This document shows, piece by piece, positions 1 through 59,741 of a stretch of 59,741 nt of DNA (its first letter is position 1; each line of letters opens with the position of its first letter). The DNA is from a virus. The stretch spans positions 45,544 to 105,284 of the IMG/VR virus record IMGVR_UViG_3300030101_004148. One strand, given 5' to 3'. The notes beneath the pieces were generated by a model that made no database searches, had not been told where the DNA came from, and worked only from the letters and a program-made list of their open reading frames with translations. The translations under genes were made by a program, and so were the position numbers.

Positions 1-943
1 GAATGTCTAAACCAACTTTTGGGATTGGCCCAGTGCTGGAGGTAACTTTTATACCTTCTTCGCTTTGACCTGTTGATGCTTCAACAGCTGTTATGTCTCC
101 TTGTGGAGCTAAGTCAGCAATACTTTGTGCTGTTACTTTTCTGATATTATTTGAATCGTTAACATCTGCAATAGCCACAAAATCTCCACCCGCAACAGTT
201 ACTGATGTTAGGCTATTAATGTCCATTCCTATTTCAAGGATGTCAGCGGCTTTGGCCTCTGTGACAATACCATTAACCCCATTAAATGTAGCAGTATTAC
301 CGCTACCTATCGTTTGTGCAGACCCACTGTCGCCCGCTAATGACCAAGAACCATAATTATCTGAAGTTGGTAGTGTATATGTTTCAAGCGCTTGACCTGT
401 AACATGACCTGTTGAATCAACTGAAATATTAGATGAAAGAGCAGTAAAAGTGCCACCGCTTGAAAGCGTAGAGGATGGTGTTGTGTTGGTTTGTGATTGT
501 GCATCGTGATTAATTGTTATCGTATCTGTGGCGCTTGCAACAGTGCTCAGTTTAGTTCCTCCAGCAAATGTTGCAGTATTTCCTGAATCTATGGCTTGAG
601 AGGGGCCTGAATCTCCAGCAAGAGTCCATCCTGAATATCCACTTGCAGTGGCAGTAATAGTAATGGTACCATTACCGTCATTTGCTGTTGTTATACCTGA
701 TCCAGCTGTAAGAGTTAAAGTATCACCATTTGATATTGTAGAATTAGAGCCTGAATCAGCTGCGGCTTTCCAACTACTCATTGTGCCTGCACCTATATCG
801 GCTAAAATTTCTGCTTTTGTTCTTCTTTCTATTAAACCTGATGTTGATACTAATATGCCATCATATCCATCGTTAGCATCAGCGTTAATTGTTGCGGTTA
901 CTGTGCCGTCTATATTAAGTGCGTTTAAAAATCTTATTGCCAT
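1..943 (-). CDS. Fibre-like structural protein, N-terminal 314 aa, runs off the left edge
   Basis: The minus strand is open from ATG at 943 (MAIRFLNALNIDGTV) to base 1 with no stop, giving 314 visible residues. The protein is rich in Thr, Ser, Gly and Ala and poor in Cys. It carries three variants of one module of about 30 residues with cores ADSG, LAGDSG and LAGDSG followed by SGNTATF-like strands. This composition and repeated beta-strand pattern is that of phage tail or head fibres. It is the last visible gene of the minus-strand late block and follows the 247-aa structural gene with a 15-bp gap. A related module occurs in the fibre gene at the right edge. Function as a receptor-binding or decoration fibre is inference. 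Confidence 0.75.
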   Translation of the reverse strand, partial: MAIRFLNALNIDGTVTATINADANDGYDGILVSTSGLIERRTKAEILADIGAGTMSSWKAAADSGSNSTISNGDTLTLTAGSGITTANDGNGTITITATASGYSGWTLAGDSGPSQAIDSGNTATFAGGTKLSTVASATDTITINHDAQSQTNTTPSSTLSSGGTFTALSSNISVDSTGHVTGQALETYTLPTSDNYGSWSLAGDSGSAQTIGSGNTATFNGVNGIVTEAKAADILEIGMDINSLTSVTVAGGDFVAIADVNDSNNIRKVTAQSIADLAPQGDITAVEASTGQSEEGIKVTSSTGPIPKVGLDI

Positions 944-958
944 CTTTTATTAATTTTT

Positions 959-1702
959 TTAGTTAAATATTGCTACTCCGGTAAAATTATTAGTAAACTC
1001 AAGTCTTACTTGATTTACATTTAAATATGTAACCTCACATTCTACCTCATCAGTGGGGGCGAGTGTAGTGCCAAAACTAACACTGACTGCCGGAAACTTA
1101 TTTAAATTATGCGTTACAGTATATGAACTATTTCCCGTCAGCTGGGCGCTTACAAAATTTTTGTCACCACCACCTGTTGCGTTATATTGAAGCAAAGATA
1201 TGAAATAATCTTTATCTGCTGTTAAGCCTCCATTGCCTGCTGTATAGGTTGCTGTAATATCCCAAAACTCAGTTCCTCCTTTTTGTTGGGCAGAGTTCCA
1301 TCTAAATATGGCCCATTGCGTTATATCATCAGCTTGTGTTATCAAAACGTCTGAACCAATCAAAGGGCTTGTATACCATGTAGATACATTTAGATTTAAG
1401 CCTCCCTGATTTTCTGCGTATGAGCTTAATACAAACGCAGTGATTGAACTAAAATTAACTTGGAAGGCTCCGCCATTATCAAAAGATATAGACATCGCTG
1501 GTCGTGCAGGAGCACCGCCTGTAGGGTATTGACTATACTGGTATCTTAAAAGCTGTGACTCAGAGGCAACCTTATTAATAAAAGCAGCAACGTCACCAGC
1601 TGTAAAATTTTTAGTTTGAAAATTATTTTGCGAATCAGAGCCAATCCACTTATCAGCAGCTACAATATTAGTGTCGTTTGGGTATGTGGATATTCTTGCC
1701 AT
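959..1702 (-). CDS. Putative tail/fibre structural protein (247 aa)
   Basis: The protein begins MARISTYPNDTNIVAADKW and continues with a GSDSQNNFQTKNFTAGDVAAF-like segment. A similar N-terminal design (MA-IS-YP ... TDADNKLMTKS) occurs in the 175-aa protein at 56878-57405, suggesting a shared virion attachment domain. The rest is predicted beta-rich, ending in TNNFTGVAIFN, and resembles a C-terminal fibre domain. There is no signal peptide or membrane segment. It lies between the holin-like gene (3-bp gap) and the fibre gene at the left edge. A structural role is likely; the exact position in the virion is unknown. Confidence 0.6.
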   Translation of the reverse strand: MARISTYPNDTNIVAADKWIGSDSQNNFQTKNFTAGDVAAFINKVASESQLLRYQYSQYPTGGAPARPAMSISFDNGGAFQVNFSSITAFVLSSYAENQGGLNLNVSTWYTSPLIGSDVLITQADDITQWAIFRWNSAQQKGGTEFWDITATYTAGNGGLTADKDYFISLLQYNATGGGDKNFVSAQLTGNSSYTVTHNLNKFPAVSVSFGTTLAPTDEVECEVTYLNVNQVRLEFTNNFTGVAIFN

Positions 1703-1705
1703 TTA

Positions 1706-2161
1706 TTATTTATTTATTGATTTCCCTTTTTCGTAGCTACGCCCACCGAAATAAGCTGCGGTGATTGTTATGAGTAACATTTTCAAAAGTTCCTTCCATT
1801 CATCATCAACTGCAAAGTTAATAAATCCTGAGTCAATAAATATAAGCACAACTGTAGATACAAATAAAAAAATCAAAGTTAAAGGTCGAACTGATTTGGA
1901 TAATTTATTATCGCTTGACATATCTGCTGACCAACGCTTTGAAACCTCTTGCATTTCTACTTGCTGAGCCTGGTATAATAATTCTTGTAATTTTATTTTA
2001 TCTTCAGCTGGCACATCAGCTTTTGTGATTTCTGCCAGGGCTTCTTTTGGGTCTGTAACACCTTCAAGCACTTTACCTAATGTAGGGTTGACAGTAGCAG
2101 CCACCCCTAAGAGTAGTTTGCCCACGACCGTATCTTTGAATTTTTTTTTCTTATTTTCCAT
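1706..2161 (-). CDS. Holin, 3TM (GTA-holin-like) family
   Basis: Protein of 151 aa with an amphipathic N-terminal half (residues 10-85) and two clear hydrophobic segments near residues 93-112 and 124-140, ending in a basic tail. The signature EVSKRWSADMSSDN-x-LSKSVRPLTL matches the family of phage and gene-transfer-agent 3TM holins, in which a conserved RW-D-SD and RPL segment precedes the membrane hairpin. Holins time lysis by opening the inner membrane so the endolysin can reach peptidoglycan. The amidase at 4326-4751 on the same strand is the natural partner, although basic-protein genes lie between them. Confidence 0.8.
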   Translation of the reverse strand: MENKKKKFKDTVVGKLLLGVAATVNPTLGKVLEGVTDPKEALAEITKADVPAEDKIKLQELLYQAQQVEMQEVSKRWSADMSSDNKLSKSVRPLTLIFLFVSTVVLIFIDSGFINFAVDDEWKELLKMLLITITAAYFGGRSYEKGKSINK

Positions 2162-2162
2162 A

Positions 2163-2675
2163 TTAACATCTCCACCTTCTTCGAGCTTGTCTAATTCTCG
2201 AGTTTGGATTATTTCTTGTTTTTGCGCTGGATCTTTTTAGTTGACCTAAACTTCTTGCGCAATACGATTTTCTTCTTGTTGCTCTCTTGCCTGTTGGGCT
2301 TTTTTCTGTAACGGCTGTTTTTAACTTAGAGCCAGGATTTGCTTTTCTATAAGCTCTAACACCTTTTTCCGTCATGCCAGCACCTTTTTTGGTTGGTCGA
2401 AAATTAGCCTCCTTACCCTTGGTAGTTTTTCTTATTCCCATTTTAGGTGAAACTGCTTTTGTGTTTTTAACAAATTGTTTTCCTAAAGCACCTTCTTTTT
2501 TCTTTTTTCTTGCTGTGGCAGCTAAAGCTCTTTTAGAAAGTCTTTCAGCTTTTGCTCTGGGTAAACATCGGTCAGGGTTTTTTTTGTTTTTAGACGTGCC
2601 ACATTTACCCTTGATTTTACCATCAGTACCAATGCGAACCCAATCTTGTCTTACCCATTCTTTAAGCTTTCCCAT
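2163..2675 (-). CDS. Very basic small protein, DUF6321-like C-terminus (170 aa)
   Basis: Arg/Lys-rich protein starting MGKLKEWVRQDWVRIGTDGK, followed by a CGTSKNKKNPDRCLPRAKA segment with paired cysteines. The second half contains KGAGMTEKGVRAYRKANPGS and RRKSYCARS and ends RQARRRWRC, a layout typical of a phage protein family of unknown function (DUF6321-like by memory of the motif). There is no membrane segment. The stop is 2 bp before the holin start, and the ATG overlaps the end of the metallopeptidase-like gene by 14 bp. It probably binds nucleic acid or is a minor virion protein; neither is demonstrated. Confidence 0.65.
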   Translation of the reverse strand: MGKLKEWVRQDWVRIGTDGKIKGKCGTSKNKKNPDRCLPRAKAERLSKRALAATARKKKKEGALGKQFVKNTKAVSPKMGIRKTTKGKEANFRPTKKGAGMTEKGVRAYRKANPGSKLKTAVTEKSPTGKRATRRKSYCARSLGQLKRSSAKTRNNPNSRIRQARRRWRC

Positions 2676-3030
2676 ATTGTTTAGTTTTATTATACACTTC
2701 TTTCTCCCACGGTAAATTTAGGTTGTGTGTATTAATTTTACTTACAGGTATAATTTGCTCTTGTGAGAATGGTGTTGGCTTGTAGTAATAATTGTTATGG
2801 TCGAACCTTAGCTTTCCGCTTCTCATTTGTTTCAGATGCTCTGTCTCATGTTTTACTGCTCTACGCTTGTTTTGAGCAGACATTTTTTCTTGAATCTCTA
2901 TAACACCGTTTGGGTTAATTTGGCCCATAACATTCTTAGGCAATGGAAGCTCTTTGACTAATCTGTCTCCGTTTGAGTGTTCCTTGCTAAATCCAAATAC
3001 TTCTTTGACATTTTTTAACTTGAAGGGCAT
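2662..3030 (-). CDS. Putative zinc metallopeptidase (HExxH), 122 aa
   Basis: The protein contains AVKHETEHLKQM with H61-E62-T-E-H65, the HExxH zinc-binding and catalytic motif of zincins. A downstream conserved LPWEKE (residues 106-111) could supply the third ligand. The compact fold between these elements (KLRFDHNNYYYKP) resembles small phage proteins of the minigluzincin/M48-M78-like type. It sits within the cluster of basic minor proteins and could process virion or host proteins, or remodel capsid components. No signal peptide is present, so it acts in the cytoplasm or virion. Protease activity is inferred from the motif only. Confidence 0.6.
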   Translation of the reverse strand: MPFKLKNVKEVFGFSKEHSNGDRLVKELPLPKNVMGQINPNGVIEIQEKMSAQNKRRAVKHETEHLKQMRSGKLRFDHNNYYYKPTPFSQEQIIPVSKINTHNLNLPWEKEVYNKTKQYGKA

Positions 3031-3038
3031 TTAGTTTG

Positions 3039-4010
3039 TTATCTTAATTTAGCTTGCAGCTTATCAATCTTCTTTGATTTTCTTTTTACTGCCTTTCCTT
3101 TCTGTTGCTCGAAAGCATACAAATTATTTATCTTTCTTATTTTTCTTTTGTCACTATCAGGCAGGCCTGAAACAAACTTTCTGCTGTTTCTAATTTTTTC
3201 GTAATCCTCTTTACCATATTTTTTCATGAGTTCTTTAGCTAATCCCATTCTTTCTTTTTTCATAGAATCTATTTTACCCATCTTTCTGACAGCAGCTTTA
3301 GTTTTACGACCAACTTTATTTTCTATTCTTTTCTTTTTTCTATCAGAGAGTTTTGGTAAAGTCATGTTACCTTTAGGTACCTTCTTCATCATTTTAGGTT
3401 TTTTATATGAAGCACTTACTTTAGCTTCTCCAGCTTTTCTTACCTTTTTAATTATAGCTTTTCTTTTTGCTAAACCTTTTTTGTTTACTGGCTTTTTCCT
3501 TACATTCTTTTTTCTTGCTTCGGTTAAAGACAGCTTAGGTTTTTGGACTTCTTTCGATTTAGTTGTTTTTGGAACTACACTACCGTCTTTATTTATTCTT
3601 TTTTTTCTGTTAAGCGTGCTTTTTACTTTCTTTTTAACTTTAATTTTTTTCTTTCCACCTATTTTGGTTTCTTTATATTTAGTTTTAGTTATTTTATCAT
3701 CATCGAAAGTAATTTTCTTGTCTTTGTATTCGCTAAAAACATCACCTACATCAGTTGACTTTTGTTTTTCTTTTGAACCCGATAGCCTTGGCTTTTTCAT
3801 AGCCATTTTAGGTTTTCTTTTTTTCATGGTTGCCCCAGCAATTCTATCAGCCTTTGTTGGATTTGGGTTGTTATCAATACCAGCCTTTACACTAAGCATA
3901 CCAAAGTTTTTTGGATCTTTAGAAGCAAGAGGTTTTTTCATAGCCATCATTGGCTTCATCATAGCCATTTTGACTTTTTGTATAGCGTTTAACATCATAG
4001 GTTTTTTCAT
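3039..4010 (-). CDS. Large Lys/Met-rich basic protein, histone H1-like composition (323 aa)
   Basis: About a third of the residues are Lys or Arg, with little aromatic content and no obvious enzymatic fold. The N-terminus is MKKPMMLNAIQKVKMAMM, followed by KPMMAMKKP, and KPKMAMKKP recurs near residue 70. The middle contains KIGGKKKIKVKKKVKST and NRKKRINK blocks, and the C-terminal part (residues 220-323) looks helical with charged heptads. Composition suggests DNA condensation or packaging inside the capsid, or binding to anionic host targets. The N-terminal peptide is nearly repeated at the C-terminus of the 126-aa protein at 9201-9581. Function is unknown. Confidence 0.6.
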   Translation of the reverse strand: MKKPMMLNAIQKVKMAMMKPMMAMKKPLASKDPKNFGMLSVKAGIDNNPNPTKADRIAGATMKKRKPKMAMKKPRLSGSKEKQKSTDVGDVFSEYKDKKITFDDDKITKTKYKETKIGGKKKIKVKKKVKSTLNRKKRINKDGSVVPKTTKSKEVQKPKLSLTEARKKNVRKKPVNKKGLAKRKAIIKKVRKAGEAKVSASYKKPKMMKKVPKGNMTLPKLSDRKKKRIENKVGRKTKAAVRKMGKIDSMKKERMGLAKELMKKYGKEDYEKIRNSRKFVSGLPDSDKRKIRKINNLYAFEQQKGKAVKRKSKKIDKLQAKLR

Positions 4011-4013
4011 AGC

Positions 4014-4130
4014 TTATTTTTTTTTCTTTATCGATTTTAACATCCTATCAATTTTTCCAGCCTGCGCCTTATGCAAGGCGGATGCTTTTCTTAATTCAGA
4101 TGCTATTTTTCTTAATTTTTTTGTGTCCAT
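4014..4130 (-). CDS. Tiny basic helical protein (38 aa)
   Basis: ATG at 4130, stop TAA at 4014-4016; sequence starts MDTKKLRKIASELRKASALH and ends in KKKK. It is a single predicted amphipathic, strongly basic helix. The start codon overlaps the stop of the 54-aa gene by one base (TAATG), and the stop is 3 bp before the ATG of the 323-aa Lys-rich gene. This tight coupling and the shared composition argue that it is a real gene of the basic-protein cluster. No family is recognised. Confidence 0.5.
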   Translation of the reverse strand: MDTKKLRKIASELRKASALHKAQAGKIDRMLKSIKKKK

Positions 4131-4294
4131 TATTTTTTTCCTTTTGCACCCTTTGCATAATTAGGGTCTTTACAATATTTACTTGCTGCTAAGTTAGCAT
4201 AGGCTGAGGGGTACTTGTCAAAAGTACGTTTGGCCCAAGCAATTCCTGCTGGACATATCTTTCCGCCTTTCTTTTTTTTAGTTCTTCCTGCCAT
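4130..4294 (-). CDS. Small conserved marine-phage protein (54 aa)
   Basis: ATG at 4294, stop at 4130-4132. The sequence begins MAGRTKKKKGGKICPAGIAW and continues with KRTFDKYPSAYANLAASKYC and a KDPNYAKGAKGKK tail. The pattern CPAGIAWAKRTF..YPSAYAN..AS.YCKDP is one I recognise from many marine phages, where it is an uncharacterised small protein. It has two Cys spaced about 28 residues apart, a basic start and a basic end. Translationally coupled to the 38-aa gene downstream. Function is unknown; probably a virion-associated or DNA-binding accessory. Confidence 0.65.
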   Translation of the reverse strand: MAGRTKKKKGGKICPAGIAWAKRTFDKYPSAYANLAASKYCKDPNYAKGAKGKK

Positions 4295-4325
4295 AATACA
4301 AATTTAATAAATTTTAGAAACTAAT

Positions 4326-4751
4326 TTATAGGTCACAATATTCTGCGTGGGCATCAAAACAAGGGCAAGATTTCGCTGCAAACTCATTGTGTCCGTGTAT
4401 AGTTGCTTCGGGGTGTAACTTCTTAAGAACCTTCAACAATAAAATTAAAGTTTCTTTTTGTTCTGGAGTTCTTGTGTCTTTTGCAACCCAATCACCATCT
4501 GGCCCTCTTTCAGCTTCAACGCCACCGATATATACTATACCAATAGAGTTTTTATTCATTTTCTTTACATGAGCTCCGATTTGTTCTACAGGCCTACCGT
4601 ATTCCATACTACCATCTAAAGCTATTACATAATGATAGCCTATTCCTCTCCATCCTCTTTTTTTATGCCATTTATCTATTGTTGCTGCTGATATGTTCTT
4701 GCCCTCTTGAGTTGCAGAACAATGAACAACTATTTTATTTATTTCTCTCAT
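4326..4751 (-). CDS. N-acetylmuramoyl-L-alanine amidase (T7 lysozyme-like endolysin)
   Basis: Amidase_2/PGRP-type fold of 141 aa, close to the usual 140-150 aa. Zinc ligands expected from T7 lysozyme are present: H10 in VVHCSAT, H121 in IHGHNEF and C129 in AAKSCPCFD. The catalytic Tyr (Y39 in GYHYVI) and Lys (K127) are also in place. The enzyme cleaves the bond between MurNAc and L-Ala in peptidoglycan at lysis. No signal peptide, so release needs the holin at 1706-2161. The ATG overlaps the stop of the outer-membrane-protein gene by 4 bp (ATGA), making it the last gene of a four-gene coupled module. Confidence 0.9.
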   Translation of the reverse strand: MREINKIVVHCSATQEGKNISAATIDKWHKKRGWRGIGYHYVIALDGSMEYGRPVEQIGAHVKKMNKNSIGIVYIGGVEAERGPDGDWVAKDTRTPEQKETLILLLKVLKKLHPEATIHGHNEFAAKSCPCFDAHAEYCDL

Positions 4752-5977
4752 AATCTTACATTTAATCCAACACTACTATTATATATTTCTGAATCCCAAA
4801 ACTTAGTATATTCTCCTTCAAAGAAGATACCTAATGTTTTAGTTATTTTCCATCCAATTATCAACCCACCTTGATAATCACTCCACTGTTTACCGTCTAA
4901 CTGGTTGTTGTGGCCCCCGAGCCCCCAGCTATCACGATGCAAGTAACTGAAGTCGACATTACCTCTAAAATATTTATGATAAGGAAGAATCCAGTTTGCG
5001 TAAGAGTGAAGCCAGAACTTAGACTTGTAGTGATAGAAATCAAAACCAACGATAGGTGCGTACTCTGCAAATGCGTCAAGCTCCGCCCATCTCTCTTGAT
5101 TAAATCGGTTCATCAGGTTTCCAAAAACCAAATCTCTAAACTGTCTGTCAGTCCAGGCTATAATTTCGCCATTAGGGTCAGTCCAATACCAATCAAAAAA
5201 TTCATTACCGTTTTCATCAGTTGAAGAATAATACCAATCATCATATCCATAATCAAATCCTAATGTATACCAATAGTTTACTGGGTTGCCGTCTTCATCA
5301 ATCTCGTTCAACCAAAGTTCAATCGGATTATATCCAAAAGCTTTTTGATGAGTTCTTGCAATTACTCCTGCTGAAATACTAAACTTTTTACCAATAGGAA
5401 GACGTGCCCTCACCTCTGCACTCTGATATTTAAAATCAACATTTCCAACCTCTCTTTGCTCTATTTTTACTATATGATATTTACCGGTGTGTCTTAGAAA
5501 GTATCTTGAGTTTGTAAACACATCTGATCGTTGTCTTTGTTTTTCCCAATGCAGCAAATATTCAAATCCGTTTACAGCAGCAGTTGGAGAAGATAATGCT
5601 TTTAAATTTTCCGTACCATCGTAATAATTATTTGCTTTGATTTCGTAATCAAATCGTGCTAATTTACGAATACCAAATCCAGCTCTATAATCAAAAGGAT
5701 GATATACTGTCTCATCAACAACTTGAGGAACTGCGTATAAATTATCAGGATTTGTTCTAATAAAATAATCAGGATAAGGAGTTTCGTAAGCGTTGCCAAT
5801 ATCACCCGCTACATATACAGTTGCGTATTTGAAAACATCATTATAAACGCTCTTGAAAAAATTTTTGATTTTGTATTTTCTTGTGATTTTATTTTCCAAA
5901 CTTTTATCATAATCAATTACTTGTGCGTTTACGCTAAAAGTTATAAGTATAAAGATGAGGCTAATAATTTTTTTCAT
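4748..5977 (-). CDS. Predicted secreted outer-membrane beta-barrel protein (409 aa)
   Basis: The N-terminus MKKIISLIFILITFSVNA|Q is a clear signal peptide with the Bacteroidetes-like A|Q cleavage site. The mature protein is rich in Tyr, Trp, Phe and Asp and in alternating strand patterns (for example KFSISAGVIART, GGLIIGWKITKTLGIFFEG), with acidic loops such as DEDGNP. It ends SSVGLNVRL, a plausible C-terminal beta-signal. It therefore looks like an integral outer-membrane barrel made by the phage. It lies 2 bp after the thioredoxin-like gene and overlaps the amidase gene. Possible roles are outer-membrane disruption at lysis, blocking superinfection, or a surface change; none is proven. Confidence 0.65.
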   Translation of the reverse strand: MKKIISLIFILITFSVNAQVIDYDKSLENKITRKYKIKNFFKSVYNDVFKYATVYVAGDIGNAYETPYPDYFIRTNPDNLYAVPQVVDETVYHPFDYRAGFGIRKLARFDYEIKANNYYDGTENLKALSSPTAAVNGFEYLLHWEKQRQRSDVFTNSRYFLRHTGKYHIVKIEQREVGNVDFKYQSAEVRARLPIGKKFSISAGVIARTHQKAFGYNPIELWLNEIDEDGNPVNYWYTLGFDYGYDDWYYSSTDENGNEFFDWYWTDPNGEIIAWTDRQFRDLVFGNLMNRFNQERWAELDAFAEYAPIVGFDFYHYKSKFWLHSYANWILPYHKYFRGNVDFSYLHRDSWGLGGHNNQLDGKQWSDYQGGLIIGWKITKTLGIFFEGEYTKFWDSEIYNSSVGLNVRL

Positions 5978-5979
5978 AT

Positions 5980-6318
5980 CTAAAATTTGCTTTCTATTAT
6001 TTTATCAATTTGTTCTTCTATCAATTCAATCGAATCTTCTGGTAATTTAAGGGAAATTCCACTTTCAATTCTAAGCACCTCATCTCCATTGTGGTATAAA
6101 ATTAAAGTAGGTAAATACTTTATTTTTTCCTTTTCAAATATTTTTTTCTTTTCAGTTATGTGGAAAGTGTAAATATTGTGGCTTTTGAATTTTTTTAAAG
6201 ATATTTCAGATTCAGAAGTAAATGGAGCAGAAAATTGAACAACAGATATGTCAGACTTATAATCTTGTGCTGACAGTGTAAATACAGGTAGTAGTAATAA
6301 TATTATCCATATTCTCAT
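5980..6318 (-). CDS. Secreted thioredoxin-fold-like protein lacking the CxxC site (112 aa)
   Basis: The signal peptide MRIWIILLLLPVFTLSA|Q directs it to the periplasm. The mature part has a thioredoxin-like order: SVVQFSAPFTSES where thioredoxins have the WCGPC strand-turn, then KIKYLPTLILYHNGDEVLR, which matches the cis-Pro strand and following hairpin. Both catalytic Cys are missing (Thr/Ser in their place), so redox activity is not expected and a binding or chaperone role is more likely. It overlaps the upstream 103-aa membrane gene by 4 bp and is followed after 2 bp by the predicted barrel. Similar proteins may exist in other marine phages; function unknown. Confidence 0.6.
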   Translation of the reverse strand: MRIWIILLLLPVFTLSAQDYKSDISVVQFSAPFTSESEISLKKFKSHNIYTFHITEKKKIFEKEKIKYLPTLILYHNGDEVLRIESGISLKLPEDSIELIEEQIDKIIESKF

Positions 6319-6626
6319 TTCTTTCTGCTTATCTCATAGAGTCTTTCGTCCATTTTTTCTAAAGACTCTTTGATTTCATTTACATCTTCTTTAATATTAG
6401 TTACATCAGACTGTATATTATCAATAGTGGATCTAACTAATTCATCTTTGTATTGAAACTCTATTGAGCTTACCTCTGGTTTAGGCAGCTCCATAGCTTG
6501 TTGAATTTGAGCTTGAAGTGTATAATACATACCAATAAGCGAAGCTAAACCTATGACGGAAGCGACAATTTCTTTAATACTTAAAGTAAACTTACTTTCT
6601 GGCGATAGGTTTTTATCTTGGCTCAT
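6315..6626 (-). CDS. Membrane-anchored coiled-coil protein, i-spanin-like topology (103 aa)
   Basis: A short charged N-terminus is followed by one transmembrane segment (about residues 18-37, IVASVIGLASLIGMYYTL). The C-terminal 60 residues are charged and heptad-like (TIDNIQSDVTNIKEDVNEIK), predicting a coiled coil outside the membrane. This is the topology of an i-spanin such as Rz, but no Rz1-type lipoprotein gene is embedded or adjacent. The stop overlaps the start of the thioredoxin-like gene by 4 bp. It is the first gene of the module ending with the amidase. It could instead be a phage membrane scaffold of other function. Confidence 0.6.
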   Translation of the reverse strand: MSQDKNLSPESKFTLSIKEIVASVIGLASLIGMYYTLQAQIQQAMELPKPEVSSIEFQYKDELVRSTIDNIQSDVTNIKEDVNEIKESLEKMDERLYEISRKK

Positions 6627-6692
6627 TTTTCTACATATATATAATTTACTTCTAATTTATCTGACCAGGTATTTGTTTGTGTGTATTTCATA

Positions 6693-7268
6693 TTACCAAA
6701 TTGCTATACAGTTTTGTCTTACTGCTGCACTTGTTCCAGTGCTCATTAATTTTGTTACTTGTACTGGTAGGTAGTTTCCTACTTTGAAGTTTTGGAAAAC
6801 AACTGTATTACCTTGAACAACCTTTACTGCCACATCTACATATCTTGGGTCAGCTGTTCCAACACCAGGGTCAGCAGGGCTTGTTGCCTGTATATCCTGA
6901 ACTATGGAAGCATTTGATCCAACATATAATAAACATCCAGAGGATGAATCAATTCTTTGTTCAAATATAGGGCCTCCTTGGAATATAGTGTAAGTTTCCC
7001 CAGAAGTCATTATATCTGCGCTTAGAACTAAGATGGTTGAAGTTTCTACTTCTGTTACTGTAGCTACTGTTAAATCTGTGTCATTATAAACAATATCCCC
7101 TACAACTACATTAGAAAAGTCTGCACCAACGTCAACTAATTTATTCGCTGTTGTTGCTGTGGTAACTCCTGTCAGCTGAGGAAGATTTGGATAAGGTATT
7201 GGTATTGAATCGCTGGCTATTACTCTTTGTGCTAAGCCAGTGTTTACGGTAATTTTTGGATATGCCAT
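6693..7268 (-). CDS. Beta-rich virion protein with Ig-like insert module (191 aa)
   Basis: Starts MAYPKITVNTGLAQRVIAS. Residues about 35-95 form a module, NKLVDVGADFSNVVVGDIVY to SADIMTSGETYTIF, that recurs inside the connector-like protein at 45111-46073. The C-terminal part (KVVQGNTVVFQNFKVGNYLPVQVTK) is typical of phage decoration or fibre proteins. No membrane segment. The start is preceded by the TAACCCT-containing leader shared with two other genes. Probably a capsid-decoration or tail protein. Confidence 0.55.
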   Translation of the reverse strand: MAYPKITVNTGLAQRVIASDSIPIPYPNLPQLTGVTTATTANKLVDVGADFSNVVVGDIVYNDTDLTVATVTEVETSTILVLSADIMTSGETYTIFQGGPIFEQRIDSSSGCLLYVGSNASIVQDIQATSPADPGVGTADPRYVDVAVKVVQGNTVVFQNFKVGNYLPVQVTKLMSTGTSAAVRQNCIAIW

Positions 7269-7298
7269 ATTTATTTATTTAGAGGGTTAAAAATCTCT

Positions 7299-7454
7299 TT
7301 ATCTATCATAAGGAAAAATACGATTTAAAGTGTCTCTCCTTTTGCCACACCCACAATCAGTGTTTGTAGCTTTGCTTACTGTGTCAACAACTCTTTTAAT
7401 TCCAGTTGCTTTAGTAAATTTTTCTATGCTGTCTCCCAGTCCTCTTGATTTCAT
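7299..7454 (-). CDS. Small conserved phage protein with DCGCGKRR motif (51 aa)
   Basis: ATG at 7454, stop TAA at 7299-7301. The sequence begins MKSRGLGDSIEKFTKATGIK and contains NTDCGCGKRRDTLNRIFPY. I recognise this as a recurrent small protein of marine phages (GLGD-IEK-TKATGIK followed by DCGC-KR and an FPY end). The CGC pair could bind metal together with another Cys source or form a disulfide. No function is known to me. It belongs to the basic-protein cluster. Confidence 0.6.
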   Translation of the reverse strand: MKSRGLGDSIEKFTKATGIKRVVDTVSKATNTDCGCGKRRDTLNRIFPYDR

Positions 7455-7459
7455 AATTT

Positions 7460-7600
7460 TTATTTTTTACAAATACATTCTGCAACTGGGCAGTTTTTTA
7501 CATTTACAATTAATTTAGATATTAGCCAGTTCCACTTGCATAATAGCTTTACCCAAGAACTCTGAATCCAATATCCTAATTTTACTAATAGTTTTCCCAT
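7460..7600 (-). CDS. Small Trp/Lys-rich protein (46 aa)
   Basis: ATG at 7600, stop TAA at 7460-7462; starts MGKLLVKLGYWIQSSWVKLL and ends CPVAECICKK. It alternates hydrophobic and basic residues, suggesting an amphipathic membrane-binding helix, and has four Cys, three of them near the end. It lies 5 bp upstream of the 51-aa gene and 2 bp after the 62-aa gene. Close packing supports it as real; no family recognised. Confidence 0.45.
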   Translation of the reverse strand: MGKLLVKLGYWIQSSWVKLLCKWNWLISKLIVNVKNCPVAECICKK

Positions 7601-7602
7601 TT

Positions 7603-7791
7603 TTATTTTTTTGGTGGAGGCACTCTATCTATTTTTCTTGGAACATAAGGTATACTTATAAATGAAGGTACCGCCTTAACTTCCGTAGATTTTGCCTTTT
7701 CAACTTCTACTTTAATTTTAGTTTCTTTTTTAACCACTGGTTTTTTTACCACTGACTTCTTTTTTGAAACTGGTTTTTTTGCTTTCGCCAT
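7603..7791 (-). CDS. Lys/Val/Pro-rich low-complexity protein (62 aa)
   Basis: The start at 7791 (MAKAKKPVSKKKSVVKKPVV) is preferred over an upstream in-frame codon at 7839 because the latter would overlap the neighbouring gene and lacks the typical start. The first half is composed of K-K-P/V repeats; the second half is SFISIPYVPRKIDRVPPPKK. Disordered, positively charged, no Cys. Member of the basic-protein cluster; it could bind nucleic acid or the capsid interior. Confidence 0.5.
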   Translation of the reverse strand: MAKAKKPVSKKKSVVKKPVVKKETKIKVEVEKAKSTEVKAVPSFISIPYVPRKIDRVPPPKK

Positions 7792-7807
7792 GTTATTAAA
7801 TTTAATT

Positions 7808-7999
7808 TTACTTTGCCTTACAGCCAAAATTATTGGCATAGTTGGCCATTTTTACTACAGCAGGAGAAAATTTATCTGTATTCTTCATAACTGCTGCTGC
7901 CGCCTGACAAGTTGACTTCTTAGGCATATTTTTTTTTACCCAATTAGTAAACTTACCTTGATTCTTTTCCTTTATTTGAGGAAATTTTTTTTTAGCCAT
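7808..7999 (-). CDS. Small conserved phage protein (63 aa)
   Basis: Basic N-terminus MAKKKFPQIKEKNQGKFTNW followed by STCQAAAAVMKNTDKFSPAV and KMANYANNFGCKAK. The pattern STC-AAAAVM-N ... S-VVKMANYA-NFGC is one I recall in other marine phages as an uncharacterised helical protein with two conserved Cys. Its ATG shares base 7999 with the stop of the 69-aa gene upstream. No function known. Confidence 0.6.
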   Translation of the reverse strand: MAKKKFPQIKEKNQGKFTNWVKKNMPKKSTCQAAAAVMKNTDKFSPAVVKMANYANNFGCKAK

Positions 8000-8208
8000 T
8001 ACTTAGAAATAAGTTTACTCAAGTGTGACTTAACACTACTTGGATAATGCTTTTCATATTTCATTGAGTGGTCGCCACCGTATGCGTGACCGTACATTTT
8101 TTTAGACATAGCTTTTGACTCGTCTCTTCTGTCTTTAAAAGACTGAGACTTTTTTCCATGCTTTGCGCCTAATGATTCGTCCAGTCTGTCGTTATAACCT
8201 TGTGCCAT
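7999..8208 (-). CDS. Small conserved charged protein (69 aa)
   Basis: MAQGYNDRLDESLGAKHGKK start, then SFKDRRDESKAMSKKMYGHA and a His-rich GGDHSMKYEKHYP stretch. The MAQGYNDRLDESLG start is recurrent in marine phages. Two DESx repeats (RLDESLG and RRDESKA) each follow an Arg. A TATATTTG promoter-like element lies 21 bp upstream (8229-8236). Function unknown. Confidence 0.6.
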   Translation of the reverse strand: MAQGYNDRLDESLGAKHGKKSQSFKDRRDESKAMSKKMYGHAYGGDHSMKYEKHYPSSVKSHLSKLISK

Positions 8209-8228
8209 AATATTTATTTTTAATTATA

Positions 8229-8236
8229 CAAATATA
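8229..8236 (-). promoter_or_regulatory. Bacteroidetes-type -7 element TATATTTG
   Basis: On the minus strand this reads TATATTTG, matching the Bacteroidetes -7 consensus TAnnTTTG, in the 54-bp gap upstream of the 69-aa gene. A -33 TTTG is not evident. It would drive the small-gene run from 8208 downward. Confidence 0.45.
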
Positions 8237-8262
8237 CTAATTTATTAATTTTACTTTTAGCC

Positions 8263-8775
8263 TTAGTCATAAGGGTTAAAAGTTCTTTTTCTTTTTCTTC
8301 TTGTTTCTCTAATTTTTTTTCTTCCCTTGCTTCCTTGAAACAAGTCTTTGTTTTTGCTTTGCCTTACAACTTTTACATTGCCAATTTTATTTCCTACTCT
8401 AATTACTGGGTCAGGCCCTGGTACAGATATAGTACTCAACCCTTGACTTTTAAGAACACTTACCTTTTTTTGCTTTTTCCTTTTTTGCATTTTAGGCTTT
8501 CTCATTGACATTTTAGCTTTTTTTCGTGTAGGCAAAGGGCCGCCTTTTCCATCGTCATCCATAAACTTAGTTTTTACGAACTTTACTGATCCGTCTTTTT
8601 GTTTGACGTATTTTCCCATGTTGTTTGGGGCATAAGCCTTTTGTGTATTAAGAAGTGCTGCACCTACGCCCAAAGCACCAGATAATAATTTTTTACCAGC
8701 TCTTTTAAGTCCGGCCTTAACCATTTCTTTTACTGCAACTCTTTTTGCTTTTTTCCTGTCTTTTAATTTGCTCAT
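8263..8775 (-). CDS. Very basic Lys/Arg-rich protein with KxMxMRKPKM motif (170 aa)
   Basis: Starts MSKLKDRKKAKRVAVKEMVK, then a short Ala/Gly/Leu helix (LLSGALGVGAALLNTQKAYA) that could insert in or lie on a membrane. A basic stretch KKAKMSMRKPKMQKRKKQKK follows, the same Lys-Met pattern as in three neighbouring proteins. The C-terminus is RRKRKRTFNPYD. The ATG overlaps the stop of the 45-aa gene (ATGA). It may be a DNA-condensing or membrane-active minor virion protein; not established. Confidence 0.55.
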   Translation of the reverse strand: MSKLKDRKKAKRVAVKEMVKAGLKRAGKKLLSGALGVGAALLNTQKAYAPNNMGKYVKQKDGSVKFVKTKFMDDDGKGGPLPTRKKAKMSMRKPKMQKRKKQKKVSVLKSQGLSTISVPGPDPVIRVGNKIGNVKVVRQSKNKDLFQGSKGRKKIRETRRKRKRTFNPYD

Positions 8776-8909
8776 CTTCCTTGTCCTCTATATAATCGAC
8801 CCGCATAGTATTTACCGTTTACTTGTTTTGTGTGACGGTTTTTACTGTGAATACCTGGTCTTTTTTTATGAGACTTTTGTTTATAGTTATTAATTACTTT
8901 GCGTGGCAT
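8772..8909 (-). CDS. Small basic protein ending YRGQGR (45 aa)
   Basis: ATG at 8909, stop TGA at 8772-8774. The sequence MPRKVINNYKQKSHKKRPGI followed by HSKNRHTKQ and YYAGRLYRGQGR matches a recurrent small phage protein pattern (KKRPG-H-K ... Y-GQGR). It is directly adjacent to the 90-aa gene and overlaps the 170-aa gene by 4 bp, so it is translated in a coupled run. Function unknown; nucleic-acid binding is plausible from charge. Confidence 0.6.
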   Translation of the reverse strand: MPRKVINNYKQKSHKKRPGIHSKNRHTKQVNGKYYAGRLYRGQGR

Positions 8910-9182
8910 TTACATTTTTTTCTTCATCGCCATTGATGGCTTTTTCTTCATCGCCATTTTAGGCTTTTTCTTCGCCATCATATTTGGGTTTACTGCACAA
9001 CCTACATATTTTCTTCCTCTGTAGATTCTACTTTTTCTTGGACAAGCTCTTGCTTTGCTTTCAAGTTTTCTTGCTCTATCGAGCTTACGTTCCATTTTTC
9101 TGATTTTACCTTTGCTTCTGGCTTTATCAGCTTGGTCGTACTTTCTATCTGCTCTACGCATTAGTCTTTCGTATCTTGGCAT
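8910..9182 (-). CDS. Arg/Lys-rich helical protein with C-terminal KKPxMAMKKK repeats (90 aa)
   Basis: The N-terminal 50 residues (MPRYERLMRRADRKYDQADK and following) are a charged helix with R-K-D-A periodicity. A central CPRKSRIYRGRKYVGCAV hairpin-like segment carries two Cys. The C-terminus has tandem KKKPKMAMKKKPSMAMKKKM repeats. This repeat resembles the KPKMAMKKP of the 323-aa protein. Upstream leader contains TAACCCTTTAAAT. A role in genome condensation or capsid packing is inference. Confidence 0.55.
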   Translation of the reverse strand: MPRYERLMRRADRKYDQADKARSKGKIRKMERKLDRARKLESKARACPRKSRIYRGRKYVGCAVNPNMMAKKKPKMAMKKKPSMAMKKKM

Positions 9183-9200
9183 AATTTTAAATTTAAAGGG

Positions 9201-9581
9201 TTATTTTTTATAATACATTTTTGGTTTCTGAATTGCATTTAACATCATTGGTTTCTTCATTGACATCTTTGCTTTTTTCTCTTTTATAGTATCAACTACT
9301 TTCTTGCCTTCTTTGATAGCGCCTGAAATATTTCCTTTTCTAACATTTCTATAAGTTCCATATAATCCTTGAGCAACTCTTCCTACTTTACTGTCCTTGA
9401 CTTTATTCACTGTGTCTTGAACTTTTTTTACAGTTCTTCCGACTCCAGTTTTGCCTGAACTAATAATCTTGCTCCTTCGTTTGCTTAATTTTTTAACCTT
9501 TTTGTTTTTGCCTCGTATACCGGCTTTCACAATTTTATCTTGTAGTTTTGAAATTCTTTTGTTAGCTATTTTGCTGGGCAT
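9201..9581 (-). CDS. Basic protein with C-terminal KKPMMLNAIQK tag (126 aa)
   Basis: Starts MPSKIANKRISKLQDKIVKA; highly basic, with a helical centre (TVKKVQDTVNKVKDSKVGRV) and a Gly-containing patch. The C-terminus is KMSMKKPMMLNAIQKPKMYY plus KK. Eleven of its residues, KKPMMLNAIQK, are identical to the N-terminus of the 323-aa protein at 3039-4010. It is the first gene of the minus-strand basic cluster and has a TATCTTTG element 24 bp upstream. Function unknown. Confidence 0.55.
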   Translation of the reverse strand: MPSKIANKRISKLQDKIVKAGIRGKNKKVKKLSKRRSKIISSGKTGVGRTVKKVQDTVNKVKDSKVGRVAQGLYGTYRNVRKGNISGAIKEGKKVVDTIKEKKAKMSMKKPMMLNAIQKPKMYYKK

Positions 9582-9604
9582 GAGTTTTCGTTTTTGTATA
9601 TTTA

Positions 9605-9612
9605 CAAAGATA
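9605..9612 (-). promoter_or_regulatory. Bacteroidetes-type -7 element TATCTTTG
   Basis: In the 59-bp divergent gap 9582-9640. The minus strand reads TATCTTTG, matching TAnnTTTG, 24 bp upstream of the 126-aa gene. A -33 box is not obvious. This is probably the promoter of the basic-protein cluster. Confidence 0.5.
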
Positions 9613-9640
9613 TATAATTAAATCATATTTAATTTAGACT

Positions 9641-10063
9641 ATGGGTGCTGCACCAGACCATGACTATTTAAAATACTGGCGAGTCATAAAATACTTTGCG
9701 AAGAGAAAATACCAGGTATCATCTGCTGACTTGGATATGCTTCTGTTTCTATATAGTGAGAAATACTTTAACAAAACAACATTTAAAGAGTACGGTCAGC
9801 TATTGTCCTGGGATGCCAATAGGTTTTATCGATTGATAAAACAGGGATATATACAAAAGTGGAGAGAAAAGACTGGCAGGCAGGCTACATTATATCAGCT
9901 TACATATAAAGCAAAACGCATGATAAGAAACATATATGACAAGTTGAATGGTGAGGATTACCCGACCACCTATGTAAACAACCCTTTATTTAAACATGAC
10001 GTTTCTTTTAGAGATAAAGTCTATAGGAATTTTATGAAAAGTATAAATGAAGAGGATTTATAG
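9641..10063 (+). CDS. Putative winged-helix DNA-binding protein (140 aa)
   Basis: A lone plus-strand gene inside a minus-strand block. Residues 20-100 look like a winged helix: helices around SSADLDMLLFLYSEKYFNK and FKEYGQLLSWDANRFYRLIK, then a strand-turn-strand WREKTGRQATLYQLTYKAKR, much as in MarR/PadR-like regulators. No ligand domain is evident. It is divergent from the basic-protein cluster and convergent with groES, overlapping its end by 6 bp. It could repress or activate late minus-strand transcription. Regulator identity is inference. Confidence 0.55.
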   Translation: MGAAPDHDYLKYWRVIKYFAKRKYQVSSADLDMLLFLYSEKYFNKTTFKEYGQLLSWDANRFYRLIKQGYIQKWREKTGRQATLYQLTYKAKRMIRNIYDKLNGEDYPTTYVNNPLFKHDVSFRDKVYRNFMKSINEEDL

Positions 10064-10315
10064 AACTACAACTACATCTCTTTCTTGAATAATAGTATAT
10101 GTAGTGTCTTCTATAATCATTTTGTGCCCGGCTGCATTATCATAATAAATAACATCCCCCTCATTCATTGTATCAACGTGGTCTCCCACTTTGTATACTT
10201 TCGCTTTATGATAACGTAATGAGTTTATATCTTCATTAGACAAAAGCAAACCAGACTTAGTCTTATATTCTTCATTTATTTCTTGTATCAGTATATACTT
10301 ACCTATCGGTTTCAT
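10058..10315 (-). CDS. groES: GroES-like co-chaperonin (85 aa)
   Basis: Starts MKPIGKYILIQEINEEYKTK and continues SGLLLSNEDIN, the position of the GroES mobile loop; LLL replaces the usual IVL that binds GroEL. The GroES-like beta-barrel features follow: KVYKVGDHVDTMNEGDVIYY, the hairpin AGHKMIIEDTTY, and a final TIIQERDVVVVL as in the ESDILAIV end of GroES. Length (85 aa) is slightly shorter than the usual 95-97. It is the last gene of a groEL-small gene-groES run and probably caps the phage GroEL, assisting folding of virion proteins such as the capsid. Stop overlaps the convergent plus gene. Confidence 0.8.
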   Translation of the reverse strand: MKPIGKYILIQEINEEYKTKSGLLLSNEDINSLRYHKAKVYKVGDHVDTMNEGDVIYYDNAAGHKMIIEDTTYTIIQERDVVVVL

Positions 10316-10457
10316 TTACTGCTTTTTCTTTAATAGCTACATAAGTTTTTGTTTTACAAGAAATCACATATCCTCTGCGTCTTAGAAGCTCTATAGCTTT
10401 CTCTTCAGCTTCTCTTTCTTTTCTTGCTAACTCAAATAAATAATTGTGTATTGGCAT
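10299..10457 (-). CDS. Small charged protein between groEL and groES (52 aa)
   Basis: ATG at 10457, stop TAA at 10299-10301, overlapping the groES start by 17 bp. It starts MPIHNYLFELARKEREAEEK, a charged helix, followed by AIELLRRRGYVISCKTKTYV. Gap to groEL is 10 bp. The overlap suggests translational coupling of groES. No known family recognised; a regulator or adaptor of the chaperonin is only a possibility. Confidence 0.5.
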   Translation of the reverse strand: MPIHNYLFELARKEREAEEKAIELLRRRGYVISCKTKTYVAIKEKAVNETDR

Positions 10458-10467
10458 AATATTAATT

Positions 10468-12081
10468 TTAAGATTTAATCCTTGCGTGTGTTACTATGGC
10501 GTTTGTACTTAGAATCGTAGAGGCAACGCTGCTTGAATTTAGCAAAGCGTTTTTAGTTACTTTGAGCGGATCAATTATACCTATGGTATACATATTTCCA
10601 TACTCCTCTTCTTTTACATCAAACCCATAATTATATTTCTGTAACTCTCTAAAGTCTTCAAGTCTGTTTTCAATCTCTGTTTTATCGAGTCCAGAATTTT
10701 CAATGATTTGTTGCATAGGCGCTCGAATGGCTGCCTTTACTATTTGCATTGCTGTTGAATAGTCTTTATCGTGAGACAATAAGCTTTTTAATTTGAATGA
10801 TGCGTTATACAAAGCAAGCCCTCCACCCGGAAGTATACCTTCCTCGAGTGCGGAACGCACTGCACATACCGAGTCATCGACTCGGTCAAATTTTTCTTTT
10901 TGCTCCACATCACTATTACCTCCAACATAAATACATCCGATAGCACCAGCTAAGCTGGCGATTCTTTCGCTGATAAATTTTCTATCAACTTGTTCCGCTG
11001 TATTTTCTTTGGCTTCTTGTAATTGTTTGATACGCTCTTTTACCTCTTCAGTTGGTTCAGCGTTTTTAATTAAGACTGTGTTGTGTTTACCTGCAATAAT
11101 TTTATCTGCATGACCTAAATCATTTATGTTAAGTAATGACAAGTCATCACCGGTAGCTTCTGAAAAATATTTTGCACCTACGGAAAGCGCTATGTCTTGC
11201 ATCAGCTCGTGTTGTTTATAACCAAATGAGGGTGCTGAAACATTGCAAAGCTTTAAGTTATTTCTCATTACGTTTGCTGCTAATGTATTTACGACATTAG
11301 GTGAACAGTTTGCAATTATTAAAAGCGTTTCGTTATTTTGAATGACCGGCTTTAATACATTTTCTATTTGTAATATATTGTCTATGTCGTGGTCACAAAC
11401 TAAAACTTTTACATTTTCATAAATACACTCATCTTTCTTTTGATTATTAATAAACAAATTAGAAGTGTAGCCTCTATCTATTTTTATTCCGTTTGTAATC
11501 TCTGCATAAGTCTCGTGGTTTTGAGATTTCTCAACTGTTAAGATTCCGTCTTTACCAACCTTCTCGTAAGCCTGGTGAATTATCGAGCCAATCTCTGAAT
11601 CATTGTTGGCAGAAATTTTAGCTACGTTTAATAAACTCTTTTTGTTTATCTTTTTAGAATTTTTTTCTAACAACTTAATAACTTCCTGCACAATATCTTG
11701 TATATACCTAACAACTTGTGTGGTGTTATTAGATGATGAAATAAATTGTGTTCCAGCTTTCATAAAGGCTTCAGCTAAAACGATAGCTGTAGTGGTTCCG
11801 TCTCCGGCAGAGTTTGCAGTTCTGGTTGCTGCATCTTTCATCATTTGTATTGCTAAGTTTTCGACTGGATCATCCAAGTATATTCCTTTGGCTACGGTAA
11901 CTCCGTCTTTGGTAATTGTAATTCCTCCTAAATGTTCGGGTGATTCAATAAGAACTGTGTGGCCGCTTGGGCCGAGCGTACTTTTTACTGCTTTCGCAAT
12001 ACTGGTAATTCCTGAAATAAGTTTCTCTCTACCGTTTGTACCGAAATGTAAGTCTTTCGGAATATATCCTTGTTTTGTCAT
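10468..12081 (-). CDS. groEL: GroEL-like chaperonin, 60-kDa class (537 aa)
   Basis: Near full length (GroEL about 548). Diagnostic ATP-binding and hydrolysis motifs are present: STLGPSGHTV near residue 35, ITKDGVTVAK, SAGDGTTTAIVLAEA near 90, ISANNDSEIG and VDDSV-AVRSALEEGILPGGG, including the catalytic Asp of the VEDAL position. The C-terminus ends HARIKS without the GGM repeat tail, as in several phage chaperonins. It probably forms a ring that folds phage structural proteins. It is followed by a 52-aa gene and groES. A TATCTTTA element lies at 12105-12112, 24 bp upstream. Confidence 0.95.
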   Translation of the reverse strand: MTKQGYIPKDLHFGTNGREKLISGITSIAKAVKSTLGPSGHTVLIESPEHLGGITITKDGVTVAKGIYLDDPVENLAIQMMKDAATRTANSAGDGTTTAIVLAEAFMKAGTQFISSSNNTTQVVRYIQDIVQEVIKLLEKNSKKINKKSLLNVAKISANNDSEIGSIIHQAYEKVGKDGILTVEKSQNHETYAEITNGIKIDRGYTSNLFINNQKKDECIYENVKVLVCDHDIDNILQIENVLKPVIQNNETLLIIANCSPNVVNTLAANVMRNNLKLCNVSAPSFGYKQHELMQDIALSVGAKYFSEATGDDLSLLNINDLGHADKIIAGKHNTVLIKNAEPTEEVKERIKQLQEAKENTAEQVDRKFISERIASLAGAIGCIYVGGNSDVEQKEKFDRVDDSVCAVRSALEEGILPGGGLALYNASFKLKSLLSHDKDYSTAMQIVKAAIRAPMQQIIENSGLDKTEIENRLEDFRELQKYNYGFDVKEEEYGNMYTIGIIDPLKVTKNALLNSSSVASTILSTNAIVTHARIKS

Positions 12082-12343
12082 TAAAATTAGATTTGATTAT
12101 GCAGTAAAGATATTAAAATAATTATAAATACATGACAGCTTTGTCAATTTTTTGTAAATTTTATAATGTATAGTAAAATATTTGTATGTATATATATTTT
12201 ATATGTAATTATTTCTCCACTTAAGTTGGAATCCTGGAATATAAATAAAATAATAGATGTAAATAACTGAAAATTAATAAATTAAGTCATTCCGCCTTTA
12301 TATTTTAAGTTGGAATACGTTCCAACTCTTTTGGAATAGGCGT
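12082..12343. other. Non-coding gap upstream of groEL with GTTGGAAT repeats
   Basis: AT-rich gap between groEL and the terminator of the 72-aa gene. It contains TAAAGATA at 12105-12112 (minus TATCTTTA), a probable groEL -7 element. GTTGGAAT occurs at 12225-12232 and again at 12309-12316 as part of a palindrome. No ORF with coding character or tRNA was seen. It likely holds the groEL promoter and possibly operator sites. Confidence 0.5.
12309..12326. promoter_or_regulatory. Palindromic operator-like site GTTGGAA-TACG-TTCCAAC
   Basis: Perfect 7-bp inverted arms with a 4-base spacer. The half-site GTTGGAA(T) also occurs at 12225 and at 20441, where it touches the primase-helicase start codon. 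It may be a repressor binding site or a small hairpin; it is not followed by a T-tract on either strand. Confidence 0.4.
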
Positions 12344-12372
12344 AAAAAAAGAGAGGCTGTGAATACCTCTCT
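12344..12372 (-). terminator. Rho-independent terminator after the 72-aa gene
   Basis: Stem AGAGAGG (12350-12356) and CCTCTCT (12366-12372) with a 9-base loop. On the minus strand the hairpin is followed by a run of T (A-run at 12344-12350). It lies 45 bp downstream of the minus-strand gene ending at 12417 and would insulate it from groEL. Confidence 0.75.
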
Positions 12373-12416
12373 TCTCAAACTTAATCAAAACAGAACAATT
12401 AGGGAAATCTGTATTT

Positions 12417-12635
12417 TTAGAAATATAATTGATTGAAATTCTTTTTATCTTCAGCAAGTTGAATAGCTTCTGCCATTTGATTTACCTTTCTGTCGTTCTT
12501 GACTGCTCTTTTTGCAGCTGCTGCTCTTGCTATACCTGTTTCTCCTGGCGGACGATCATTAATTAGTCTACCGTTCTTAATATATAGTCCGTCAACATAG
12601 TTTGAAGTTGCTGGGTCTTTGAATTTTCTAATCAT
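12417..12635 (-). CDS. Hypothetical protein (72 aa)
   Basis: Starts MIRKFKDPATSNYVDGLYIK, with a polar beta-like first half (NGRLINDRPPGETG) and an Ala/Lys-rich helical second half (RAAAAKRAVKNDRKVNQMAE). No signal peptide or membrane segment. It is the first minus-strand gene left of the divergent control region, has a TATCTTTA element at 12652-12659, and is closed by its own terminator, so it is a single-gene transcription unit, perhaps early and regulatory. No family recognised. Confidence 0.55.
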   Translation of the reverse strand: MIRKFKDPATSNYVDGLYIKNGRLINDRPPGETGIARAAAAKRAVKNDRKVNQMAEAIQLAEDKKNFNQLYF

Positions 12636-13088
12636 AACTATAAATTTTTTGTAAAGATATAAAAAAAATATTAGATGTGTGGAGTGTTAGGGCTATACTA
12701 TACTATACGCACGACATGCACAAAAAAAAAGTCAATATATTTTCGACACTCTGCAATATGTCAAAAAAATTTTTCCAAACTTTTTAGCTTTTTGTTTACG
12801 GGCTTCGGGAACGCTACCGAATCCGTTAAAAGTTGGGGGGCGGGGGCTGGTCTGTCTCATTTCACAGCACTTAAATAATTATTTTCGTTTGAGCCTTCCC
12901 CCGTTTATACCCCCACGAACAAATATAAAATAAAACTAAATCTAACCAGAAAGAGAACATAAGTGATTGACAATCAGCGACTTAAAAAATAATTACTAAT
13001 TTATTTGGATTATTCAAATATTATTTATTATCTTGCACAATGTATGCACAACGCACACACAAAATTAAGTTTAATTAAATAATAAATT
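12636..13088. other. Divergent non-coding control region, candidate origin
   Basis: 453 bp between the minus-strand 72-aa gene and the plus-strand early block. It is a patchwork: TAAAGATA at 12652-12659, CTATA repeats around 12693-12708, ATGCACAA at 12716-12723, a 9-bp imperfect hairpin at 12798-12826, G-rich 12833-12850 followed by C-runs 12897-12916, and TTGCACAA, ATGCACAA, CGCACACA at 13033-13059. The minus strand TATATTTG at 12920-12927 could be another promoter. No convincing ORF is present. Location at the switch of strands and the repeats suit an origin or a divergent promoter; both are inference. Confidence 0.5.
12798..12826. other. Hairpin in the divergent control region
   Basis: ACGG-gc-TTCGG, 8-base loop, CCGAA-t-CCGT: a 9-bp stem with a small internal bulge, in a GC-rich island of an otherwise AT-rich gap. 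It lacks a T-tract and so is not a typical terminator. It could be a structured RNA element or a replication-origin structure. Confidence 0.4.
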
Positions 13089-13550
13089 ATGTATTCTAAA
13101 CACATTGAAAAACACGCTAAAAAAATAGCAGATGCTGAATTAAACAAGCATTTAAAATTTTACAGAGAACACATTCCGAACAGCTACGACAAACAAAACA
13201 CGACAGAAGCAAAAGAGCAATATTTAAAAGACTCTGCTAAATATTACGGAGCTGAACTAACACGAATTAAAAAGGCTCTTTTAAATGGTCGTTTTTACGC
13301 TGGAGTCAAAAGCGTTTCCAGTTCAGGAATGAGCCGAACAATAACCCTTGCTTATATATATAAAAACAAACTGCACACAATCAGAGACAAAAACATTCTG
13401 GCACTTGCTGGAGTTTCTGCAAATGGTCGAATTGGTGGCTGTGGAATGGATATGTTATTCCATGCCCAATACACGCTATTTAATAACCTTCATAGAAGTT
13501 ATAAAGAGGCTAATTATACCAAAAGATTAAAGCAATATAATAATATATAA
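13089..13550 (+). CDS. Conserved phage protein with SSSGMSR and GGCGMDM-FH motifs (153 aa)
   Basis: First gene of the plus-strand early block. The N-terminal half is a charged helical region (EKHAKKIADAELNKHLKFYR). The C-terminal half has VSSSGMSRTITLAYI and IGGCGMDMLFHAQYTLFNNL, two motifs that I recognise from many unrelated phages, always in an uncharacterised protein. The GMSR and GCGMD residues look like an active or binding site. The stop is immediately followed by the 70-aa gene. Function unknown. Confidence 0.65.
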   Translation: MYSKHIEKHAKKIADAELNKHLKFYREHIPNSYDKQNTTEAKEQYLKDSAKYYGAELTRIKKALLNGRFYAGVKSVSSSGMSRTITLAYIYKNKLHTIRDKNILALAGVSANGRIGGCGMDMLFHAQYTLFNNLHRSYKEANYTKRLKQYNNI

Positions 13551-13551
13551 G

Positions 13552-13764
13552 ATGCACAGAATAGAAAGACAAATACTTAACAACGCCAACAAGCGAAGAA
13601 CTGAAAGACACAGACAACAAACGCACAAACAAAATTTTATTTCCTTGTGCTGTAATAAATTTATCAGCCCTTTAATAGTTCAGGAAGATTTAAAAAATCA
13701 TGGCTTGAACTGGCAAAGGCTGTTGATAATGGAAATAGAAGAATTTATAAATCAAAACTATTAA
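13552..13764 (+). CDS. Hypothetical basic protein (70 aa)
   Basis: Starts MHRIERQILNNANKRRTERH; Arg/His/Asn-rich first half, then CCNKFISPLIVQEDLKNHGL and a helical acidic end (MEIEEFINQNY). Gap of one base to the preceding gene and two bases to the following one. It may be a small DNA-binding or regulatory protein; no family recognised. Confidence 0.45.
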   Translation: MHRIERQILNNANKRRTERHRQQTHKQNFISLCCNKFISPLIVQEDLKNHGLNWQRLLIMEIEEFINQNY

Positions 13765-13766
13765 AG

Positions 13767-14156
13767 ATGAAAGAAGTAAAATTAATTCATAATAAAATTA
13801 GAGCAAATGAGGTAAATTTTACCTCCACCATTGAGCTGGAAAAACCTAAAACCTTCAGAGGTGAAAGAATTTTCAATGACGGAAAAATTTATGGAAACCA
13901 GCCAGAAAAAATAAAAGTTATAGAGCTTAACGGATATTATAATATTCAAGATGGCTCTTTTCAAATTCAATACTGGACTAAATCAGGCAGAATTTATGCC
14001 TATCAATTTGCTGAGCTTATAGGCTTAAATTTAGGCGACCAGCTTGATGATTTTGAAAGGTTTGTTATTGAGTCTTTAGACTTTGATATTAAAACGCCAG
14101 ACAACCCAAGCCAAGAAATTTGGCGACTTCCAAAAAATTTGATCCAAAATTCATAA
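13767..14156 (+). CDS. Hypothetical beta-rich protein (129 aa)
   Basis: Starts MKEVKLIHNKIRANEVNFTS; contains GYYNIQDGSFQIQYWTKSGR, a strand-rich middle, and an acidic DQLDDFERFVIESLDFDIK helix. No membrane segment, signal peptide or recognised catalytic motif. Third gene of the early run. Confidence 0.5.
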   Translation: MKEVKLIHNKIRANEVNFTSTIELEKPKTFRGERIFNDGKIYGNQPEKIKVIELNGYYNIQDGSFQIQYWTKSGRIYAYQFAELIGLNLGDQLDDFERFVIESLDFDIKTPDNPSQEIWRLPKNLIQNS

Positions 14157-14248
14157 AAAATGATTAGTGCGACAAGTATAAAAAAACTATGTGCATGGAA
14201 TTGTCCGAGAAATCACACACTAATTATTTTAAAATTAAATTAAATTAA

Positions 14249-14737
14249 ATGCCATACGAAACAATAGACCCAGAAAACCATTTGAATTGGTTATTGTCAA
14301 CCGAATACAAAACCAGAACCCACATTCAAAGGAGCAAGACAGACAAAAGATATTTAAATAATTTTTCTTCTGCTAACTATTCAATAGCTCAATACTATGA
14401 AGAAGAAAAGCAAGTAAAAGCTGAAGGGGGCAAAACCTATGGCGAAAAATATTGGGTTCAAAATGATTTCTGTTTAGCATATTGGCACGAAAGACAGCAA
14501 GTTGATAAAAGATTAAGAAACCAGCTTGGCGATAAATATGATAAATTCAGGTGGAAAAATGGGGGCAAAGAATATGAAAAATTTGTCTTGAATGACACTG
14601 AAGTAATGAGGCTTAAAAAAGCAAACAGAGAGGCATACGAAGAAGAAAATAATATTACCGATAACTTTGACTATAAAAAACTTTTCAGCGAAGAGAGAGC
14701 TGAATCTAAAACAGGTCAATTAACTTTATTCCAATGA
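14249..14737 (+). CDS. Hypothetical protein with C-terminal clamp-binding-like motif QLTLF (162 aa)
   Basis: Charged, mostly helical protein (MPYETIDPENHLNWLLSTEY at the start; many Lys, Glu and Tyr). It ends TGQLTLFQ. QLTLF agrees with the bacterial sliding-clamp (beta) binding consensus QLxLF, and it is at the extreme C-terminus where such motifs often lie. That suggests it docks on the host clamp to redirect or block host replication. The gap 14157-14248 upstream contains only a 27-aa frame. Overlaps the start of the 62-aa gene by 4 bp. Confidence 0.5.
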   Translation: MPYETIDPENHLNWLLSTEYKTRTHIQRSKTDKRYLNNFSSANYSIAQYYEEEKQVKAEGGKTYGEKYWVQNDFCLAYWHERQQVDKRLRNQLGDKYDKFRWKNGGKEYEKFVLNDTEVMRLKKANREAYEEENNITDNFDYKKLFSEERAESKTGQLTLFQ

Positions 14738-14922
14738 GTAGTATAGATAAATTATATAAACAACATAAAAAGCTGAAAGAAAAAGTTTCCAAGCAAAAGA
14801 AAACAATAGACCAGCTTAAAGATTTAGTTTCATTATTTGAACACAGAAAACTATTTACCAACGATAGTATAATAATGGTTGGAGATTTAGAAAAATTAAA
14901 AAACTTAATTAATAAACTATGA
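14734..14922 (+). CDS. Small coiled-coil protein (62 aa)
   Basis: Starts MSSIDKLYKQHKKLKEKVSK; Lys/Leu heptads predict a coiled coil over the first 40 residues, then a short helix ending KLKNLINKL. ATG overlaps the stop of the 162-aa gene; the stop overlaps the ATG of the 83-aa gene. No family recognised. Confidence 0.5.
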   Translation: MSSIDKLYKQHKKLKEKVSKQKKTIDQLKDLVSLFEHRKLFTNDSIIMVGDLEKLKNLINKL

Positions 14923-15170
14923 AAGTAAAAGATTATTTACCAAAACTAAAAGCAAATAGATATACTTATTACAATTTAAATCAAAAAACAATTCAAGATT
15001 TTAAAAACCTGTATAATTATTTGAAAAAACATGGAGATAAAGAAATTGGATTATTGTTTGGAATAATAGTTCAGTTAAATAAATATAAAGAAAAACTTAA
15101 AGAAACAGATTATATTAAAAAATATACCATAATGAGTCTGTTAAGTCAAACAATAAAACATGAACAGTGA
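14919..15170 (+). CDS. Hypothetical Lys/Tyr-rich protein (83 aa)
   Basis: Starts MKVKDYLPKLKANRYTYYNL; helical throughout, with a hydrophobic stretch GLLFGIIVQL too short for a membrane segment. Coupled to the 62-aa coiled-coil gene by a 4-bp overlap. No family recognised. Confidence 0.45.
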   Translation: MKVKDYLPKLKANRYTYYNLNQKTIQDFKNLYNYLKKHGDKEIGLLFGIIVQLNKYKEKLKETDYIKKYTIMSLLSQTIKHEQ

Positions 15171-15210
15171 ATGGAAAACACTCTAAAACAAAAATTTAAA
15201 TTTAATAAAT

Positions 15211-15681
15211 ATGGGATTAGATATGTATTTAAACAAAAAAGTTTATGTGCAAAATTGGGAACACACGCCTGAAGAAAGAAGAAGTAAGGTTGAAGTTTCC
15301 GTAGGTGGCAATAAGATTGACACCGAGAAAGCCACGCATGTAATTATACAAGCTGGTTACTGGCGTAAAGCCAACCAAATTCATCAATGGTTTGTTGACA
15401 ATGTTCAAGAAGGCGTTGATAATTGCTCTGAATATTATGTTACACCAGACAAATTAAAAGACTTATTAGCGATTTGTGAGGCATTAAAAGAGCTGTGGAT
15501 CAGTGGAGATAAAAATGCGTTTCAGGAATACGCTGAACAAGTGTTGCCAACCCAAGAGGGATTTTTCTTCGGCAATACACAATACGGAGAGGATTATATG
15601 CATGATATTGATGAAACAATAGATATGCTTACAGACCTCGATTTCGCTGAATCAGATTATTATTATCAATCAAGCTGGTAG
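15211..15681 (+). CDS. Conserved phage protein, MGLDMYL family (156 aa)
   Basis: Begins MGLDMYLNKKVYVQNW and contains YWRKANQIHQWFVDNVQEG, DNCSEYYV, a LPTQEGFFFGNTQYG segment and Asp-rich helices toward the end. The MGLDMYL start with YWRKAN-IH-WFV and LPT-GFFFG is widely seen in phage and bacterial proteins of unknown role. It belongs to the early block and precedes the ferredoxin-fold protein by 2 bp. Function unknown. Confidence 0.7.
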   Translation: MGLDMYLNKKVYVQNWEHTPEERRSKVEVSVGGNKIDTEKATHVIIQAGYWRKANQIHQWFVDNVQEGVDNCSEYYVTPDKLKDLLAICEALKELWISGDKNAFQEYAEQVLPTQEGFFFGNTQYGEDYMHDIDETIDMLTDLDFAESDYYYQSSW

Positions 15682-15683
15682 TT

Positions 15684-16367
15684 ATGGCGAATCATTGTTG
15701 GAACTGGGTTGTTTTAAACGGAAGTAAAACAGCCCTCACTCAAGTCGAGAGTAGAATGAAGAAATACGACAAAACAAAATACTTCACAGAATTTTGTGAT
15801 TATGTTTTAAAGCGAGGTAAAATTGGTGAGTACGAAAAAAACTATGCTCATCTAATAAATGCCAAGCCTAAACCAAATAAAACATCTTACAAAAATGGAG
15901 ATAAATTCACCGATATAGATATGTCAATACCTTATGCTACATATTTAAAATATGGAACACGCTGGTTTGATTTTGAAATGGAAGGAGATGATACTTTTTT
16001 ACAAATTCAAGGTAGTTCAGCATGGTCTCCACCAATAAAATTTATTGTTGAATTATGTAATGTGTACAATCTAAACGCACGAATGGAATATGAAGAAGGA
16101 GGAATGGATTTTGCTGGAAAGCTGGAAATATCTCCAAATGGCATAACCCAGCATTTTGAAATGACAGCAGATGAATTTAATTATTTGGAAGATTACCACG
16201 CTTGGTGTGATAGACAAATAGACCATTATGGCTATGAAGATGATGGCGATAAATTATTTATTGCTGATTATAAAGGAAATGGTTGGCTCAAAAAAGCACA
16301 TTTTGAGGAAACTTTAAAGTATATAAAAATTCAAATGAAAGAAGAAACCTTCCAGTCTAATTCATAG
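15684..16367 (+). CDS. Api92/YubB-like ferredoxin-fold domain protein (227 aa)
   Basis: MANHCWNWVVLNGSKTALTQ start; conserved SAWSPPIKFIVELC and MEYEEGGMDFAGKLE in the middle match the Api92-like (DUF1281-type) ferredoxin-domain proteins found in phages and plasmids. A Trp/Tyr-rich C-terminal part (DYHAWCDRQIDHYGYED) is phage specific. Function of the family is unknown. Stop is 31 bp before the next gene. Confidence 0.6.
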   Translation: MANHCWNWVVLNGSKTALTQVESRMKKYDKTKYFTEFCDYVLKRGKIGEYEKNYAHLINAKPKPNKTSYKNGDKFTDIDMSIPYATYLKYGTRWFDFEMEGDDTFLQIQGSSAWSPPIKFIVELCNVYNLNARMEYEEGGMDFAGKLEISPNGITQHFEMTADEFNYLEDYHAWCDRQIDHYGYEDDGDKLFIADYKGNGWLKKAHFEETLKYIKIQMKEETFQSNS

Positions 16368-16398
16368 GCTGGATAGGTGTTTCATAAATATATAAATT

Positions 16399-16626
16399 AT
16401 GGCGAAAAGAAACGGAACATTTTGTTTAGTTGCAGAAACTTACGATTTCTGTGTAGAATATTCCTATTATTGGGATAATGGATCGTGGGAACAGCCCCCA
16501 GAAGAAGAGCTGATAATAAAAGAAGTATCAATTAACGGAACGGACATTACAGATTTCTACTGGGATTGGATTGACAGCGAAGAGCTGTATAGTAGAGTGC
16601 TGGAATATGCAAGAGATAATATTTAA
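16399..16626 (+). CDS. Hypothetical acidic protein (75 aa)
   Basis: Starts MAKRNGTFCLVAETYDFCVE; Trp-rich and acidic (WDNGSWEQPPEEELIIKEVS). It looks like a small beta-fold protein, possibly a DNA mimic given its acidity, but that is speculation. No family recognised. Confidence 0.5.
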   Translation: MAKRNGTFCLVAETYDFCVEYSYYWDNGSWEQPPEEELIIKEVSINGTDITDFYWDWIDSEELYSRVLEYARDNI

Positions 16627-16630
16627 AATT

Positions 16631-16903
16631 ATGATAAGCGAAGATAAAATAAAAAGAATAGCCCAAGACATTATTAATGATGATGAATGGGTAAATGACA
16701 GCCATAGTCAGGCTGAGCATAACGGAATCCGAAACGGATTGGAAAGATTGTTAAATCATTTGGAAGAAACCAAACCCAGCAAGGGAATGGTGCCAAATTT
16801 AGTTACAGGTGAACATTCTGATAGTGATATTGTTGATGTTTTGTATTCAGATTTTCCAAAAGTTTTTGAGCAAATTTTAGAATTTTTAGATTTGCAAAAT
16901 TAA
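16631..16903 (+). CDS. Hypothetical acidic helical protein (90 aa)
   Basis: ATG at 16631 is chosen because the in-frame upstream TTG at 16571 lies inside the preceding gene. Starts MISEDKIKRIAQDIINDDEW, with acidic helical segments and HSQAEHNGIRNGLERLLN. Four-base spacing after the previous stop. No family recognised. Confidence 0.5.
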   Translation: MISEDKIKRIAQDIINDDEWVNDSHSQAEHNGIRNGLERLLNHLEETKPSKGMVPNLVTGEHSDSDIVDVLYSDFPKVFEQILEFLDLQN

Positions 16904-16948
16904 AATAAATACACTAAGTTTACACAGAATTTAATTAAATTAACTTTA

Positions 16949-17131
16949 ATGTCCGATAATACAAAAACACACAAAGCTTTATTTTCTTACCTTGATGTTT
17001 GCCATTCTTTGATTTTAAATAGTGGTGAAAATCAGCGTATAAAACAATGCTCCAAGTGTGGAAGGTGGGTGTTAGAGAGTAGTTTAGTTGAGGGAGCTTG
17101 TGATGATTGCGAAGTTCCCTTGTTCATATAG
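16949..17131 (+). CDS. Small zinc-ribbon-like protein (60 aa)
   Basis: Contains KQCSKCGRWVLESS and GACDDCEVPLFI, two CxxC pairs about 17 residues apart that could bind one zinc. The first half is helical (HKALFSYLDVCHSLILN). Such small zinc ribbons in phage early regions often bind DNA or proteins. Followed by a hairpin-forming intergenic segment. Confidence 0.5.
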   Translation: MSDNTKTHKALFSYLDVCHSLILNSGENQRIKQCSKCGRWVLESSLVEGACDDCEVPLFI

Positions 17132-17151
17132 TTAGTTAATTTTAGGAGACT

Positions 17152-17188
17152 GGGTGCGAAAGTTAAGAACGCACTTCTATCAGCACCC
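17152..17188 (+). promoter_or_regulatory. Competing hairpins in an intergenic leader
   Basis: GGGTGC at 17152-17157 can pair with GCACCC at 17183-17188, or GTGCG (17154-17158) with CGCAC (17170-17174); the two cannot form together. A weak pyrimidine-rich stretch follows. It lies between the zinc-ribbon gene and the 50-aa gene and could be an attenuator or weak terminator. Confidence 0.35.
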
Positions 17189-17209
17189 TCTCTCTTTTAC
17201 TTTTAAATT

Positions 17210-17362
17210 ATGAGAAAAGAAAACTATACAGTTCATTTATACTTTGGTGGCGAAGAGCCTGATGCTATTATGCACACCACTGATATTGACCAAGCAAGGC
17301 GTTGGGTAAGCGATGCTGAGCATGGACTAATTTTAAACAGCCAAAACATAGCAGTACAATGA
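17210..17362 (+). CDS. Hypothetical protein (50 aa)
   Basis: ATG at 17210; begins MRKENYTVHLYFGGEEPDAI and continues IDQARRWVSDAEHGLI. Alpha/beta composition typical of small phage proteins. Its stop (TGA) overlaps the ATG of the next gene (ATGA), supporting it as real. No family recognised. Confidence 0.5.
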   Translation: MRKENYTVHLYFGGEEPDAIMHTTDIDQARRWVSDAEHGLILNSQNIAVQ

Positions 17363-17553
17363 ATCATTTTTATAACAACGGACAAGAATTTCTCCGGAAA
17401 AAGATACTGGACAAAGAAAGAAAAAGACAAAGACTATATAGATCAAGACAAGGTAAATCTGATGAAAGATATTCAAGAGATATAAAGCTTACTTTAATTT
17501 CTTATGTTGGATTGATTATAGTTATATTAATTTTAATACTTACTAAGTCGTGA
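17359..17553 (+). CDS. Small membrane protein with C-terminal TM segment (64 aa)
   Basis: A basic first half (RKKILDKERKRQRLYRSRQG) is followed by one hydrophobic segment, LISYVGLIIVILILILT, at residues about 46-62, ending KS. Tail-anchored topology with a basic cytoplasmic part. Overlaps both neighbours by 4 bp. It could affect the host inner membrane; no family recognised. Confidence 0.5.
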   Translation: MNHFYNNGQEFLRKKILDKERKRQRLYRSRQGKSDERYSRDIKLTLISYVGLIIVILILILTKS

Positions 17554-17900
17554 AATCAACAAGAGATTATATAAAAAGTATATCAAAAGACATAACAGAA
17601 TTATTGCTCTTAAAAAATTCTAATTATGGAGACACGGCAAATAATCCTCCACAAATATTTTCTAAACTATCAGCACAAGAGGCTATTTGTGCGAGGTTAG
17701 ATGATAAGTTAAGCAGAATTAAAAAGCTCTCTATAAACCATGTAGGAGGTATTGATGATAAAACTGATGAAAGTGCTAAAGATACAATTAAGGATATAAT
17801 TGGTTACATGATATTACTTTTGGTTCAAATTCAAAAACGAGAAGATAAAATAGTAGCCGAGCTTATCGAGTTAAAAAATAAGAAAAAAAACGATTTATGA
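17550..17900 (+). CDS. Nucleotide-modification-associated-domain-like protein (116 aa)
   Basis: GTG start overlapping the preceding stop. Contains KNSNYGDTANNPPQIFSKLS and CARLDDKLSRIKKL, then DESAKDTIKDIIGYMILLL. The pattern NYGD...DDKLSRI...DT-DI-GY is that of Nmad1/DUF1599-like phage proteins and of all-alpha NTP-pyrophosphohydrolases. It might act on nucleotides or modified bases. The acidic pair DD and the DE-DT helix are candidate metal ligands. Substrate unknown. Confidence 0.6.
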   Translation: MKSTRDYIKSISKDITELLLLKNSNYGDTANNPPQIFSKLSAQEAICARLDDKLSRIKKLSINHVGGIDDKTDESAKDTIKDIIGYMILLLVQIQKREDKIVAELIELKNKKKNDL

Positions 17901-18202
17901 AATTAAATATATTTGAGCAATACGCCAAAGCTGTTGCCAAACAATTCCATATTACATTAGATGAAATGTTTAGCGGAGACAGAAGAAGAGATTATGTTGA
18001 TGCCAGACAAATGCTTTATTTTTTGTGCATGGAAAGACCGATTAGATTAAACTACATTGTTAGGTTTATGAAAGAGGCTGGTTGTGAGGTTTACCACACT
18101 ACGATTTTACATGGGTATAAAAAAGCTAAAGAACAAATAGACAGCGATCCAGACTATAAAGCTGTAGTTGAAAAAATTAAGGATTTAGGGGTTAATGTAT
18201 AA
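17897..18202 (+). CDS. DnaA domain-IV-like DNA-binding protein (101 aa)
   Basis: Starts MKLNIFEQYAKAVAKQFHIT; the series LDEMFSGDRRRDYVDARQML-YFL, then a helix, then YHTTILHGYKKAKE parallels the DnaA C-terminal domain (R-R-I-ARQIAMYL ... HSTVLHA-KK), which reads DnaA boxes. There is no AAA+ part. It probably binds a phage or host origin. A second such protein lies at 24600-25061. It overlaps the upstream gene by 4 bp and the downstream one by 8 bp. Confidence 0.65.
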   Translation: MKLNIFEQYAKAVAKQFHITLDEMFSGDRRRDYVDARQMLYFLCMERPIRLNYIVRFMKEAGCEVYHTTILHGYKKAKEQIDSDPDYKAVVEKIKDLGVNV

Positions 18203-18587
18203 TCTTATTGAAATATTTGAACAAGCCACAAATGATGCTATGGCTTTTCCTACAACATTACCAGAAGGAAAAAGCATCATTGGAAGAGGTGCTAAAATCC
18301 AAAAGTTTGGAGATAAGATTGAAATATTAAATATGGGTAAAGGTGGAGATTATTTTAAAGAGTGTAACCCAAATGAATATCAAATATTTCTTGACAATGG
18401 CTGGAAGGCCGGAACAATAAAATTATCTATATCAAATTGTAAGCACAAGCTGGAGTTGATAGAGGATAAAATTAAAACCGAGCTGAACACTCGGAAGAAT
18501 GATAAACACATTCAAAATTTAAAGTCTCGTAGAGAGGCTTTATTGCAAAAATACGCAAACTTAAAAATTAAATTAAATAAATTATAA
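18195..18587 (+). CDS. Hypothetical protein with C-terminal coiled coil (130 aa)
   Basis: Starts MYNLIEIFEQATNDAMAFPT. The first half is Gly/Ile beta-like (GRGAKIQKFGDKIEILNMGK); residues about 80-130 (KLELIEDKIKTELNTRKNDK and following) form a Lys-rich coiled coil. Located just upstream of the annealing protein, so it may be part of the recombination cassette. No family recognised. Confidence 0.45.
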   Translation: MYNLIEIFEQATNDAMAFPTTLPEGKSIIGRGAKIQKFGDKIEILNMGKGGDYFKECNPNEYQIFLDNGWKAGTIKLSISNCKHKLELIEDKIKTELNTRKNDKHIQNLKSRREALLQKYANLKIKLNKL

Positions 18588-18589
18588 TT

Positions 18590-19204
18590 ATGGAAAAATC
18601 ATACGAAAATTTGAGTAAAATTTCTGTCGCAGGAAAGACAGAGAAAAAGGGTAAGTTTAGTTATTTGTCTTGGGCTTGGGCTTGGCACATCTTACAAACA
18701 AATTATCCAGGCAGTAAAAGGGTTGTATATGAAGATGAAAACGGAGTTCCGTATTTCAATGATGGAAAATATGCAAATGTTAAAGTGGGGGTAATTGTAA
18801 ATGGCGTTGAGCATATTGATTATATGCCTGTAACTGACCATGTAAATAGGTCAATTCCTTACGCAAAAATTAATTCTTTTGACATTAATAATTCTATTCA
18901 ACGATCCACAGCTAAAGCGATTGCTATGCACGGATTAGGTTTATCTTTATGGATTGGAGAAGATACTTCAAGAATACCTAATGAAGATATTAAACCAGCG
19001 GAGGTAACACCAGAAGTTCCGTTGGGAGAGTATCATTTAGAAGTAGACGGAGAAAACTGGGAAAGAGTGTTGAATTTTGTAGTTAAAAACAAATCACAAG
19101 GTATGCCTTTTATTGTGTCTGAACTAAAGAAAAAGTATAAAGACAAATTGTTTCAAAAAAACACAAAGGTTTTTAAGCAATTAGAAAAAGAAGTTAATGG
19201 ATAA
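18590..19204 (+). CDS. Single-strand annealing protein, DUF1071/Sak3-like (204 aa)
   Basis: The signature GKFSYLSWAWAWHILQTNYP matches the SSAP family recalled as DUF1071 (YLSWAWAW-L--YP). The core continues with VKVGVIVNGVEHIDYMPVTD and SFDINNSIQRSTAKAIAMHG with LGLSLWIGED, the conserved hydrophobic segment of the family. Such proteins anneal complementary single strands, supporting recombination-dependent replication. It is followed by a RecE-like nuclease with an 8-bp overlap, the usual exonuclease/annealase pairing. The C-terminal 60 residues are less conserved. Confidence 0.8.
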   Translation: MEKSYENLSKISVAGKTEKKGKFSYLSWAWAWHILQTNYPGSKRVVYEDENGVPYFNDGKYANVKVGVIVNGVEHIDYMPVTDHVNRSIPYAKINSFDINNSIQRSTAKAIAMHGLGLSLWIGEDTSRIPNEDIKPAEVTPEVPLGEYHLEVDGENWERVLNFVVKNKSQGMPFIVSELKKKYKDKLFQKNTKVFKQLEKEVNG

Positions 19205-19934
19205 ATTAATTTTAGACAGACTTCGTAATGATGAGGATTATTATGGGGAGTATGGAAAGCAGTTTCTTTCAGCTTCAGGTGTAAGAACTTTAATAAGAGA
19301 GCCACACTTATTTGGCAAATCTTTCAAAACCTTGCCTTTGTTAGAAGGAAGATACTTTCATTTACTAATGTTGGAAGAAGATAAAGTAGATAATATTCCG
19401 GTGGTGGATATGAAATCCAGAAATTCAAACGCATTTAAGGAATTTAAAAAATCTAAAGAGCTGGACAGCTACGACATTCTATTGCAGCACGAAGCTGACA
19501 AATTACAAAGATTAGCTGATAAAATGAGAGGAAACATTGAGGTCTTTGACTATATATATAGTAAAGACAATCAGTTTGAAGTTCCAGGATTAGAAGAGAT
19601 TCACGGACAAATATTCAAAGGCAAGTGTGATATATTATCTAAAGATTATGTTTACGATATTAAAACTACTGGAAACCAATTTAAGTTTCGTTGGTCTGCT
19701 GATGAATATCTTTATCACGCACAAGCATATATCTATCAAGTTTTATTTAAAAAACCTATGGTGTTTTTAATTATTGACAAAAATACCGGCCTTATGCGTT
19801 ATGCAGACTGTAGTGATAGGTTTATAGAAAAAGGAGAATTAAGCGTAATTAAAGCAATAAATATATATGAGAAATTTTATAGTCCTAAAGCGACTGATAA
19901 TATCAATTCGTTCGTATTTAGGGAAACTTTATAG
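19197..19934 (+). CDS. RecE/YqaJ-like PD-(D/E)xK exonuclease (245 aa)
   Basis: Contains LLEGRYFHLLMLEEDK near residue 50 (G-x-x-H-x-L-x-L-E of RecE C-terminal-like nucleases), IFKGKCDILSKDYVYDIKTT with the D and DxK of the active site, and LYHAQAYIYQVLF, the QAxxYxx motif of this superfamily. The enzyme digests dsDNA ends to produce 3' overhangs for the adjacent annealing protein. Length fits phage RecE-like nucleases. The last residues overlap a possible small gene in another frame. Confidence 0.8.
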   Translation: MDKLILDRLRNDEDYYGEYGKQFLSASGVRTLIREPHLFGKSFKTLPLLEGRYFHLLMLEEDKVDNIPVVDMKSRNSNAFKEFKKSKELDSYDILLQHEADKLQRLADKMRGNIEVFDYIYSKDNQFEVPGLEEIHGQIFKGKCDILSKDYVYDIKTTGNQFKFRWSADEYLYHAQAYIYQVLFKKPMVFLIIDKNTGLMRYADCSDRFIEKGELSVIKAINIYEKFYSPKATDNINSFVFRETL

Positions 19935-20058
19935 AAAAAATGATTCGTCATGGTTGCAAGTTCCAAACAGCTGTGATGATGAGCATCAAAAGAAATTAAT
20001 AATTTCTGGTGCTGTTAAAATTTTGGAACAAAACATTAAAATTGTTAACAATGAGTGA
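19867..20058 (+). CDS. Possible small protein in the nuclease-SSB gap (up to 63 aa)
   Basis: Frame open from ATG 19867 to stop at 20056-20058. Only the second part, after 19934, looks protein-like (SSWLQVPNSCDDEHQKKLII and GAVKILEQNIKIVNN). The first part is a 68-bp overlap with the nuclease gene. The true start may be an unusual codon near 19908-19940. Weak support; no family recognised. Confidence 0.3.
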   Translation: MRNFIVLKRLIISIRSYLGKLYRKNDSSWLQVPNSCDDEHQKKLIISGAVKILEQNIKIVNNE

Positions 20059-20332
20059 TACTTCAAATGAGGAATTTAAGCACAATGCGGGAAATGGTAA
20101 TCTATTTGTAAATAAATACAAAGAGAAGGCCAATCAACCAGATTATCGTGGCAACTGCACTTGTCCACAAGGCGTTTCTTATGAACTTGCCGGGTGGAAA
20201 AAAAGCACACAAAGCGGTGATCCTTATCTTTCTATTTCTATGTCGGTAAAACAAGAAAAGAAAAATGATGCACCCGCACCAGCTCAAGCGCCTGTTACTG
20301 CAAATGCACAAACAGACGATTTGCCATTTTAA
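20051..20332 (+). CDS. DUF736-like protein with SSB-type C-terminal tip DDLPF (93 aa)
   Basis: ATG at 20051 is chosen over the upstream in-frame TTG. The core GNLFVNKYKEKANQPDYRGN and GVSYELAGWKKSTQSGD-PYLSISM fits DUF736-like proteins (LFkN-RKE--HPDY-G ... AWiK--kkG-FLS). A disordered Ala/Pro/Gln linker leads to TDDLPF, which matches the acidic tip (DDxxPF) by which bacterial SSB recruits replication and repair proteins. It probably serves as the phage ssDNA-binding or partner-recruiting protein. A strong terminator follows. Confidence 0.7.
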   Translation: MSDTSNEEFKHNAGNGNLFVNKYKEKANQPDYRGNCTCPQGVSYELAGWKKSTQSGDPYLSISMSVKQEKKNDAPAPAQAPVTANAQTDDLPF

Positions 20333-20338
20333 ATAAAT

Positions 20339-20375
20339 ACCCATTCCAGCTTTGACAAGTTGGGGTGGGTTTTTT
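20339..20375 (+). terminator. Strong rho-independent terminator
   Basis: Arms 20339-20352 and 20357-20370 form a 14-bp stem with three G-U pairs and a TGAC loop, followed by TTTTTT at 20370-20375. It ends the recombination operon after the DUF736/SSB-like gene and precedes the primase-helicase transcript. Confidence 0.8.
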
Positions 20376-20448
20376 AATCACTTAGTAAAACTTTTAATAA
20401 TAATATTAAAGTTTATTTTTTTTGTAATTTTTTTGACATAGTTGGAAT

Positions 20449-22848
20449 ATGGAAGTAACAATATTTAAAGATATAAAAGAGACAGCACAACCTTTTTACA
20501 GGGGTGTTGACTTTATATTACACAGGATTAAGAACGGTGCTTCAAAGGAATTAGTTAAAAGAATAAGAGCAGAGAAAGACAAAGAAAAATTAAACAAACT
20601 CAAACAAAACCTACCAGCTATATGTTTCAGTGGTAAGTTCAGCAAAAGAACAGACAACTCTTTAATGCACCATTCAGGGTTAATATGTTTAGACTTTGAT
20701 GGCTATGAAAAAAATAGAGATATGCTACAGGAGAAAGAAAGGATGTCGAAAAACAAATATGTTTATTCTGTTTTTATTTCTCCTTCTGGCAAAGGATTAA
20801 AAGTGTTGGTAAGAATACCCTCAATACCTGAAAACCACAAAAGTTATTTCAATAGTTTAGAAAAACATTTTGGAAGCGATTACTTTGATAAGACTTGTAA
20901 AAACTTATCTCGAGTTTGCTACGAGAGTTACGATCCATTATTGCATATAAACGAAAACGCAAGTATGTGGGATAAGCTTGAGGAAAAAGAATACACTGAG
21001 GTTATCAAAGGTGTTGATATGCAAACCATTCCAATAACAGATGAAAACAAAATTGTAGAAATTTTGGTTAAATGGTGGCAGAAAAAATATCCTATGATTG
21101 AAGGGCAAAGGAACAACAATGTTTACATCTTAGCGTCTGCTTTTAATGACTATGGGGTAAACCAAAACCTGGCAGAGTATGTGTTACAAAGTTTTGTAAC
21201 TCAAACTTTTACCAGAGAAGAAATTAAAAAGACCATAGCTTCTGCTTATTCTAATAGACAAAACTTCGGAACAAAATACTACGAAGATGAGGATAAGGTA
21301 AACATGGTAAAGCATAAGCTCAAACGTGGTGTCTCCAAAAAAGAAATTAGAACACAGCTCGAGGACATTGATAATCAGGTAGTTGACAGTGTCATAACCA
21401 GATTAGAGCAAGAGCAAAGCAACCACCACTTTTGGACGAAAAGCGAAAAGGGTGTTATAAAAATTGTTCATATACTTTTTAAACATTTTCTTGAAGAACA
21501 CGGATTTTACAAGTTTTGTCCACAAGGGGGTAAAAACTATGTGTTTGTCCGTGTTACAAATAATTTAATTGACCACACCAGCGAAAAAGAAATTAAAGAT
21601 TTTATTCTTAACTACTTATTAGATATTGACGATCTGTCTGTGTATAATTATTTTGCTGAAAACACCAGATATTTCAGAGAGGAGTTTTTAACCTTGTTGT
21701 CTTCTATCGATGTTTACTTTATAGAAGATACAAAAAACACCAGCTATTTGTATTACAGAAATGGTGCTGTAAAAATAGAAAAATCAAAAGTAACTCAAAT
21801 AGATTACCTTGACTTAGGTGGTTATGTTTGGAAAGACCATGTTATTGACAGAGACTTTACTATTTGTGAAACCATTGATTGTGATTATCAAAAGTTTATA
21901 CAAAACATTTGTGGAAATGACAATACCAGAGAAGTATCAATGAGGTCTACTATTGGTTATATGTTGCACGGTTGGAAAAACTTAGCGTATTGCCCAGCAG
22001 TTATATTAAATGATGAAGTTATATCTGACAACCCCGAAGGTGGTAGCGGAAAAGGATTATGGGTTAATGGATTAAGCCACATGAAAAAGGTAGTAGTAAT
22101 TGATGGTAAAGGATTTAATTTTGAAAGAAGCTTTGCTTATCAACTTGTTAGTGCTGATACGCAGATTCTCTGCTTTGATGATGTAAAAAAACATTTTGAC
22201 TTTGAAAGATTGTTTTCTGTTGTAACCGAAGGTTTAACACTTGAAAAGAAAAATAAAGACGCAATTAAAATTCCTTTTGCTAAATCACCCAAAATAAGCA
22301 TAACAACCAATTATGCAATCAAAGGTAAAGGAACGTCTTTTGAAAGGCGTAAGTGGGAGCTGGAGTTAGCACACCACTATAATAAAGATTACACCCCATT
22401 AGAAGAGTTCGGTAAGTTAATGTTTGGTGATTGGAAAGACGATGAGTGGTGTCAATTTGATAACTATATGATTGAGTGCCTACAGCTCTACTTGGAACGT
22501 GGTCTTTTGGAAAGTGATTTTGTAAACTTGAAAATTAGAAAACTATCTGCTGAGACTTGCCATGAGTTTATTGAATGGTGTGGTGTAATTGGCGATAACC
22601 CAATTCATGAAAAACTAAAACCCAACACGCAAATTTATAAACAAGAATTGTATTTCGATTTTATTGAAGACAACCCGGACTTTGCTCCGAAATCTAAAAT
22701 GACAGTATCAAGGATGCGATTTACTAAATGGTTGCTTGCATTTGGAAATTACAAATTTGACACAGAGCCAGAGCAAGGCAGAGATGCTGGGGGTAGATGG
22801 ATAAAGTTTATTAAGAAAGAACCAAAACAACAAGACTTTGAATTTTAG
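20449..22848 (+). CDS. AEP primase - SF3 helicase fusion (799 aa)
   Basis: N-terminal primase of the VirE-N/BT4734-like AEP type: ICLDFDGYEKN near residue 81 (the metal-binding DxD-like strand) and FISPSGKGLKVLVRIP near 110. C-terminal SF3-like helicase: Walker A in NPEGGSGKGLWVNG near residue 530, Walker B ILCFDDVKKHFDFERL near 575, then sensor-like ISITTNYAIKG and an arginine in FERRKWE. One protein both primes and unwinds. The GTTGGAAT site at 20441 ends at the ATG. No phage polymerase was found, so host Pol III is expected. The stop overlaps the next gene by 11 bp. Confidence 0.9.
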   Translation: MEVTIFKDIKETAQPFYRGVDFILHRIKNGASKELVKRIRAEKDKEKLNKLKQNLPAICFSGKFSKRTDNSLMHHSGLICLDFDGYEKNRDMLQEKERMSKNKYVYSVFISPSGKGLKVLVRIPSIPENHKSYFNSLEKHFGSDYFDKTCKNLSRVCYESYDPLLHINENASMWDKLEEKEYTEVIKGVDMQTIPITDENKIVEILVKWWQKKYPMIEGQRNNNVYILASAFNDYGVNQNLAEYVLQSFVTQTFTREEIKKTIASAYSNRQNFGTKYYEDEDKVNMVKHKLKRGVSKKEIRTQLEDIDNQVVDSVITRLEQEQSNHHFWTKSEKGVIKIVHILFKHFLEEHGFYKFCPQGGKNYVFVRVTNNLIDHTSEKEIKDFILNYLLDIDDLSVYNYFAENTRYFREEFLTLLSSIDVYFIEDTKNTSYLYYRNGAVKIEKSKVTQIDYLDLGGYVWKDHVIDRDFTICETIDCDYQKFIQNICGNDNTREVSMRSTIGYMLHGWKNLAYCPAVILNDEVISDNPEGGSGKGLWVNGLSHMKKVVVIDGKGFNFERSFAYQLVSADTQILCFDDVKKHFDFERLFSVVTEGLTLEKKNKDAIKIPFAKSPKISITTNYAIKGKGTSFERRKWELELAHHYNKDYTPLEEFGKLMFGDWKDDEWCQFDNYMIECLQLYLERGLLESDFVNLKIRKLSAETCHEFIEWCGVIGDNPIHEKLKPNTQIYKQELYFDFIEDNPDFAPKSKMTVSRMRFTKWLLAFGNYKFDTEPEQGRDAGGRWIKFIKKEPKQQDFEF

Positions 22849-24073
22849 AGACTACCAAATAAATATAATTAACAAGGGTTGCGAAGTTTTATCTAAGCAT
22901 AATCTTTTATACTTAGCTATGGAAGTAAGAACCGGCAAAACCCTAACAGCCTTAGGTATATGTGAAAATCTTAATTGCAACAATGTTTTGTTTGTAACTA
23001 AGAAAAAAGCTATATCCAGTATAGTATCTGATTACAAAATGTTTGATCCAAATTATTACTTAGAAGTTATAAATTATGAAAGTCTACATAAAATTACACG
23101 AAAGACATGGGATATAATTATAGTTGACGAGGCGCACAGTTTAGGAGCTTTTCCAAAACCCAGTAAAAGGGCAAAAAATTTAAAGATACTAACAGCTCTT
23201 TACAAAAGTAAAGTAATTTTGCTTTCAGGAACCCCAACTCCTGAATCTTATTCTCAAATGTATCATCAAGTATATTACATTCCAGGCAATCCTTTCAGCA
23301 GACACAAATCTTTCTACAAGTTTGCTTCTGAATATATTGATACCACTAAAAGACCTATCAATGGAACTTGGATTAATGATTATAGCAAAGGCAAACAATC
23401 TATACTTGACGATATGAAACCTTATACAATATCTTACACGCAAAAACAAGCTGGCTTTGTAGTCAATACTAATGAAGAAATACTAAGGGTGGATATATGT
23501 AAGTCTGTAAAAAACATAATTAAGAAGCTCACAAAAGATAAACTTGTGAGGGGAGAAAAAGAATTAATATTAGCTGATACGCCAGTCAAACTAATGACAA
23601 AAACACACCAGTTATCTTCTGGTACTATTAAATTTGAAAGCGGTCGATCAATGGTTCTATGCACAGCTAAGGCAAAGTTTATAAAAGAGCATTTCAAAAA
23701 TAAAAAGATTGGTATCTTTTATAAATTTAAAGAGGAGTTAAACGCTTTAAAACAAGTATTTGACAACAATCTTTGCACAACCTTAGAAGAGTTTAATGCA
23801 ACAGATAAAAATATTGCTCTGCAAATTGTCAGTGGAAGAGAAGGGATAAGTTTGGAAGCTGCCCAGGCGCTGGTTTATTATAATATAGATTTTTCAGCAA
23901 CTTCCTACTGGCAAAGCAGAGATAGAATGACAACTAAAACCAGGTTAAATAATAAAATATATTGGATATTTTCCAACAGCGGTATGGAAAACGATATATA
24001 TAATACAGTTATTAAAAAGAAAGATTATACGCTCAGTCACTTCAGGAAAGATTTATTATCTTTATCTGTATAG
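22838..24073 (+). CDS. SF2 DEAH-box helicase (411 aa)
   Basis: Starts with TTG (MNFRDYQINIINKGCEVL) overlapping the primase-helicase stop. Motif I EVRTGKTLTAL near residue 28, motif II IIVDEAHSLG near 97, motif III LLSGTPTPES near 130, and motifs V/VI in the C-terminal half (ALQIVSGREGISLEAAQALV, YWQSRDRMTTKTRLN). The order and length fit phage UvsW/SNF2-like helicases that drive branch migration or open the origin. It forms a unit with the VRR-NUC gene that follows. Confidence 0.85.
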   Translation: MNFRDYQINIINKGCEVLSKHNLLYLAMEVRTGKTLTALGICENLNCNNVLFVTKKKAISSIVSDYKMFDPNYYLEVINYESLHKITRKTWDIIIVDEAHSLGAFPKPSKRAKNLKILTALYKSKVILLSGTPTPESYSQMYHQVYYIPGNPFSRHKSFYKFASEYIDTTKRPINGTWINDYSKGKQSILDDMKPYTISYTQKQAGFVVNTNEEILRVDICKSVKNIIKKLTKDKLVRGEKELILADTPVKLMTKTHQLSSGTIKFESGRSMVLCTAKAKFIKEHFKNKKIGIFYKFKEELNALKQVFDNNLCTTLEEFNATDKNIALQIVSGREGISLEAAQALVYYNIDFSATSYWQSRDRMTTKTRLNNKIYWIFSNSGMENDIYNTVIKKKDYTLSHFRKDLLSLSV

Positions 24074-24075
24074 AT

Positions 24076-24315
24076 ATGACTGAGCAACAAATACAAACCA
24101 AAAAAATCAAAGAGCTTGAAGGTTTGGGTTATTATGTTATAAAGCTAAAGCTGACTAATAAAAACGGAATACCTGACCTAATAGCATTAAAAAAAGATGA
24201 ACTACCTTTGTTTGTTGAAGTCAAAAAACCAAATGGAAAACTATCTAAACTACAAGAGTTTAGAAAAGATGAGCTTGAGTCTTATGGATTTACAGTTGAA
24301 ACATATAAAGGATAG
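24076..24315 (+). CDS. VRR-NUC domain nuclease (79 aa)
   Basis: Minimal VRR-NUC: MTEQQIQTKKIKELEGLGYY, then NKNGIPDLIALKK (GxPD) and FVEVKKPNGKLSKLQ (ExK ... Q), ending in an ESYGFTVETYKG strand. The D34 and E48-x-K50 residues form the active site. Such nucleases process branched DNA, usually next to an SF2 helicase as here. Confidence 0.85.
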   Translation: MTEQQIQTKKIKELEGLGYYVIKLKLTNKNGIPDLIALKKDELPLFVEVKKPNGKLSKLQEFRKDELESYGFTVETYKG

Positions 24316-24637
24316 TGATTATAAGGTTGAAGAATTTTTTCTTGAATCAATGGGTAAACTACCCTTATCTTTAGCCTTCGCTATATCTGTTTACTTAGAT
24401 GAGAACTTGCCAGAACTTAAAGAAAACCTATTGACTACACATATTTTAGGCGGCAGAATAATACATAAAGATTCTCCGTTTTATTTTGTAGTAGAGATAC
24501 TTTACGATGAGGATAAAGTTCTGACATTTACAGACATTATGGAAATAGATATGGACGAGTATTTAGATTTAATGAACTTAAATATGTATATAAAAACCAA
24601 TGGACAGAGCAGAGCTACTACTACAAATTACGGGTGA
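24284..24637 (+). CDS. Hypothetical protein (117 aa)
   Basis: The start at 24284 (MDLQLKHIKDSDYKVEEFFL) avoids most overlap with the VRR-NUC gene; the frame is open further to 24197. Acidic, alpha/beta, with HILGGRIIHKDSPFYFVVEI and a MEIDMDEYLDLMNLNM helix. The end overlaps the start of the DnaA-like gene by 38 bp. No family recognised. Confidence 0.45.
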   Translation: MDLQLKHIKDSDYKVEEFFLESMGKLPLSLAFAISVYLDENLPELKENLLTTHILGGRIIHKDSPFYFVVEILYDEDKVLTFTDIMEIDMDEYLDLMNLNMYIKTNGQSRATTTNYG

Positions 24638-25061
24638 GGTATTTTCTATACCGGATATAAAATCAAACAGAAGACAAATCAAATACATTCAAGCCAGGGC
24701 TTTGATGTACAGGCTATTAAGAAATACTTTGTACATGACTTATCAAAAGATTGGAAAGTTATTTGAAAAGAATCACGCAACTGTTCTTCACGCCTACAAT
24801 GAGTTTCCATATATGTTAAAACATGACCCGTCTTTGGATGAAAAATATACATTAATTAAGAGGCTTTGGTTGGGTGATGATAATATTGTTACAGAGAAAA
24901 AGGGTATTGAATACTATAAAAAGCAAAACAAAATTTTGGTAAATCAAAATATTTTGTTAAATTCCCGTGTTACTCTATTAGAGCTAACTATTCAAAAACT
25001 TGAAAATAAGCCAAACGAAGACCATAACTGCAATTTAGGGAAAGACAGTACAAATGGATAA
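24600..25061 (+). CDS. DnaA domain-IV-like protein with C-terminal coiled coil (153 aa)
   Basis: Residues about 20-85 resemble the DnaA box-binding domain: SNRRQIKYIQARALMYRLL (R-R-I-ARxxxMYL), TYQKIGKLFEKNHATVLHAY (IG-xFgxRDHxTVLHA) and a following basic helix. No AAA+ ATPase precedes it. The C-terminal half (GIEYYKKQNKILVNQNILLN) is a coiled coil. It may act as an origin-binding or replication-control protein, together with the paralogue at 17897-18202. Confidence 0.65.
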   Translation: MDRAELLLQITGEVFSIPDIKSNRRQIKYIQARALMYRLLRNTLYMTYQKIGKLFEKNHATVLHAYNEFPYMLKHDPSLDEKYTLIKRLWLGDDNIVTEKKGIEYYKKQNKILVNQNILLNSRVTLLELTIQKLENKPNEDHNCNLGKDSTNG

Positions 25062-25068
25062 ATAAAGT

Positions 25069-25263
25069 ATGGCTCCTAAAATATTAGCGCAGGACAGAGG
25101 TTCTATAAGTCACATAAACCATGTGACCAACAACCTGCACGACCTTGCTGATGAGCTCTACGAAGACCTAATGGATAGGGAAAATGACCAGGCAAAGGTA
25201 ACCGCACAAAAGATTTGCAAACTAATGGCTGAACTATCCACCTCACTAACAGATGAAATATGA
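25069..25263 (+). CDS. Small conserved acidic helical protein (64 aa)
   Basis: Starts MAPKILAQDRGSISHINHVT; all helical, acidic second half (YEDLMDRENDQAKVTAQKIC). Stop overlaps the next ATG (ATGA). Unknown function; similar small proteins occur in marine phages. Confidence 0.5.
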   Translation: MAPKILAQDRGSISHINHVTNNLHDLADELYEDLMDRENDQAKVTAQKICKLMAELSTSLTDEI

Positions 25264-25577
25264 ACAAAGCCACAGCAGGAGAACTCAAGGAGTTCGCTGA
25301 AACTATTGCAAAGAGATTTTCTAACTATAATCGTGAAGGCAATTTTAACAATGAAACATTTTCTGTTGACGAAGTTATACCTATGTCTGACCACTCGGCA
25401 GTTATTAATTTTAAAAAAAATACAGGTAAGTTAGCTTGTGCTTTTGCTTATTATATAGCTAAAGGTCGATCTAAAGGTTGGAAATATTTTTTCCCTTCTG
25501 ATTCCCATATTGCTGGGATGCAAGCCTTCCATTTTTATAAGCTTCAAGCGGAGAGATTGAATTACAAAATGAATTAA
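25260..25577 (+). CDS. Hypothetical protein, last gene of the early block (105 aa)
   Basis: Starts MNKATAGELKEFAETIAKRF; conserved-looking middle FKKNTGKLACAFAYYIAKGR and SKGWKYFFPSDSHIAGMQAF. A Trp/Tyr/Phe-rich core suggests a folded enzyme-like or binding domain. Its 3' end overlaps the convergent minus-strand gene by 107 bp. No family recognised. Confidence 0.55.
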   Translation: MNKATAGELKEFAETIAKRFSNYNREGNFNNETFSVDEVIPMSDHSAVINFKKNTGKLACAFAYYIAKGRSKGWKYFFPSDSHIAGMQAFHFYKLQAERLNYKMN

Positions 25578-25803
25578 CTTTTTTGTGCTGCACCAACTCT
25601 GAGCATTTTTCATAGTCTTCAATACCAGAAAAATATTCTATTAAAACATCAAACACATCATCTTGCATAGAAACCACAGGTAATGTTGGGTTAAATATAA
25701 ACGCAGTTTGGTCATCTTTCTCCAGCATTTCTTCATAAGAAGACTTGCCAGTCAGAACGCTGTAGCTGTCCATCATACATTTGTGTTGGTTTAGTTTCAT
25801 CAT
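25471..25803 (-). CDS. Hypothetical protein, end of the minus-strand late block (110 aa)
   Basis: Starts MMKLNQHKCMMDSYSVLTGK; contains SSYEEMLEKDDQTAFIFNPT and FDVLIEYFSGIEDYEKCSEL, which look like a small helical phage protein. The last 35 residues lie opposite the convergent early gene and read less protein-like, so the functional part may end near residue 75. ATG shares a base with the stop of the giant gene. Confidence 0.5.
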   Translation of the reverse strand: MMKLNQHKCMMDSYSVLTGKSSYEEMLEKDDQTAFIFNPTLPVVSMQDDVFDVLIEYFSGIEDYEKCSELVQHKKVNSFCNSISPLEAYKNGRLASQQYGNQKGKNISNL

Positions 25804-28800
25804 TATTGTAAATCTGCTGGTACACTTCTTTGACCTCCGCTTCTTTTTAAATCAGCTGGCACACTTCTTTCAGACTCACTTCTTCTTAAATCAGGCGGCA
25901 CTCTTTTCAGGTATTCTTCTTCCCATTTCTTAACTTGCTCAGCGGTTGGTGGCCTTTTTCCAAATCTTTCTTTTATTATCATTCTTCTTATATCTTTATA
26001 AAAAGGTATCAAACCAAAATTTCCTAAAGCCTCTATGCTCATTCGATTTGTAAGCTCATCCATAGCTCTTTGTTGTGCCTCAGGCGTTTTTCTTGTCAGC
26101 TTTCGGGAACCAAGTATTACGCTTCGCTCTGCGGTTTTAAACAAAGGTGCGTAAGGCCCAGCGAACAGATATAAAAACTTTCTAACAGGATCCTCAAAAT
26201 CTTCCATTTGGAATTGATTAAACGTAATAGCGTGTTTGTAAGGATTATATTCCTCGTTGTTTCTTAGGTCTGCAAGTAATGGTTCATTCAGACCATACTC
26301 AAGTGCAAATGCTGGTAAAGCATTTGGTATATTACCAAAAGAACCTCTTGTAATAAGCTGAGTTATAGCACCTACCAGTTGTCTTTGAATTAACAATTCA
26401 AAGTCTTCCTCTTTGTCTTCATCTTCAATTCCTAAAAGCTCTGTGTCTAATAATTGTGTCATAGCTGTATATAAAACCATATACATACTCATTCTCATTG
26501 TTACACCAGTCAGCAAGCCTAAAGCCTGTCTCTTGTTTAGCTCACCCTTTCCGTTCATATATATTGCATTTACAGCTCTTCTTGCTGTGTTGTATTCAAA
26601 TAAAGTAAATCTTGCCATATACCCATTCGCCAATCTATACATATCTTTTAAACCATCTTTTCTTCTAATATTTTTCTCTACACCTTCAAAAGGATTTGTT
26701 GATGTTGTAATAGTAATACTAAAATCATCGGCAGCATTTCTTGCCCTATCTCTTGCCAATCTATATTGTTCATCAGCAAGAATACCTTTACCTTCGGCAA
26801 AATCCCTTAAATCTTTTACTTTAATTTTTATTTCTTTGCCATTTATGTCTTTAGTGGCTTTGGCAAATGCTTTTGCAAATGCTCCATAGTATAAGGGTCT
26901 TGCTAATATCTGGTCTGGCCCGGACATAAGTTTTTGTGATACATAATTAAATGCTTCCCTCATTTGTGCAGGGCCTAAGCCGTCAAGTTTCCCAAGCTGG
27001 TTCATTATGGCGTTAACTGCTTCTCCCTGACCTTCTCTTGTTTTAATAAAATCACCATAGTTATCATACTTACTCTTTATTGTGCTTTCATCAAACAATT
27101 TTGTGCCTTGAGAAGAATCAAGTCTATTTAATATTTCCAAGCCTAAATGTCTGTCAACATAAGCAAACTTTCCGAACTCCTTTATTCCTAAAGCTGCTAT
27201 ATCAGGAGCTGCCACCATCATAGACATATTTGCTCCAAGTTCAGCTGCTGCTCTTGGTGCTGAGGCTAAAGTAGCTTGATAGCCATAACGAGCTATCGCA
27301 GCGGCCGGAGATTCTTCGCTTAGTACGCCCAAACTATTTATGTATATTGCGTCATCTGCTATTTTTGTTGATTGTGCCAAAGCAGTCACCACAGCTTTTC
27401 GTATATCAGTGGACTTCATATCTTCATACTTTGCAGTCAATTTATTAAGAGTCCTTGCTACTCTTCTATTAGCTGGTGTCATATAATAATCCAATAAGGT
27501 CATTTGCGCACCTCGTAAGGCTGAAGAAAACGGATTAAAGCTAATTGCCTTGGAACCAGGTGTTCTACTAATTAGATTGCCTGCTTTCGTTGTTTCCGAA
27601 TTAATATACTTATCCTTCATCTTAACATCCGTCTCTTGTAAAAATGTCTCATTACCAACGACTTGGTTGTGGCTATAAGAATTTAATAAATCAACTCTGT
27701 TCCCGTGTACAACCGATGAAAGATAAAGAGCTTTATCCGCAAATGATCCATTGACTTTGTCTAATATTTTCTTTGCCTCTTTCATTCCAGGAGTAAAATC
27801 ATCCATTAGTTTTTTATAATTTACACCTTTATCTGTCACGTATTTTTCCCTAAGGGTTTCTAACTGCTCAAGATTTTTTCCTTGTGCGTATTTGCTTTCG
27901 TCTTTAATAGTTTTGTCTAAAAACTCTTCAGCGGGTGGTGCTACTTTATTGTAAGTGCCATCTTCTAATTTATTAGACTCTGCTATTTCATAAAGCTGTG
28001 CAAGTCTTATCATCTTACCTCTGTAAGATATTTTATTTTTATCTTTAATTGTTCCGCTCAGCTTTTTCATGGCTGAATCTACATCTGCTTTTATCTTAAT
28101 AAATTCTACTTTAGCTTGTTCAAAAGCTCTTGACTTTGGCGCAACAACATTATTATATACAGCTTTATTATTAAAGTTACCTACAACCTCATCAATAAAT
28201 GCTTTTGGGTTAGATCGAATCCTATCAATTTCTACCCCCGCCTTGACAGTTCTGGATCTTGATGGTGTCTTGGTGATAGCTAATTTTATTTTTCTTAGTA
28301 TATCTCTTTGTTTTAACAACCATGGTCTCTCTTTGATTTTATCAATTCTTTTATCAAGTATATCAAGAGCGTTATTACTTTCAACATCAAGCTGAAGGTC
28401 TAATGCGTTCTTTGAAACCACTCCTTGTCTTATATTATCTTTTACTCTGTTTAGTAATTTTAATTTAGAAACGTCAACGTTTCCGTCTTTCTTTTCTTTG
28501 ACTAAACCTTCAATTTCAGCTCTGGTTAATCTATTTAAAAACTTTGCAATCTTTCTGCTGTCTTCATCATTTAACATATTAATCTCTTCTGAGTTTAATT
28601 TATTATCTAAAACCTCGTTGACTTCTGCATCTACATCTACTTCTTTTACTTCAGTAGATTTGCCAACCTCAGCGTCAACCTTGTCAACATTTTCATTAAC
28701 AGCGTTAATAATTTCGTTAGCTCTTTGCATATAAGAGTTTACGTTGTCGGTAAGATTTAACTCTTTACCTGTCGAAAAATCCTGAACTAATTCTAAATAC

Positions 28801-31800
28801 GAATCGAGTAACGGCTCAGGAACCGCATACTGACTAAAAGAGAAAACATCTTGCAAGGCTGTAAATATATCTTGCTGTACTGCACCGGTCTTTTGTCTTA
28901 CACCTTTTTTGGCTTTTCTTCTTTTAGCTAATGATACTGAATTATATTTTTCAGCAAGTTCGGCTTTTGATAATACTTTGTCTACAAACTCTAATACATT
29001 TTTTAAATTTGAAGGGTTTGATAAATCTCTTGTGGCTCTAATCTTATTGATTATAGCTGTTAGCTGAGAGCCTTTGATTTTAGTAGCTCCTTTTCCTAAT
29101 GTTTTAATTTCTCCTATTAAAGTCTTAAGACCTTCCTTTTGTGCAGCAACACCTTTTCTCGCTGCTTTAGCCTCTAATTTAATTTGGTCAACTAAAGCGT
29201 CCTTTTCATTTACCGTAATCTTTTTAGGTTTTATACCTAATACCTTTTTTGGTGAAGGAGATGGTTTCTTTTTTGTCTTAACATCTACATTTCTTGCTTC
29301 AGCTCTTGCTTCATCAAAAGCTCTGGCTGCCGCTTCTACATTAGGCATACGGTTTGGATCTACCGAAAGAACAGCCTTTATGTTTCTTGGTGTAGGTTTC
29401 AATCCTGTTAATTCTGTAAACCTGGACTCTAAATCTGAAAGAAACTCTTTTCCAGGGAGGTTTGATTGTATAAATTCATTGATAGCTTTTCTGTTCGGGA
29501 AGTTTGAAACCAAATCTATTACATCGTTAGTGTCTATATTCGCAACACCTTTCTCTTCACCAATTACATCAGCCCAAGCATCTTCTATATTAGCACCTTC
29601 CTTTTCAACCCATATCCTTGATACATTGGTTTCTTCTGGTCTGGTTCCAGTCATGTCTATCCAGGACTTTCTTGAAAATGTAATAATTGGTCTACCCTCT
29701 GGCATTAAAGCAGTTAAACCTGTGTCAGGAAATAATGTGTCTAAAAATTGAGCGTCTGCTTTTTGTTCTCTTACCATATTTATAGTCTCTGCAACCTCTC
29801 TTACATTGCCTGATGAAACCACATCCGCAACATAATCTTGTCCTGTTACGGTCTCAGGCGTAGGTTGAGCTACATCTTTTGGTTGCGCTCTTTTTGAAAC
29901 CATTTTTTTAATAGCTTCAGCTTGTTTCTCATTTTTTTCTAAGGCTAATATGTTTCTTCCTGCATCCAATGCGCCTGTTACTGTCGAACCACTGCCTGCA
30001 AATGGATCAAACACTAAAGCTCCTTTTTCTGTAGACCTTTCAATTACAGCTTGTAAAAACTCTGAAGGTTTAGAGGTTGGATAACCGCCTTTCTGCGGGT
30101 GTTTGAAAGCATAGTATTCATTAAGTCTGGTTCCTTCGTTTACCTTACCGCTTTTCGTAAATGAGAAAACATATTCAGAAAGAACAGTACCTCCAACTTG
30201 GTGTGGCGTTCCTGTGTTGTATAGTTTTTGAAATGTAGCTACACCAGCAGATTGTAAATCTGTATCGTTTAAGCCGGTTAAGTAATTTGAAACAACATCT
30301 TGCGTTCCCTTTTGTGCAGAAATCATAAATATTAAAGGAGAGTTATCTGTCTTTAAAAGTTTTTCTGCGTCTTTAACAAACCCAGCAAACTCTTCAGCTG
30401 ATATTTTAGCGAAGTCAGCAAAATTTCTGTTACCACCCGTTTGACCTGGGCTATCATAAGGTGGGTCTAAGAATATCATATCGAATTTTACTCCTTCTTC
30501 AGCTAATTTTTTAACCTCATTCAAAGCGTCAGCTGCATGGATAACAGCAGCTGTTTCTCCCTCAGCTGTCTTAATTGTATAAACACCCGCAGCAACTCTT
30601 TTTATTTCACCAGTCTTTGCTCCTTGTCCTAATATTCTTCTCACAGTAGGGGCTGGCAGACCTGAAACCTCAGTTATTTCTTTGATTGATGCCTTGTCTC
30701 TTTTACCTAATATTTCAATTACTCTGTCTTTCTGAGTTAACTTTGGTTGGCCAGCAGGTCTCTTATCTTCAAGTATTTGAGCTTTTTCACGAGCAAGTGC
30801 CGGTGTGTCAGGGGTTACTTTGTCTGCTCTTTTTCCTGCGTTTACATCTAAAATATTTTTTAGATAATATTCTTCAGCAGCTTTAGTTTGAGCTGGAGTT
30901 GCTTTTTTCTTTGTTCCCTTTAATGTTACATCTTTAATCGAACCATCAGGCTTATAATTAATTTGTACATTACTTTGTCTACCTGTTTTAGTTGGAACCA
31001 CTGTAGGTTTCTGAACATCAACTTGTTGTGTTAAATTTTCAAAAGGAACAGAAGGCTGGGTTGGTCTTTGAATTGGAGCTTCTACTAAATTGGCAACTAC
31101 CGTAGTGGTATTTGTGTTGTTGTCTTTATCATTAAAAGTTACTACTACATCTGCTACATTACCTGCTTCTGACTCTCTAACCTCCGTAACTTCAATACTT
31201 TGTAGTGTGGATCCTTCTTCAAGATTTTCTTGTATATTACTTCGTTCTTCAGGTGATATAATGTACTTATTTCCCAAAGCAAGTTGCTCGTTCAGAGCTG
31301 ATTTAAACTTGGTAGTTTTTACACCCCCCTCTTCAACTACTGTCTCTACTTGCGTTTGCGCTTCCGGGCTGTTCGCAATTTCAGTTTCGACTTGGGTCTC
31401 ACCCTCTGGGGCAACTTGCCCCGTGGTGTCTCCTTCTCCCACTGCTTGGCTATCTCCGGGAGATTCTTGTACATCCACTTTCGCTGCGCTTGACTTTTGA
31501 ATGGCATCTGCTTTTTCGTTTATCTGTTGTTCAGTCGGGTCAATTATCCCTTCTGCTTTTAATTCATCTAATGCTAATTTACGAACTTCTTGGGTACTTT
31601 GTTGAGGCGCTTTAAAGTAATCAGGACTTCTTAGTACCATTTTACCATCCACAACTTCGTATATATCATAGTTACTAATGTCTCTTGCAGGAGTATTTGG
31701 TTTAGGTAGCACTATGCCTCTGCTCTCTTCAACAGTTTCTCTGTTTATAAAACTTTCATTAGGCTGCAAGTCAATAGACTGTATAGTACCTGGTTTTGAA

Positions 31801-33959
31801 ACTAAAACAAAACCACCTTCTATATCAGAAACTCTATTGCCAAATACTCCACCTTGTTGAAAGTTAGGTGTTTGTCTATTATCATTTCCTATTTTAAATT
31901 TACCTTCACCTCTTTCATTAACAGTACCTTCGACAAACTCATTAATATTTTCATTTGTACCAGTAATTTGACCGCTATTTAGCCAGCTTTTTATAGCTTC
32001 AATACCTCCTTTTTTCTTTCTTGAATTGAATATTGTTTTATGCGTTATCACATCTGGCCCATATATTTTTGCAACATCAGTAGCTTCAATAGTTTGACTC
32101 TCTTGTACATCCACTGAAGTAGGTGTCGTTTGTGGTTTGTTATATATTTCAGCTATCTCATTATTGATTTCTTTTCTTCTAATTCGATTTACTTCTAACT
32201 CCATGTTGCCAAGGCTTTCTTTCTCATACTCCAACTCAATCAATCTCTTTCTGTCTTCACCTATAAACCTTGATGGTGTTTCGCTTTCTAAAACAGCTTT
32301 TCTTTGTATCTCATCAACTATACCGCTCATCGCTTGGTCATTCGTAACCTCAATACTCATTTTCTTAAGTTGTTGAGGAGTAGCAGACAACACGAATATT
32401 TCCATTGTTTTTTGAGTTACTATATCCCCATTAATCTTATATTGTGGAATGTTAAAACTTGTGCCGTCTAACTTATTGGTGTTTTTAGCATCTTGATAAG
32501 CAGTCAGTGGAACAGATATTATAGTACCAGGAGCTGCACCTATCGTTTCTAAAAATATTTCTCTTGCATCTTGATCTTGGTCAGCTGCAACTCGTGCTAA
32601 TGATTCTCCTATACCTCCTAATGCCATTTCTTCAACACCTGTTTCTAATACCCTTCTGGTTAAAGACTGCTGACCTCTAATATTTCCACCTCTAAAAAAT
32701 TTTTTAGCTTGTTTTGCAACCTCTTTACTTCCGCCTTTGATACCAGCTTTTATAATTGGCTTACCAAATGCTGTTCCTGCTCCTAAAAGTAAAGCATCAA
32801 CACCTGCAATAGTTCCACCCCTTGCCATAGCTCTATTTCTAATTCTTTGAACTGCCTCTGGATCCCCTAAAAGTTCTTTTATACCTTCAGCATCCAAAGG
32901 AAGATTTTTCTTATCAAGCTCTTCTCTTAAAAATTCTGTGAAAGACATAGCTATTTCTAAACTCCCAACTGCTCCAGCTATCGCTCCTCTTGTTGCTCCT
33001 ATTTTTGCTCCAGCTATTGCTCCAGGCCCAGCTCCTACACCGCCAGCGAAAGCTCCCACTGTGGCTCCTACACCAGCTCCTACACCAGCTCCTACACCTG
33101 AGCCAGCTGCTGCATAGGATAATACGGTAGGGTTAAGCATGGAGCTTATACTCTTAACTATAACCTCTGGTGCAACCGTAGGGCTTTTTAAAAAAGCTAA
33201 AATTGATGCACCAAAACCGCCAAAACGTGGATAAAATTTTTCGTAATCGCTGTTGAAGTCTGCCATTTCTTGGCTTTGACCTTGATTGTCCATAGCCCTA
33301 ACAGCTCTAACATATTCCTCTAAGTCTGCGTCTGATATTGTAGAGCCTTTTAAAAAAACCTCTATTGCCTCATCAACTGAAGCTCCTTCAGTTCTACCTC
33401 TTTGCCATGCTCTTACCATATCGCCAAGAAAATCTCCTTCGCCACCAAACATAGAAACACCTATGTTGTCAAAAAAGTTTGGCGCCTCTACAACTTGAGT
33501 TATTGGAGCGTCACCTTCTCTAACTAAATCAGTTGGTACATTTCTTTCACCAACCTCTCCAGGCTGTTCCATTTGTACTGTAATTACACCTTGATTATTT
33601 ATGTCATCTTGCTGTTGCTGGGTGTCAGTCTCTACAACCTCAACTTCTTTTGGTGCATCAACACCAACAGGTTGCTCAGGAGCGGGGCTTTGTGATAATC
33701 CCGGTGAAGATAATGCTTCGTCTGCCGGTGTAATAGAACCCGTAGTACCCACCGGAGAATCTCCACCCGAAGGATCGCTTATTGTTTTTTTTTTTAAGTT
33801 CACTGTCTTTTTGAACTCCTCAAGGTCGGCAAAAGCGCCCTCTTGCATAAGCTCAAACAACTCTTCGTGACTCAAGCCTTCAGCAAAAGACAAAAACTCT
33901 TCTTGGGATTGAAAAGCTCCCTCTTGTAGTAAATCATATAATTCTTCAAGTTCAAACAT
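25803..33959 (-). CDS. Giant polyvalent ejection protein with winged helix and beta-class DNA methyltransferase (2718 aa)
   Basis: Third of three internal-protein genes. N-terminus has two copies of an EELxxLxQEGAFxxxEEF repeat (residues 5-48) followed by a Gln/Pro/Val linker. Residues about 281-336 are a Gly/Ala-rich membrane-like zipper. Around residues 1070-1125 there is a winged helix (ASIKEITEVSGLPAPTVRRI). The methyltransferase spans about 1140-1360: MIFLDPPYDSPG near 1164 (motif IV), then DPFAGSGSTV near 1319 (motif I), the IV-before-I order of beta-class N6A/N4C enzymes. The C-terminal third is helical with hydrophobic segments (RMSMYMVLYTAMTQLL) and ends in three VPxDL repeats. This resembles DarB-type or polyvalent proteins ejected with the DNA that protect against host restriction. 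Other domains, possibly including ones not recognised, remain. Confidence 0.8.
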   Translation of the reverse strand: MFELEELYDLLQEGAFQSQEEFLSFAEGLSHEELFELMQEGAFADLEEFKKTVNLKKKTISDPSGGDSPVGTTGSITPADEALSSPGLSQSPAPEQPVGVDAPKEVEVVETDTQQQQDDINNQGVITVQMEQPGEVGERNVPTDLVREGDAPITQVVEAPNFFDNIGVSMFGGEGDFLGDMVRAWQRGRTEGASVDEAIEVFLKGSTISDADLEEYVRAVRAMDNQGQSQEMADFNSDYEKFYPRFGGFGASILAFLKSPTVAPEVIVKSISSMLNPTVLSYAAAGSGVGAGVGAGVGATVGAFAGGVGAGPGAIAGAKIGATRGAIAGAVGSLEIAMSFTEFLREELDKKNLPLDAEGIKELLGDPEAVQRIRNRAMARGGTIAGVDALLLGAGTAFGKPIIKAGIKGGSKEVAKQAKKFFRGGNIRGQQSLTRRVLETGVEEMALGGIGESLARVAADQDQDAREIFLETIGAAPGTIISVPLTAYQDAKNTNKLDGTSFNIPQYKINGDIVTQKTMEIFVLSATPQQLKKMSIEVTNDQAMSGIVDEIQRKAVLESETPSRFIGEDRKRLIELEYEKESLGNMELEVNRIRRKEINNEIAEIYNKPQTTPTSVDVQESQTIEATDVAKIYGPDVITHKTIFNSRKKKGGIEAIKSWLNSGQITGTNENINEFVEGTVNERGEGKFKIGNDNRQTPNFQQGGVFGNRVSDIEGGFVLVSKPGTIQSIDLQPNESFINRETVEESRGIVLPKPNTPARDISNYDIYEVVDGKMVLRSPDYFKAPQQSTQEVRKLALDELKAEGIIDPTEQQINEKADAIQKSSAAKVDVQESPGDSQAVGEGDTTGQVAPEGETQVETEIANSPEAQTQVETVVEEGGVKTTKFKSALNEQLALGNKYIISPEERSNIQENLEEGSTLQSIEVTEVRESEAGNVADVVVTFNDKDNNTNTTTVVANLVEAPIQRPTQPSVPFENLTQQVDVQKPTVVPTKTGRQSNVQINYKPDGSIKDVTLKGTKKKATPAQTKAAEEYYLKNILDVNAGKRADKVTPDTPALAREKAQILEDKRPAGQPKLTQKDRVIEILGKRDKASIKEITEVSGLPAPTVRRILGQGAKTGEIKRVAAGVYTIKTAEGETAAVIHAADALNEVKKLAEEGVKFDMIFLDPPYDSPGQTGGNRNFADFAKISAEEFAGFVKDAEKLLKTDNSPLIFMISAQKGTQDVVSNYLTGLNDTDLQSAGVATFQKLYNTGTPHQVGGTVLSEYVFSFTKSGKVNEGTRLNEYYAFKHPQKGGYPTSKPSEFLQAVIERSTEKGALVFDPFAGSGSTVTGALDAGRNILALEKNEKQAEAIKKMVSKRAQPKDVAQPTPETVTGQDYVADVVSSGNVREVAETINMVREQKADAQFLDTLFPDTGLTALMPEGRPIITFSRKSWIDMTGTRPEETNVSRIWVEKEGANIEDAWADVIGEEKGVANIDTNDVIDLVSNFPNRKAINEFIQSNLPGKEFLSDLESRFTELTGLKPTPRNIKAVLSVDPNRMPNVEAAARAFDEARAEARNVDVKTKKKPSPSPKKVLGIKPKKITVNEKDALVDQIKLEAKAARKGVAAQKEGLKTLIGEIKTLGKGATKIKGSQLTAIINKIRATRDLSNPSNLKNVLEFVDKVLSKAELAEKYNSVSLAKRRKAKKGVRQKTGAVQQDIFTALQDVFSFSQYAVPEPLLDSYLELVQDFSTGKELNLTDNVNSYMQRANEIINAVNENVDKVDAEVGKSTEVKEVDVDAEVNEVLDNKLNSEEINMLNDEDSRKIAKFLNRLTRAEIEGLVKEKKDGNVDVSKLKLLNRVKDNIRQGVVSKNALDLQLDVESNNALDILDKRIDKIKERPWLLKQRDILRKIKLAITKTPSRSRTVKAGVEIDRIRSNPKAFIDEVVGNFNNKAVYNNVVAPKSRAFEQAKVEFIKIKADVDSAMKKLSGTIKDKNKISYRGKMIRLAQLYEIAESNKLEDGTYNKVAPPAEEFLDKTIKDESKYAQGKNLEQLETLREKYVTDKGVNYKKLMDDFTPGMKEAKKILDKVNGSFADKALYLSSVVHGNRVDLLNSYSHNQVVGNETFLQETDVKMKDKYINSETTKAGNLISRTPGSKAISFNPFSSALRGAQMTLLDYYMTPANRRVARTLNKLTAKYEDMKSTDIRKAVVTALAQSTKIADDAIYINSLGVLSEESPAAAIARYGYQATLASAPRAAAELGANMSMMVAAPDIAALGIKEFGKFAYVDRHLGLEILNRLDSSQGTKLFDESTIKSKYDNYGDFIKTREGQGEAVNAIMNQLGKLDGLGPAQMREAFNYVSQKLMSGPDQILARPLYYGAFAKAFAKATKDINGKEIKIKVKDLRDFAEGKGILADEQYRLARDRARNAADDFSITITTSTNPFEGVEKNIRRKDGLKDMYRLANGYMARFTLFEYNTARRAVNAIYMNGKGELNKRQALGLLTGVTMRMSMYMVLYTAMTQLLDTELLGIEDEDKEEDFELLIQRQLVGAITQLITRGSFGNIPNALPAFALEYGLNEPLLADLRNNEEYNPYKHAITFNQFQMEDFEDPVRKFLYLFAGPYAPLFKTAERSVILGSRKLTRKTPEAQQRAMDELTNRMSIEALGNFGLIPFYKDIRRMIIKERFGKRPPTAEQVKKWEEEYLKRVPPDLRRSESERSVPADLKRSGGQRSVPADLQ

Positions 33960-33968
33960 AAATATTTA

Positions 33969-36122
33969 TTACTGATTTTTCCATCTTCTTATTGCCTCTA
34001 ACTTCTGTTTTGCCGGTGGTAATGTGTTAAAATTAGGGTCGTTAGCCACATCTGCTACAAAATCCGATAAAAGTTTAATGTTACCAAAAGCTGTTGGCTG
34101 TCTTGATTCATTGGCTTTAGCAATTATTTTATTCAGCGAGCTCTCTAAATCTCCAGTTAACACACTTAAATTGTTTGAGTCTATTCTTGCGTTTGTATTA
34201 TTCTGAGGTTTGTATTCATAAGTGAATATTAACTCTTCATTATTTGCGTTTTTAACAACATCACCATTTGCGTCAACAAGTTTAACTACAGTACCTTTAC
34301 CGGTCATCTCATTAACTTTCTGGTCTCCATCTATTACAATTCTTAAGCCGTCTCGAGTTAATTGAGCTTTTACTTCTGGTGGTAGATAGTCGGTAAAAAT
34401 TTTAGTAATGTGTTTATCTATTTTACTATCCGGCTGTAATTTAAATCCATTAGTGTCAAATTTATCATCAAGAAAAGCTTCTATTGTTGCGCTTTGGTTT
34501 CCTTGATAAGTTCTGGAGATATTTTGAATAGGTTGTTCAGAAACTTTATCTAAGAAAGCATCATCCCTTATACCTCCAAGTGTAAAGTTGTTTTTTTGAA
34601 TTAATTGTGATATTCTGTTTTCAGATAATGTTTGCTGTTGACCTTGTGGGCCTGGCGGCAGCAGGTTAGATGAAATCAAAGCAATTTCTTGAAGCGTTGA
34701 TTGTCTGTCTTCTCTTTCTTGTGTGCCAGGGTCATCTTGTCTTCCTGATTGTCTATTGATAGGCAGAGTATTTCCGTCTGCGTAATAAATAATAATATTG
34801 TCTTCAGTCATTGTGAATTTCAATATCCTTTTCGGGTCATTTGCTGGCAGTGACTGGTTTCTTATATCAACAAGGTTTCTTAGTTTGTTACTTGCTTGGT
34901 TAGTATTTGTATCAGTAAGAATAGTATTTAAATCTTGTATATAACCAAAATCTATTTGTTCTTGTTGAGTAGTCCTTTGACCAGTAGAGGTTTCTTTAGG
35001 CGGATAACCTAAAGCAGTAAGCTTTTGGGTCACCGTATTGTCTAATTGAGATATAAGCTGTTTTTTCACAGCTTCTTTTGCTTTCGCTAACTGGTCTGCT
35101 GTAAGCTCTACTTGAGGCAGTCCATTAACTACATTAGTTTTTATAAACTTATCAGTGCTTAATCCTGGATGCAATTTTTTAAATTCTGCCTCGGTTTGTG
35201 CAAACTCATAACCTAAACCCATTAAAACCTGAGCAGCGTTATCAGAAGTAAGACTATCACCTGTTATAGCTAAAACCTGCTCATCAATAAATTCGTCAAA
35301 TGTTCCTCCAATTCCTGTTTGACCGAATAAGTCTTTAAAGCTTTTAATTTGTTTTAACTGAGCTGCTCGGCCAGGCCCTGAGTAAGCGTCAACAGTTTCA
35401 TTAATTATCTCACCAAAAGTGTCTGTCACTCTTTTAGTTAAAGCCAGTGTGTCTTGTCTATCTTGTGTAAAATTAGTTAGGGTTAGTAAAGTGTTTGGAT
35501 TTACAAAGTTTTCAGGATTATCTATAGGGCTTGGAACAACAAACTTACCGCTTCCATCATCCACTAAGGTTACCAGCTCTAAATCACCAGTAGCTGCATT
35601 TGAGATGAGTCTTTTGTTTTGCAAGTTACCAAATGAAAATGCTGTGCCGTTCCAGTAAATTTCTAAATCAGAAGCAATTTGTTGTCCATCTTCTCCCAAA
35701 GCCAATCTCTCCATGGCTTCCTTATATTTTGCATCATAGGTTTTAGCTATATTGTTCATGTTAGCGTACCCATCTTTCTGGCTTTGCATGATAAGGGCGT
35801 AATCTTTTGGATCTAACAAACCTCTTCTAAGCAAGTTCATATTTGCTTGTAATATTTGTTTTGAGCCATTAGAACCATCAATAAGAAGTTTAGCTAATGA
35901 GGGGTCATCAGTGTCCTGAATTTTGGAAAGCTCTGATAATGCCGCTTGTGTATCGGCAGTTATTTGTGCTTTTTTAGCTTCCCTTTCATCTCTTATTGTC
36001 TCTAAACCAACGGTAAGAGTCTGCGCAACATTAGCCCAGTCGATTTGCTGGTCTTTAATATTACGAGAAGTATATAAAGAATACTTATTGGTAGCCTGTG
36101 GTCTTGAATCGTTTTCTGCCAT
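33969..36122 (-). CDS. Internal virion/ejection protein (717 aa)
   Basis: Starts MAENDSRPQATNKYSLYTSR. Long helical, Gln/Asn/Leu-rich, with no enzyme motifs or signal peptide, for example LADQLAKAKEAVKKQLISQL-type segments. Position between the 253-aa and 2718-aa genes matches T7 gp15-like core proteins that leave the capsid to extend the tail channel. Ends WKNQ, 10 bp before the giant gene. Function by position. Confidence 0.55.
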   Translation of the reverse strand: MAENDSRPQATNKYSLYTSRNIKDQQIDWANVAQTLTVGLETIRDEREAKKAQITADTQAALSELSKIQDTDDPSLAKLLIDGSNGSKQILQANMNLLRRGLLDPKDYALIMQSQKDGYANMNNIAKTYDAKYKEAMERLALGEDGQQIASDLEIYWNGTAFSFGNLQNKRLISNAATGDLELVTLVDDGSGKFVVPSPIDNPENFVNPNTLLTLTNFTQDRQDTLALTKRVTDTFGEIINETVDAYSGPGRAAQLKQIKSFKDLFGQTGIGGTFDEFIDEQVLAITGDSLTSDNAAQVLMGLGYEFAQTEAEFKKLHPGLSTDKFIKTNVVNGLPQVELTADQLAKAKEAVKKQLISQLDNTVTQKLTALGYPPKETSTGQRTTQQEQIDFGYIQDLNTILTDTNTNQASNKLRNLVDIRNQSLPANDPKRILKFTMTEDNIIIYYADGNTLPINRQSGRQDDPGTQEREDRQSTLQEIALISSNLLPPGPQGQQQTLSENRISQLIQKNNFTLGGIRDDAFLDKVSEQPIQNISRTYQGNQSATIEAFLDDKFDTNGFKLQPDSKIDKHITKIFTDYLPPEVKAQLTRDGLRIVIDGDQKVNEMTGKGTVVKLVDANGDVVKNANNEELIFTYEYKPQNNTNARIDSNNLSVLTGDLESSLNKIIAKANESRQPTAFGNIKLLSDFVADVANDPNFNTLPPAKQKLEAIRRWKNQ

Positions 36123-36131
36123 GCTTTAATT

Positions 36132-36893
36132 TTATGGTGTATAAAGTCCTTGAAATATGGAGTAATCAAACTGAGTTGGATTTTTTCTTTTCAAGAACCC
36201 TCTTGTATCTTTACCGCTAAAGTTTTGCGATGCAATTTTATCAATGATTTGCTCTCTTGATATTTGACCGCCTGCTTCAGCATAAACCTTATTAACATCT
36301 AAAGAGTCTGCCAGTTTACCGGCTCTTGCGTCACCACCTGATTTTCCATAGAGCGGAGCTAAACTTGCACCACTTTGTATTGCTTGCCCAACACCTTGTA
36401 TACCACTTTGTATTGCTGCCATCTCTGCCTGTTCCGCATCTCTTTTCATCATTGCTGCATCAGCTGCGGCTCCTACATCCATAGCTTTCAAGTCTTGGTT
36501 AATTTTATCTTTTGCCTCGGCTTTCATTTTCTCGTTTTCATAAATAGCATCTTGCATACCTATACGAGTTTGTTCTTGCGCTTGAGCTGTCGCAGCTTGC
36601 AAAGAACCAACACCAGCCGCTAATTGTCTGGCGTCTCCTTGCTGTAATGCTTCTAACCCTTGTTGTTGCGCCTGCTGAGTTTGTCTAAACTGTTCACCAA
36701 AAGCATCTAAAGGAACATTTAAATTTTCGTAAAAGTTTTTTTCTGCTTTTTGACGAGCCTCTGCCATTAATTTCTTTTGGTCAGCGGCTGCCTTGGCTGC
36801 TAATTTTTTTTGCTTTGCAGCCTGGGCAAATGACATACCTGCGCTACCAAGACCTGTTACAATACCTGTTACTGCTGCTGTTGTTACTGCCAT
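36132..36893 (-). CDS. Internal virion protein, T7 gp14-like (253 aa)
   Basis: Starts with a hydrophobic small-residue stretch (AAVTGIVTGLGSAGMSFAQA) followed by a long Ala/Gln/Lys helix (KQKKLAAKAAADQKKLMAEA) and Gln-rich repeats, with GVGQAIQSGASLAPLYGKSG near the C-terminal end. This layout resembles small ejection proteins that insert in the outer membrane. First of three internal-protein genes. No sequence motif is diagnostic. Confidence 0.55.
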   Translation of the reverse strand: MAVTTAAVTGIVTGLGSAGMSFAQAAKQKKLAAKAAADQKKLMAEARQKAEKNFYENLNVPLDAFGEQFRQTQQAQQQGLEALQQGDARQLAAGVGSLQAATAQAQEQTRIGMQDAIYENEKMKAEAKDKINQDLKAMDVGAAADAAMMKRDAEQAEMAAIQSGIQGVGQAIQSGASLAPLYGKSGGDARAGKLADSLDVNKVYAEAGGQISREQIIDKIASQNFSGKDTRGFLKRKNPTQFDYSIFQGLYTP

Positions 36894-36894
36894 A

Positions 36895-37305
36895 TTATAA
36901 TTTTTTTATAAGTTCTGTAGTATAGCTTGATGCTTCAACATAACCAAAATCTTTAAAAGCCTGTTTCAAAGAATCGTTTTTAGTTAGCGTGTATACATAT
37001 TTTTTATCTAATCCCTTTGCAACAAATGTAATTGTATCTATTAAAAGATCCAATGCTTGTTTTCTTTTTTCTCTATCTTTATAGTGGAAGTTAGATACAA
37101 TCCATTCACACCATACTACTTTAGAATTTGTAATATACATAAAACCTGCACAAACCGGAGTGTTTCCGTCATAAACCATATATCCACCTTGCCCATTATC
37201 TGGCAAAAAATCTTTTACAGGTGGAGTCCATCTCCAGTCTTTCCACCAACCAACTAAAATGTCTTCGTAGTCGGTAGGTTTAAGTGATTGTATATTAAAT
37301 TTCAT
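36895..37305 (-). CDS. GNAT-fold acetyltransferase-like protein (136 aa)
   Basis: Order of elements resembles the GNAT fold: an N-terminal PTDYEDILVGWWKDWRWTPP segment, a strand pair GGYMVYDGNTPVCAGFMYIT, the central strand-helix VVWCEWIVSNFHYKDREKRK and a C-terminal YVYTLTKNDSLKQAFKDFGY. The acetyl-CoA-binding Q/RxxGxG/A motif is not obvious (KDREKRKQAL is in its place), so catalysis is uncertain. It lies within the tail operon; a TATCTTTG element at 37312-37319 lies 6 bp from its start. Possibly modifies host proteins or acts as a virion part. Confidence 0.5.
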   Translation of the reverse strand: MKFNIQSLKPTDYEDILVGWWKDWRWTPPVKDFLPDNGQGGYMVYDGNTPVCAGFMYITNSKVVWCEWIVSNFHYKDREKRKQALDLLIDTITFVAKGLDKKYVYTLTKNDSLKQAFKDFGYVEASSYTTELIKKL

Positions 37306-37311
37306 TTAAAG

Positions 37312-37319
37312 CAAAGATA
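37312..37319 (-). promoter_or_regulatory. Bacteroidetes-type -7 element TATCTTTG
   Basis: Minus strand TATCTTTG in the 20-bp gap upstream of the GNAT-like gene. The distance to the ATG (6 bp) implies a nearly leaderless mRNA. It may drive the internal-protein genes. Confidence 0.35.
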
Positions 37320-37325
37320 ATAAAT

Positions 37326-38105
37326 CTATGGATAACTTTTCATGGCGCTACTTCCAACAGAAAATAACTCTACAGGGGTATCAAGATTATTCGATAAAGT
37401 AAATTCCATATAATATCCCCTCATGCCGTAGGATTCAGCAAGTGTATTGTTTACGAAAAGTAAAAAGTCTCCATTATTGGGAGCTGTAGCACCAGCAATC
37501 GTGGTGTCTATGGTAATTGTGTTATTGTTTTTATCAATTAAGTCTACCTGACCAGCTAATAATGGGGTAGCGCCAGCTACTAAAGTGAATACTTGTGCGC
37601 CTGTAGTGATTATATTACCCAATGTTCCACCAAAAGTTAAAACTAATGCGTTATTAGGGCCTGCAACATTAGTTATATTTCCTAAACCATTAGCATACCT
37701 AAGCGCGAAATTTGTTACGCCAGAGTTGTGTCTGACATACGCATACCACTCTCCTTCTTTTTGTTCAAATTCAGCTAAAGGTATACTTCCTTGAGACAGG
37801 TCTGTCAATAAGTTTGTACAAGACCACGCAGCATTACTTTCAAAAGATAGTGTTTTAAATAACTTTATAGATAATGTTGGCTCGGGATTGAATACGCTGG
37901 TAATCGTAGAGGCGTTTGCTGGGTCGGTGCCTGGAACACCATAATACTCGTTTCTATTGTCATTTGTATTGTGTCTAAAAAGATTACCGTTTTTAAATGT
38001 ATAAAAATAACTATTCATACCTATCATAAAATCAGGTATAAAAGAGTAAAAAGATGGCCATCCTTTTGATTTGTCGCTATATGATAATGTATAATTTACT
38101 GACAT
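37326..38105 (-). CDS. Tail structural protein (259 aa)
   Basis: Starts MSVNYTLSYSDKSKGWPSFY and contains FIPDFMIGMNSYFYTFKNGN, FRHNTNDNRNEYYG and EQKEGEWYAYVRH. A GWPSFYSF--D-MIGMN-YFY--K-G-L-RHN arrangement is recurrent in marine phage tail proteins. A beta-sandwich insert lies at about residues 148-220, ending NNTLAESYGMRGYYMEF. Located between the 427-aa and GNAT-like genes. Confidence 0.6.
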   Translation of the reverse strand: MSVNYTLSYSDKSKGWPSFYSFIPDFMIGMNSYFYTFKNGNLFRHNTNDNRNEYYGVPGTDPANASTITSVFNPEPTLSIKLFKTLSFESNAAWSCTNLLTDLSQGSIPLAEFEQKEGEWYAYVRHNSGVTNFALRYANGLGNITNVAGPNNALVLTFGGTLGNIITTGAQVFTLVAGATPLLAGQVDLIDKNNNTITIDTTIAGATAPNNGDFLLFVNNTLAESYGMRGYYMEFTLSNNLDTPVELFSVGSSAMKSYP

Positions 38106-38106
38106 A

Positions 38107-39390
38107 TTATGAAGGTATACATGATGTTACGTTTGTTACTAATCCTTGATTTCCTGTTATTTCAAAATAAGTGTTTGATCCACCGCCACCAAATGTGAAA
38201 TATAATCCTGCGGCAAGAGCTGTTGTTCCTGCATTAGTAGTGTATACAGTGTCACCAGCAATAGGATAAGCTGCACTACCTGAATGAAAATATGCTACGT
38301 TTGGCTGAGCCGGTACTGCACCTGGGCCACATATCTGATTAAATGTTTGAGATGGGCTCGCAAGGAATGAAGTTAAACTTGGAGACCCTGAACATGACGC
38401 AATACTTACAACTACTCCATTTCTAATACCAAGAGCGGTTGTGCCATTTACAATAACATATTTAAGTGAATTTGTATCATTTAAATACACGCTACCGTCT
38501 GGCTGTGTAAATACAAAATTACCAACTTCAGGTGTAGTATTAGTGTCTTTAGTAAAAGGCGGGTTAATTCCTGTAGCATTTCTAACGAAATAATATGTAG
38601 CAGCGTTTGCAGCGCAAGCATCTGTTAATTGCAAATTTGAGCCTTGAAAACTTGGCAAAGCAACTGGGCATAAAATCTCCCAATCAAATGCGGTTCCTGT
38701 ATCAGGAGCAAATATTTGAACATTAATATTGGTAACAGATACTTCTGTTTTTGGTACAACCATTGTAAAAACGGGTGAAGGTATTGTCGAGGCGTCTGTT
38801 GCAAATCCTATTTGTGTACTTGATACGGTTATAGAACGAGTTTGACCAGTTGCTACATAATTATTTGTAGCATTAGAGTAGGAATACTCGTCTATATTTG
38901 AATACGGGCTGTTAGCTAACAAGTCCGCATCTTGATTTCCTACATAGGTTGGTAAATTAGTTCCTTGATTATTTATACCGGCATAGTCCACTTGTACATT
39001 ATTTCCTTCCACTAACGTCACCCCATTGTGATTATTTTTTGCTGTTAATCTATTATAGTTTACATTATTATAATTAGCTATGATACCATCAGGTATACTG
39101 CTTGTCATATATGCGTAAATAACCGTAGCTCCTGTACTATTAGCTAAATTTACATTTGCATCAAAAAACCCTGGGTCACTAAAACTTGCGTTTATACCAG
39201 AGCCACAATCTACTGCACAAGAAGCACAGGGTTGTGCATTTAACAATACACCATTCAACTGTTGCCTTGTAATTATTTCGTTTGAATAAAAACCATCGGC
39301 CGCTAAAGTTGTAAGGGCTGGATCATCATAAACTGAGTTTGCTTGTGCAAAGCTGGTTCCGTCAAAATAAAATATCTGTAATGTTGCCAT
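38107..39390 (-). CDS. Tail tip/fibre protein with repeated C-terminal domains (427 aa)
   Basis: Starts MATLQIFYFDGTSFAQANSV and contains ADGFYSNEIITRQQLNGVLL, then paired CASCAVDCG. Residues about 280-345 and 360-427 are related domains ending NGVVVSIASC and QGLVTNVTSC. The second one (FHSGSAAYPIAGDTVY...GLYFTF) also matches the C-terminus of the 1594-aa protein. Predicted beta-rich; tail appendage likely. Confidence 0.55.
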   Translation of the reverse strand: MATLQIFYFDGTSFAQANSVYDDPALTTLAADGFYSNEIITRQQLNGVLLNAQPCASCAVDCGSGINASFSDPGFFDANVNLANSTGATVIYAYMTSSIPDGIIANYNNVNYNRLTAKNNHNGVTLVEGNNVQVDYAGINNQGTNLPTYVGNQDADLLANSPYSNIDEYSYSNATNNYVATGQTRSITVSSTQIGFATDASTIPSPVFTMVVPKTEVSVTNINVQIFAPDTGTAFDWEILCPVALPSFQGSNLQLTDACAANAATYYFVRNATGINPPFTKDTNTTPEVGNFVFTQPDGSVYLNDTNSLKYVIVNGTTALGIRNGVVVSIASCSGSPSLTSFLASPSQTFNQICGPGAVPAQPNVAYFHSGSAAYPIAGDTVYTTNAGTTALAAGLYFTFGGGGSNTYFEITGNQGLVTNVTSCIPS

Positions 39391-39399
39391 ACTGTAAAT

Positions 39400-42300
39400 T
39401 TAACAATTTTGTACCGTTAATACTAATCCATTTTGCCCCACATCAATATATTGATTTGGTGAAGTGTTTATTTTGTAATACCCAGGCTGAGCGACAGATA
39501 CTGTACCGGTTATAGAGTCAGCACAATTTGAGCTGGTATAAATAATATCACCGGCAACAGGAAGCGCTGCGCTACCATTATGGTAATTTGTATTTGTTAA
39601 TAGTGAATTACACGCATCAGTAATTGACTCTGCAAACGCACTAATACTAAAAGCAGTACAAGTAAAGTTGCAATCACAACAAGCTTCGGAGCCAGAATCT
39701 GAATCGTAACATAATAGTTGCCCTGTAATAGTTCTTAAATCGTATATAATATATAAATACTGGTTTCCAATAGGTAGAGATAAGTTAGTGACTGTCGCTT
39801 GGTGTAAACCTGGCGATGGATTACTAACATCAGAGTTCGGTATAGTTGTCGCTAAACCTAATAACGTATTTACATCTGATACAGTGTTTGCATAAAGAGT
39901 GTTTGAAGAATGATATTTGAAATTATCTGAAGGAAAGATAAAGTCATAGGTATCATTATTAACTTTATTTAATCGTATAGTTAAATCAACTCCATCATAA
40001 GGAAATACACCTTGAGACCTTACGCCTGTTTGTGAAAAATACTCGCTGAAGGTAGATGAGTCGGTAGTTAAAACTCCTAAATCACTGTCAACTGGACTGA
40101 ATGTAACACCGTCATTCCAGCTATATTCTAAATGAGTAGTCTTAGTCGCATCGTTTGGAGAGTTTAAAAGAGCTTTGATAACCGTTATACTTACCTCTGG
40201 TATACAAGAAGGGGTAAAAGTGACGTTTGCAGAACCTGTAGGGGTTACAGTAATTTTTGCAGTAGAAGGTGAAGTTGCTGTTTTATTCCAAGTAAATGAA
40301 CCACTACCGCTAACAGAACCAGAGCTTGTTGTGACTCCGTTCCATAATACCGTTATGACTGCGGTGCCAGTTATATTGTAGTTAATAGTTCCTTGACCTA
40401 TTATATTGCCAAATACAAATGTAAAATCTTTAGCAGTGGTTATTGCTGATAAGTTTATTTCTACACCACAAGATAATTGCGGCTCTGGCACAGGCACCTC
40501 TTTATCATTTATACTTAATACATATTCATCCATATATGGATCAAAACCACCTAATTTTTGTGTGTTTAATCTTGTGATAAATTGGTCTCTAAACCACGAG
40601 CGCATACCTGTATCTGAGATAATTGATAAATCTGCGCCTACTTGTCCGGCTGAACCTAATCTCAAAACTGCTAATCTTTTAGCATCTGTAAAATACATAT
40701 AGTTCCCCCATTGAACAAAGCTTTCTGGATTGAAACTGATTCCATATTCTTCTATTCGAGCTATTTGTTTACCTAATACTAAAGGCGTAGAGACAACAGC
40801 TCCACCACCAACAGCATCACTTAACAAATCTTTACCTACTTGCACATAACTAATTTTATCTTCCTGTAAACATAAAATATCTGTTTCTCTGCCGTGCAGC
40901 TTCATTATTGGCCCAAAAGAAGTTTCCAGGTCTTGAAAATTAACTAAACCTAAGTTGAACTCATTAAGATTATTTACACCACTTGTAAAGCTAAATCTAC
41001 CGCTATATGTGATTGAGGCAAACCTGTCCGCTTCTTTGAAATCTTGATTGGAAACAGCTAAAGCTCTTTGCCCCATAACAACAGACCTGCCAGCTAATCT
41101 ATCTAAAATTTTATAACTTTCTACGCCATTACCAAAAGCATAGCAATCCATAAAATTTAGATTAACAACTGCATCTTGGGTTAATGTTTGATTTTGTTGC
41201 CCATCATCCGTTCCACCGGATTGGTGTAAGTGCACTCCTGAGTTGTCTCTGACAATATCAAAAGCCTCAGAGGCATCAAAGAATATTCCTTCAGCCGCAT
41301 CAGCTGGTTGGGTTTCAAAGACTAAAGTAGAGTCAGCTCTTTGAACTACAATTTCTACAAAGGAAGCCATAGATCTATCTCCAACAACACCATCTACACC
41401 CTTACCAGTACATCTAACGCCAAAAAATAATGGACTATTAACGTCACCAGGCGTGTCCTGTATAAATCCAACATTCATTTGAAACGGTCTGCCTGTACAA
41501 GGTAAATTAAAAGCGTTTTTTGCGGTTGACTCATCATCCTGAGGATCAACTCCGCCTCCACCTGCCCTTGTTAAAACAGTTCCATCAAAAAACATTATCT
41601 CATCTTCTACTCCCGAAGTGTCATTTAAATTATTTAAATCAATATTGGTATCAGTAAACCAATCTCTAAAATCATTATAATCCTGCCCAGCCACAAAAGT
41701 TTTTTCAAAAATGGCTCTTCTGGTAGGAGCACCCCAATTATTACTATCACGATTAAAACCAAATTTTAAATCAATAACGCTACCTCCTGGTATAGTATAG
41801 TTAGAGGTGGTTTGGTTGTCTGAGTCAAAAGTATATAGCGGGTATGAAACTGTCCATTCATCTCGACAATCATTGTCATTTTTTGATGACCTTCTATATT
41901 CTCCATAATCAATTATAGAATCTTCCTTAATACTTGCATTGAAACCAGACACTTTAAGCTGCATATATAAACCAGCTAATTGCTCTGAATCTTCTCCTAA
42001 CTCTTGCTCAGCATTTAAAAAATTACTTGATTGTGCCTCTACAGCAAGAACTGTTGCTTCAACCAATGAACTTAAAGCTCCGTCTGCATCTTTTTTTACA
42101 ACAAGCTTATCACCTGTTTTTACCTTGTTTTGATTGTCTCCATCTAATTTGAAGTGTGTTACATTGTCAAATGGATTATTGTAAAAGAAATTTACAAAGA
42201 TAGACTCGTAACCGGATTTACTTGGCTTTACTACAAACTTATATTTTTTTGCCCATGATGGGGCGAAATTCTGAAGCGAGACTTGTATCTTATTTTTTAA

Positions 42301-44184
42301 TACGCTATTTTCTGGCGGAACAAAAACAGTGTTGTATTCAGAAACCAAAACAGTAGAAGCCCTGGCATATTCATCTAAGTATACAATACCTACCTCGAAG
42401 TCTCTGTTGCTATGTAAGGTAGACTTATCGCTATCAGCAGTAAATGCAGCTCGAGTTCTAATTACTCTAAAATATTCATACATATCCGTATTCTGACCTT
42501 GGTCAGTGCTGGTGTATTTCATAGCTAACATTTGTATTGTAAATGAATTAGATCCAGCACTTGTAGTGAGTCTAAAACCTTGTTGATTTGTGCTGTCGTT
42601 AACGCTACTTAGTGTTTTTGTAAAATTACATTGGTTTTGTGGGGCAACTAATGCGGCATTAAATCGGTCGGTTAGTGAAAAACCATCTGCCGCTGTTGCA
42701 ATAGGTTCAAAGTTTGTTCCCTCTACAGTCCCTATAGCATTTTCAAAATCAGTGCTTGTTAAAAAATCAAACACACTAACATAATCTTGAGTCAGTACTA
42801 CTGTAGCGCTAATCGTTGTGTCAGCAGATTTAAAACTATTGTTTGCTACAAAACAGGTGGTCGCTGTTGTGCCGTTTAGGGCTGCGTGTTCAAATCTTAT
42901 ATCAAATGTAAATTCAGCACCTGCTTTTAATTTACCTACCACATCACTCAAATCAAAAGTAGCAGCAGAATTAGGCACAGTAGTAGAGGCTGAAGGGTTT
43001 ATTGTATAAGCAATCCCATTGCTTAAACTTGCAATAGGAAGTGTTATGAAAGATAAATCTTCTGTAATTAGAGCTGTATCAAAATTAATTGCAATATCTT
43101 GTCCGCTCTCATTAGTAATATCAAAACCATCTGTATAATTTCCATACATTAATCTATTACTCATTATTGTTTGCGCCTGAGCTTTTAAAGGAACATTATC
43201 ATAGAGTCTTAATAATTCATCACTACCTATCACTGAATAGATTTTACTGTTAGTAAACACATATTCTTGATGCTGGTTATCACCCCAACCAAAGTCTTCT
43301 TTTTTAAATCTTTCAATTACATATATTGAATTGGTGTTTGAATCTTTGTATAATAAATCAATTTCAGTAACCCTATCGCTTCCTGTACTAAACTGCACAC
43401 GAGCTGCATTAAAGTTGTTTTCCATACCTGAATTATCATAATTTCTGGTATCAAACCTAAAGTTTCCAGGCTGAAATGCTGGATTGGTAAAAAGCGAAGT
43501 TGCGCTATACTCACCATTTTTATACCTATATCTATACGCAAAACTTATAAACCTGTCTTTTAAGTAATTTTCGCCACCGGCAGCCTGTAACAAAGTAAAG
43601 GTGGGGGCAGGTAGGGGGGTATCACCAACAGCGTCTTCAAACCCTGGTGGCTTTAAAACCACGGAAATATCTTCTTCTTCTATTTGGTCGACAGTGCCGA
43701 CAGGAAAAGGATAGTTTTCATTTACGTTTATTCTTCGAGGTGCGTTTTTATCATCAGTAAAAAATAAAAGGTTTTCTATTTTATCTACACCGGTAATTAA
43801 AAATTTTGGATCAAAACTTAGAACATCATAAGTTATGACATGATAACGTAATTGATTTAACTGTGTGTTAAAAGAAACAATAAAATCTAAAGCTTTTGCT
43901 TTTCCGTCAAATAGAGGGTCATGCACAAACCAATATATTGTTTCATTAGCTCCATCTTCAAACGCTCCGATACATACAGCACTGCTGGATATGTTTACAT
44001 TATCAAATTCTAATGTAGTAAGTTGAGTATTACCTCTACTGTTTTCAACAGCTCCTATTTCTGTGGTTTCAGTAGAGCCGAGACGCACGTTCATTGCATC
44101 TACATACTCTCCAGGTGGTAGTAGACGCTCATCGACAGATTTATTCATCCGCCCAAGTACGAAATTTGTTGTTACTATAGGCAT
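39400..44184 (-). CDS. Tail tube/stabilisation protein, gp12-like (1594 aa)
   Basis: Begins MPIVTTNFVLGRMNKSVDER followed by LLPPGEYVDAMNVRLGSTET and a GAVENSRGN segment, the pattern of tail tubular/stabilisation proteins (N-x-RL--GEY-DA-N--). Length is two to three times that of T7 gp12, with large beta-rich inserts. The C-terminus carries the domain YHNGSAALPVAGDIIYTS...NGLVLTVQNC shared with the neighbouring 427-aa protein. Position after two connector-like genes fits a tail nozzle role in podoviruses and crAss-like phages. Confidence 0.7.
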   Translation of the reverse strand: MPIVTTNFVLGRMNKSVDERLLPPGEYVDAMNVRLGSTETTEIGAVENSRGNTQLTTLEFDNVNISSSAVCIGAFEDGANETIYWFVHDPLFDGKAKALDFIVSFNTQLNQLRYHVITYDVLSFDPKFLITGVDKIENLLFFTDDKNAPRRINVNENYPFPVGTVDQIEEEDISVVLKPPGFEDAVGDTPLPAPTFTLLQAAGGENYLKDRFISFAYRYRYKNGEYSATSLFTNPAFQPGNFRFDTRNYDNSGMENNFNAARVQFSTGSDRVTEIDLLYKDSNTNSIYVIERFKKEDFGWGDNQHQEYVFTNSKIYSVIGSDELLRLYDNVPLKAQAQTIMSNRLMYGNYTDGFDITNESGQDIAINFDTALITEDLSFITLPIASLSNGIAYTINPSASTTVPNSAATFDLSDVVGKLKAGAEFTFDIRFEHAALNGTTATTCFVANNSFKSADTTISATVVLTQDYVSVFDFLTSTDFENAIGTVEGTNFEPIATAADGFSLTDRFNAALVAPQNQCNFTKTLSSVNDSTNQQGFRLTTSAGSNSFTIQMLAMKYTSTDQGQNTDMYEYFRVIRTRAAFTADSDKSTLHSNRDFEVGIVYLDEYARASTVLVSEYNTVFVPPENSVLKNKIQVSLQNFAPSWAKKYKFVVKPSKSGYESIFVNFFYNNPFDNVTHFKLDGDNQNKVKTGDKLVVKKDADGALSSLVEATVLAVEAQSSNFLNAEQELGEDSEQLAGLYMQLKVSGFNASIKEDSIIDYGEYRRSSKNDNDCRDEWTVSYPLYTFDSDNQTTSNYTIPGGSVIDLKFGFNRDSNNWGAPTRRAIFEKTFVAGQDYNDFRDWFTDTNIDLNNLNDTSGVEDEIMFFDGTVLTRAGGGGVDPQDDESTAKNAFNLPCTGRPFQMNVGFIQDTPGDVNSPLFFGVRCTGKGVDGVVGDRSMASFVEIVVQRADSTLVFETQPADAAEGIFFDASEAFDIVRDNSGVHLHQSGGTDDGQQNQTLTQDAVVNLNFMDCYAFGNGVESYKILDRLAGRSVVMGQRALAVSNQDFKEADRFASITYSGRFSFTSGVNNLNEFNLGLVNFQDLETSFGPIMKLHGRETDILCLQEDKISYVQVGKDLLSDAVGGGAVVSTPLVLGKQIARIEEYGISFNPESFVQWGNYMYFTDAKRLAVLRLGSAGQVGADLSIISDTGMRSWFRDQFITRLNTQKLGGFDPYMDEYVLSINDKEVPVPEPQLSCGVEINLSAITTAKDFTFVFGNIIGQGTINYNITGTAVITVLWNGVTTSSGSVSGSGSFTWNKTATSPSTAKITVTPTGSANVTFTPSCIPEVSITVIKALLNSPNDATKTTHLEYSWNDGVTFSPVDSDLGVLTTDSSTFSEYFSQTGVRSQGVFPYDGVDLTIRLNKVNNDTYDFIFPSDNFKYHSSNTLYANTVSDVNTLLGLATTIPNSDVSNPSPGLHQATVTNLSLPIGNQYLYIIYDLRTITGQLLCYDSDSGSEACCDCNFTCTAFSISAFAESITDACNSLLTNTNYHNGSAALPVAGDIIYTSSNCADSITGTVSVAQPGYYKINTSPNQYIDVGQNGLVLTVQNC

Positions 44185-44185
44185 A

Positions 44186-45109
44186 TTATTTTAACCATTT
44201 GTTCTGGCCACGTAAATTCATTAATAAACGACCAGGGTGAATATTACTCAATCTTAATTTTGCGTTTCTAAGTAAAGATGATTTGTCTTTTCGAGCTCTG
44301 TTTACTATATATTCTTGAACACCCAACCTGCCATTCAATAATGAATATCGGATATATGCGTATAAAAATTCTTCAAATAATTTATTAACACTAATATTCG
44401 CATCATTTCCTCCTTCCATACCATCTGAAACATATTCTAAAACTATAGAGCACTCACTATCTATCGAGCTGAAATTTATAACTCCATTTTGTTTGTCAAT
44501 AGCAAAAGTAGGATTAGAATTAGCCGTCTCGGTGTTGAGACCAAAACGAGAGCCTATTCTGTATTCAAAATACCAGCACCCATCTACACAAAATCCGCTT
44601 TGATTATCGTAGGGGTGTCCTTCATTAAGATAAATTGACTTTGCTGAACCTGTTATTCTTGCGAGGTCAATCTCAGAGTTTTGAGGTGATAAAGCGTTTC
44701 CGTCTAAATCAAATAATATCTTACCTTGGTTGTCTTGAAGATAGGCATTTCCATAATTAGTTTGGATATTTTCAGTAAGAGGGTATAACAAACCATCTTG
44801 CCATTTAGATATTCTAACCCAATTTACATAATCGGATGGCAAAATAAAACGCAAGCTACCGTCCAACTGAAGTTGTAATATTTTGATATTACGCATTGCA
44901 TCATAATTCAATTCTTGTATACCACGTTTTGCATGAAACAATACCTGATACCTATTCAAATTATTTAATAATTCGTGGTTGCCTTGATACATTAACATAA
45001 AGTTGTTTACTATATCTTGCAACGAAACATACTGGTAAGAACCCCAGTTAGCATCTTCAGGTGTATTGCCATTATTTTCGTAGTATTCGTATTGGTTTAT
45101 ATAGCTCAT
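44186..45109 (-). CDS. Connector/ring-like protein (307 aa)
   Basis: ATG at 45109 (MSYINQYEYYENNGNTPEDA) is chosen over an upstream in-frame start because the preceding stop is at 45111-45113. Contains DIVNNFMLMYQGNHELLNNL, NYDAMRNIKILQLQLDGSLR and a DGCWYFEYRIGSRFGL segment. An N-terminal helical part, a beta domain and a basic C-terminal helix (RARKDKSSLLRNAKLRLSN) recall ring/adaptor proteins between portal and tail in crAss-like phages. Confidence 0.55.
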   Translation of the reverse strand: MSYINQYEYYENNGNTPEDANWGSYQYVSLQDIVNNFMLMYQGNHELLNNLNRYQVLFHAKRGIQELNYDAMRNIKILQLQLDGSLRFILPSDYVNWVRISKWQDGLLYPLTENIQTNYGNAYLQDNQGKILFDLDGNALSPQNSEIDLARITGSAKSIYLNEGHPYDNQSGFCVDGCWYFEYRIGSRFGLNTETANSNPTFAIDKQNGVINFSSIDSECSIVLEYVSDGMEGGNDANISVNKLFEEFLYAYIRYSLLNGRLGVQEYIVNRARKDKSSLLRNAKLRLSNIHPGRLLMNLRGQNKWLK

Positions 45110-45110
45110 A

Positions 45111-46073
45111 TTAACTTGTTTCTTGTGATTCTGATATTTCTTGTGTTTGTCCAAACTTAACAACGTCTCCCTCTCTTATTTCTACCCCTATATACTGTAA
45201 TATTTTAGCTACCAAGTTTGGCTCGTCAGAAGCCGGAAGCTCAAAGTTTTGGAAATTAGCATCACTTGGATTGAATACTGGGTCTAAGCCAGACGTTTCA
45301 ATATAAGTCCACTGAGGAGCTAAAGGGTATCTAATATATTGAGCTTGCAAGGCGCCACCTGCTGTAATAGTGCTCGGATAAACAGTAATTGTGTTTCCAA
45401 TATTTCCAGGAGTTATGTTTGAACTTGCTCCGCCTAAAACATACGCTGGGTATTGTGTAGTGGGATAAGTTAAATTTGAACTCGTTAGGTAAAATATTTT
45501 ATTCTGATTTACTCTCTCTACCTCAGTAATATTATATTGATTGTAGATACTATATGTTTCGCCTACCGCCATTATATCAGCACTTATGGTTAAAACAGTA
45601 TCACTTACTATCGATGTTATATAGGCTGATGTATTATCCGTTGTATTTGTTATCAAATCACCAACAGCTACAGATGTTGTAAATGTTTGCGTAGCGTCTA
45701 CAAGATTGTTAGCAAGAGTAAGAGTGGTTGTTCCATTTACTTTTAGTGTCGGATAATAAAATATTTTATTTATAAGATAGTAGTCTTCTGGTAAATTATA
45801 CTGGTTATTTAAATTAGCAGTAGGTTGCGATAAATACGCTGTTGCTGAAAAAGCGTCTATAACTTCTTCTAAACCTTTTACTATATCGGCATAACCTGTG
45901 CCTGATACTCTTGAGTTTTCTTTGTTTATCCAATTATTATATTGGTAAAAATAATTTTCAAACAAGTCCATTTGAGCTTGAAGGCAATACAAATTAAAAT
46001 CTTGTGGTGAAATGTAGCCGTAGTTGTTTTTATTAGCTACAGCCATAACTGTATTTCTAACTGAGTTTATCAT
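45111..46073 (-). CDS. Connector/ring-like protein with inserted Ig-like module (320 aa)
   Basis: Starts MINSVRNTVMAVANKNNYGY; NLYCLQAQMDLFENYFYQYN and YNLPEDYYLINKIFYYPTLK look like head-completion or adaptor proteins. A module at about residues 115-175 (VDATQTFTTSVAVGDLITNT...SADIMAVGETYSIY) is nearly the one in the 191-aa protein at 6693-7268. The rest continues QNKIFYLTSSNLTYPTTQYP. It follows a terminator-promoter pair. Confidence 0.55.
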   Translation of the reverse strand: MINSVRNTVMAVANKNNYGYISPQDFNLYCLQAQMDLFENYFYQYNNWINKENSRVSGTGYADIVKGLEEVIDAFSATAYLSQPTANLNNQYNLPEDYYLINKIFYYPTLKVNGTTTLTLANNLVDATQTFTTSVAVGDLITNTTDNTSAYITSIVSDTVLTISADIMAVGETYSIYNQYNITEVERVNQNKIFYLTSSNLTYPTTQYPAYVLGGASSNITPGNIGNTITVYPSTITAGGALQAQYIRYPLAPQWTYIETSGLDPVFNPSDANFQNFELPASDEPNLVAKILQYIGVEIREGDVVKFGQTQEISESQETS

Positions 46074-46088
46074 CCGTAAATCTTTTCA

Positions 46089-46096
46089 CAAAGATA
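46089..46096 (-). promoter_or_regulatory. Bacteroidetes-type -7 element TATCTTTG
   Basis: Minus strand TATCTTTG, 15 bp upstream of the connector gene and directly behind the terminator of the head genes. It would start the tail-gene transcript. Confidence 0.5.
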
Positions 46097-46098
46097 AC

Positions 46099-46133
46099 AA
46101 AAAAAAAAGAGGCCTAAATGTTTAAGCCCCTTT
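46099..46133 (-). terminator. Rho-independent terminator after the head genes
   Basis: Arms 46106-46117 and 46122-46133 form a 12-bp stem with two G-U pairs and a 4-base loop; on the minus strand a T-run (A-run 46099-46108) follows. It ends transcription from the 109-aa gene. Confidence 0.75.
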
Positions 46134-46155
46134 CATAACTAAAGTTAAGTGATTA

Positions 46156-46485
46156 CTACGCAGACCACTCTTCCTCTATTTGAGCGATTGCTGTAATAGC
46201 AAACTTAGGCTCGAGTAGGTAGAAGGGTTTTGTCCATGCTGTAGATAATGCGTCTTCGATAGCGTCTACGACACTATTTAATTGCTCTTTAGTTTTAGCT
46301 GCATCACTTGCTGTTGTAGCAGTAAGTTTTACACCTAACACCTCTGAAGCACCAGTCGCACCATGTCCTTTTACATTGTAAAATATTTTTACTTCTGTAT
46401 CAGCGCCTACTTCAACTCCTAATACACTTTGTAAAGGAATTAAATGAAAAGCATCACTAAAACTAATTTTTAAATACTTATACAT
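46156..46485 (-). CDS. Small head-associated protein (109 aa)
   Basis: Starts MYKYLKISFSDAFHLIPLQS; contains VGADTEVKIFYNVKGHGATG and a helical NSVVDAIEDALSTAW segment. Compact alpha/beta protein in a short unit of its own, with TATCTTTG upstream and a terminator downstream. It could be a capsid decoration protein; no family recognised. Confidence 0.45.
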   Translation of the reverse strand: MYKYLKISFSDAFHLIPLQSVLGVEVGADTEVKIFYNVKGHGATGASEVLGVKLTATTASDAAKTKEQLNSVVDAIEDALSTAWTKPFYLLEPKFAITAIAQIEEEWSA

Positions 46486-46516
46486 AGTTAAAAAATTTAA
46501 GGGTTAAACAATACCA

Positions 46517-46524
46517 CAAAGATA
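46517..46524 (-). promoter_or_regulatory. Bacteroidetes-type -7 element TATCTTTG
   Basis: Minus strand TATCTTTG, 31 bp upstream of the 109-aa gene, whose leader also contains TTTAACCCTTAAAT. Supports a separate promoter for this small gene. Confidence 0.45.
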
Positions 46525-46531
46525 CGAATCC

Positions 46532-47287
46532 TTATTTATCTTTTTTTAAGCGTTTTTGTAAAAGTTTATAAGTGTCAATTCCGTCATCACTTTGGAAAAA
46601 AGAAGCCACCATAAAATAATGGTCTTCTCCATAAGGCACACTAAGCAATTTGGTTTTATTTTTTGGTAAATTATAATAAACATCTTTACCATTGTTTTTC
46701 AGCACAAGCCAAGTTTTATTAAAGAACTGAACTACATCATTGGTAAGTTCTAATAATGGATCGTTTACAGTTTCAATAAAATCTCGTGGGCTTTGAGCTG
46801 CGTAAAGTAATACGTCTCTTTTAAGCTCTGGTATACTTAATGTATCAGCAACAGCTCCCATAAGCACCCTACACACAGAAACCAAATCATCACCCTTTAA
46901 TCCTTTGGCGATTATTTGAGCGTCAAGTGAAGATTCTACCTCAGCAAGTTCTGCTGCGGCATCTTTTGCTGTATTAATTTCTTCAAATATAGTTCCGTTT
47001 TGTGGATGATAATGCAAAAACTTTTGCAAGGCTTGATTGCTTTTCTCTACAGAAAGCAAACCGTCTTCAAATATTATTGGCTCTAAAACTGCGTTTCCAT
47101 CTTGTTCGTCTTCAAATGGAGACTTTTGGTTTCTTGCGTACCTAAGCGGTCTGTTAACACCACTTGCTTCGTCAAAATATAGTAATGGTCTCCTTCTGGT
47201 ATTCCTTGAGGCTAACATATAAGTTAGTGGAGTTTGTCCTCGTGTAAGCCTGTAGGCTTTATTGGTATATGTTTCTTTTTTTTTCAT
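46532..47287 (-). CDS. Conserved capsid-proximal protein (251 aa)
   Basis: Starts MKKKETYTNKAYRLTRGQTP; contains TYMLASRNTRRRPLLYFDEA and NRPLRYARNQKSPFEDEQDG, motifs recalled from marine phages beside the capsid gene. A helical middle (NTAKDAAAELAEVESSLDAQ) and basic end follow. Role may be capsid assembly or completion; unknown. Confidence 0.55.
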   Translation of the reverse strand: MKKKETYTNKAYRLTRGQTPLTYMLASRNTRRRPLLYFDEASGVNRPLRYARNQKSPFEDEQDGNAVLEPIIFEDGLLSVEKSNQALQKFLHYHPQNGTIFEEINTAKDAAAELAEVESSLDAQIIAKGLKGDDLVSVCRVLMGAVADTLSIPELKRDVLLYAAQSPRDFIETVNDPLLELTNDVVQFFNKTWLVLKNNGKDVYYNLPKNKTKLLSVPYGEDHYFMVASFFQSDDGIDTYKLLQKRLKKDK

Positions 47288-47312
47288 TTTATTTAATTTT
47301 AATTTAATTTAT

Positions 47313-47344
47313 AAAAAATACCAGGGGGGTAGAATAACCCCCCT
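47313..47344 (-). terminator. Terminator after the major capsid gene
   Basis: AGGGGGGT (47323-47330) and ACCCCCCT (47337-47344) form a perfect 8-bp GC-rich stem with a 6-base loop. On the minus strand it is followed by TTTTTT (47313-47318). It lies 18 bp behind the MCP gene and may also stabilise that mRNA. Confidence 0.8.
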
Positions 47345-47361
47345 AATATTATTATTACTTC

Positions 47362-48825
47362 TTATGAGTCTTGGAATAAGAAGAAGTTGTTTGCACCTAA
47401 AGTACAAACTGCTCTTTCAGTCAAGAAATTGACCTCCATTGCATCTAAAGATGAAGTTCTTGCACCACCAGCAGAACCAGTAATCCAAGTCTTATATCTT
47501 CTGTCTTCTGATTCAGAAGCTCTATACCTTACATGAAGGAATGGTCTCTTAGCGTTTTTACCAAGAATTTGGTCATAAACTGTAGTAGAACCAGCTGGAA
47601 CTAATAGTCCGTTGATTTTACCACCTACGATACCACCTCTCATTGTTGGGTCGTTTAGATACTTCCAGTCAGACTTATAAAAGTCATAACCTCTTCTGAA
47701 TCCTGAGAATCCAAGATTTAAAGCCATTTCCTCATCATTGTCGAATAATCCATAAGATGTACCACCACCTCCATAAGAGTTTTGTGTTGATAACATATCA
47801 TCTACGTCAAATCCAAACTGTCTGTTTAGGAAAATAACATTCTCTTCGATTGCACCTTGCTTATCTAATCTCTGGATAATACTGTCAAAATCAGCAAGAG
47901 TAGTTGGGTTTCCACCACCATACACATTACCTCTATTTGCAACTGCATGGAATACTCCTTCAGAACCGTTTAGGTTCGCTAATGATGCACCAGCACCAAC
48001 TCCTTGTAAGAAGTCTCCAGCTCCTGAACCTGCACCTGCTGGTACTGCTTCAATCATAGCTGTTTCCATATAATCCTCAAATCTTAATCTTGTATCATGC
48101 TCAGATTTTAGATACCATAAGTAACCGCTTACTCCGTCTTCACCAGATACTTCAATCCATCCAATTTGAGCCATATCAGAACCAGATACTTGGTATTTGT
48201 CCTTGATAATAATTGGCTTGTTGTCAAAGATTAAATCATCAGCTTCAAGTGATCCTACCATTCCTTCAGTTCCTTTGTTAAATTCAGAACCGTAAATGAA
48301 AATATCACACGCTACACCTGCGCCCATTGCCTGTCCTGTTGCTTCATAATAAGCAATAGTTACAACATTAGGGTTACCAGCTGTTGGAGCTACTGTTACG
48401 ATACCTTTGTTCTGTAAGTTAGAACCAGGTGTCTTATCGGAAATCATAACTGTTTGTCCTACTCTTAATGAAGCTTTTGCTCCACCAGCTAAAGCAGGGT
48501 TAAAGTTATTTAAGTTGTTTGGAATTGTCCAAACCGCACTTCTTGTACCAGCACCGGCTGCTGAGCCAGAGGTACAATTTACATATTTAATATGCAACCT
48601 TCCTTGTTCTGCCCATTTAATAAGGTCAGAATTTGAAGGCATTTCTGCTCCTACCATTCGTAGGAACGCACTAATGCTTCTATTACCATATCTTTCAAAT
48701 TCTTTTTCATAAGTATCAGGTAAATACTGATTCAAGAAATCAAAATTGTTGATATAATTCGACTCCAGGGGAACCTGTTGTGCCGATGGTTGTAAGTCGA
48801 AGCCGGGGCTAACATTTACTGCCAT
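47362..48825 (-). CDS. Major capsid protein (487 aa)
   Basis: Contains the block EKEFERYGNRSISAFLRMVG followed by AEMPSNSDLIKWAEQGRLH, which resembles crAss-like phage capsid N-terminal arms. Further elements: AYYEATGQAMGAGVACDIFI, a DDLIFDNKPIIIKDKYQVSG strand and E-loop-like region and a C-terminal NFLTERAVCTLGANNFFLF. Length matches HK97-fold crAss-like capsid proteins (about 490 aa). Follows the scaffold gene by 19 bp. Confidence 0.85.
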   Translation of the reverse strand: MAVNVSPGFDLQPSAQQVPLESNYINNFDFLNQYLPDTYEKEFERYGNRSISAFLRMVGAEMPSNSDLIKWAEQGRLHIKYVNCTSGSAAGAGTRSAVWTIPNNLNNFNPALAGGAKASLRVGQTVMISDKTPGSNLQNKGIVTVAPTAGNPNVVTIAYYEATGQAMGAGVACDIFIYGSEFNKGTEGMVGSLEADDLIFDNKPIIIKDKYQVSGSDMAQIGWIEVSGEDGVSGYLWYLKSEHDTRLRFEDYMETAMIEAVPAGAGSGAGDFLQGVGAGASLANLNGSEGVFHAVANRGNVYGGGNPTTLADFDSIIQRLDKQGAIEENVIFLNRQFGFDVDDMLSTQNSYGGGGTSYGLFDNDEEMALNLGFSGFRRGYDFYKSDWKYLNDPTMRGGIVGGKINGLLVPAGSTTVYDQILGKNAKRPFLHVRYRASESEDRRYKTWITGSAGGARTSSLDAMEVNFLTERAVCTLGANNFFLFQDS

Positions 48826-48844
48826 AATTCATAATTTTAAATTG

Positions 48845-49993
48845 TTACACTTTTTTAATACTTCTAATCTTGAGTCCTCTTCCACTTGACTGGTCTCCAA
48901 CAGCTCGAATTTTCAAACTGTTTTTAGTGCTTAGTTGCGGTGCTTTTCTAACGCCCATGTCTATATTCTTAGACTTTTTGGTAACATTATCAACCGCAGC
49001 AGCCACGCCTTGTTCGTAGAAAAACTTAGCAAACTTGTCGGGATTCAAAGCAACTGAAAGCGCTTTGTGATACCCAACAGGGTCTTTTATAACTCCTTTA
49101 TCGTCAAGATACTTGCCAATAAAATTGTTTATATCAGACTGTCTGTTTCGTAATTCCTCGGTAGTACCCGGCTTAAAAGTTAAATTTTTGTCATCAGCTA
49201 CAATAAAATCAAAACCTTTGAATTTATCGGAAAAAAGATTTTTCGTTTGCTCGACAAAGTAATCATACTTTTTCTTACTATTATCAGTCTCAGTTTTAGA
49301 TTTCTCTAAATAATCTTGGTAAGCATTAATTTGTTTTTCTTGTTCTTCAGATAATCCACCCCCACTTGACTCAAGAGGAATTTTATACTTATCCTTCTGC
49401 TCGTTAAAAAACTTTTTAGCTTTCGCAAGTTCTCTTTTCTTAGCTAACTTTTTTTTCTTAATATCTTTTGGATCATCTAATTCTTCATCAAAACTAAATT
49501 TATCATCCATAATATCTTGAATATCTATAGCGTCAAGACCTTCTTCTTGAACACCATAGTAGTCAGCTAAAACAGAATCACCGTCCATAGTATCATAATC
49601 TTTTTGTAATTTGTAAAAATCATCAATACCACGCCCGGTTTCTTTTTTATAATTTAGATATGTTTTGACATCTTCTGGTAATTCTTCATTTGAGTTTTTA
49701 ACATCAAATAATTCGTCAACAGAACTTATATCTTTATCATATCTGTTCTTAATATATGAAAGAACGTCTTCATCATTTAACTCTGATGAGGGAGTTTTTT
49801 CTTCTTCAACTGTCGGCTCTTCTACAGGGCTTTCAGTGTTAACTTCTTCAGGAACAGAAGCTTTAACTTTTTCTGGTTGCTCTTCTTCCTGATTTGTATT
49901 TTGTTGAGCTTCGTGTTTTTTTAACAACTGCTCTTCAATTTCGGCTTTTGATTTTTCAGTAGTGCCTTCTACTGCTCTTACTTTTAATTCCAT
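48845..49993 (-). CDS. Putative scaffold protein (382 aa)
   Basis: Directly upstream of the capsid gene. Acidic, low-complexity N-terminal 120 residues (EEQLLKKHEAQQNTNQEEEQ) and a long helical Lys/Glu middle (KDIKKKKLAKKRELAKAKKF). The C-terminus turns basic (RKAPQLSTKNSLKIRAVGD), as expected for the capsid-binding part of scaffolds. Function by composition and position. Confidence 0.6.
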   Translation of the reverse strand: MELKVRAVEGTTEKSKAEIEEQLLKKHEAQQNTNQEEEQPEKVKASVPEEVNTESPVEEPTVEEEKTPSSELNDEDVLSYIKNRYDKDISSVDELFDVKNSNEELPEDVKTYLNYKKETGRGIDDFYKLQKDYDTMDGDSVLADYYGVQEEGLDAIDIQDIMDDKFSFDEELDDPKDIKKKKLAKKRELAKAKKFFNEQKDKYKIPLESSGGGLSEEQEKQINAYQDYLEKSKTETDNSKKKYDYFVEQTKNLFSDKFKGFDFIVADDKNLTFKPGTTEELRNRQSDINNFIGKYLDDKGVIKDPVGYHKALSVALNPDKFAKFFYEQGVAAAVDNVTKKSKNIDMGVRKAPQLSTKNSLKIRAVGDQSSGRGLKIRSIKKV

Positions 49994-50009
49994 TGTATTT
50001 AATTTTTTA

Positions 50010-50017
50010 CAAAGTTA
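50010..50017 (-). promoter_or_regulatory. Bacteroidetes-type -7 element TAACTTTG
   Basis: Minus strand TAACTTTG, matching TAnnTTTG, 16 bp upstream of the scaffold gene. It may drive scaffold and capsid at high level, ending at the terminator behind MCP. Confidence 0.45.
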
Positions 50018-50026
50018 TACATTATT

Positions 50027-50575
50027 TTAATATTTATTTTGGCTACTTTTTAAGTGATTAAACATAGCCTCACCTAATTGTTCACCAAAGTTTTTATCAG
50101 ACTCGTAATGAACTCTACCCACCAATCTGCTTTTAGATATGTGGTCAGCAGCTTTTACAAATTCTGGTTTCATTTCTGGGTACATATCCGATAAGACCAA
50201 ACTAATAAGTTTTGCTTGGGTAGAATGACCTGAAGGAAAAGAGGCTGTTTTGGCTGACTTGAGGTCAGTGTAGTCTAAATTAATATTGAAATTTTTAGAC
50301 AACAAGTACGGCCTTTTTCTACTATGATAGTTTTTAAGCTTTAAAATAATAGGATGACTATGGTTTATAAGCTGCTTTACCAAATCTTCAGGATAAACTC
50401 TTTTTCTGTTATTAAATAGTTTTTTAAAAACAAGGTTTATATCATCATACCTTTTTACATAGGCAGTATTTACCGGAGTGTTTTTAAGTTTTTTGATTTC
50501 GCTTAGAGTTTTCAAAGAAAAATCTGATGGATATTTTACATCTTTATATTTAGAAATATTAAAATCATCAAACAT
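50027..50575 (-). CDS. PAP2-type acid phosphatase (182 aa)
   Basis: All three PAP2 signature blocks are intact: K81 and R88-P89 in KNYHSRKRPY, PSGH 114-117 in SFPSGHSTQ, and S149-R150 ... H156 ... D160 in KSRLVGRVHYESD. There is no membrane segment and no signal peptide, so it resembles soluble class A acid phosphatases more than lipid phosphatases. Its place between portal and scaffold is unusual; 2 bp separate it from the portal gene. It may act on nucleotides or lipids during assembly or ejection. Substrate unknown. Confidence 0.75.
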   Translation of the reverse strand: MFDDFNISKYKDVKYPSDFSLKTLSEIKKLKNTPVNTAYVKRYDDINLVFKKLFNNRKRVYPEDLVKQLINHSHPIILKLKNYHSRKRPYLLSKNFNINLDYTDLKSAKTASFPSGHSTQAKLISLVLSDMYPEMKPEFVKAADHISKSRLVGRVHYESDKNFGEQLGEAMFNHLKSSQNKY

Positions 50576-50577
50576 TA

Positions 50578-53013
50578 TTATCTCGGATTGAACTCTGATA
50601 AATCAAAACCATCTAAACTATCTTCGTTTGATTCAAAGTTTATTGGGGGTAAATTTTGTTTACGCTGTGCAATTAATCTTGATTGCTGTGAATTTGCCAT
50701 AGTGATTCTATCGGATTTGCCTTTTTCTTTTGCAGCCTCTCTCTCATCTATTTGCAGTTGCTCCTGACCTTTTAGCTGCATATTAAAAGCAAATTCTTTT
50801 TCCATAAGCTGTGATTTTAGGAGCGCTTCATTTTTCATTTTTTCTATACCCATAGCTACCTCTGCTTGCATAATTTGCATTTTAGCCTCCATCTCCATAA
50901 CTATCTTTTGCTGTTCTGCTTGGGCTTGACCCATAATAGCCGCTTGTTGAGATTCAGCTTGAGCCGCTTGTTGCTGCATTTGCATTTGCATTTCTCTTTC
51001 AGCTTTTTGTTTTCTTTTAACTTTCAAAAGTTGATTTGCCATTTTTAAGTTATTTAACTCACGAATATCTATAGCATCTTCTAAACTAATATCTTCTTTA
51101 GACAATGCCATTTGAATATTTGCTTCAAGCAATGCTTTTTCTTCTTCGTCTGGTGTGAGCTCAAGGAATATTCCAAAGTCATACAAATATAAATTCTTAA
51201 TATCCTCTAATATTCCTAAATTATATTTACCAATTTGCATAGCAAACTGATCCTTAAATTCAGAATATTCCAAAACGTCTGCCGTCCGAATAGCAATACC
51301 CTCGGCTAATCGCTTTGTGATAAATAAACTGGCGTTTAATATATGTCGAGTAGCAGTATTTGAACTTAATGCTGCTAATTTTTGAACACCTACCAAAGCA
51401 TCAGGATTTGGTGAGGTTGCATCTCTTGCCTCATTCAATCCAGTTACTGTTCTAATCATATCTAAATAATGATTATAATTACCAATTAACATTTGTAATT
51501 TTGAAGCTCCACTGTTTGATGTAAGCTGAGTAATTGGAACTTTTGCATTATTAAATTCACCATCTTGGGTAAAACTTCTACCTACTACACTACCTGTTTG
51601 AAAATAAAGACGCAAAGCATCTTCGGGGTTGTAAGCATTACCGGTTCCTAAATCAACTTCACTCAAACCATCTGCATCTATAAATACACCGTCTGGTACA
51701 ACCCTGGAAACAACTTGTTGTAATTTCAAATGTGTTATCTGTATTAAATCCGCAAAGGGTATCATTCTACGAACCAAAGACTCGTAGGTGCCTTTGTAGG
51801 AACGTGGAGCACACGCAACATAATTAGGAAGTGCATGCTGAGATGCCGACTTTGGCCTAACCATATTTTTAGACAACTCCCATTTCAGAATCATATTTGT
51901 TCCCATAACCATAATTCCGTCATACCACACCTCTATTTGTTTTTCAACTCTCTCGAAGTTTCCTTCCTCCATCATTTCTTCTGGCGGATTAAATTGGTCA
52001 TCTTTTTCTACTACTTTAAAAGTTCCATCAGTTAATTGTTTTTTCTTATAAACAAAGCTGTGTGTTGTTTTATAATTAAAATAAAGTAATGTACAAGTGT
52101 CTCTGTAAAAAATAGAATTTTCATAATATTGCGCATTGTTATAGTAGTTATACCACGCTTGACTGTACGATGCAATTTTTTGTCTTTCCTCATTTGTAAT
52201 GTCTGGATCAATTTTTACTAATTCAGCAATAGGTATAGTTTTAATTTCACCCCAATAAAAGCAATCTTTAAAATAAGGGTCTTCGGTATAAGAATAGACC
52301 ACGTTTGCAGGGTCTACATATTCAACACTAATACCAGCGCCAGGTAAAAACTGATGCTTACACATGCCTACACCTATGGTCATTATATCATAGTCAACTC
52401 TCTTGCGTGTGTCAGCATAATGGTTTTGATTTAAAACAGTATCAATAGCTTCTTCTGCTGCAATTTCTACCGCAGGTTTATATTTCATATTCATAAATAA
52501 CTGAAGTTCTTCATCAGTTTCTGGAAGCTCTGCTTCATCTGTTTGAAACACATTAACGCCAAAATCTTTTTCTATTTGTTGAAACAAAGGTTTTGCTATC
52601 ATTTCCCCTTCTATTTTTTGCTGGAATTGATTACGTTTTTCAGCTGATAAAGCATCTTCTGCATAAGCGTTTACTTTAAACAGTCTATCATTTAAGCCAT
52701 TTACAACTATGTCAACAAATTTTGGAATTATTGGAACTGGAGTCCAGTCTAAATTAAGATAAGATAAATCGCCATCTATAGCTAATTCATTTTTATATTT
52801 AGCTATTGGCTGCTCACCCCGAGCATATAATCTCATTCGATTGAACTCAGCCCACTGGCTAAAATACCTACAAGAAGTGCTGTCTTTTCTAAACCACTCA
52901 TATTGAATAGCTTGTCCTACTTGCAATCCATACTCTAATGTATCTTTTTGTGCATCGGAAACAAATTGGTCAGGAAAGGCAGCAGCTTTTAAATTTATTT
53001 TTACGTCTTTCAT
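50578..53013 (-). CDS. Portal protein (811 aa)
   Basis: Long protein beginning MKDVKINLKAAAFPDQFVSD with central portal-like segments (PVPIIPKFVDIVVNGLNDRL, NVVYSYTEDPYFKDCFYWGE, RRMIPFADLIQITHLKLQQV). A C-terminal Gln/Met/Lys coiled coil (MQMQMQQQAAQAESQQAAIM) could form the barrel. Size matches crAss-like portals. Overlaps the TerL stop by 4 bp, a usual TerL-portal coupling. Confidence 0.8.
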   Translation of the reverse strand: MKDVKINLKAAAFPDQFVSDAQKDTLEYGLQVGQAIQYEWFRKDSTSCRYFSQWAEFNRMRLYARGEQPIAKYKNELAIDGDLSYLNLDWTPVPIIPKFVDIVVNGLNDRLFKVNAYAEDALSAEKRNQFQQKIEGEMIAKPLFQQIEKDFGVNVFQTDEAELPETDEELQLFMNMKYKPAVEIAAEEAIDTVLNQNHYADTRKRVDYDIMTIGVGMCKHQFLPGAGISVEYVDPANVVYSYTEDPYFKDCFYWGEIKTIPIAELVKIDPDITNEERQKIASYSQAWYNYYNNAQYYENSIFYRDTCTLLYFNYKTTHSFVYKKKQLTDGTFKVVEKDDQFNPPEEMMEEGNFERVEKQIEVWYDGIMVMGTNMILKWELSKNMVRPKSASQHALPNYVACAPRSYKGTYESLVRRMIPFADLIQITHLKLQQVVSRVVPDGVFIDADGLSEVDLGTGNAYNPEDALRLYFQTGSVVGRSFTQDGEFNNAKVPITQLTSNSGASKLQMLIGNYNHYLDMIRTVTGLNEARDATSPNPDALVGVQKLAALSSNTATRHILNASLFITKRLAEGIAIRTADVLEYSEFKDQFAMQIGKYNLGILEDIKNLYLYDFGIFLELTPDEEEKALLEANIQMALSKEDISLEDAIDIRELNNLKMANQLLKVKRKQKAEREMQMQMQQQAAQAESQQAAIMGQAQAEQQKIVMEMEAKMQIMQAEVAMGIEKMKNEALLKSQLMEKEFAFNMQLKGQEQLQIDEREAAKEKGKSDRITMANSQQSRLIAQRKQNLPPINFESNEDSLDGFDLSEFNPR

Positions 53014-55259
53014 TTATTAATTAATTGACTAACGCTATTTCTATTGTCGTATCTTGCAAAGTTAATGCTAATTTTTGTTTTTTCTTTAGTCGGTGTGTAT
53101 AAGTGCTTCTGATTTGCCATTATAGCTAATCCAGAACTAATCGTTGCGTCAAATTTAGTACGATTAGAAATATCAAACTTAGCCCAATCCTCTAAAGTTC
53201 TTTGAAAATACATATCGCCCATATCTCCAGCAGTTCTATAATTGCCTAAAAAATCTACACCAACGTATTTTTCTATGTAGCTTTCTATAGCTGAAGCGTG
53301 CGACTGTTTCACATCTTCAGAGGTATTTGGTATACCACCTATTTCTCTTTCTGTTTTTGAAAGCTTATTATATCTCTTATCAGGTCTATTAAGACAAAAT
53401 TGTCTATAACCTCTGTTTTTGAAGTGATATAAAAGACGAGGCTTGTTGTTCTCGCATAATATTGGCATACCGTAAAAAACGCAGGCCATTAAAACTTCTT
53501 CAAAAAATATTTCAGCAGTTTGTGGTCTGGCAATATATTCTAAAAAGAAATGATTGCTCGGCATATCTTCCATAGAAAATTTTGTCATTCCGTGCAAAGA
53601 ACCGTTCGAGCCCTTTCCAACTACAACACCTGAAATATCATAAGAGTCACACCCAAACGAACCTAAATGTTCATTGCCTGGATAAAACTTCCCATTCTTT
53701 TTAATTACATTATTTTGTAATGCAACTTTCGGTGTGTAAGTTACAAAAAATCTTCCTCTTTTATTTGGAGTCCAAACTACCTTTGAATCTTTTATCCCAT
53801 CCTTCCAACTAAACGAACCCTGCGTTATATGCTGTTGTTTGATTAATGAATCGTTATAGTCTATTTGTTGATATATTTTAGTTAGATTAAATATAGACTG
53901 TTTGCTTTCATCTCTAAAAGCGTGCGATTCTGTTCTTGGAAACTGTCTATAATATTCATTCAGAGCGTCAGGATCAGTAGCTAAAGATTCAACTTCGTTT
54001 TCCCAATAATCTATAGCTCCTTGGTCAATGTCTTCTCCATCTATACCTGGTCTTGGTTTGGCAACATTTTTCAACACAGGCATACCGTATATGTCTATAA
54101 AACCTTCCATATTCCACTCCATAGGTATAAAAAGCGAATATAGTCCGCTTTTAGTCTGCCCGTTTGCGTTTCTTTTCTTTACATCTGAATCCATGTAAAG
54201 ATTTTTAAAATTTTTACCCCCTTTATCTAAAGCGTTAGAGGTGCTCCCCATCAAACATTTACCAATAATTTTTCTACCCAATCTCAAACAAGTTTTTGTA
54301 ACCCTCCAGTTGTTTAATATATTTTCCGGCCTTTCCCATTTACCACTTTCATCGTGTATTAGTAATTGCAGTTTTTCTCCATCATAACTATTGTCAGAAG
54401 TATTTTTCCAATCGATAGTTGTGTCCAGCCCTTCTAATGTTTCAGTCTCAACATTAAACATATTCTTTTTTGTAATCTTAGAAGCAGGAACACGATAAGC
54501 TAATTCTGTTTTAGGTTTATCCATTCCGTCCTGTATAGGTTTGAAAAAGAAAGGATAATTGTTGGATATAGGAACTATCTTATCGGTAAACATTTTTTTT
54601 GCATCGCCACCTGTTTTTGATAATATTCCTATACGGCTATCTCGTGTTATTGTAGCAGTATTAACACCCTCACACGAACTCATAAAAGAAAACCCTGAAC
54701 GTCTAATTTTCAAATAGCACATTCCAAAACTCCTTTTATCCGCTTTACACGCCTCCCAAAAAATATAAAATATTCTATTAGCTTCTCTAAAATCAGGTTT
54801 GCCCACATCTATTTTAGTCCATTGCAAATACATATAGTGTGTTCCGGTTATATAGGTTGGTAGCCCATTATTCATAAACCAAAAACCTTCATCACGCCTG
54901 TTGAACTCCTCTTCGATATAGTCTACCCATTTTTCTTTAAAAGAAGCAGGAGCTTCATGCCACTGAAATATTGTAGGTATTCTATTTATAACTTTTGGCA
55001 CGTCAAATGGTTCCCAATATTGTTGGTCTTTTTTTTCGTGTCTGGAATGTATTTTTTTTGGGGCTAAGGGAAGACCAATATCCAAACCACTTATGTTAAT
55101 AATATCACCTACCTGGCCGGTTTTTGATATATTAATAAAATTATATTTATCATTAAATCCATAACCCCAAGTTCTTGCCTTGTTCTTTCTTGAATAAACA
55201 CTTTGAGGTATTTTAATCTTAGATTTAACGTAAATATTATTTTGATTTAGATTCTGCAA
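53010..55259 (-). CDS. terL: Terminase large subunit (749 aa)
   Basis: Packaging motor ATPase and nuclease. Near residue 181 a KIRRSGFSFMSSCEG segment takes the Walker A/Arg-finger place, near 299 LLIHDESGKWERPE is a Walker B (D-E), and the RNase H-like nuclease has acidic residues in GCDSYDISGVV (about 533) and toward FDATISSGLAIM. The long N-terminal part (residues 1-100) is typical of crAss-like or Bacteroidetes podovirus TerL. Overlaps the 91-aa gene by 23 bp and the portal by 4 bp. Confidence 0.85.
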   Translation of the reverse strand: MQNLNQNNIYVKSKIKIPQSVYSRKNKARTWGYGFNDKYNFINISKTGQVGDIINISGLDIGLPLAPKKIHSRHEKKDQQYWEPFDVPKVINRIPTIFQWHEAPASFKEKWVDYIEEEFNRRDEGFWFMNNGLPTYITGTHYMYLQWTKIDVGKPDFREANRIFYIFWEACKADKRSFGMCYLKIRRSGFSFMSSCEGVNTATITRDSRIGILSKTGGDAKKMFTDKIVPISNNYPFFFKPIQDGMDKPKTELAYRVPASKITKKNMFNVETETLEGLDTTIDWKNTSDNSYDGEKLQLLIHDESGKWERPENILNNWRVTKTCLRLGRKIIGKCLMGSTSNALDKGGKNFKNLYMDSDVKKRNANGQTKSGLYSLFIPMEWNMEGFIDIYGMPVLKNVAKPRPGIDGEDIDQGAIDYWENEVESLATDPDALNEYYRQFPRTESHAFRDESKQSIFNLTKIYQQIDYNDSLIKQQHITQGSFSWKDGIKDSKVVWTPNKRGRFFVTYTPKVALQNNVIKKNGKFYPGNEHLGSFGCDSYDISGVVVGKGSNGSLHGMTKFSMEDMPSNHFFLEYIARPQTAEIFFEEVLMACVFYGMPILCENNKPRLLYHFKNRGYRQFCLNRPDKRYNKLSKTEREIGGIPNTSEDVKQSHASAIESYIEKYVGVDFLGNYRTAGDMGDMYFQRTLEDWAKFDISNRTKFDATISSGLAIMANQKHLYTPTKEKTKISINFARYDNRNSVSQLINK

Positions 55260-55512
55260 AGCCTTTTGGTATATTATTTGTTTTTACTTCTTTTCCTTCT
55301 AATTTAGCTTTTTCTTCTTCTATTCTTTTCAATATTTCAAACGCATCAAAAATAGCAAGTTTTTTTGTAGCTGCTGCATTTTTGAGACGGTCAGCAGCAA
55401 GTTCATCTTCAGGGTCTGGTTTTATTATTTTTTCTTGTGCAACATCAATTAATTCTTGAACAGCACGTTCTCCAGCTTTTATTATTTTTAATTTTATTTC
55501 ATTTATTTTCAT
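55237..55512 (-). CDS. Terminase-associated small helical protein (91 aa)
   Basis: MKINEIKLKIIKAGERAVQE followed by a helical DELAADRLKNAAATKKLAIF segment and a Lys/Glu tail. Directly upstream of and overlapping TerL, the usual place of a small terminase subunit, but the sequence shows no helix-turn-helix. It could be a TerS-like oligomer or a TerL cofactor. Conserved in related phages by my recollection of the motif. Confidence 0.5.
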   Translation of the reverse strand: MKINEIKLKIIKAGERAVQELIDVAQEKIIKPDPEDELAADRLKNAAATKKLAIFDAFEILKRIEEEKAKLEGKEVKTNNIPKGFAESKSK

Positions 55513-56075
55513 ACCACAAAATTATAAAACATTACTAACACTACTCTTGAGTCTTGAAATTTGTTTGGATATTTGCTATGAAAATAATTACAAGGGTAAG
55601 ATAACAATCTATTTTCTTTAAATCCTACCAAACTTTTCATTGTCCATAGATTCATATTATTGGCATCTTCATTTAACATTCTGTCAAACTCAGTGGTGTC
55701 CTTGTCAACAGGATATGTATCTCCATATTTATTGTGACTCCAAAATGCAGTTCCATTTAGCTCTGTATCTGGAGAGGTTATATAATAAACCAAAGCTCTT
55801 TCTGGCTTTTGACCTTCAATAATACTGTCATTGTGTATTCTCCATTCGTCATCTTGATTGCTTTTAGCTTGTCTAATAAAACACAAAATATTATTTATAT
55901 TTTTTCCTTCAACGATTTGTAATTTTTTTAAAATTAATTTAACTAATTCATCAGGAGTCTTTTTAACCCAAAAAGATTTGCCTGGCATGTCCACCTTTTG
56001 AAAACCGTCATCTGTGTAAGATTTTAAAACCTGAAATAAATTTTCTGGTAAAAAATCATCATATATGTATATCAT
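55509..56075 (-). CDS. 2-oxoglutarate/Fe(II)-dependent oxygenase-like protein (188 aa)
   Basis: Has the metal triad pattern: H81-N-D83 in WRIHNDSI, H166 in CNYFHSKYP, and R177 in SRVVLVMF for 2OG binding. The barrel strands (RALVYYITS, TAFWSHNK) fit the double-stranded beta-helix. Such oxygenases are common in marine phages, often hydroxylating proteins or nucleobases; the target here is unknown. Overlaps both neighbours slightly. Confidence 0.7.
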   Translation of the reverse strand: MIYIYDDFLPENLFQVLKSYTDDGFQKVDMPGKSFWVKKTPDELVKLILKKLQIVEGKNINNILCFIRQAKSNQDDEWRIHNDSIIEGQKPERALVYYITSPDTELNGTAFWSHNKYGDTYPVDKDTTEFDRMLNEDANNMNLWTMKSLVGFKENRLLSYPCNYFHSKYPNKFQDSRVVLVMFYNFVV

Positions 56076-56637
56076 TTTTTAAAGTTATATTTTGTGAGAA
56101 CATTCTATATAATATCTCCCCGTCTATATTAAAGGCATACTCACTGTCTGGTTGAAAACAAACTTCATCTCCCTTTTTCAAACCCATGTTTTTTAAATGA
56201 ATATTTGGGTAAACCAGCTCTCCGTGTAACGGCTCGTATTTTAAATCTATATCCTGTATAGACCTCTTTTTTTTTGGAACCGGTTTCACAAAACAATATT
56301 TATCATAAGTCTCCCATTCGTCTTTTTGTTTGTATAAAAAAAATTGGTCTGGCTCAACCAAGAATAAATCATCTATCAACCAGCTTCTGCCGCTTTTTTG
56401 ACGACCTCGCATATCATTGTAAAATTTAAAAGTATTGTGATGAACAACCAAAGTGTCTCCTATCTGAACAGGGCCTTCGTAATTAATCGGAGTATTTACC
56501 ACTTTGGCAAACCGAGTTGCTACGGTGTGGTCTTCTTCAGAGACGCTGGTATAAAAAGTTTTGTTTCCATATTTTTTAATATTATCATAACGCCTGTTGT
56601 TATATGGGCGAACTATGAAACAATAAGGAGACCTCAT
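56059..56637 (-). CDS. Two-lobed beta-barrel protein, GroES-like appearance (192 aa)
   Basis: Two similar segments, VQIGDTLVVHHNTFKFYND (residues about 57-75) and LKKGDEVCFQPDSEYAFNID (about 153-172), each resemble the VGDxVxF strand of GroES/OB-like barrels. Between them lie DDLFLVEPDQFFLYKQ and KYCFVKPVP. It lacks a GroES mobile loop. Conserved in marine phage head regions by motif memory. Chaperone activity is doubtful; structural role possible. Confidence 0.45.
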   Translation of the reverse strand: MRSPYCFIVRPYNNRRYDNIKKYGNKTFYTSVSEEDHTVATRFAKVVNTPINYEGPVQIGDTLVVHHNTFKFYNDMRGRQKSGRSWLIDDLFLVEPDQFFLYKQKDEWETYDKYCFVKPVPKKKRSIQDIDLKYEPLHGELVYPNIHLKNMGLKKGDEVCFQPDSEYAFNIDGEILYRMFSQNITLKNDIHI

Positions 56638-56873
56638 TAAAAATTGATATTATATTCTAATGATACTGGCATTGAAGGTTTAAACTCTTTCCAAAGTAAA
56701 ACCTCTTTTGCGCCAGAAACTTGCTTTTCAATCCAAATTTTAAATGAGCTGGTGTCTTTGTCTTGTTGGATCAAGTGTATAGTGTAAGTTCCTCCTAATA
56801 CTTCTTGACCAACTATGTAGTGCATTGCGCTTGATTTATAATCTGCGCCTATTGAAATTTTTCGTATGTCCAT
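56637..56873 (-). CDS. Conserved marine-phage protein (78 aa)
   Basis: Starts MDIRKISIGADYKSSAMHYI and ends KPSMPVSLEYNINF; a beta-rich middle VLGGTYTIHLIQQDK. I recognise the MDIRK-SIG-DYKS-AMHY...VSLEYNINF pattern from various marine phages. Function unknown; sits between tail-fibre-type genes and the terminase. Confidence 0.6.
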   Translation of the reverse strand: MDIRKISIGADYKSSAMHYIVGQEVLGGTYTIHLIQQDKDTSSFKIWIEKQVSGAKEVLLWKEFKPSMPVSLEYNINF

Positions 56874-56877
56874 TTAA

Positions 56878-57405
56878 TTAAAATGTTGAGTCAACATTTA
56901 AGACTCTATAAAATATATTAAAATACATTGTGCCGTTACCCTGCGTAGCATCTGCTGCTGTAGTCAGAGTTACGTCTGTGTTTGGTGCTATTACTTTAGT
57001 TGTGCCTCCAGTTTCAATTTTACTTACCAAATCGGTAGCAAAATTAGCTGACTGAGCGCTTAAAGTTCCAAAAGTAGTTGCTCCTATTTTTATTTCTAAA
57101 TCGTTGCCAAAATCAAATTGTTGCGTTCCGGCATCTAAAAATTGAGCTATACTAATTATATCTACTGCTTTATTTGCGCCAGCAGCTGGAATTAGTGTTA
57201 CAGTTGTAGATGCCAAAGGCAGCAAAGCTGCACTTGTTACAGTAACTTTAGCAACCAAAGTGTCAAGACCAAAAAAACCTTGTAGCTGTTCGACAGTTAC
57301 TGATTTAGTCATTAACTTATTATCTGCGTCAGTGATTACTAAATAATCATTTATTGCAAGATTTTGTATACTTGGGTAAGCTACTGTGTTGCTGATTTTA
57401 GCCAT
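56878..57405 (-). CDS. Structural protein (175 aa)
   Basis: MAKISNTVAYPSIQNLAIND followed by YLVITDADNKLMTKSVTVEQ. This resembles the N-terminus of the 247-aa protein at 959-1702. The C-terminal part is beta-rich (TLTTAADATQGNGTMYFNIF). Probably a virion decoration or fibre-base protein. Overlaps the next gene by 8 bp. Confidence 0.5.
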   Translation of the reverse strand: MAKISNTVAYPSIQNLAINDYLVITDADNKLMTKSVTVEQLQGFFGLDTLVAKVTVTSAALLPLASTTVTLIPAAGANKAVDIISIAQFLDAGTQQFDFGNDLEIKIGATTFGTLSAQSANFATDLVSKIETGGTTKVIAPNTDVTLTTAADATQGNGTMYFNIFYRVLNVDSTF

Positions 57406-57652
57406 TCTTTTCTTCTTTTTCTGGTGGTTTTACTTCACCGGTTCTTAAATCGATAACGGCATTTTGTCCGTACTCTTCCATAAGTGTTTTCTCAAAAACC
57501 CTAAATTCTTCTTGTGTGTCATTTAACTCTTCAATAGCTTTTGCTTTATTTACCTCAGCGTCTGCTATTTGAACTTTGAGTTGTAAAAATTTTTGATTTA
57601 ATTCTTGAACTTTATTTAACTGTTCTTCAGTAAGTTTTTGTTTTTTTGACAT
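57398..57652 (-). CDS. Coiled-coil protein (84 aa)
   Basis: MSKKQKLTEEQLNKVQELNQ start; a long charged coiled coil over residues 5-60, then AVIDLRTGEVKPPEKEEKN. Common in marine phage structural regions. May be an assembly factor. A TATATTTG element lies 30 bp upstream. Confidence 0.5.
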   Translation of the reverse strand: MSKKQKLTEEQLNKVQELNQKFLQLKVQIADAEVNKAKAIEELNDTQEEFRVFEKTLMEEYGQNAVIDLRTGEVKPPEKEEKNG

Positions 57653-57682
57653 TTTATTAGATTTAAATATTTAACATTGATA

Positions 57683-57690
57683 CAAATATA
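57683..57690 (-). promoter_or_regulatory. Bacteroidetes-type -7 element TATATTTG
   Basis: Minus strand TATATTTG in the 45-bp gap between the fibre gene and the 84-aa gene. It may start the transcript of the packaging and head genes. Confidence 0.45.
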
Positions 57691-57697
57691 GTAAAAA

Positions 57698-59741
57698 TTA
57701 GGTTATGGTTGTGTCTACATTATTTGTAAAGCCAGCGGTTATATTCATTTGTAAGTATTCTATTCTTACGTACCAGTCCATAGTGGCATTGTTCACATCT
57801 TGAGCAGTCTTAAATCTTATTTGTCTATTGTCCAGTAACCATCTTGTTACAGGGTTTTCAGTCAGCGAAGGAAGTGGTACAGGTCTACCCCAAAACCATG
57901 TTCCAGATGCCTTGCAGACACCAGACGCTATGTTGGCTATTCTATTTAAACTTCCACAACTGTTAATTTGGTCACACATATAAAATGAAGCTCCTACCGC
58001 AGTATTACTTGACGGCCAACCAGTTCCCGCACTCCCTGCGCTTCTGTATATAAATATACTTTGAGGCCAAATTATATTACCAGTACCAGGGCCAGGAACT
58101 ATGACTACACCATTATCAGAATTGTAAGTATTAAGAGCAGAAGCAGATATTTTTATAGTAATTATTCTTCGGTCTTGCACTATCTTACCACCAGTGCCAA
58201 AAGCCGCAGTGTATTTTGGTTGGTTTTCCGAACTTGTTAATCCAAAATAATTACCACCAGTGCCATAATCACCCATTTTAACAAACTGCCCACCAGAACC
58301 ACCTTGTACAAATAGATTTTGCTCAGATGTATCTCCAACATTTAATTGATTTCTAACTCGTATTGTGCCATTAACGTCAAAAGCAGAACCAGGGCTTTGT
58401 GTTCTAAATCCAACTTTTCTGTTGGCTTGGTCAATGTATAAAGTAGATGTTGATGCTCCGTCTGGCCCAATAGTTGTTTCACCGTTATCTCTTATTTTAA
58501 ATCTTTCATTGGAGCCGTTAGTTTGAATTTTGAATGACGCTGCATCTTGAGTTGTTATAGCAAAATTACTTGTTCCTCTATGAATAATCTCTGAAGACGC
58601 ATTAGCCCCACTATTACCCCTAATAATTCTTAATCCATAATCTGTATAAGTAGCATCACCTATAAAATCGATGTAAGCAAAACCATTGTTTGTTCTTCCT
58701 TTACCCAACTCAATAGTATATTCACTCGCATTATCTGAACCTCCTAATGTTAATGAATTACCATTCCATAAAAAGTCAGCTTCAGAAGTTATACTCGAAG
58801 ATCCATTCCAAAAGGCAACCCTGCCTGATGAACCGCTACCAGTGACTGTACCTCCACTACTTGGAGAACTATTTGTGATTGTAAAGTTTGGATAAGTTCC
58901 TGAAATTGTAATACCCGTGCCGCCTGTCAAAGCAACTGTTTGGTCTGGAGCAGTGTTTGTAATTGTTAATTTTGCTCCTGAACTCGCGGTACAATCAATA
59001 CCAGTGCTTCCGATGAAATCAACTGTAGCTCCATCACCAATACTGACAACACTACCTGATGTATCGCCATCTAATTTCCATCCTGAATAATCACTTGTTC
59101 CTGCGCCAATATCACTACGCACTTGAGAAGCAGTTCTTGTTTTGATTACTCCACTGGAATTTACTAAAAACGATGATGCAGCAGAACCTTCAGCGTTAAG
59201 TGTCGTTAGTTTGGTTCCTGAAGAGCTAAAGTTAACTCTTTCGCTACCTCCAGTAGAAATTTCTAAATTGTCCGCAGCAGAACTAAATATACCAGTATTG
59301 GTATCTCCAGCTCCAGTTCCACTTCTTTTTCCAAAGTTTAGACCTGGTTTAGATGAAGTTCCTGGTGTAATTTGAAGATTTGATGAGTTTGAGGTTGCAC
59401 TACCTTCAAACTCAGCTATTGAAACACTACCATCATTTTGTACGGTGAGGGGGGTGCTTGTGGAATTTTTAATAAATGTACCAGTGCCCGATTCAAATAT
59501 TCTTGAATCAGTTAAAGAAGTCGAGCCATTAAATTTTGCAAGTCTTCCTGAAGTTCCTGAACCAGTAACTGTTCCTTGTGGAACACCTGAAACTTGAGTA
59601 TCTACATAACTTTTACTTGCGGCATCAGTACCTGCTGTTACTGTATCTATACCTTGTATACGGCCTGTACCACTTAGTGTTATATCACCACCAGTAACTG
59701 TTAAATCACTTGCTATAGTTGCATTACCAGCTTCATTAACT
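57698..59741 (-). CDS. Fibre-like structural protein, C-terminal 680 aa, runs off the right edge
   Basis: The minus strand is open from 59741 down to the stop at 57698, giving 680 residues without a start, so the gene begins outside the window. Gly/Ser/Thr/Asn-rich repeats dominate (GTVTGSGTSGRLAKFNGSTS, GRVAFWNGSSSITSEADFLW) and there is a DYSGWKLDGDTSG module like those at the left edge. The C-terminal part (RIIRGNSGANASSEII, WYVRIEYLQMNITAGFTNN) has no chaperone peptidase signature. Likely a trimeric tail fibre. Whether the left-edge gene is the same gene is discussed in the findings. Confidence 0.75.
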   Translation of the reverse strand, partial: VNEAGNATIASDLTVTGGDITLSGTGRIQGIDTVTAGTDAASKSYVDTQVSGVPQGTVTGSGTSGRLAKFNGSTSLTDSRIFESGTGTFIKNSTSTPLTVQNDGSVSIAEFEGSATSNSSNLQITPGTSSKPGLNFGKRSGTGAGDTNTGIFSSAADNLEISTGGSERVNFSSSGTKLTTLNAEGSAASSFLVNSSGVIKTRTASQVRSDIGAGTSDYSGWKLDGDTSGSVVSIGDGATVDFIGSTGIDCTASSGAKLTITNTAPDQTVALTGGTGITISGTYPNFTITNSSPSSGGTVTGSGSSGRVAFWNGSSSITSEADFLWNGNSLTLGGSDNASEYTIELGKGRTNNGFAYIDFIGDATYTDYGLRIIRGNSGANASSEIIHRGTSNFAITTQDAASFKIQTNGSNERFKIRDNGETTIGPDGASTSTLYIDQANRKVGFRTQSPGSAFDVNGTIRVRNQLNVGDTSEQNLFVQGGSGGQFVKMGDYGTGGNYFGLTSSENQPKYTAAFGTGGKIVQDRRIITIKISASALNTYNSDNGVVIVPGPGTGNIIWPQSIFIYRSAGSAGTGWPSSNTAVGASFYMCDQINSCGSLNRIANIASGVCKASGTWFWGRPVPLPSLTENPVTRWLLDNRQIRFKTAQDVNNATMDWYVRIEYLQMNITAGFTNNVDTTIT

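Follow-up and report, generated by a model that had tools for sequence, protein, structure and literature searches.

Outer-membrane passage is an open question for many phages of Gram-negative hosts, and for Bacteroidota phages above all. According to a figure cited in PMC12819732, ~13% of Gram-negative Caudovirales have no identifiable spanins, which leads one to expect an unknown component, and Bacteroidetes phages have been reported with unimolecular spanins only (PMC12596118). The question arises for a locus in the virus record IMGVR_UViG_3300030101_004148, of which we analyzed a stretch of 59,741 nucleotides (positions 45,544 to 105,284; hereafter the window). A first-pass annotation had described there four coupled genes whose predicted products span the envelope, and had suggested either an outer-membrane disruption system or a superinfection-exclusion system.

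The four open reading frames were all found on the minus strand, overlapping or 2 nt apart as that annotation had described. The gene for a coiled-coil protein (coil; 6315–6626, 103 aa) is followed, after a 4-nt overlap, by that for an exported thioredoxin-fold protein (5980–6318, 112 aa), then, across a 2-nt gap, by that for an outer-membrane β-barrel (4748–5977, 409 aa) and, after a second 4-nt overlap, by an Amidase_2 endolysin gene (4326–4751, 141 aa). The overlaps suggest that the cassette is translated as one unit. The amidase was recognized by PF01510 (3.2e-14; 53.8 bits against a cut-off of 26) and phrog_822 (1.7e-55), and it has neither a signal peptide nor a hydrophobic segment. A putative holin gene (1706–2161, minus strand; phrog_3427 holin, 1.4e-18) lies downstream of the cassette. 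For the other three products, Pfam, PHROG and other family searches gave no assignment beyond a weak thioredoxin match, and their proposed anatomy was borne out instead by predicted folds, profiles and export signals. Numerous small proteins very rich in Lys, with MAMKKP-type repeats, are encoded around the cassette (2163–4294 and 7603–9581, minus strand). By eye, a GroEL-like gene lies beside a GroES-like gene at 10058–12081 (minus strand), with this position conserved in many relatives, and a 2718-aa virion-type protein (25803–33959, minus strand) has an apparent DNA-methyltransferase-like DPPY segment.

The coil protein contains no cysteine and has a single hydrophobic segment by hydropathy (residues ~13–38), followed by a C-terminal heptad coiled coil in which 92% of the a/d positions are hydrophobic, compared to 10% at other positions. 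Family members differ by an indel of one heptad (alignment A3), and a 7-residue deletion is as expected of a coiled coil. An N-terminal transmembrane helix followed by a periplasmic, often coiled-coil, domain is also the layout of the inner-membrane subunit of two-component spanins, and the coil protein, with a presumed N-in topology, resembles an i-spanin in this respect (PMC6139136). Family searches gave no usable assignment for it, and a search of 50,697 cultured-phage records returned no homologue.

The thioredoxin-fold protein matched the Pfam thioredoxin family below the cut-off (4.8e-4), and the profile of its own family matched PDB thioredoxins down to 4e-9. The structure model (pLDDT 84.5) has a minimal thioredoxin fold, and every Foldseek match listed for it is a thioredoxin or contains a thioredoxin-type domain. 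Model, Foldseek and profile agree on the β-α-β-α-β-β-α arrangement with a cis-proline, the cis-Pro-Thr pair being kept as an invariant P70 and a near-invariant T71. The CxxC motif of redox thioredoxins is absent from the window protein and from the rows listed of alignment A2, and the other large clade of the family has a single Cys near the old active site. The C-terminal Lys-Phe is nearly invariant. Among the 50,697 cultured-phage records only two matches were obtained, both generic Streptomyces phage thioredoxins. In the periplasm, the cysteine-less protein probably acts as a protein-binding adaptor rather than as a redox enzyme.

The barrel was modeled with AlphaFold2 on 69 homologues (mean pLDDT 70, pTM 0.63). 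This moderate-confidence model shows a signal peptide and a helix followed by approximately 12 long antiparallel strands, and its Foldseek/VIA matches in the PDB are outer-membrane barrels, including NanC, OmpG, CymA, TamA and BamA of E. coli and F. johnsoniae. The assignment to the outer membrane was upheld by these matches, and the possibility of a soluble or virion protein was rejected on the signal peptide together with the predicted closed barrel fold. The barrel is a new family: tblastn with three queries, the consensus being searched up to E 10, found no homologue in the 50,697 cultured-phage records, and the L117 barrel used as bait for distant relatives gave no matches. One match was found in BFVD (A0A516LKJ4, E 8e-25). 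Barrel homologues also occur on seven contigs in metagenome-assembled genomes labeled Alphaproteobacteria, Maricaulis, Bacteroidetes, Flavobacteriaceae and Woesearchaeota. These look like binned phage contigs rather than cellular homologues. The barrel-bearing phage contigs in the Alphaproteobacteria, Maricaulis and Woesearchaeota genomes (L112, L113, L115, L116) are likely misbinned, and in L112, L113 and L115 the coil, thioredoxin-fold and barrel genes are complete.

A glutamine directly following the signal peptide is the Q-rule of Bacteroidetes (PMC5837995). None of the 43 aligned thioredoxin-fold proteins lacks this residue (Q18), and at least 90% of the aligned barrels have it (Q19). In the window, these two were the only ORFs of at least 60 aa with a Q-rule signal peptide in a scan that used our own regular expression, not SignalP. 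Because both carry such signals, we infer Bacteroidota as the host phylum, and many phages carrying the three genes appear to infect Bacteroidota. The source record measures 105 kb, compared to ~60–68 kb for relatives, and stretches of its part outside the window (1–45543; L109–L111) match window genes at 77–79% identity. The record thus probably combines two related phages in a chimera.

Co-occurrence was surveyed in 2.9 million viral contigs, in which one barrel pattern scan yielded 289 tblastn-confirmed places and a thioredoxin profile scan 224. The coil gene lies directly upstream of the thioredoxin-fold gene in all 125 distinct loci with enough upstream sequence, and 124 of the 128 distinct thioredoxin-fold loci have an adjacent barrel gene, the exceptions being two contig ends, one partial locus and one locus without a barrel (L169). 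Two orders occur: coil–thioredoxin–barrel, as in the window (type A), and barrel–coil–thioredoxin (type B). Of ~128 distinct loci, 75 have a stop-to-start distance of −4 nt between the coil and thioredoxin-fold genes, and 25 have one of −1 nt. No thioredoxin-fold gene without a coil gene was found among the testable distinct loci, and a barrel without the other two was never seen where the sequence permits a test; the loci showing a barrel without both partners are all truncated where the fetched stretch ends. A second coil–thioredoxin pair is present in several loci (L160, L188, L194, L197–L199). The pair also occurs without the barrel in L169, L229 and L256, and the last two carry the divergent thioredoxin type found as second copies elsewhere. 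The co-occurrence check proposed in the first-pass annotation thus supports a strongly conserved unit of coil, thioredoxin-fold protein and barrel, hereafter the trio, which is absent from the cultured phages searched.

The fourth gene of the proposed module fared differently, being an exchangeable hydrolase that is not always an amidase. Where 2.5 kb of sequence is available downstream, 82 of 98 loci have a peptidoglycan hydrolase within 2.5 kb of the trio on that side (77 M15 peptidases of family PF08291 and 5 amidases); by gene order, these are 52 of the 66 loci of type A and 30 of the 32 of type B. The barrel and M15 genes are separated by a stop-to-start distance of −4 nt in 22 loci. One locus scored as lacking a hydrolase, L175, carries a member of a third endolysin family there (phrog_33083, 1.9e-16). 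When 20 records were checked, M15 was present in 15, Amidase_2 in one other, and both in none. The occurrence of unrelated hydrolase families in the same slot argues for a functional rather than a hitch-hiking linkage. Holins of the window family come after the hydrolase in many type A loci, and in many type B loci M15 is followed by a lipoprotein of the lipo18 family. Coil, thioredoxin-fold protein and barrel are inherited as one module, probably translationally coupled and usually located in the lysis cassette of marine Bacteroidota phages.

No classical spanin pair had been noticed at this locus, and the window scan agreed, giving no credible lipoprotein o-spanin or u-spanin. A six-frame lipobox scan of the window, based on a regular expression that recovered the genuine lipoprotein family lipo18 in other loci, returned only chance ORFs of 32–36 aa, none of them beside the coil gene. 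The window therefore offers neither an outer-membrane lipoprotein partner for a two-component spanin nor a lipobox ORF of plausible size for a unimolecular spanin with its N-terminal lipobox and C-terminal transmembrane segment. An embedded or remote o-spanin or u-spanin was rejected on the same scan, so that, as far as a regular-expression search reaches, the o-spanin that the first-pass annotation had named as a refutation did not turn up. The trio resembles two-component spanins of the lambda Rz/Rz1 type in its N-terminal transmembrane, periplasmic coiled-coil partner, its overlapping lysis-cassette genes and its envelope-spanning placement, and differs in having no lipoprotein, a coil without cysteine, a barrel as the outer-membrane part and a third, thioredoxin-fold member. 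With unimolecular spanins of the T1 gp11 type it shares the presumed role and the host phylum, whereas the window has no protein combining a lipobox with a C-terminal transmembrane segment.

The gene set, its order and spacing, the predicted folds, the export signals and the linkage to exchangeable hydrolases are directly supported. On this basis we tentatively favor the reading that the trio is an envelope-spanning accessory module of the lysis cassette, spanin-like but unrelated to spanins. The coil protein would be anchored in the inner membrane with its coiled coil in the periplasm, the thioredoxin fold would act as a periplasmic protein-binding adaptor, and the barrel would be placed in the outer membrane. 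The three proteins, presumably expressed late, would most likely assemble into a complex spanning the periplasm, which, after the action of holin and endolysin, may help to destabilize the outer membrane or to couple it. It is conceivable, although we regard this larger claim as doubtful, that a coil, a redox-dead thioredoxin adaptor and a phage barrel constitute a third class of outer-membrane breaching machine, a trans-envelope complex taking the place of spanins across a large group of marine phages of Bacteroidota.

Several loci depart from this pattern and bear on a different function, surface exclusion, in which the barrel would mask, replace or down-regulate a receptor, blocking superinfection or the loss of progeny on debris, while coil and thioredoxin-fold protein deliver or stabilize the barrel. 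Lambdoid phages offer a parallel in the Lc-type porins, phage genes for an outer-membrane barrel that could alter the host surface. The likeness is one of description, no relation in sequence having been seen, and here the barrel stands in an operon with a coil, a thioredoxin fold and an endolysin. In a near-syntenic 62-kb relative with window-like gene order (L081/G005), the coil, amidase and holin are present and the thioredoxin-fold protein and barrel are absent within the record, so these two are apparently not needed universally. The same 62-kb record has no credible lipoprotein, no other Q-rule exported protein and no visible replacement spanin; in this lineage the two proteins are either accessory, as surface exclusion would allow, or replaced by something unseen. 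The trio is also located away from lysis genes. At least nine distinct type A loci have it without an adjacent hydrolase, several of them among putative tail genes. In another phage group (L139, L152, L165, L166, L174, L201) it is inserted among putative tail genes at a shared position, the coil–thioredoxin pair of L169 lies among putative tail genes as well, and ~20 kb separate the trio from the amidase in contig 3300048110_000507. The tail assignment was made from a tape-measure-like gene (L169) and by reading the genes, the neighbors matching only PHROGs of unknown function.

The barrel itself offers arguments on both sides. With the orientation inferred from the C-terminal strand, the predicted outward loops match the periplasmic parts in conservation (0.676 versus 0.674), unlike the expectation for a pure anchor, and they are nearly gap-free (3% gaps), which is unusual for porins and compatible with surface exclusion. 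Conversely, a barrel tuned to a receptor might diversify, and the mean column identity observed over 69 sequences is 60%. Surface exclusion also has to account for the persistent coupling of the trio to endolysin genes of different families. The lack of a PADLOC match counts only weakly against it, since that library consists of defence systems. Overall, we consider surface exclusion unlikely, and the accessory lysis module remains our preferred reading.

The coil family can also be found with an amidase and a holin but without thioredoxin-fold protein and barrel (L081, L082, L085). In a further group lacking these two, a longer coil protein has its start overlapping the amidase end by 20 nt. 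Such long coils (L222:1389–1844, L236:2869–3324, L253:3274–3726) measure ~136 aa from an MSTKI start and consist of two coil segments and a linker. We considered the longer coil as a stand-in for the thioredoxin–barrel pair; this fits the amidase-overlapping coils, yet the L081 coil is short, so lengthening is not a general explanation. That the coil gene overlaps or abuts the amidase where the other two genes are absent indicates that its tie to wall hydrolysis is independent of them. These arrangements would suit a coil acting as a small holin-, antiholin- or XhlA/BhlA-type endolysin partner, the thioredoxin-fold protein and barrel then being accessory envelope-stress or permeability proteins. 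Very weak matches of the coil to XhlA (Pfam, E 0.12), a bacteriocin-type family (0.00067) and a holin family (0.0009) point the same way. These matches are, however, at the level of coiled coils, as is that to phrog_1625 (6.7e-4, in 2 of 38 members), and they extend to an Rz-like spanin, phrog_739 (2.6e-4). A separate holin is already present in the window, and a holin-partner role leaves unexplained why the thioredoxin-fold protein was never found without the coil in the testable loci. We regard this explanation as quite improbable.

A 46-aa Trp-rich peptide encoded upstream of the coil gene (7460–7600, minus strand), passed over in the first-pass annotation, is cationic (charge +7) and amphipathic (moment 0.48), with a conserved WN motif and a Cys-rich tail, and is a candidate membrane-active peptide. 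In its family 55 ORFs were found, nearly all near the cassette, with relatives there in ~50 loci. The gene lies within ~2 kb of the cassette and in several loci abuts its genes; depending on the locus, it abuts the coil start or lies between barrel and M15 or between thioredoxin-fold gene and barrel. A second family of small cationic proteins (46–79 aa; MWKLTKQYW or MWKLTK.YW; L160:6626–6766, L007:3294–3533, L204–L283) often occupies the gap between the trio and the hydrolase; in marine phages it is common beside genes for the coil, a hydrolase or a holin, including where the trio is missing. Disruptins of the phage phiKT type (PMC12819732) address the same missing-spanin problem and are similar to the 46-aa peptide in size and charge, whereas the trio consists of exported or membrane proteins, not of an amphipathic peptide. 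The peptide is thus a candidate disruptin-like outer-membrane disruptor, judged from its composition, and it is present in L081, which lacks thioredoxin-fold protein, barrel and spanin. That it performs this task while the trio does something else is the least probable explanation; the peptide has no signal peptide, was detected in only 52 of 171 coil-bearing loci and so missed in most trio loci, and has no homologue among cultured phages.

The trio offers a concrete three-gene candidate, with an exchangeable hydrolase slot and natural variants that lack some of its members, in a setting where it is abundant in uncultured marine phages and has no member among the cultured phages searched. If it is a component of lysis, or a phage-encoded guard of the host surface, either would be new for these phages.

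Follow-up and report, generated by a model that had tools for sequence, protein, structure and literature searches.

A giant putative virion protein of an uncultured short-tailed phage carries a winged helix and a beta-class DNA methyltransferase domain

The last gene of the morphogenesis operon of an uncultured phage, here called phage B, encodes a giant putative virion protein of ejection and polyvalent type. The middle of this protein carries a winged helix followed by a domain that profile, motif order and predicted fold identify as a complete beta-class DNA methyltransferase. We propose that the N- and C-terminal parts of this late-operon protein form a virion backbone and that its middle serves as a cargo slot, filled in phage B by the winged helix and a methyltransferase of presumed N6-adenine specificity. 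In the manner of podoviral ejection proteins and of the N4 virion RNA polymerase, the giant would be packaged inside the head and be ejected along with the genome. Its methyltransferase would then modify phage DNA before packaging, on entry, or both, and host restriction enzymes would be blocked; entry is the moment when the phage must beat restriction. For the B giant we infer packaging, ejection, catalytic activity, an adenine target and an anti-restriction role. We consider it probable, though with considerable room for doubt, that the giant is packaged, enters together with the genome and protects phage DNA from restriction by methylating it.

The window, the whole stretch of 59,741 nt that was analysed, comprises bases 45544-105284 of a 105,284-bp virus record. 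Two homologous gene sets are present within this record, mostly 64-76% identical over aligned DNA, and an internal 177-bp stretch inside a tail gene is repeated at the record end with 96.6% identity (record 43,695-43,871 and 105,108-105,284). One of the two genomes, sibling A, is 99.9% identical to a separate contig, IMGVR_UViG_3300020392_000031. The duplicate gene sets, the end repeat and the separate occurrence of A together indicate that the record consists of two joined genomes of sibling phages, and that the window is essentially phage B. Relatives of phage B found via the portal were Flavobacterium elemo phages, Cellulophaga phages such as phi38:1, Maribacter phage Panino and the uncultured MW202828. 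Phage B is an uncultured short-tailed phage of aquatic bacteria.

The gene for the giant (25803..33959, minus strand) begins 9 bp after a 717-aa gene. A preliminary description of this DNA, made from the sequence, had reported a 2718-aa protein at these positions, and we found an uninterrupted, ATG-started ORF of that length with no internal stops. The N-terminal backbone (residues 1-624; 32088..33959, minus) is common to sibling A, at 33% identity, and to MW202828, whose giant is matched by the N-region profile at 5e-12. It includes a Gly/Ala-rich stretch at about residues 286-345 and a marginal Pfam match to DUF6861. The C-terminal backbone (residues 1559-2718; 25806..29285, minus) is predicted to be nearly all-helical, with PHROG 32588 spanning residues 1857-2669. 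Directly before it lies a second cargo block (residues 1371-1558; 29286..29849, minus) that has no Pfam name. This block recurs, as an independent cargo block, in the sibling giants L037, L052, L053, L075, L079 and L094, which are without an embedded methyltransferase. The preliminary description had suggested that the flanks of the giant may hold more domains; a Pfam search recognised no further domain there. Searching viral contigs with the single full-length giant sequence gave no matches; alignment-based searches did give matches.

The methyltransferase domain (residues 1136-1360; 29880..30554, minus) was recognised by Pfam, by PHROG, by profile comparison with the PDB, by predicted fold and by its motifs. 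Pfam N6_N4_Mtase (PF01555) matches residues 1160-1352 with E=3e-18 and 67 bits against a cut-off of 26.7, and PHROG DNA methyltransferase families match the same residues down to 2e-18, so that the assignment lies well outside what chance would produce. Motif IV, DPPY, lies at residues 1165-1168 (30456-30467) and motif I, DPFAGSGST, at 1318-1326 (29982-30008), each within one residue of the positions given earlier (near 1164 and 1319), and a motif X-like PTSKP stands between them at 1294-1298. Beta-class enzymes have their motifs in this order, IV-X-I, and a DPPY motif usually goes with adenine as the target. The class proposed in the preliminary description is thus upheld by motif order and by PF01555, and the target is presumably adenine. 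Motif residues are retained across ten methyltransferase homologues. The preliminary description had also proposed a methyltransferase profile search of this region and had named the lack of a methyltransferase fold as grounds for abandoning its reading. A profile of the methyltransferase unit matched M1.HpyAVI, CcrM, RsrI and MboIIA in the PDB, with E-values down to 6.5e-15, and the fold was present in the predicted structure. An AlphaFold2 model of residues 1055-1375, made from a ten-sequence alignment (pLDDT 76.5, pTM 0.72), consisted of a winged helix and then the methyltransferase. Foldseek comparison of the model returned beta-class enzymes (M1.HpyAVI at 2.6e-12, CcrM at 8e-12, also RsrI), and its matches included many restriction-system methylases.

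The winged helix-turn-helix (residues 1073-1130; 30570..30743, minus) was assigned from the HTH_IclR profile, from the model and from a free homologue in L052 that starts at this point. In the single sequence the HTH_IclR match is weak (0.0056), and the profile is matched by eight of the ten members of the methyltransferase-unit family. The model shows secondary structure in the order H-S-H-H-S-S, in agreement with the earlier claim that a winged helix precedes the methyltransferase. Elsewhere in the 105,284-bp record there is no further PF01555 methyltransferase. No helicase was found among the Pfam matches in the giant chain; the SNF2-like helicase of the phage is a separate gene. Assignment as an RNA methyltransferase was considered and rejected: Cons_hypoth95 (RsmD-like) matches single motifs only, and the motifs stand in beta-class order.

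Sibling A is a natural control for the phage B giant. At the same locus it encodes a 2201-aa protein that aligns to B residues 4-625, 791-891 and 1559-2698 and is without the winged helix and methyltransferase. A conserved linker (residues 788-890; 31290..31598, minus), with the core DAIQKSSAAKVDVQESPGDSQAVGEGD at residues 818-844 (31428-31508), opens the variable cargo slot. Linker DNA is 80% identical between A and B; most of the remaining gene has no blastn match. The linker is common to about two dozen giant proteins, on both of the backbones described below. Its consensus, DAxQKSSTxxVDxQExxxDSxxVGEGD, is kept across giants with otherwise different flanks, and a similar string is present in the elemoC and MW202828 giants. 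The linker may act as a site of processing or as an anchor for recombination. In GC and GC3 the methyltransferase block resembles the remainder of the gene and thus bears no sign of recent import. The occurrence of sister phages that have no methyltransferase, or that have it as a separate gene, suggests that it is a swappable module protecting phage DNA.

Position and indirect homology make a virion role of the B giant likely. The operon order of terL, portal, further structural genes and giant ORF is common to phi38:1, elemoC, Panino and MW202828. The giant ends the morphogenesis operon, as in phi38:1 and elemoC, which agrees with the internal-virion-protein position assigned to it earlier. 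The GenBank record of phi40:1 describes the last two gene products, gp100 and gp101, as structural 'based on experimental MS/MS proteomics analysis', and gp101 of phi40:1 is 99.9% identical to gp101 of phi38:1. In the window, the 717-aa gene (33969..36122, minus) holds the position equivalent to phi40:1 gp100 and encodes a candidate partner virion protein; next to it is the gene for a 253-aa virion structural protein (phrog_13764; 36132..36893, minus).

The B giant showed no similarity to phi38:1 gp101 by blastp, by HMM searches with shuffled decoys or by hhalign; what connects the two is their position and a series of weak homologies. The elemoC giant is weakly similar to the B giant (hhalign E 3.7e-6). 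The C-terminal model of the B giant is all-helical and of low confidence; compared with a structural library, this low-confidence model matched the elemoC structural protein at 5e-11 as well as many phage proteins named for polyvalent-protein domains. TM-scores of these library matches were low, and we take the matches as supporting evidence only. The term 'ejection protein' in the preliminary description is thus partly supported: a positional equivalent, phi40:1 gp101, is present in virions, but no sequence homology to gp101 of phi40:1 or phi38:1 was detected.

The distribution of the unit, winged helix plus methyltransferase, was assessed at 80 loci gathered through the primase plus further loci gathered through the methyltransferase; the counts that follow are no unbiased frequency, since the methyltransferase itself served to find part of the loci. 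Giant ORFs formed 40 distinct clusters, some of them truncated and one an unrelated structural ORF of phage A. The unit was present in 9 of these 40 giants, on at least two unrelated C-terminal backbones: 1 of 15 with the C-terminal backbone of B, 5 of 15 with a second backbone and 3 of 10 others. Most siblings, then, are without the methyltransferase, and it is accessory in these phages. Embedded units lie mid-chain, usually downstream of a zincin HExxH motif. This zincin-like motif occurs in most second-backbone giants (L030, L033, L038, L043, L096, L097, L099, L100, L102), stands upstream of the methyltransferase wherever both are present, and is absent from A and B. A GNAT domain was found in one sibling giant. 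Two phages, L052 and L109, have the unit as a free gene of ~300 aa. In L052 the start codon (ATG) coincides with the beginning of the winged helix, the gene lies in the region upstream of the primase, and the record has no second copy of the unit. The polyvalent idea put forward in the preliminary description is in keeping with the zincin and GNAT siblings and with the methyltransferase as a solo gene. Among other domains, one weak case of free and embedded forms was seen, small ORFs of L079 and L052 against the L095 giant.

In a tree of the unit, the two free copies do not group, and support is weak at most forks; with few well-supported forks, no direction of transfer between free and embedded forms is claimed. 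The phage B unit sits on a long branch of 1.37 changes per column. The closest pair had a dN/dS ratio of 0.055, and most other values for which an estimate of dS was possible lay at 0.08-0.3; by this measure the unit is under purifying selection. Bacterial genomes yielded no close homologue and two partial matches in Lentilactobacillus, on which no host was inferred. It is quite possible, though rather less likely than not, that aquatic podoviruses related to Flavobacterium and Cellulophaga phages have repeatedly shuttled a methyltransferase gene between an ordinary gene and the cargo of an ejected protein, with the slot after the linker swapping virion-delivered counter-defence cassettes.

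The closest functional comparison is P1 DarB, a virion-carried protein that protects P1 DNA and for which an anti-restriction role is reported (PMC5512222, PMC12810830). Both would be large virion proteins with a DNA adenine methyltransferase, the virion role and the adenine target being putative for the B giant. DarB-type methylases, however, are of the gamma class (EcoKI/TaqI-like, NPPY) with LPD36 and a C-terminal SF2 helicase (PMC5512222), whereas the B enzyme is of the beta class (DPPY, IV-X-I), has an N-terminal winged helix and has no helicase in its chain. The B giant would thus be a functional analogue of P1 DarB and not a DarB-type methylase-helicase; the comparison drawn in the preliminary description is one of function and does not extend to class. 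In the polyvalent-protein survey of Iyer et al. (2017), methylases belong mostly to one gamma-class lineage, and CcrM, Cellulophaga and Flavobacterium are absent from the main text (PMC5512222). The B giant resembles polyvalent proteins in being a giant late-gene product among virion genes, with a cargo domain also found solo and with siblings that carry zincin HExxH or GNAT. It differs in having a single recognised catalytic domain, the winged helix and methyltransferase being all that was recognised. The elemoC giant and gp101 of phi40:1 and phi38:1 share its position as the last gene of a syntenic morphogenesis operon, but they are without a DPPY-type methyltransferase motif and have diverged almost fully from B in sequence. 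M1.HpyAVI, CcrM, M.RsrI and M.MboIIA share motif order, DPPY, an FxGxG-type loop and fold with the B domain; unlike it they are free enzymes, and they are only about 16-20% identical to it over the aligned region. The N4-type virion RNA polymerase, a giant multidomain enzyme in a short-tailed phage, is ejected with two partner proteins (PMC12633501). It is a precedent for how such a protein would work: the enzyme is different and no sequence relation is claimed.

The main rival to delivery of an active enzyme is that the methyltransferase acts in the producing cell only, where progeny DNA would be methylated before or during packaging and the carried-in protein would be inert. Through the fusion the enzyme would reach DNA in the course of packaging, the late-operon position of the giant fits such a role, and the free gene upstream of the primase in L052 can act in the infected cell only. 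A free enzyme would suffice for this, however, yet the unit is found repeatedly inside giants with at least two unrelated backbones, mostly beside a zincin motif, a type of motif for which a role in processing polyvalent proteins after injection has been proposed (PMC5512222). We therefore regard methylation confined to the producing cell as unlikely, and favour an enzyme that enters with the DNA to counter restriction. Against the favoured explanation we counted the missing direct match to phi38:1 gp101, the many siblings that do without the methyltransferase, and the lack of a partner nuclease.

An injected methyltransferase could instead mark host or phage promoters and shift early transcription in a CcrM-like manner, with the winged helix directing it to its sites. 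Two points speak for this: the fused winged helix, and a sequence and fold close to those of CcrM, which is a regulatory methyltransferase. The patchy presence of the unit in siblings is more typical of counter-defence than of core regulation, though, and the fold matches also cover many restriction-system methylases; we consider promoter marking improbable. Less probable still is a non-catalytic DNA-binding or structural leftover that helps to hold packaged DNA: the B copy evolves faster than the others, as its long branch shows, but DPPY, PTSKP and DPFAGSGST are intact in it, the corresponding motifs are kept in embedded relatives, and dN/dS is well below 1. That the fusion is an assembly artefact of a chimeric record is hardly credible and was rejected: the record does join two genomes at the 177-bp stretch, but neither site of that stretch lies within 25 kb of the gene, the ORF runs through without a break, and giants of eight further distinct phages, whose contigs were assembled separately, also have the unit embedded.

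With a virion-delivered role, the B giant would extend the set of enzymes apparently carried in phage virions by a second, unrelated class of DNA methyltransferase. Near siblings with and without the domain, plus a solo gene for the same enzyme, form a natural experiment, and the positional equivalents in cultured Cellulophaga and Flavobacterium phages make the idea testable. Should the cargo slot function as it seems to, a survey of its contents throughout the group would yield a catalogue of the enzymes that phages of aquatic Bacteroidota deliver on entry.

Elsewhere in the window, phage B encodes a GroEL (10468-12081, minus) and a protein with a DnaA C-terminal helix-turn-helix (24600-25061, plus). 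No tRNA genes were found within the window, and a promoter scan performed no better than on shuffled sequence. In two of the other loci, L102 (606-9863) and L023 (12265-18850), frameshifts break the giant ORF into overlapping pieces; these frameshifts may be sequencing errors or real. A small ORF at 6693-7268 (minus) matches the middle of the virion structural protein at 45111-46073 (minus) over ~87 residues at 44% identity, and MW202828 has a similar small ORF.
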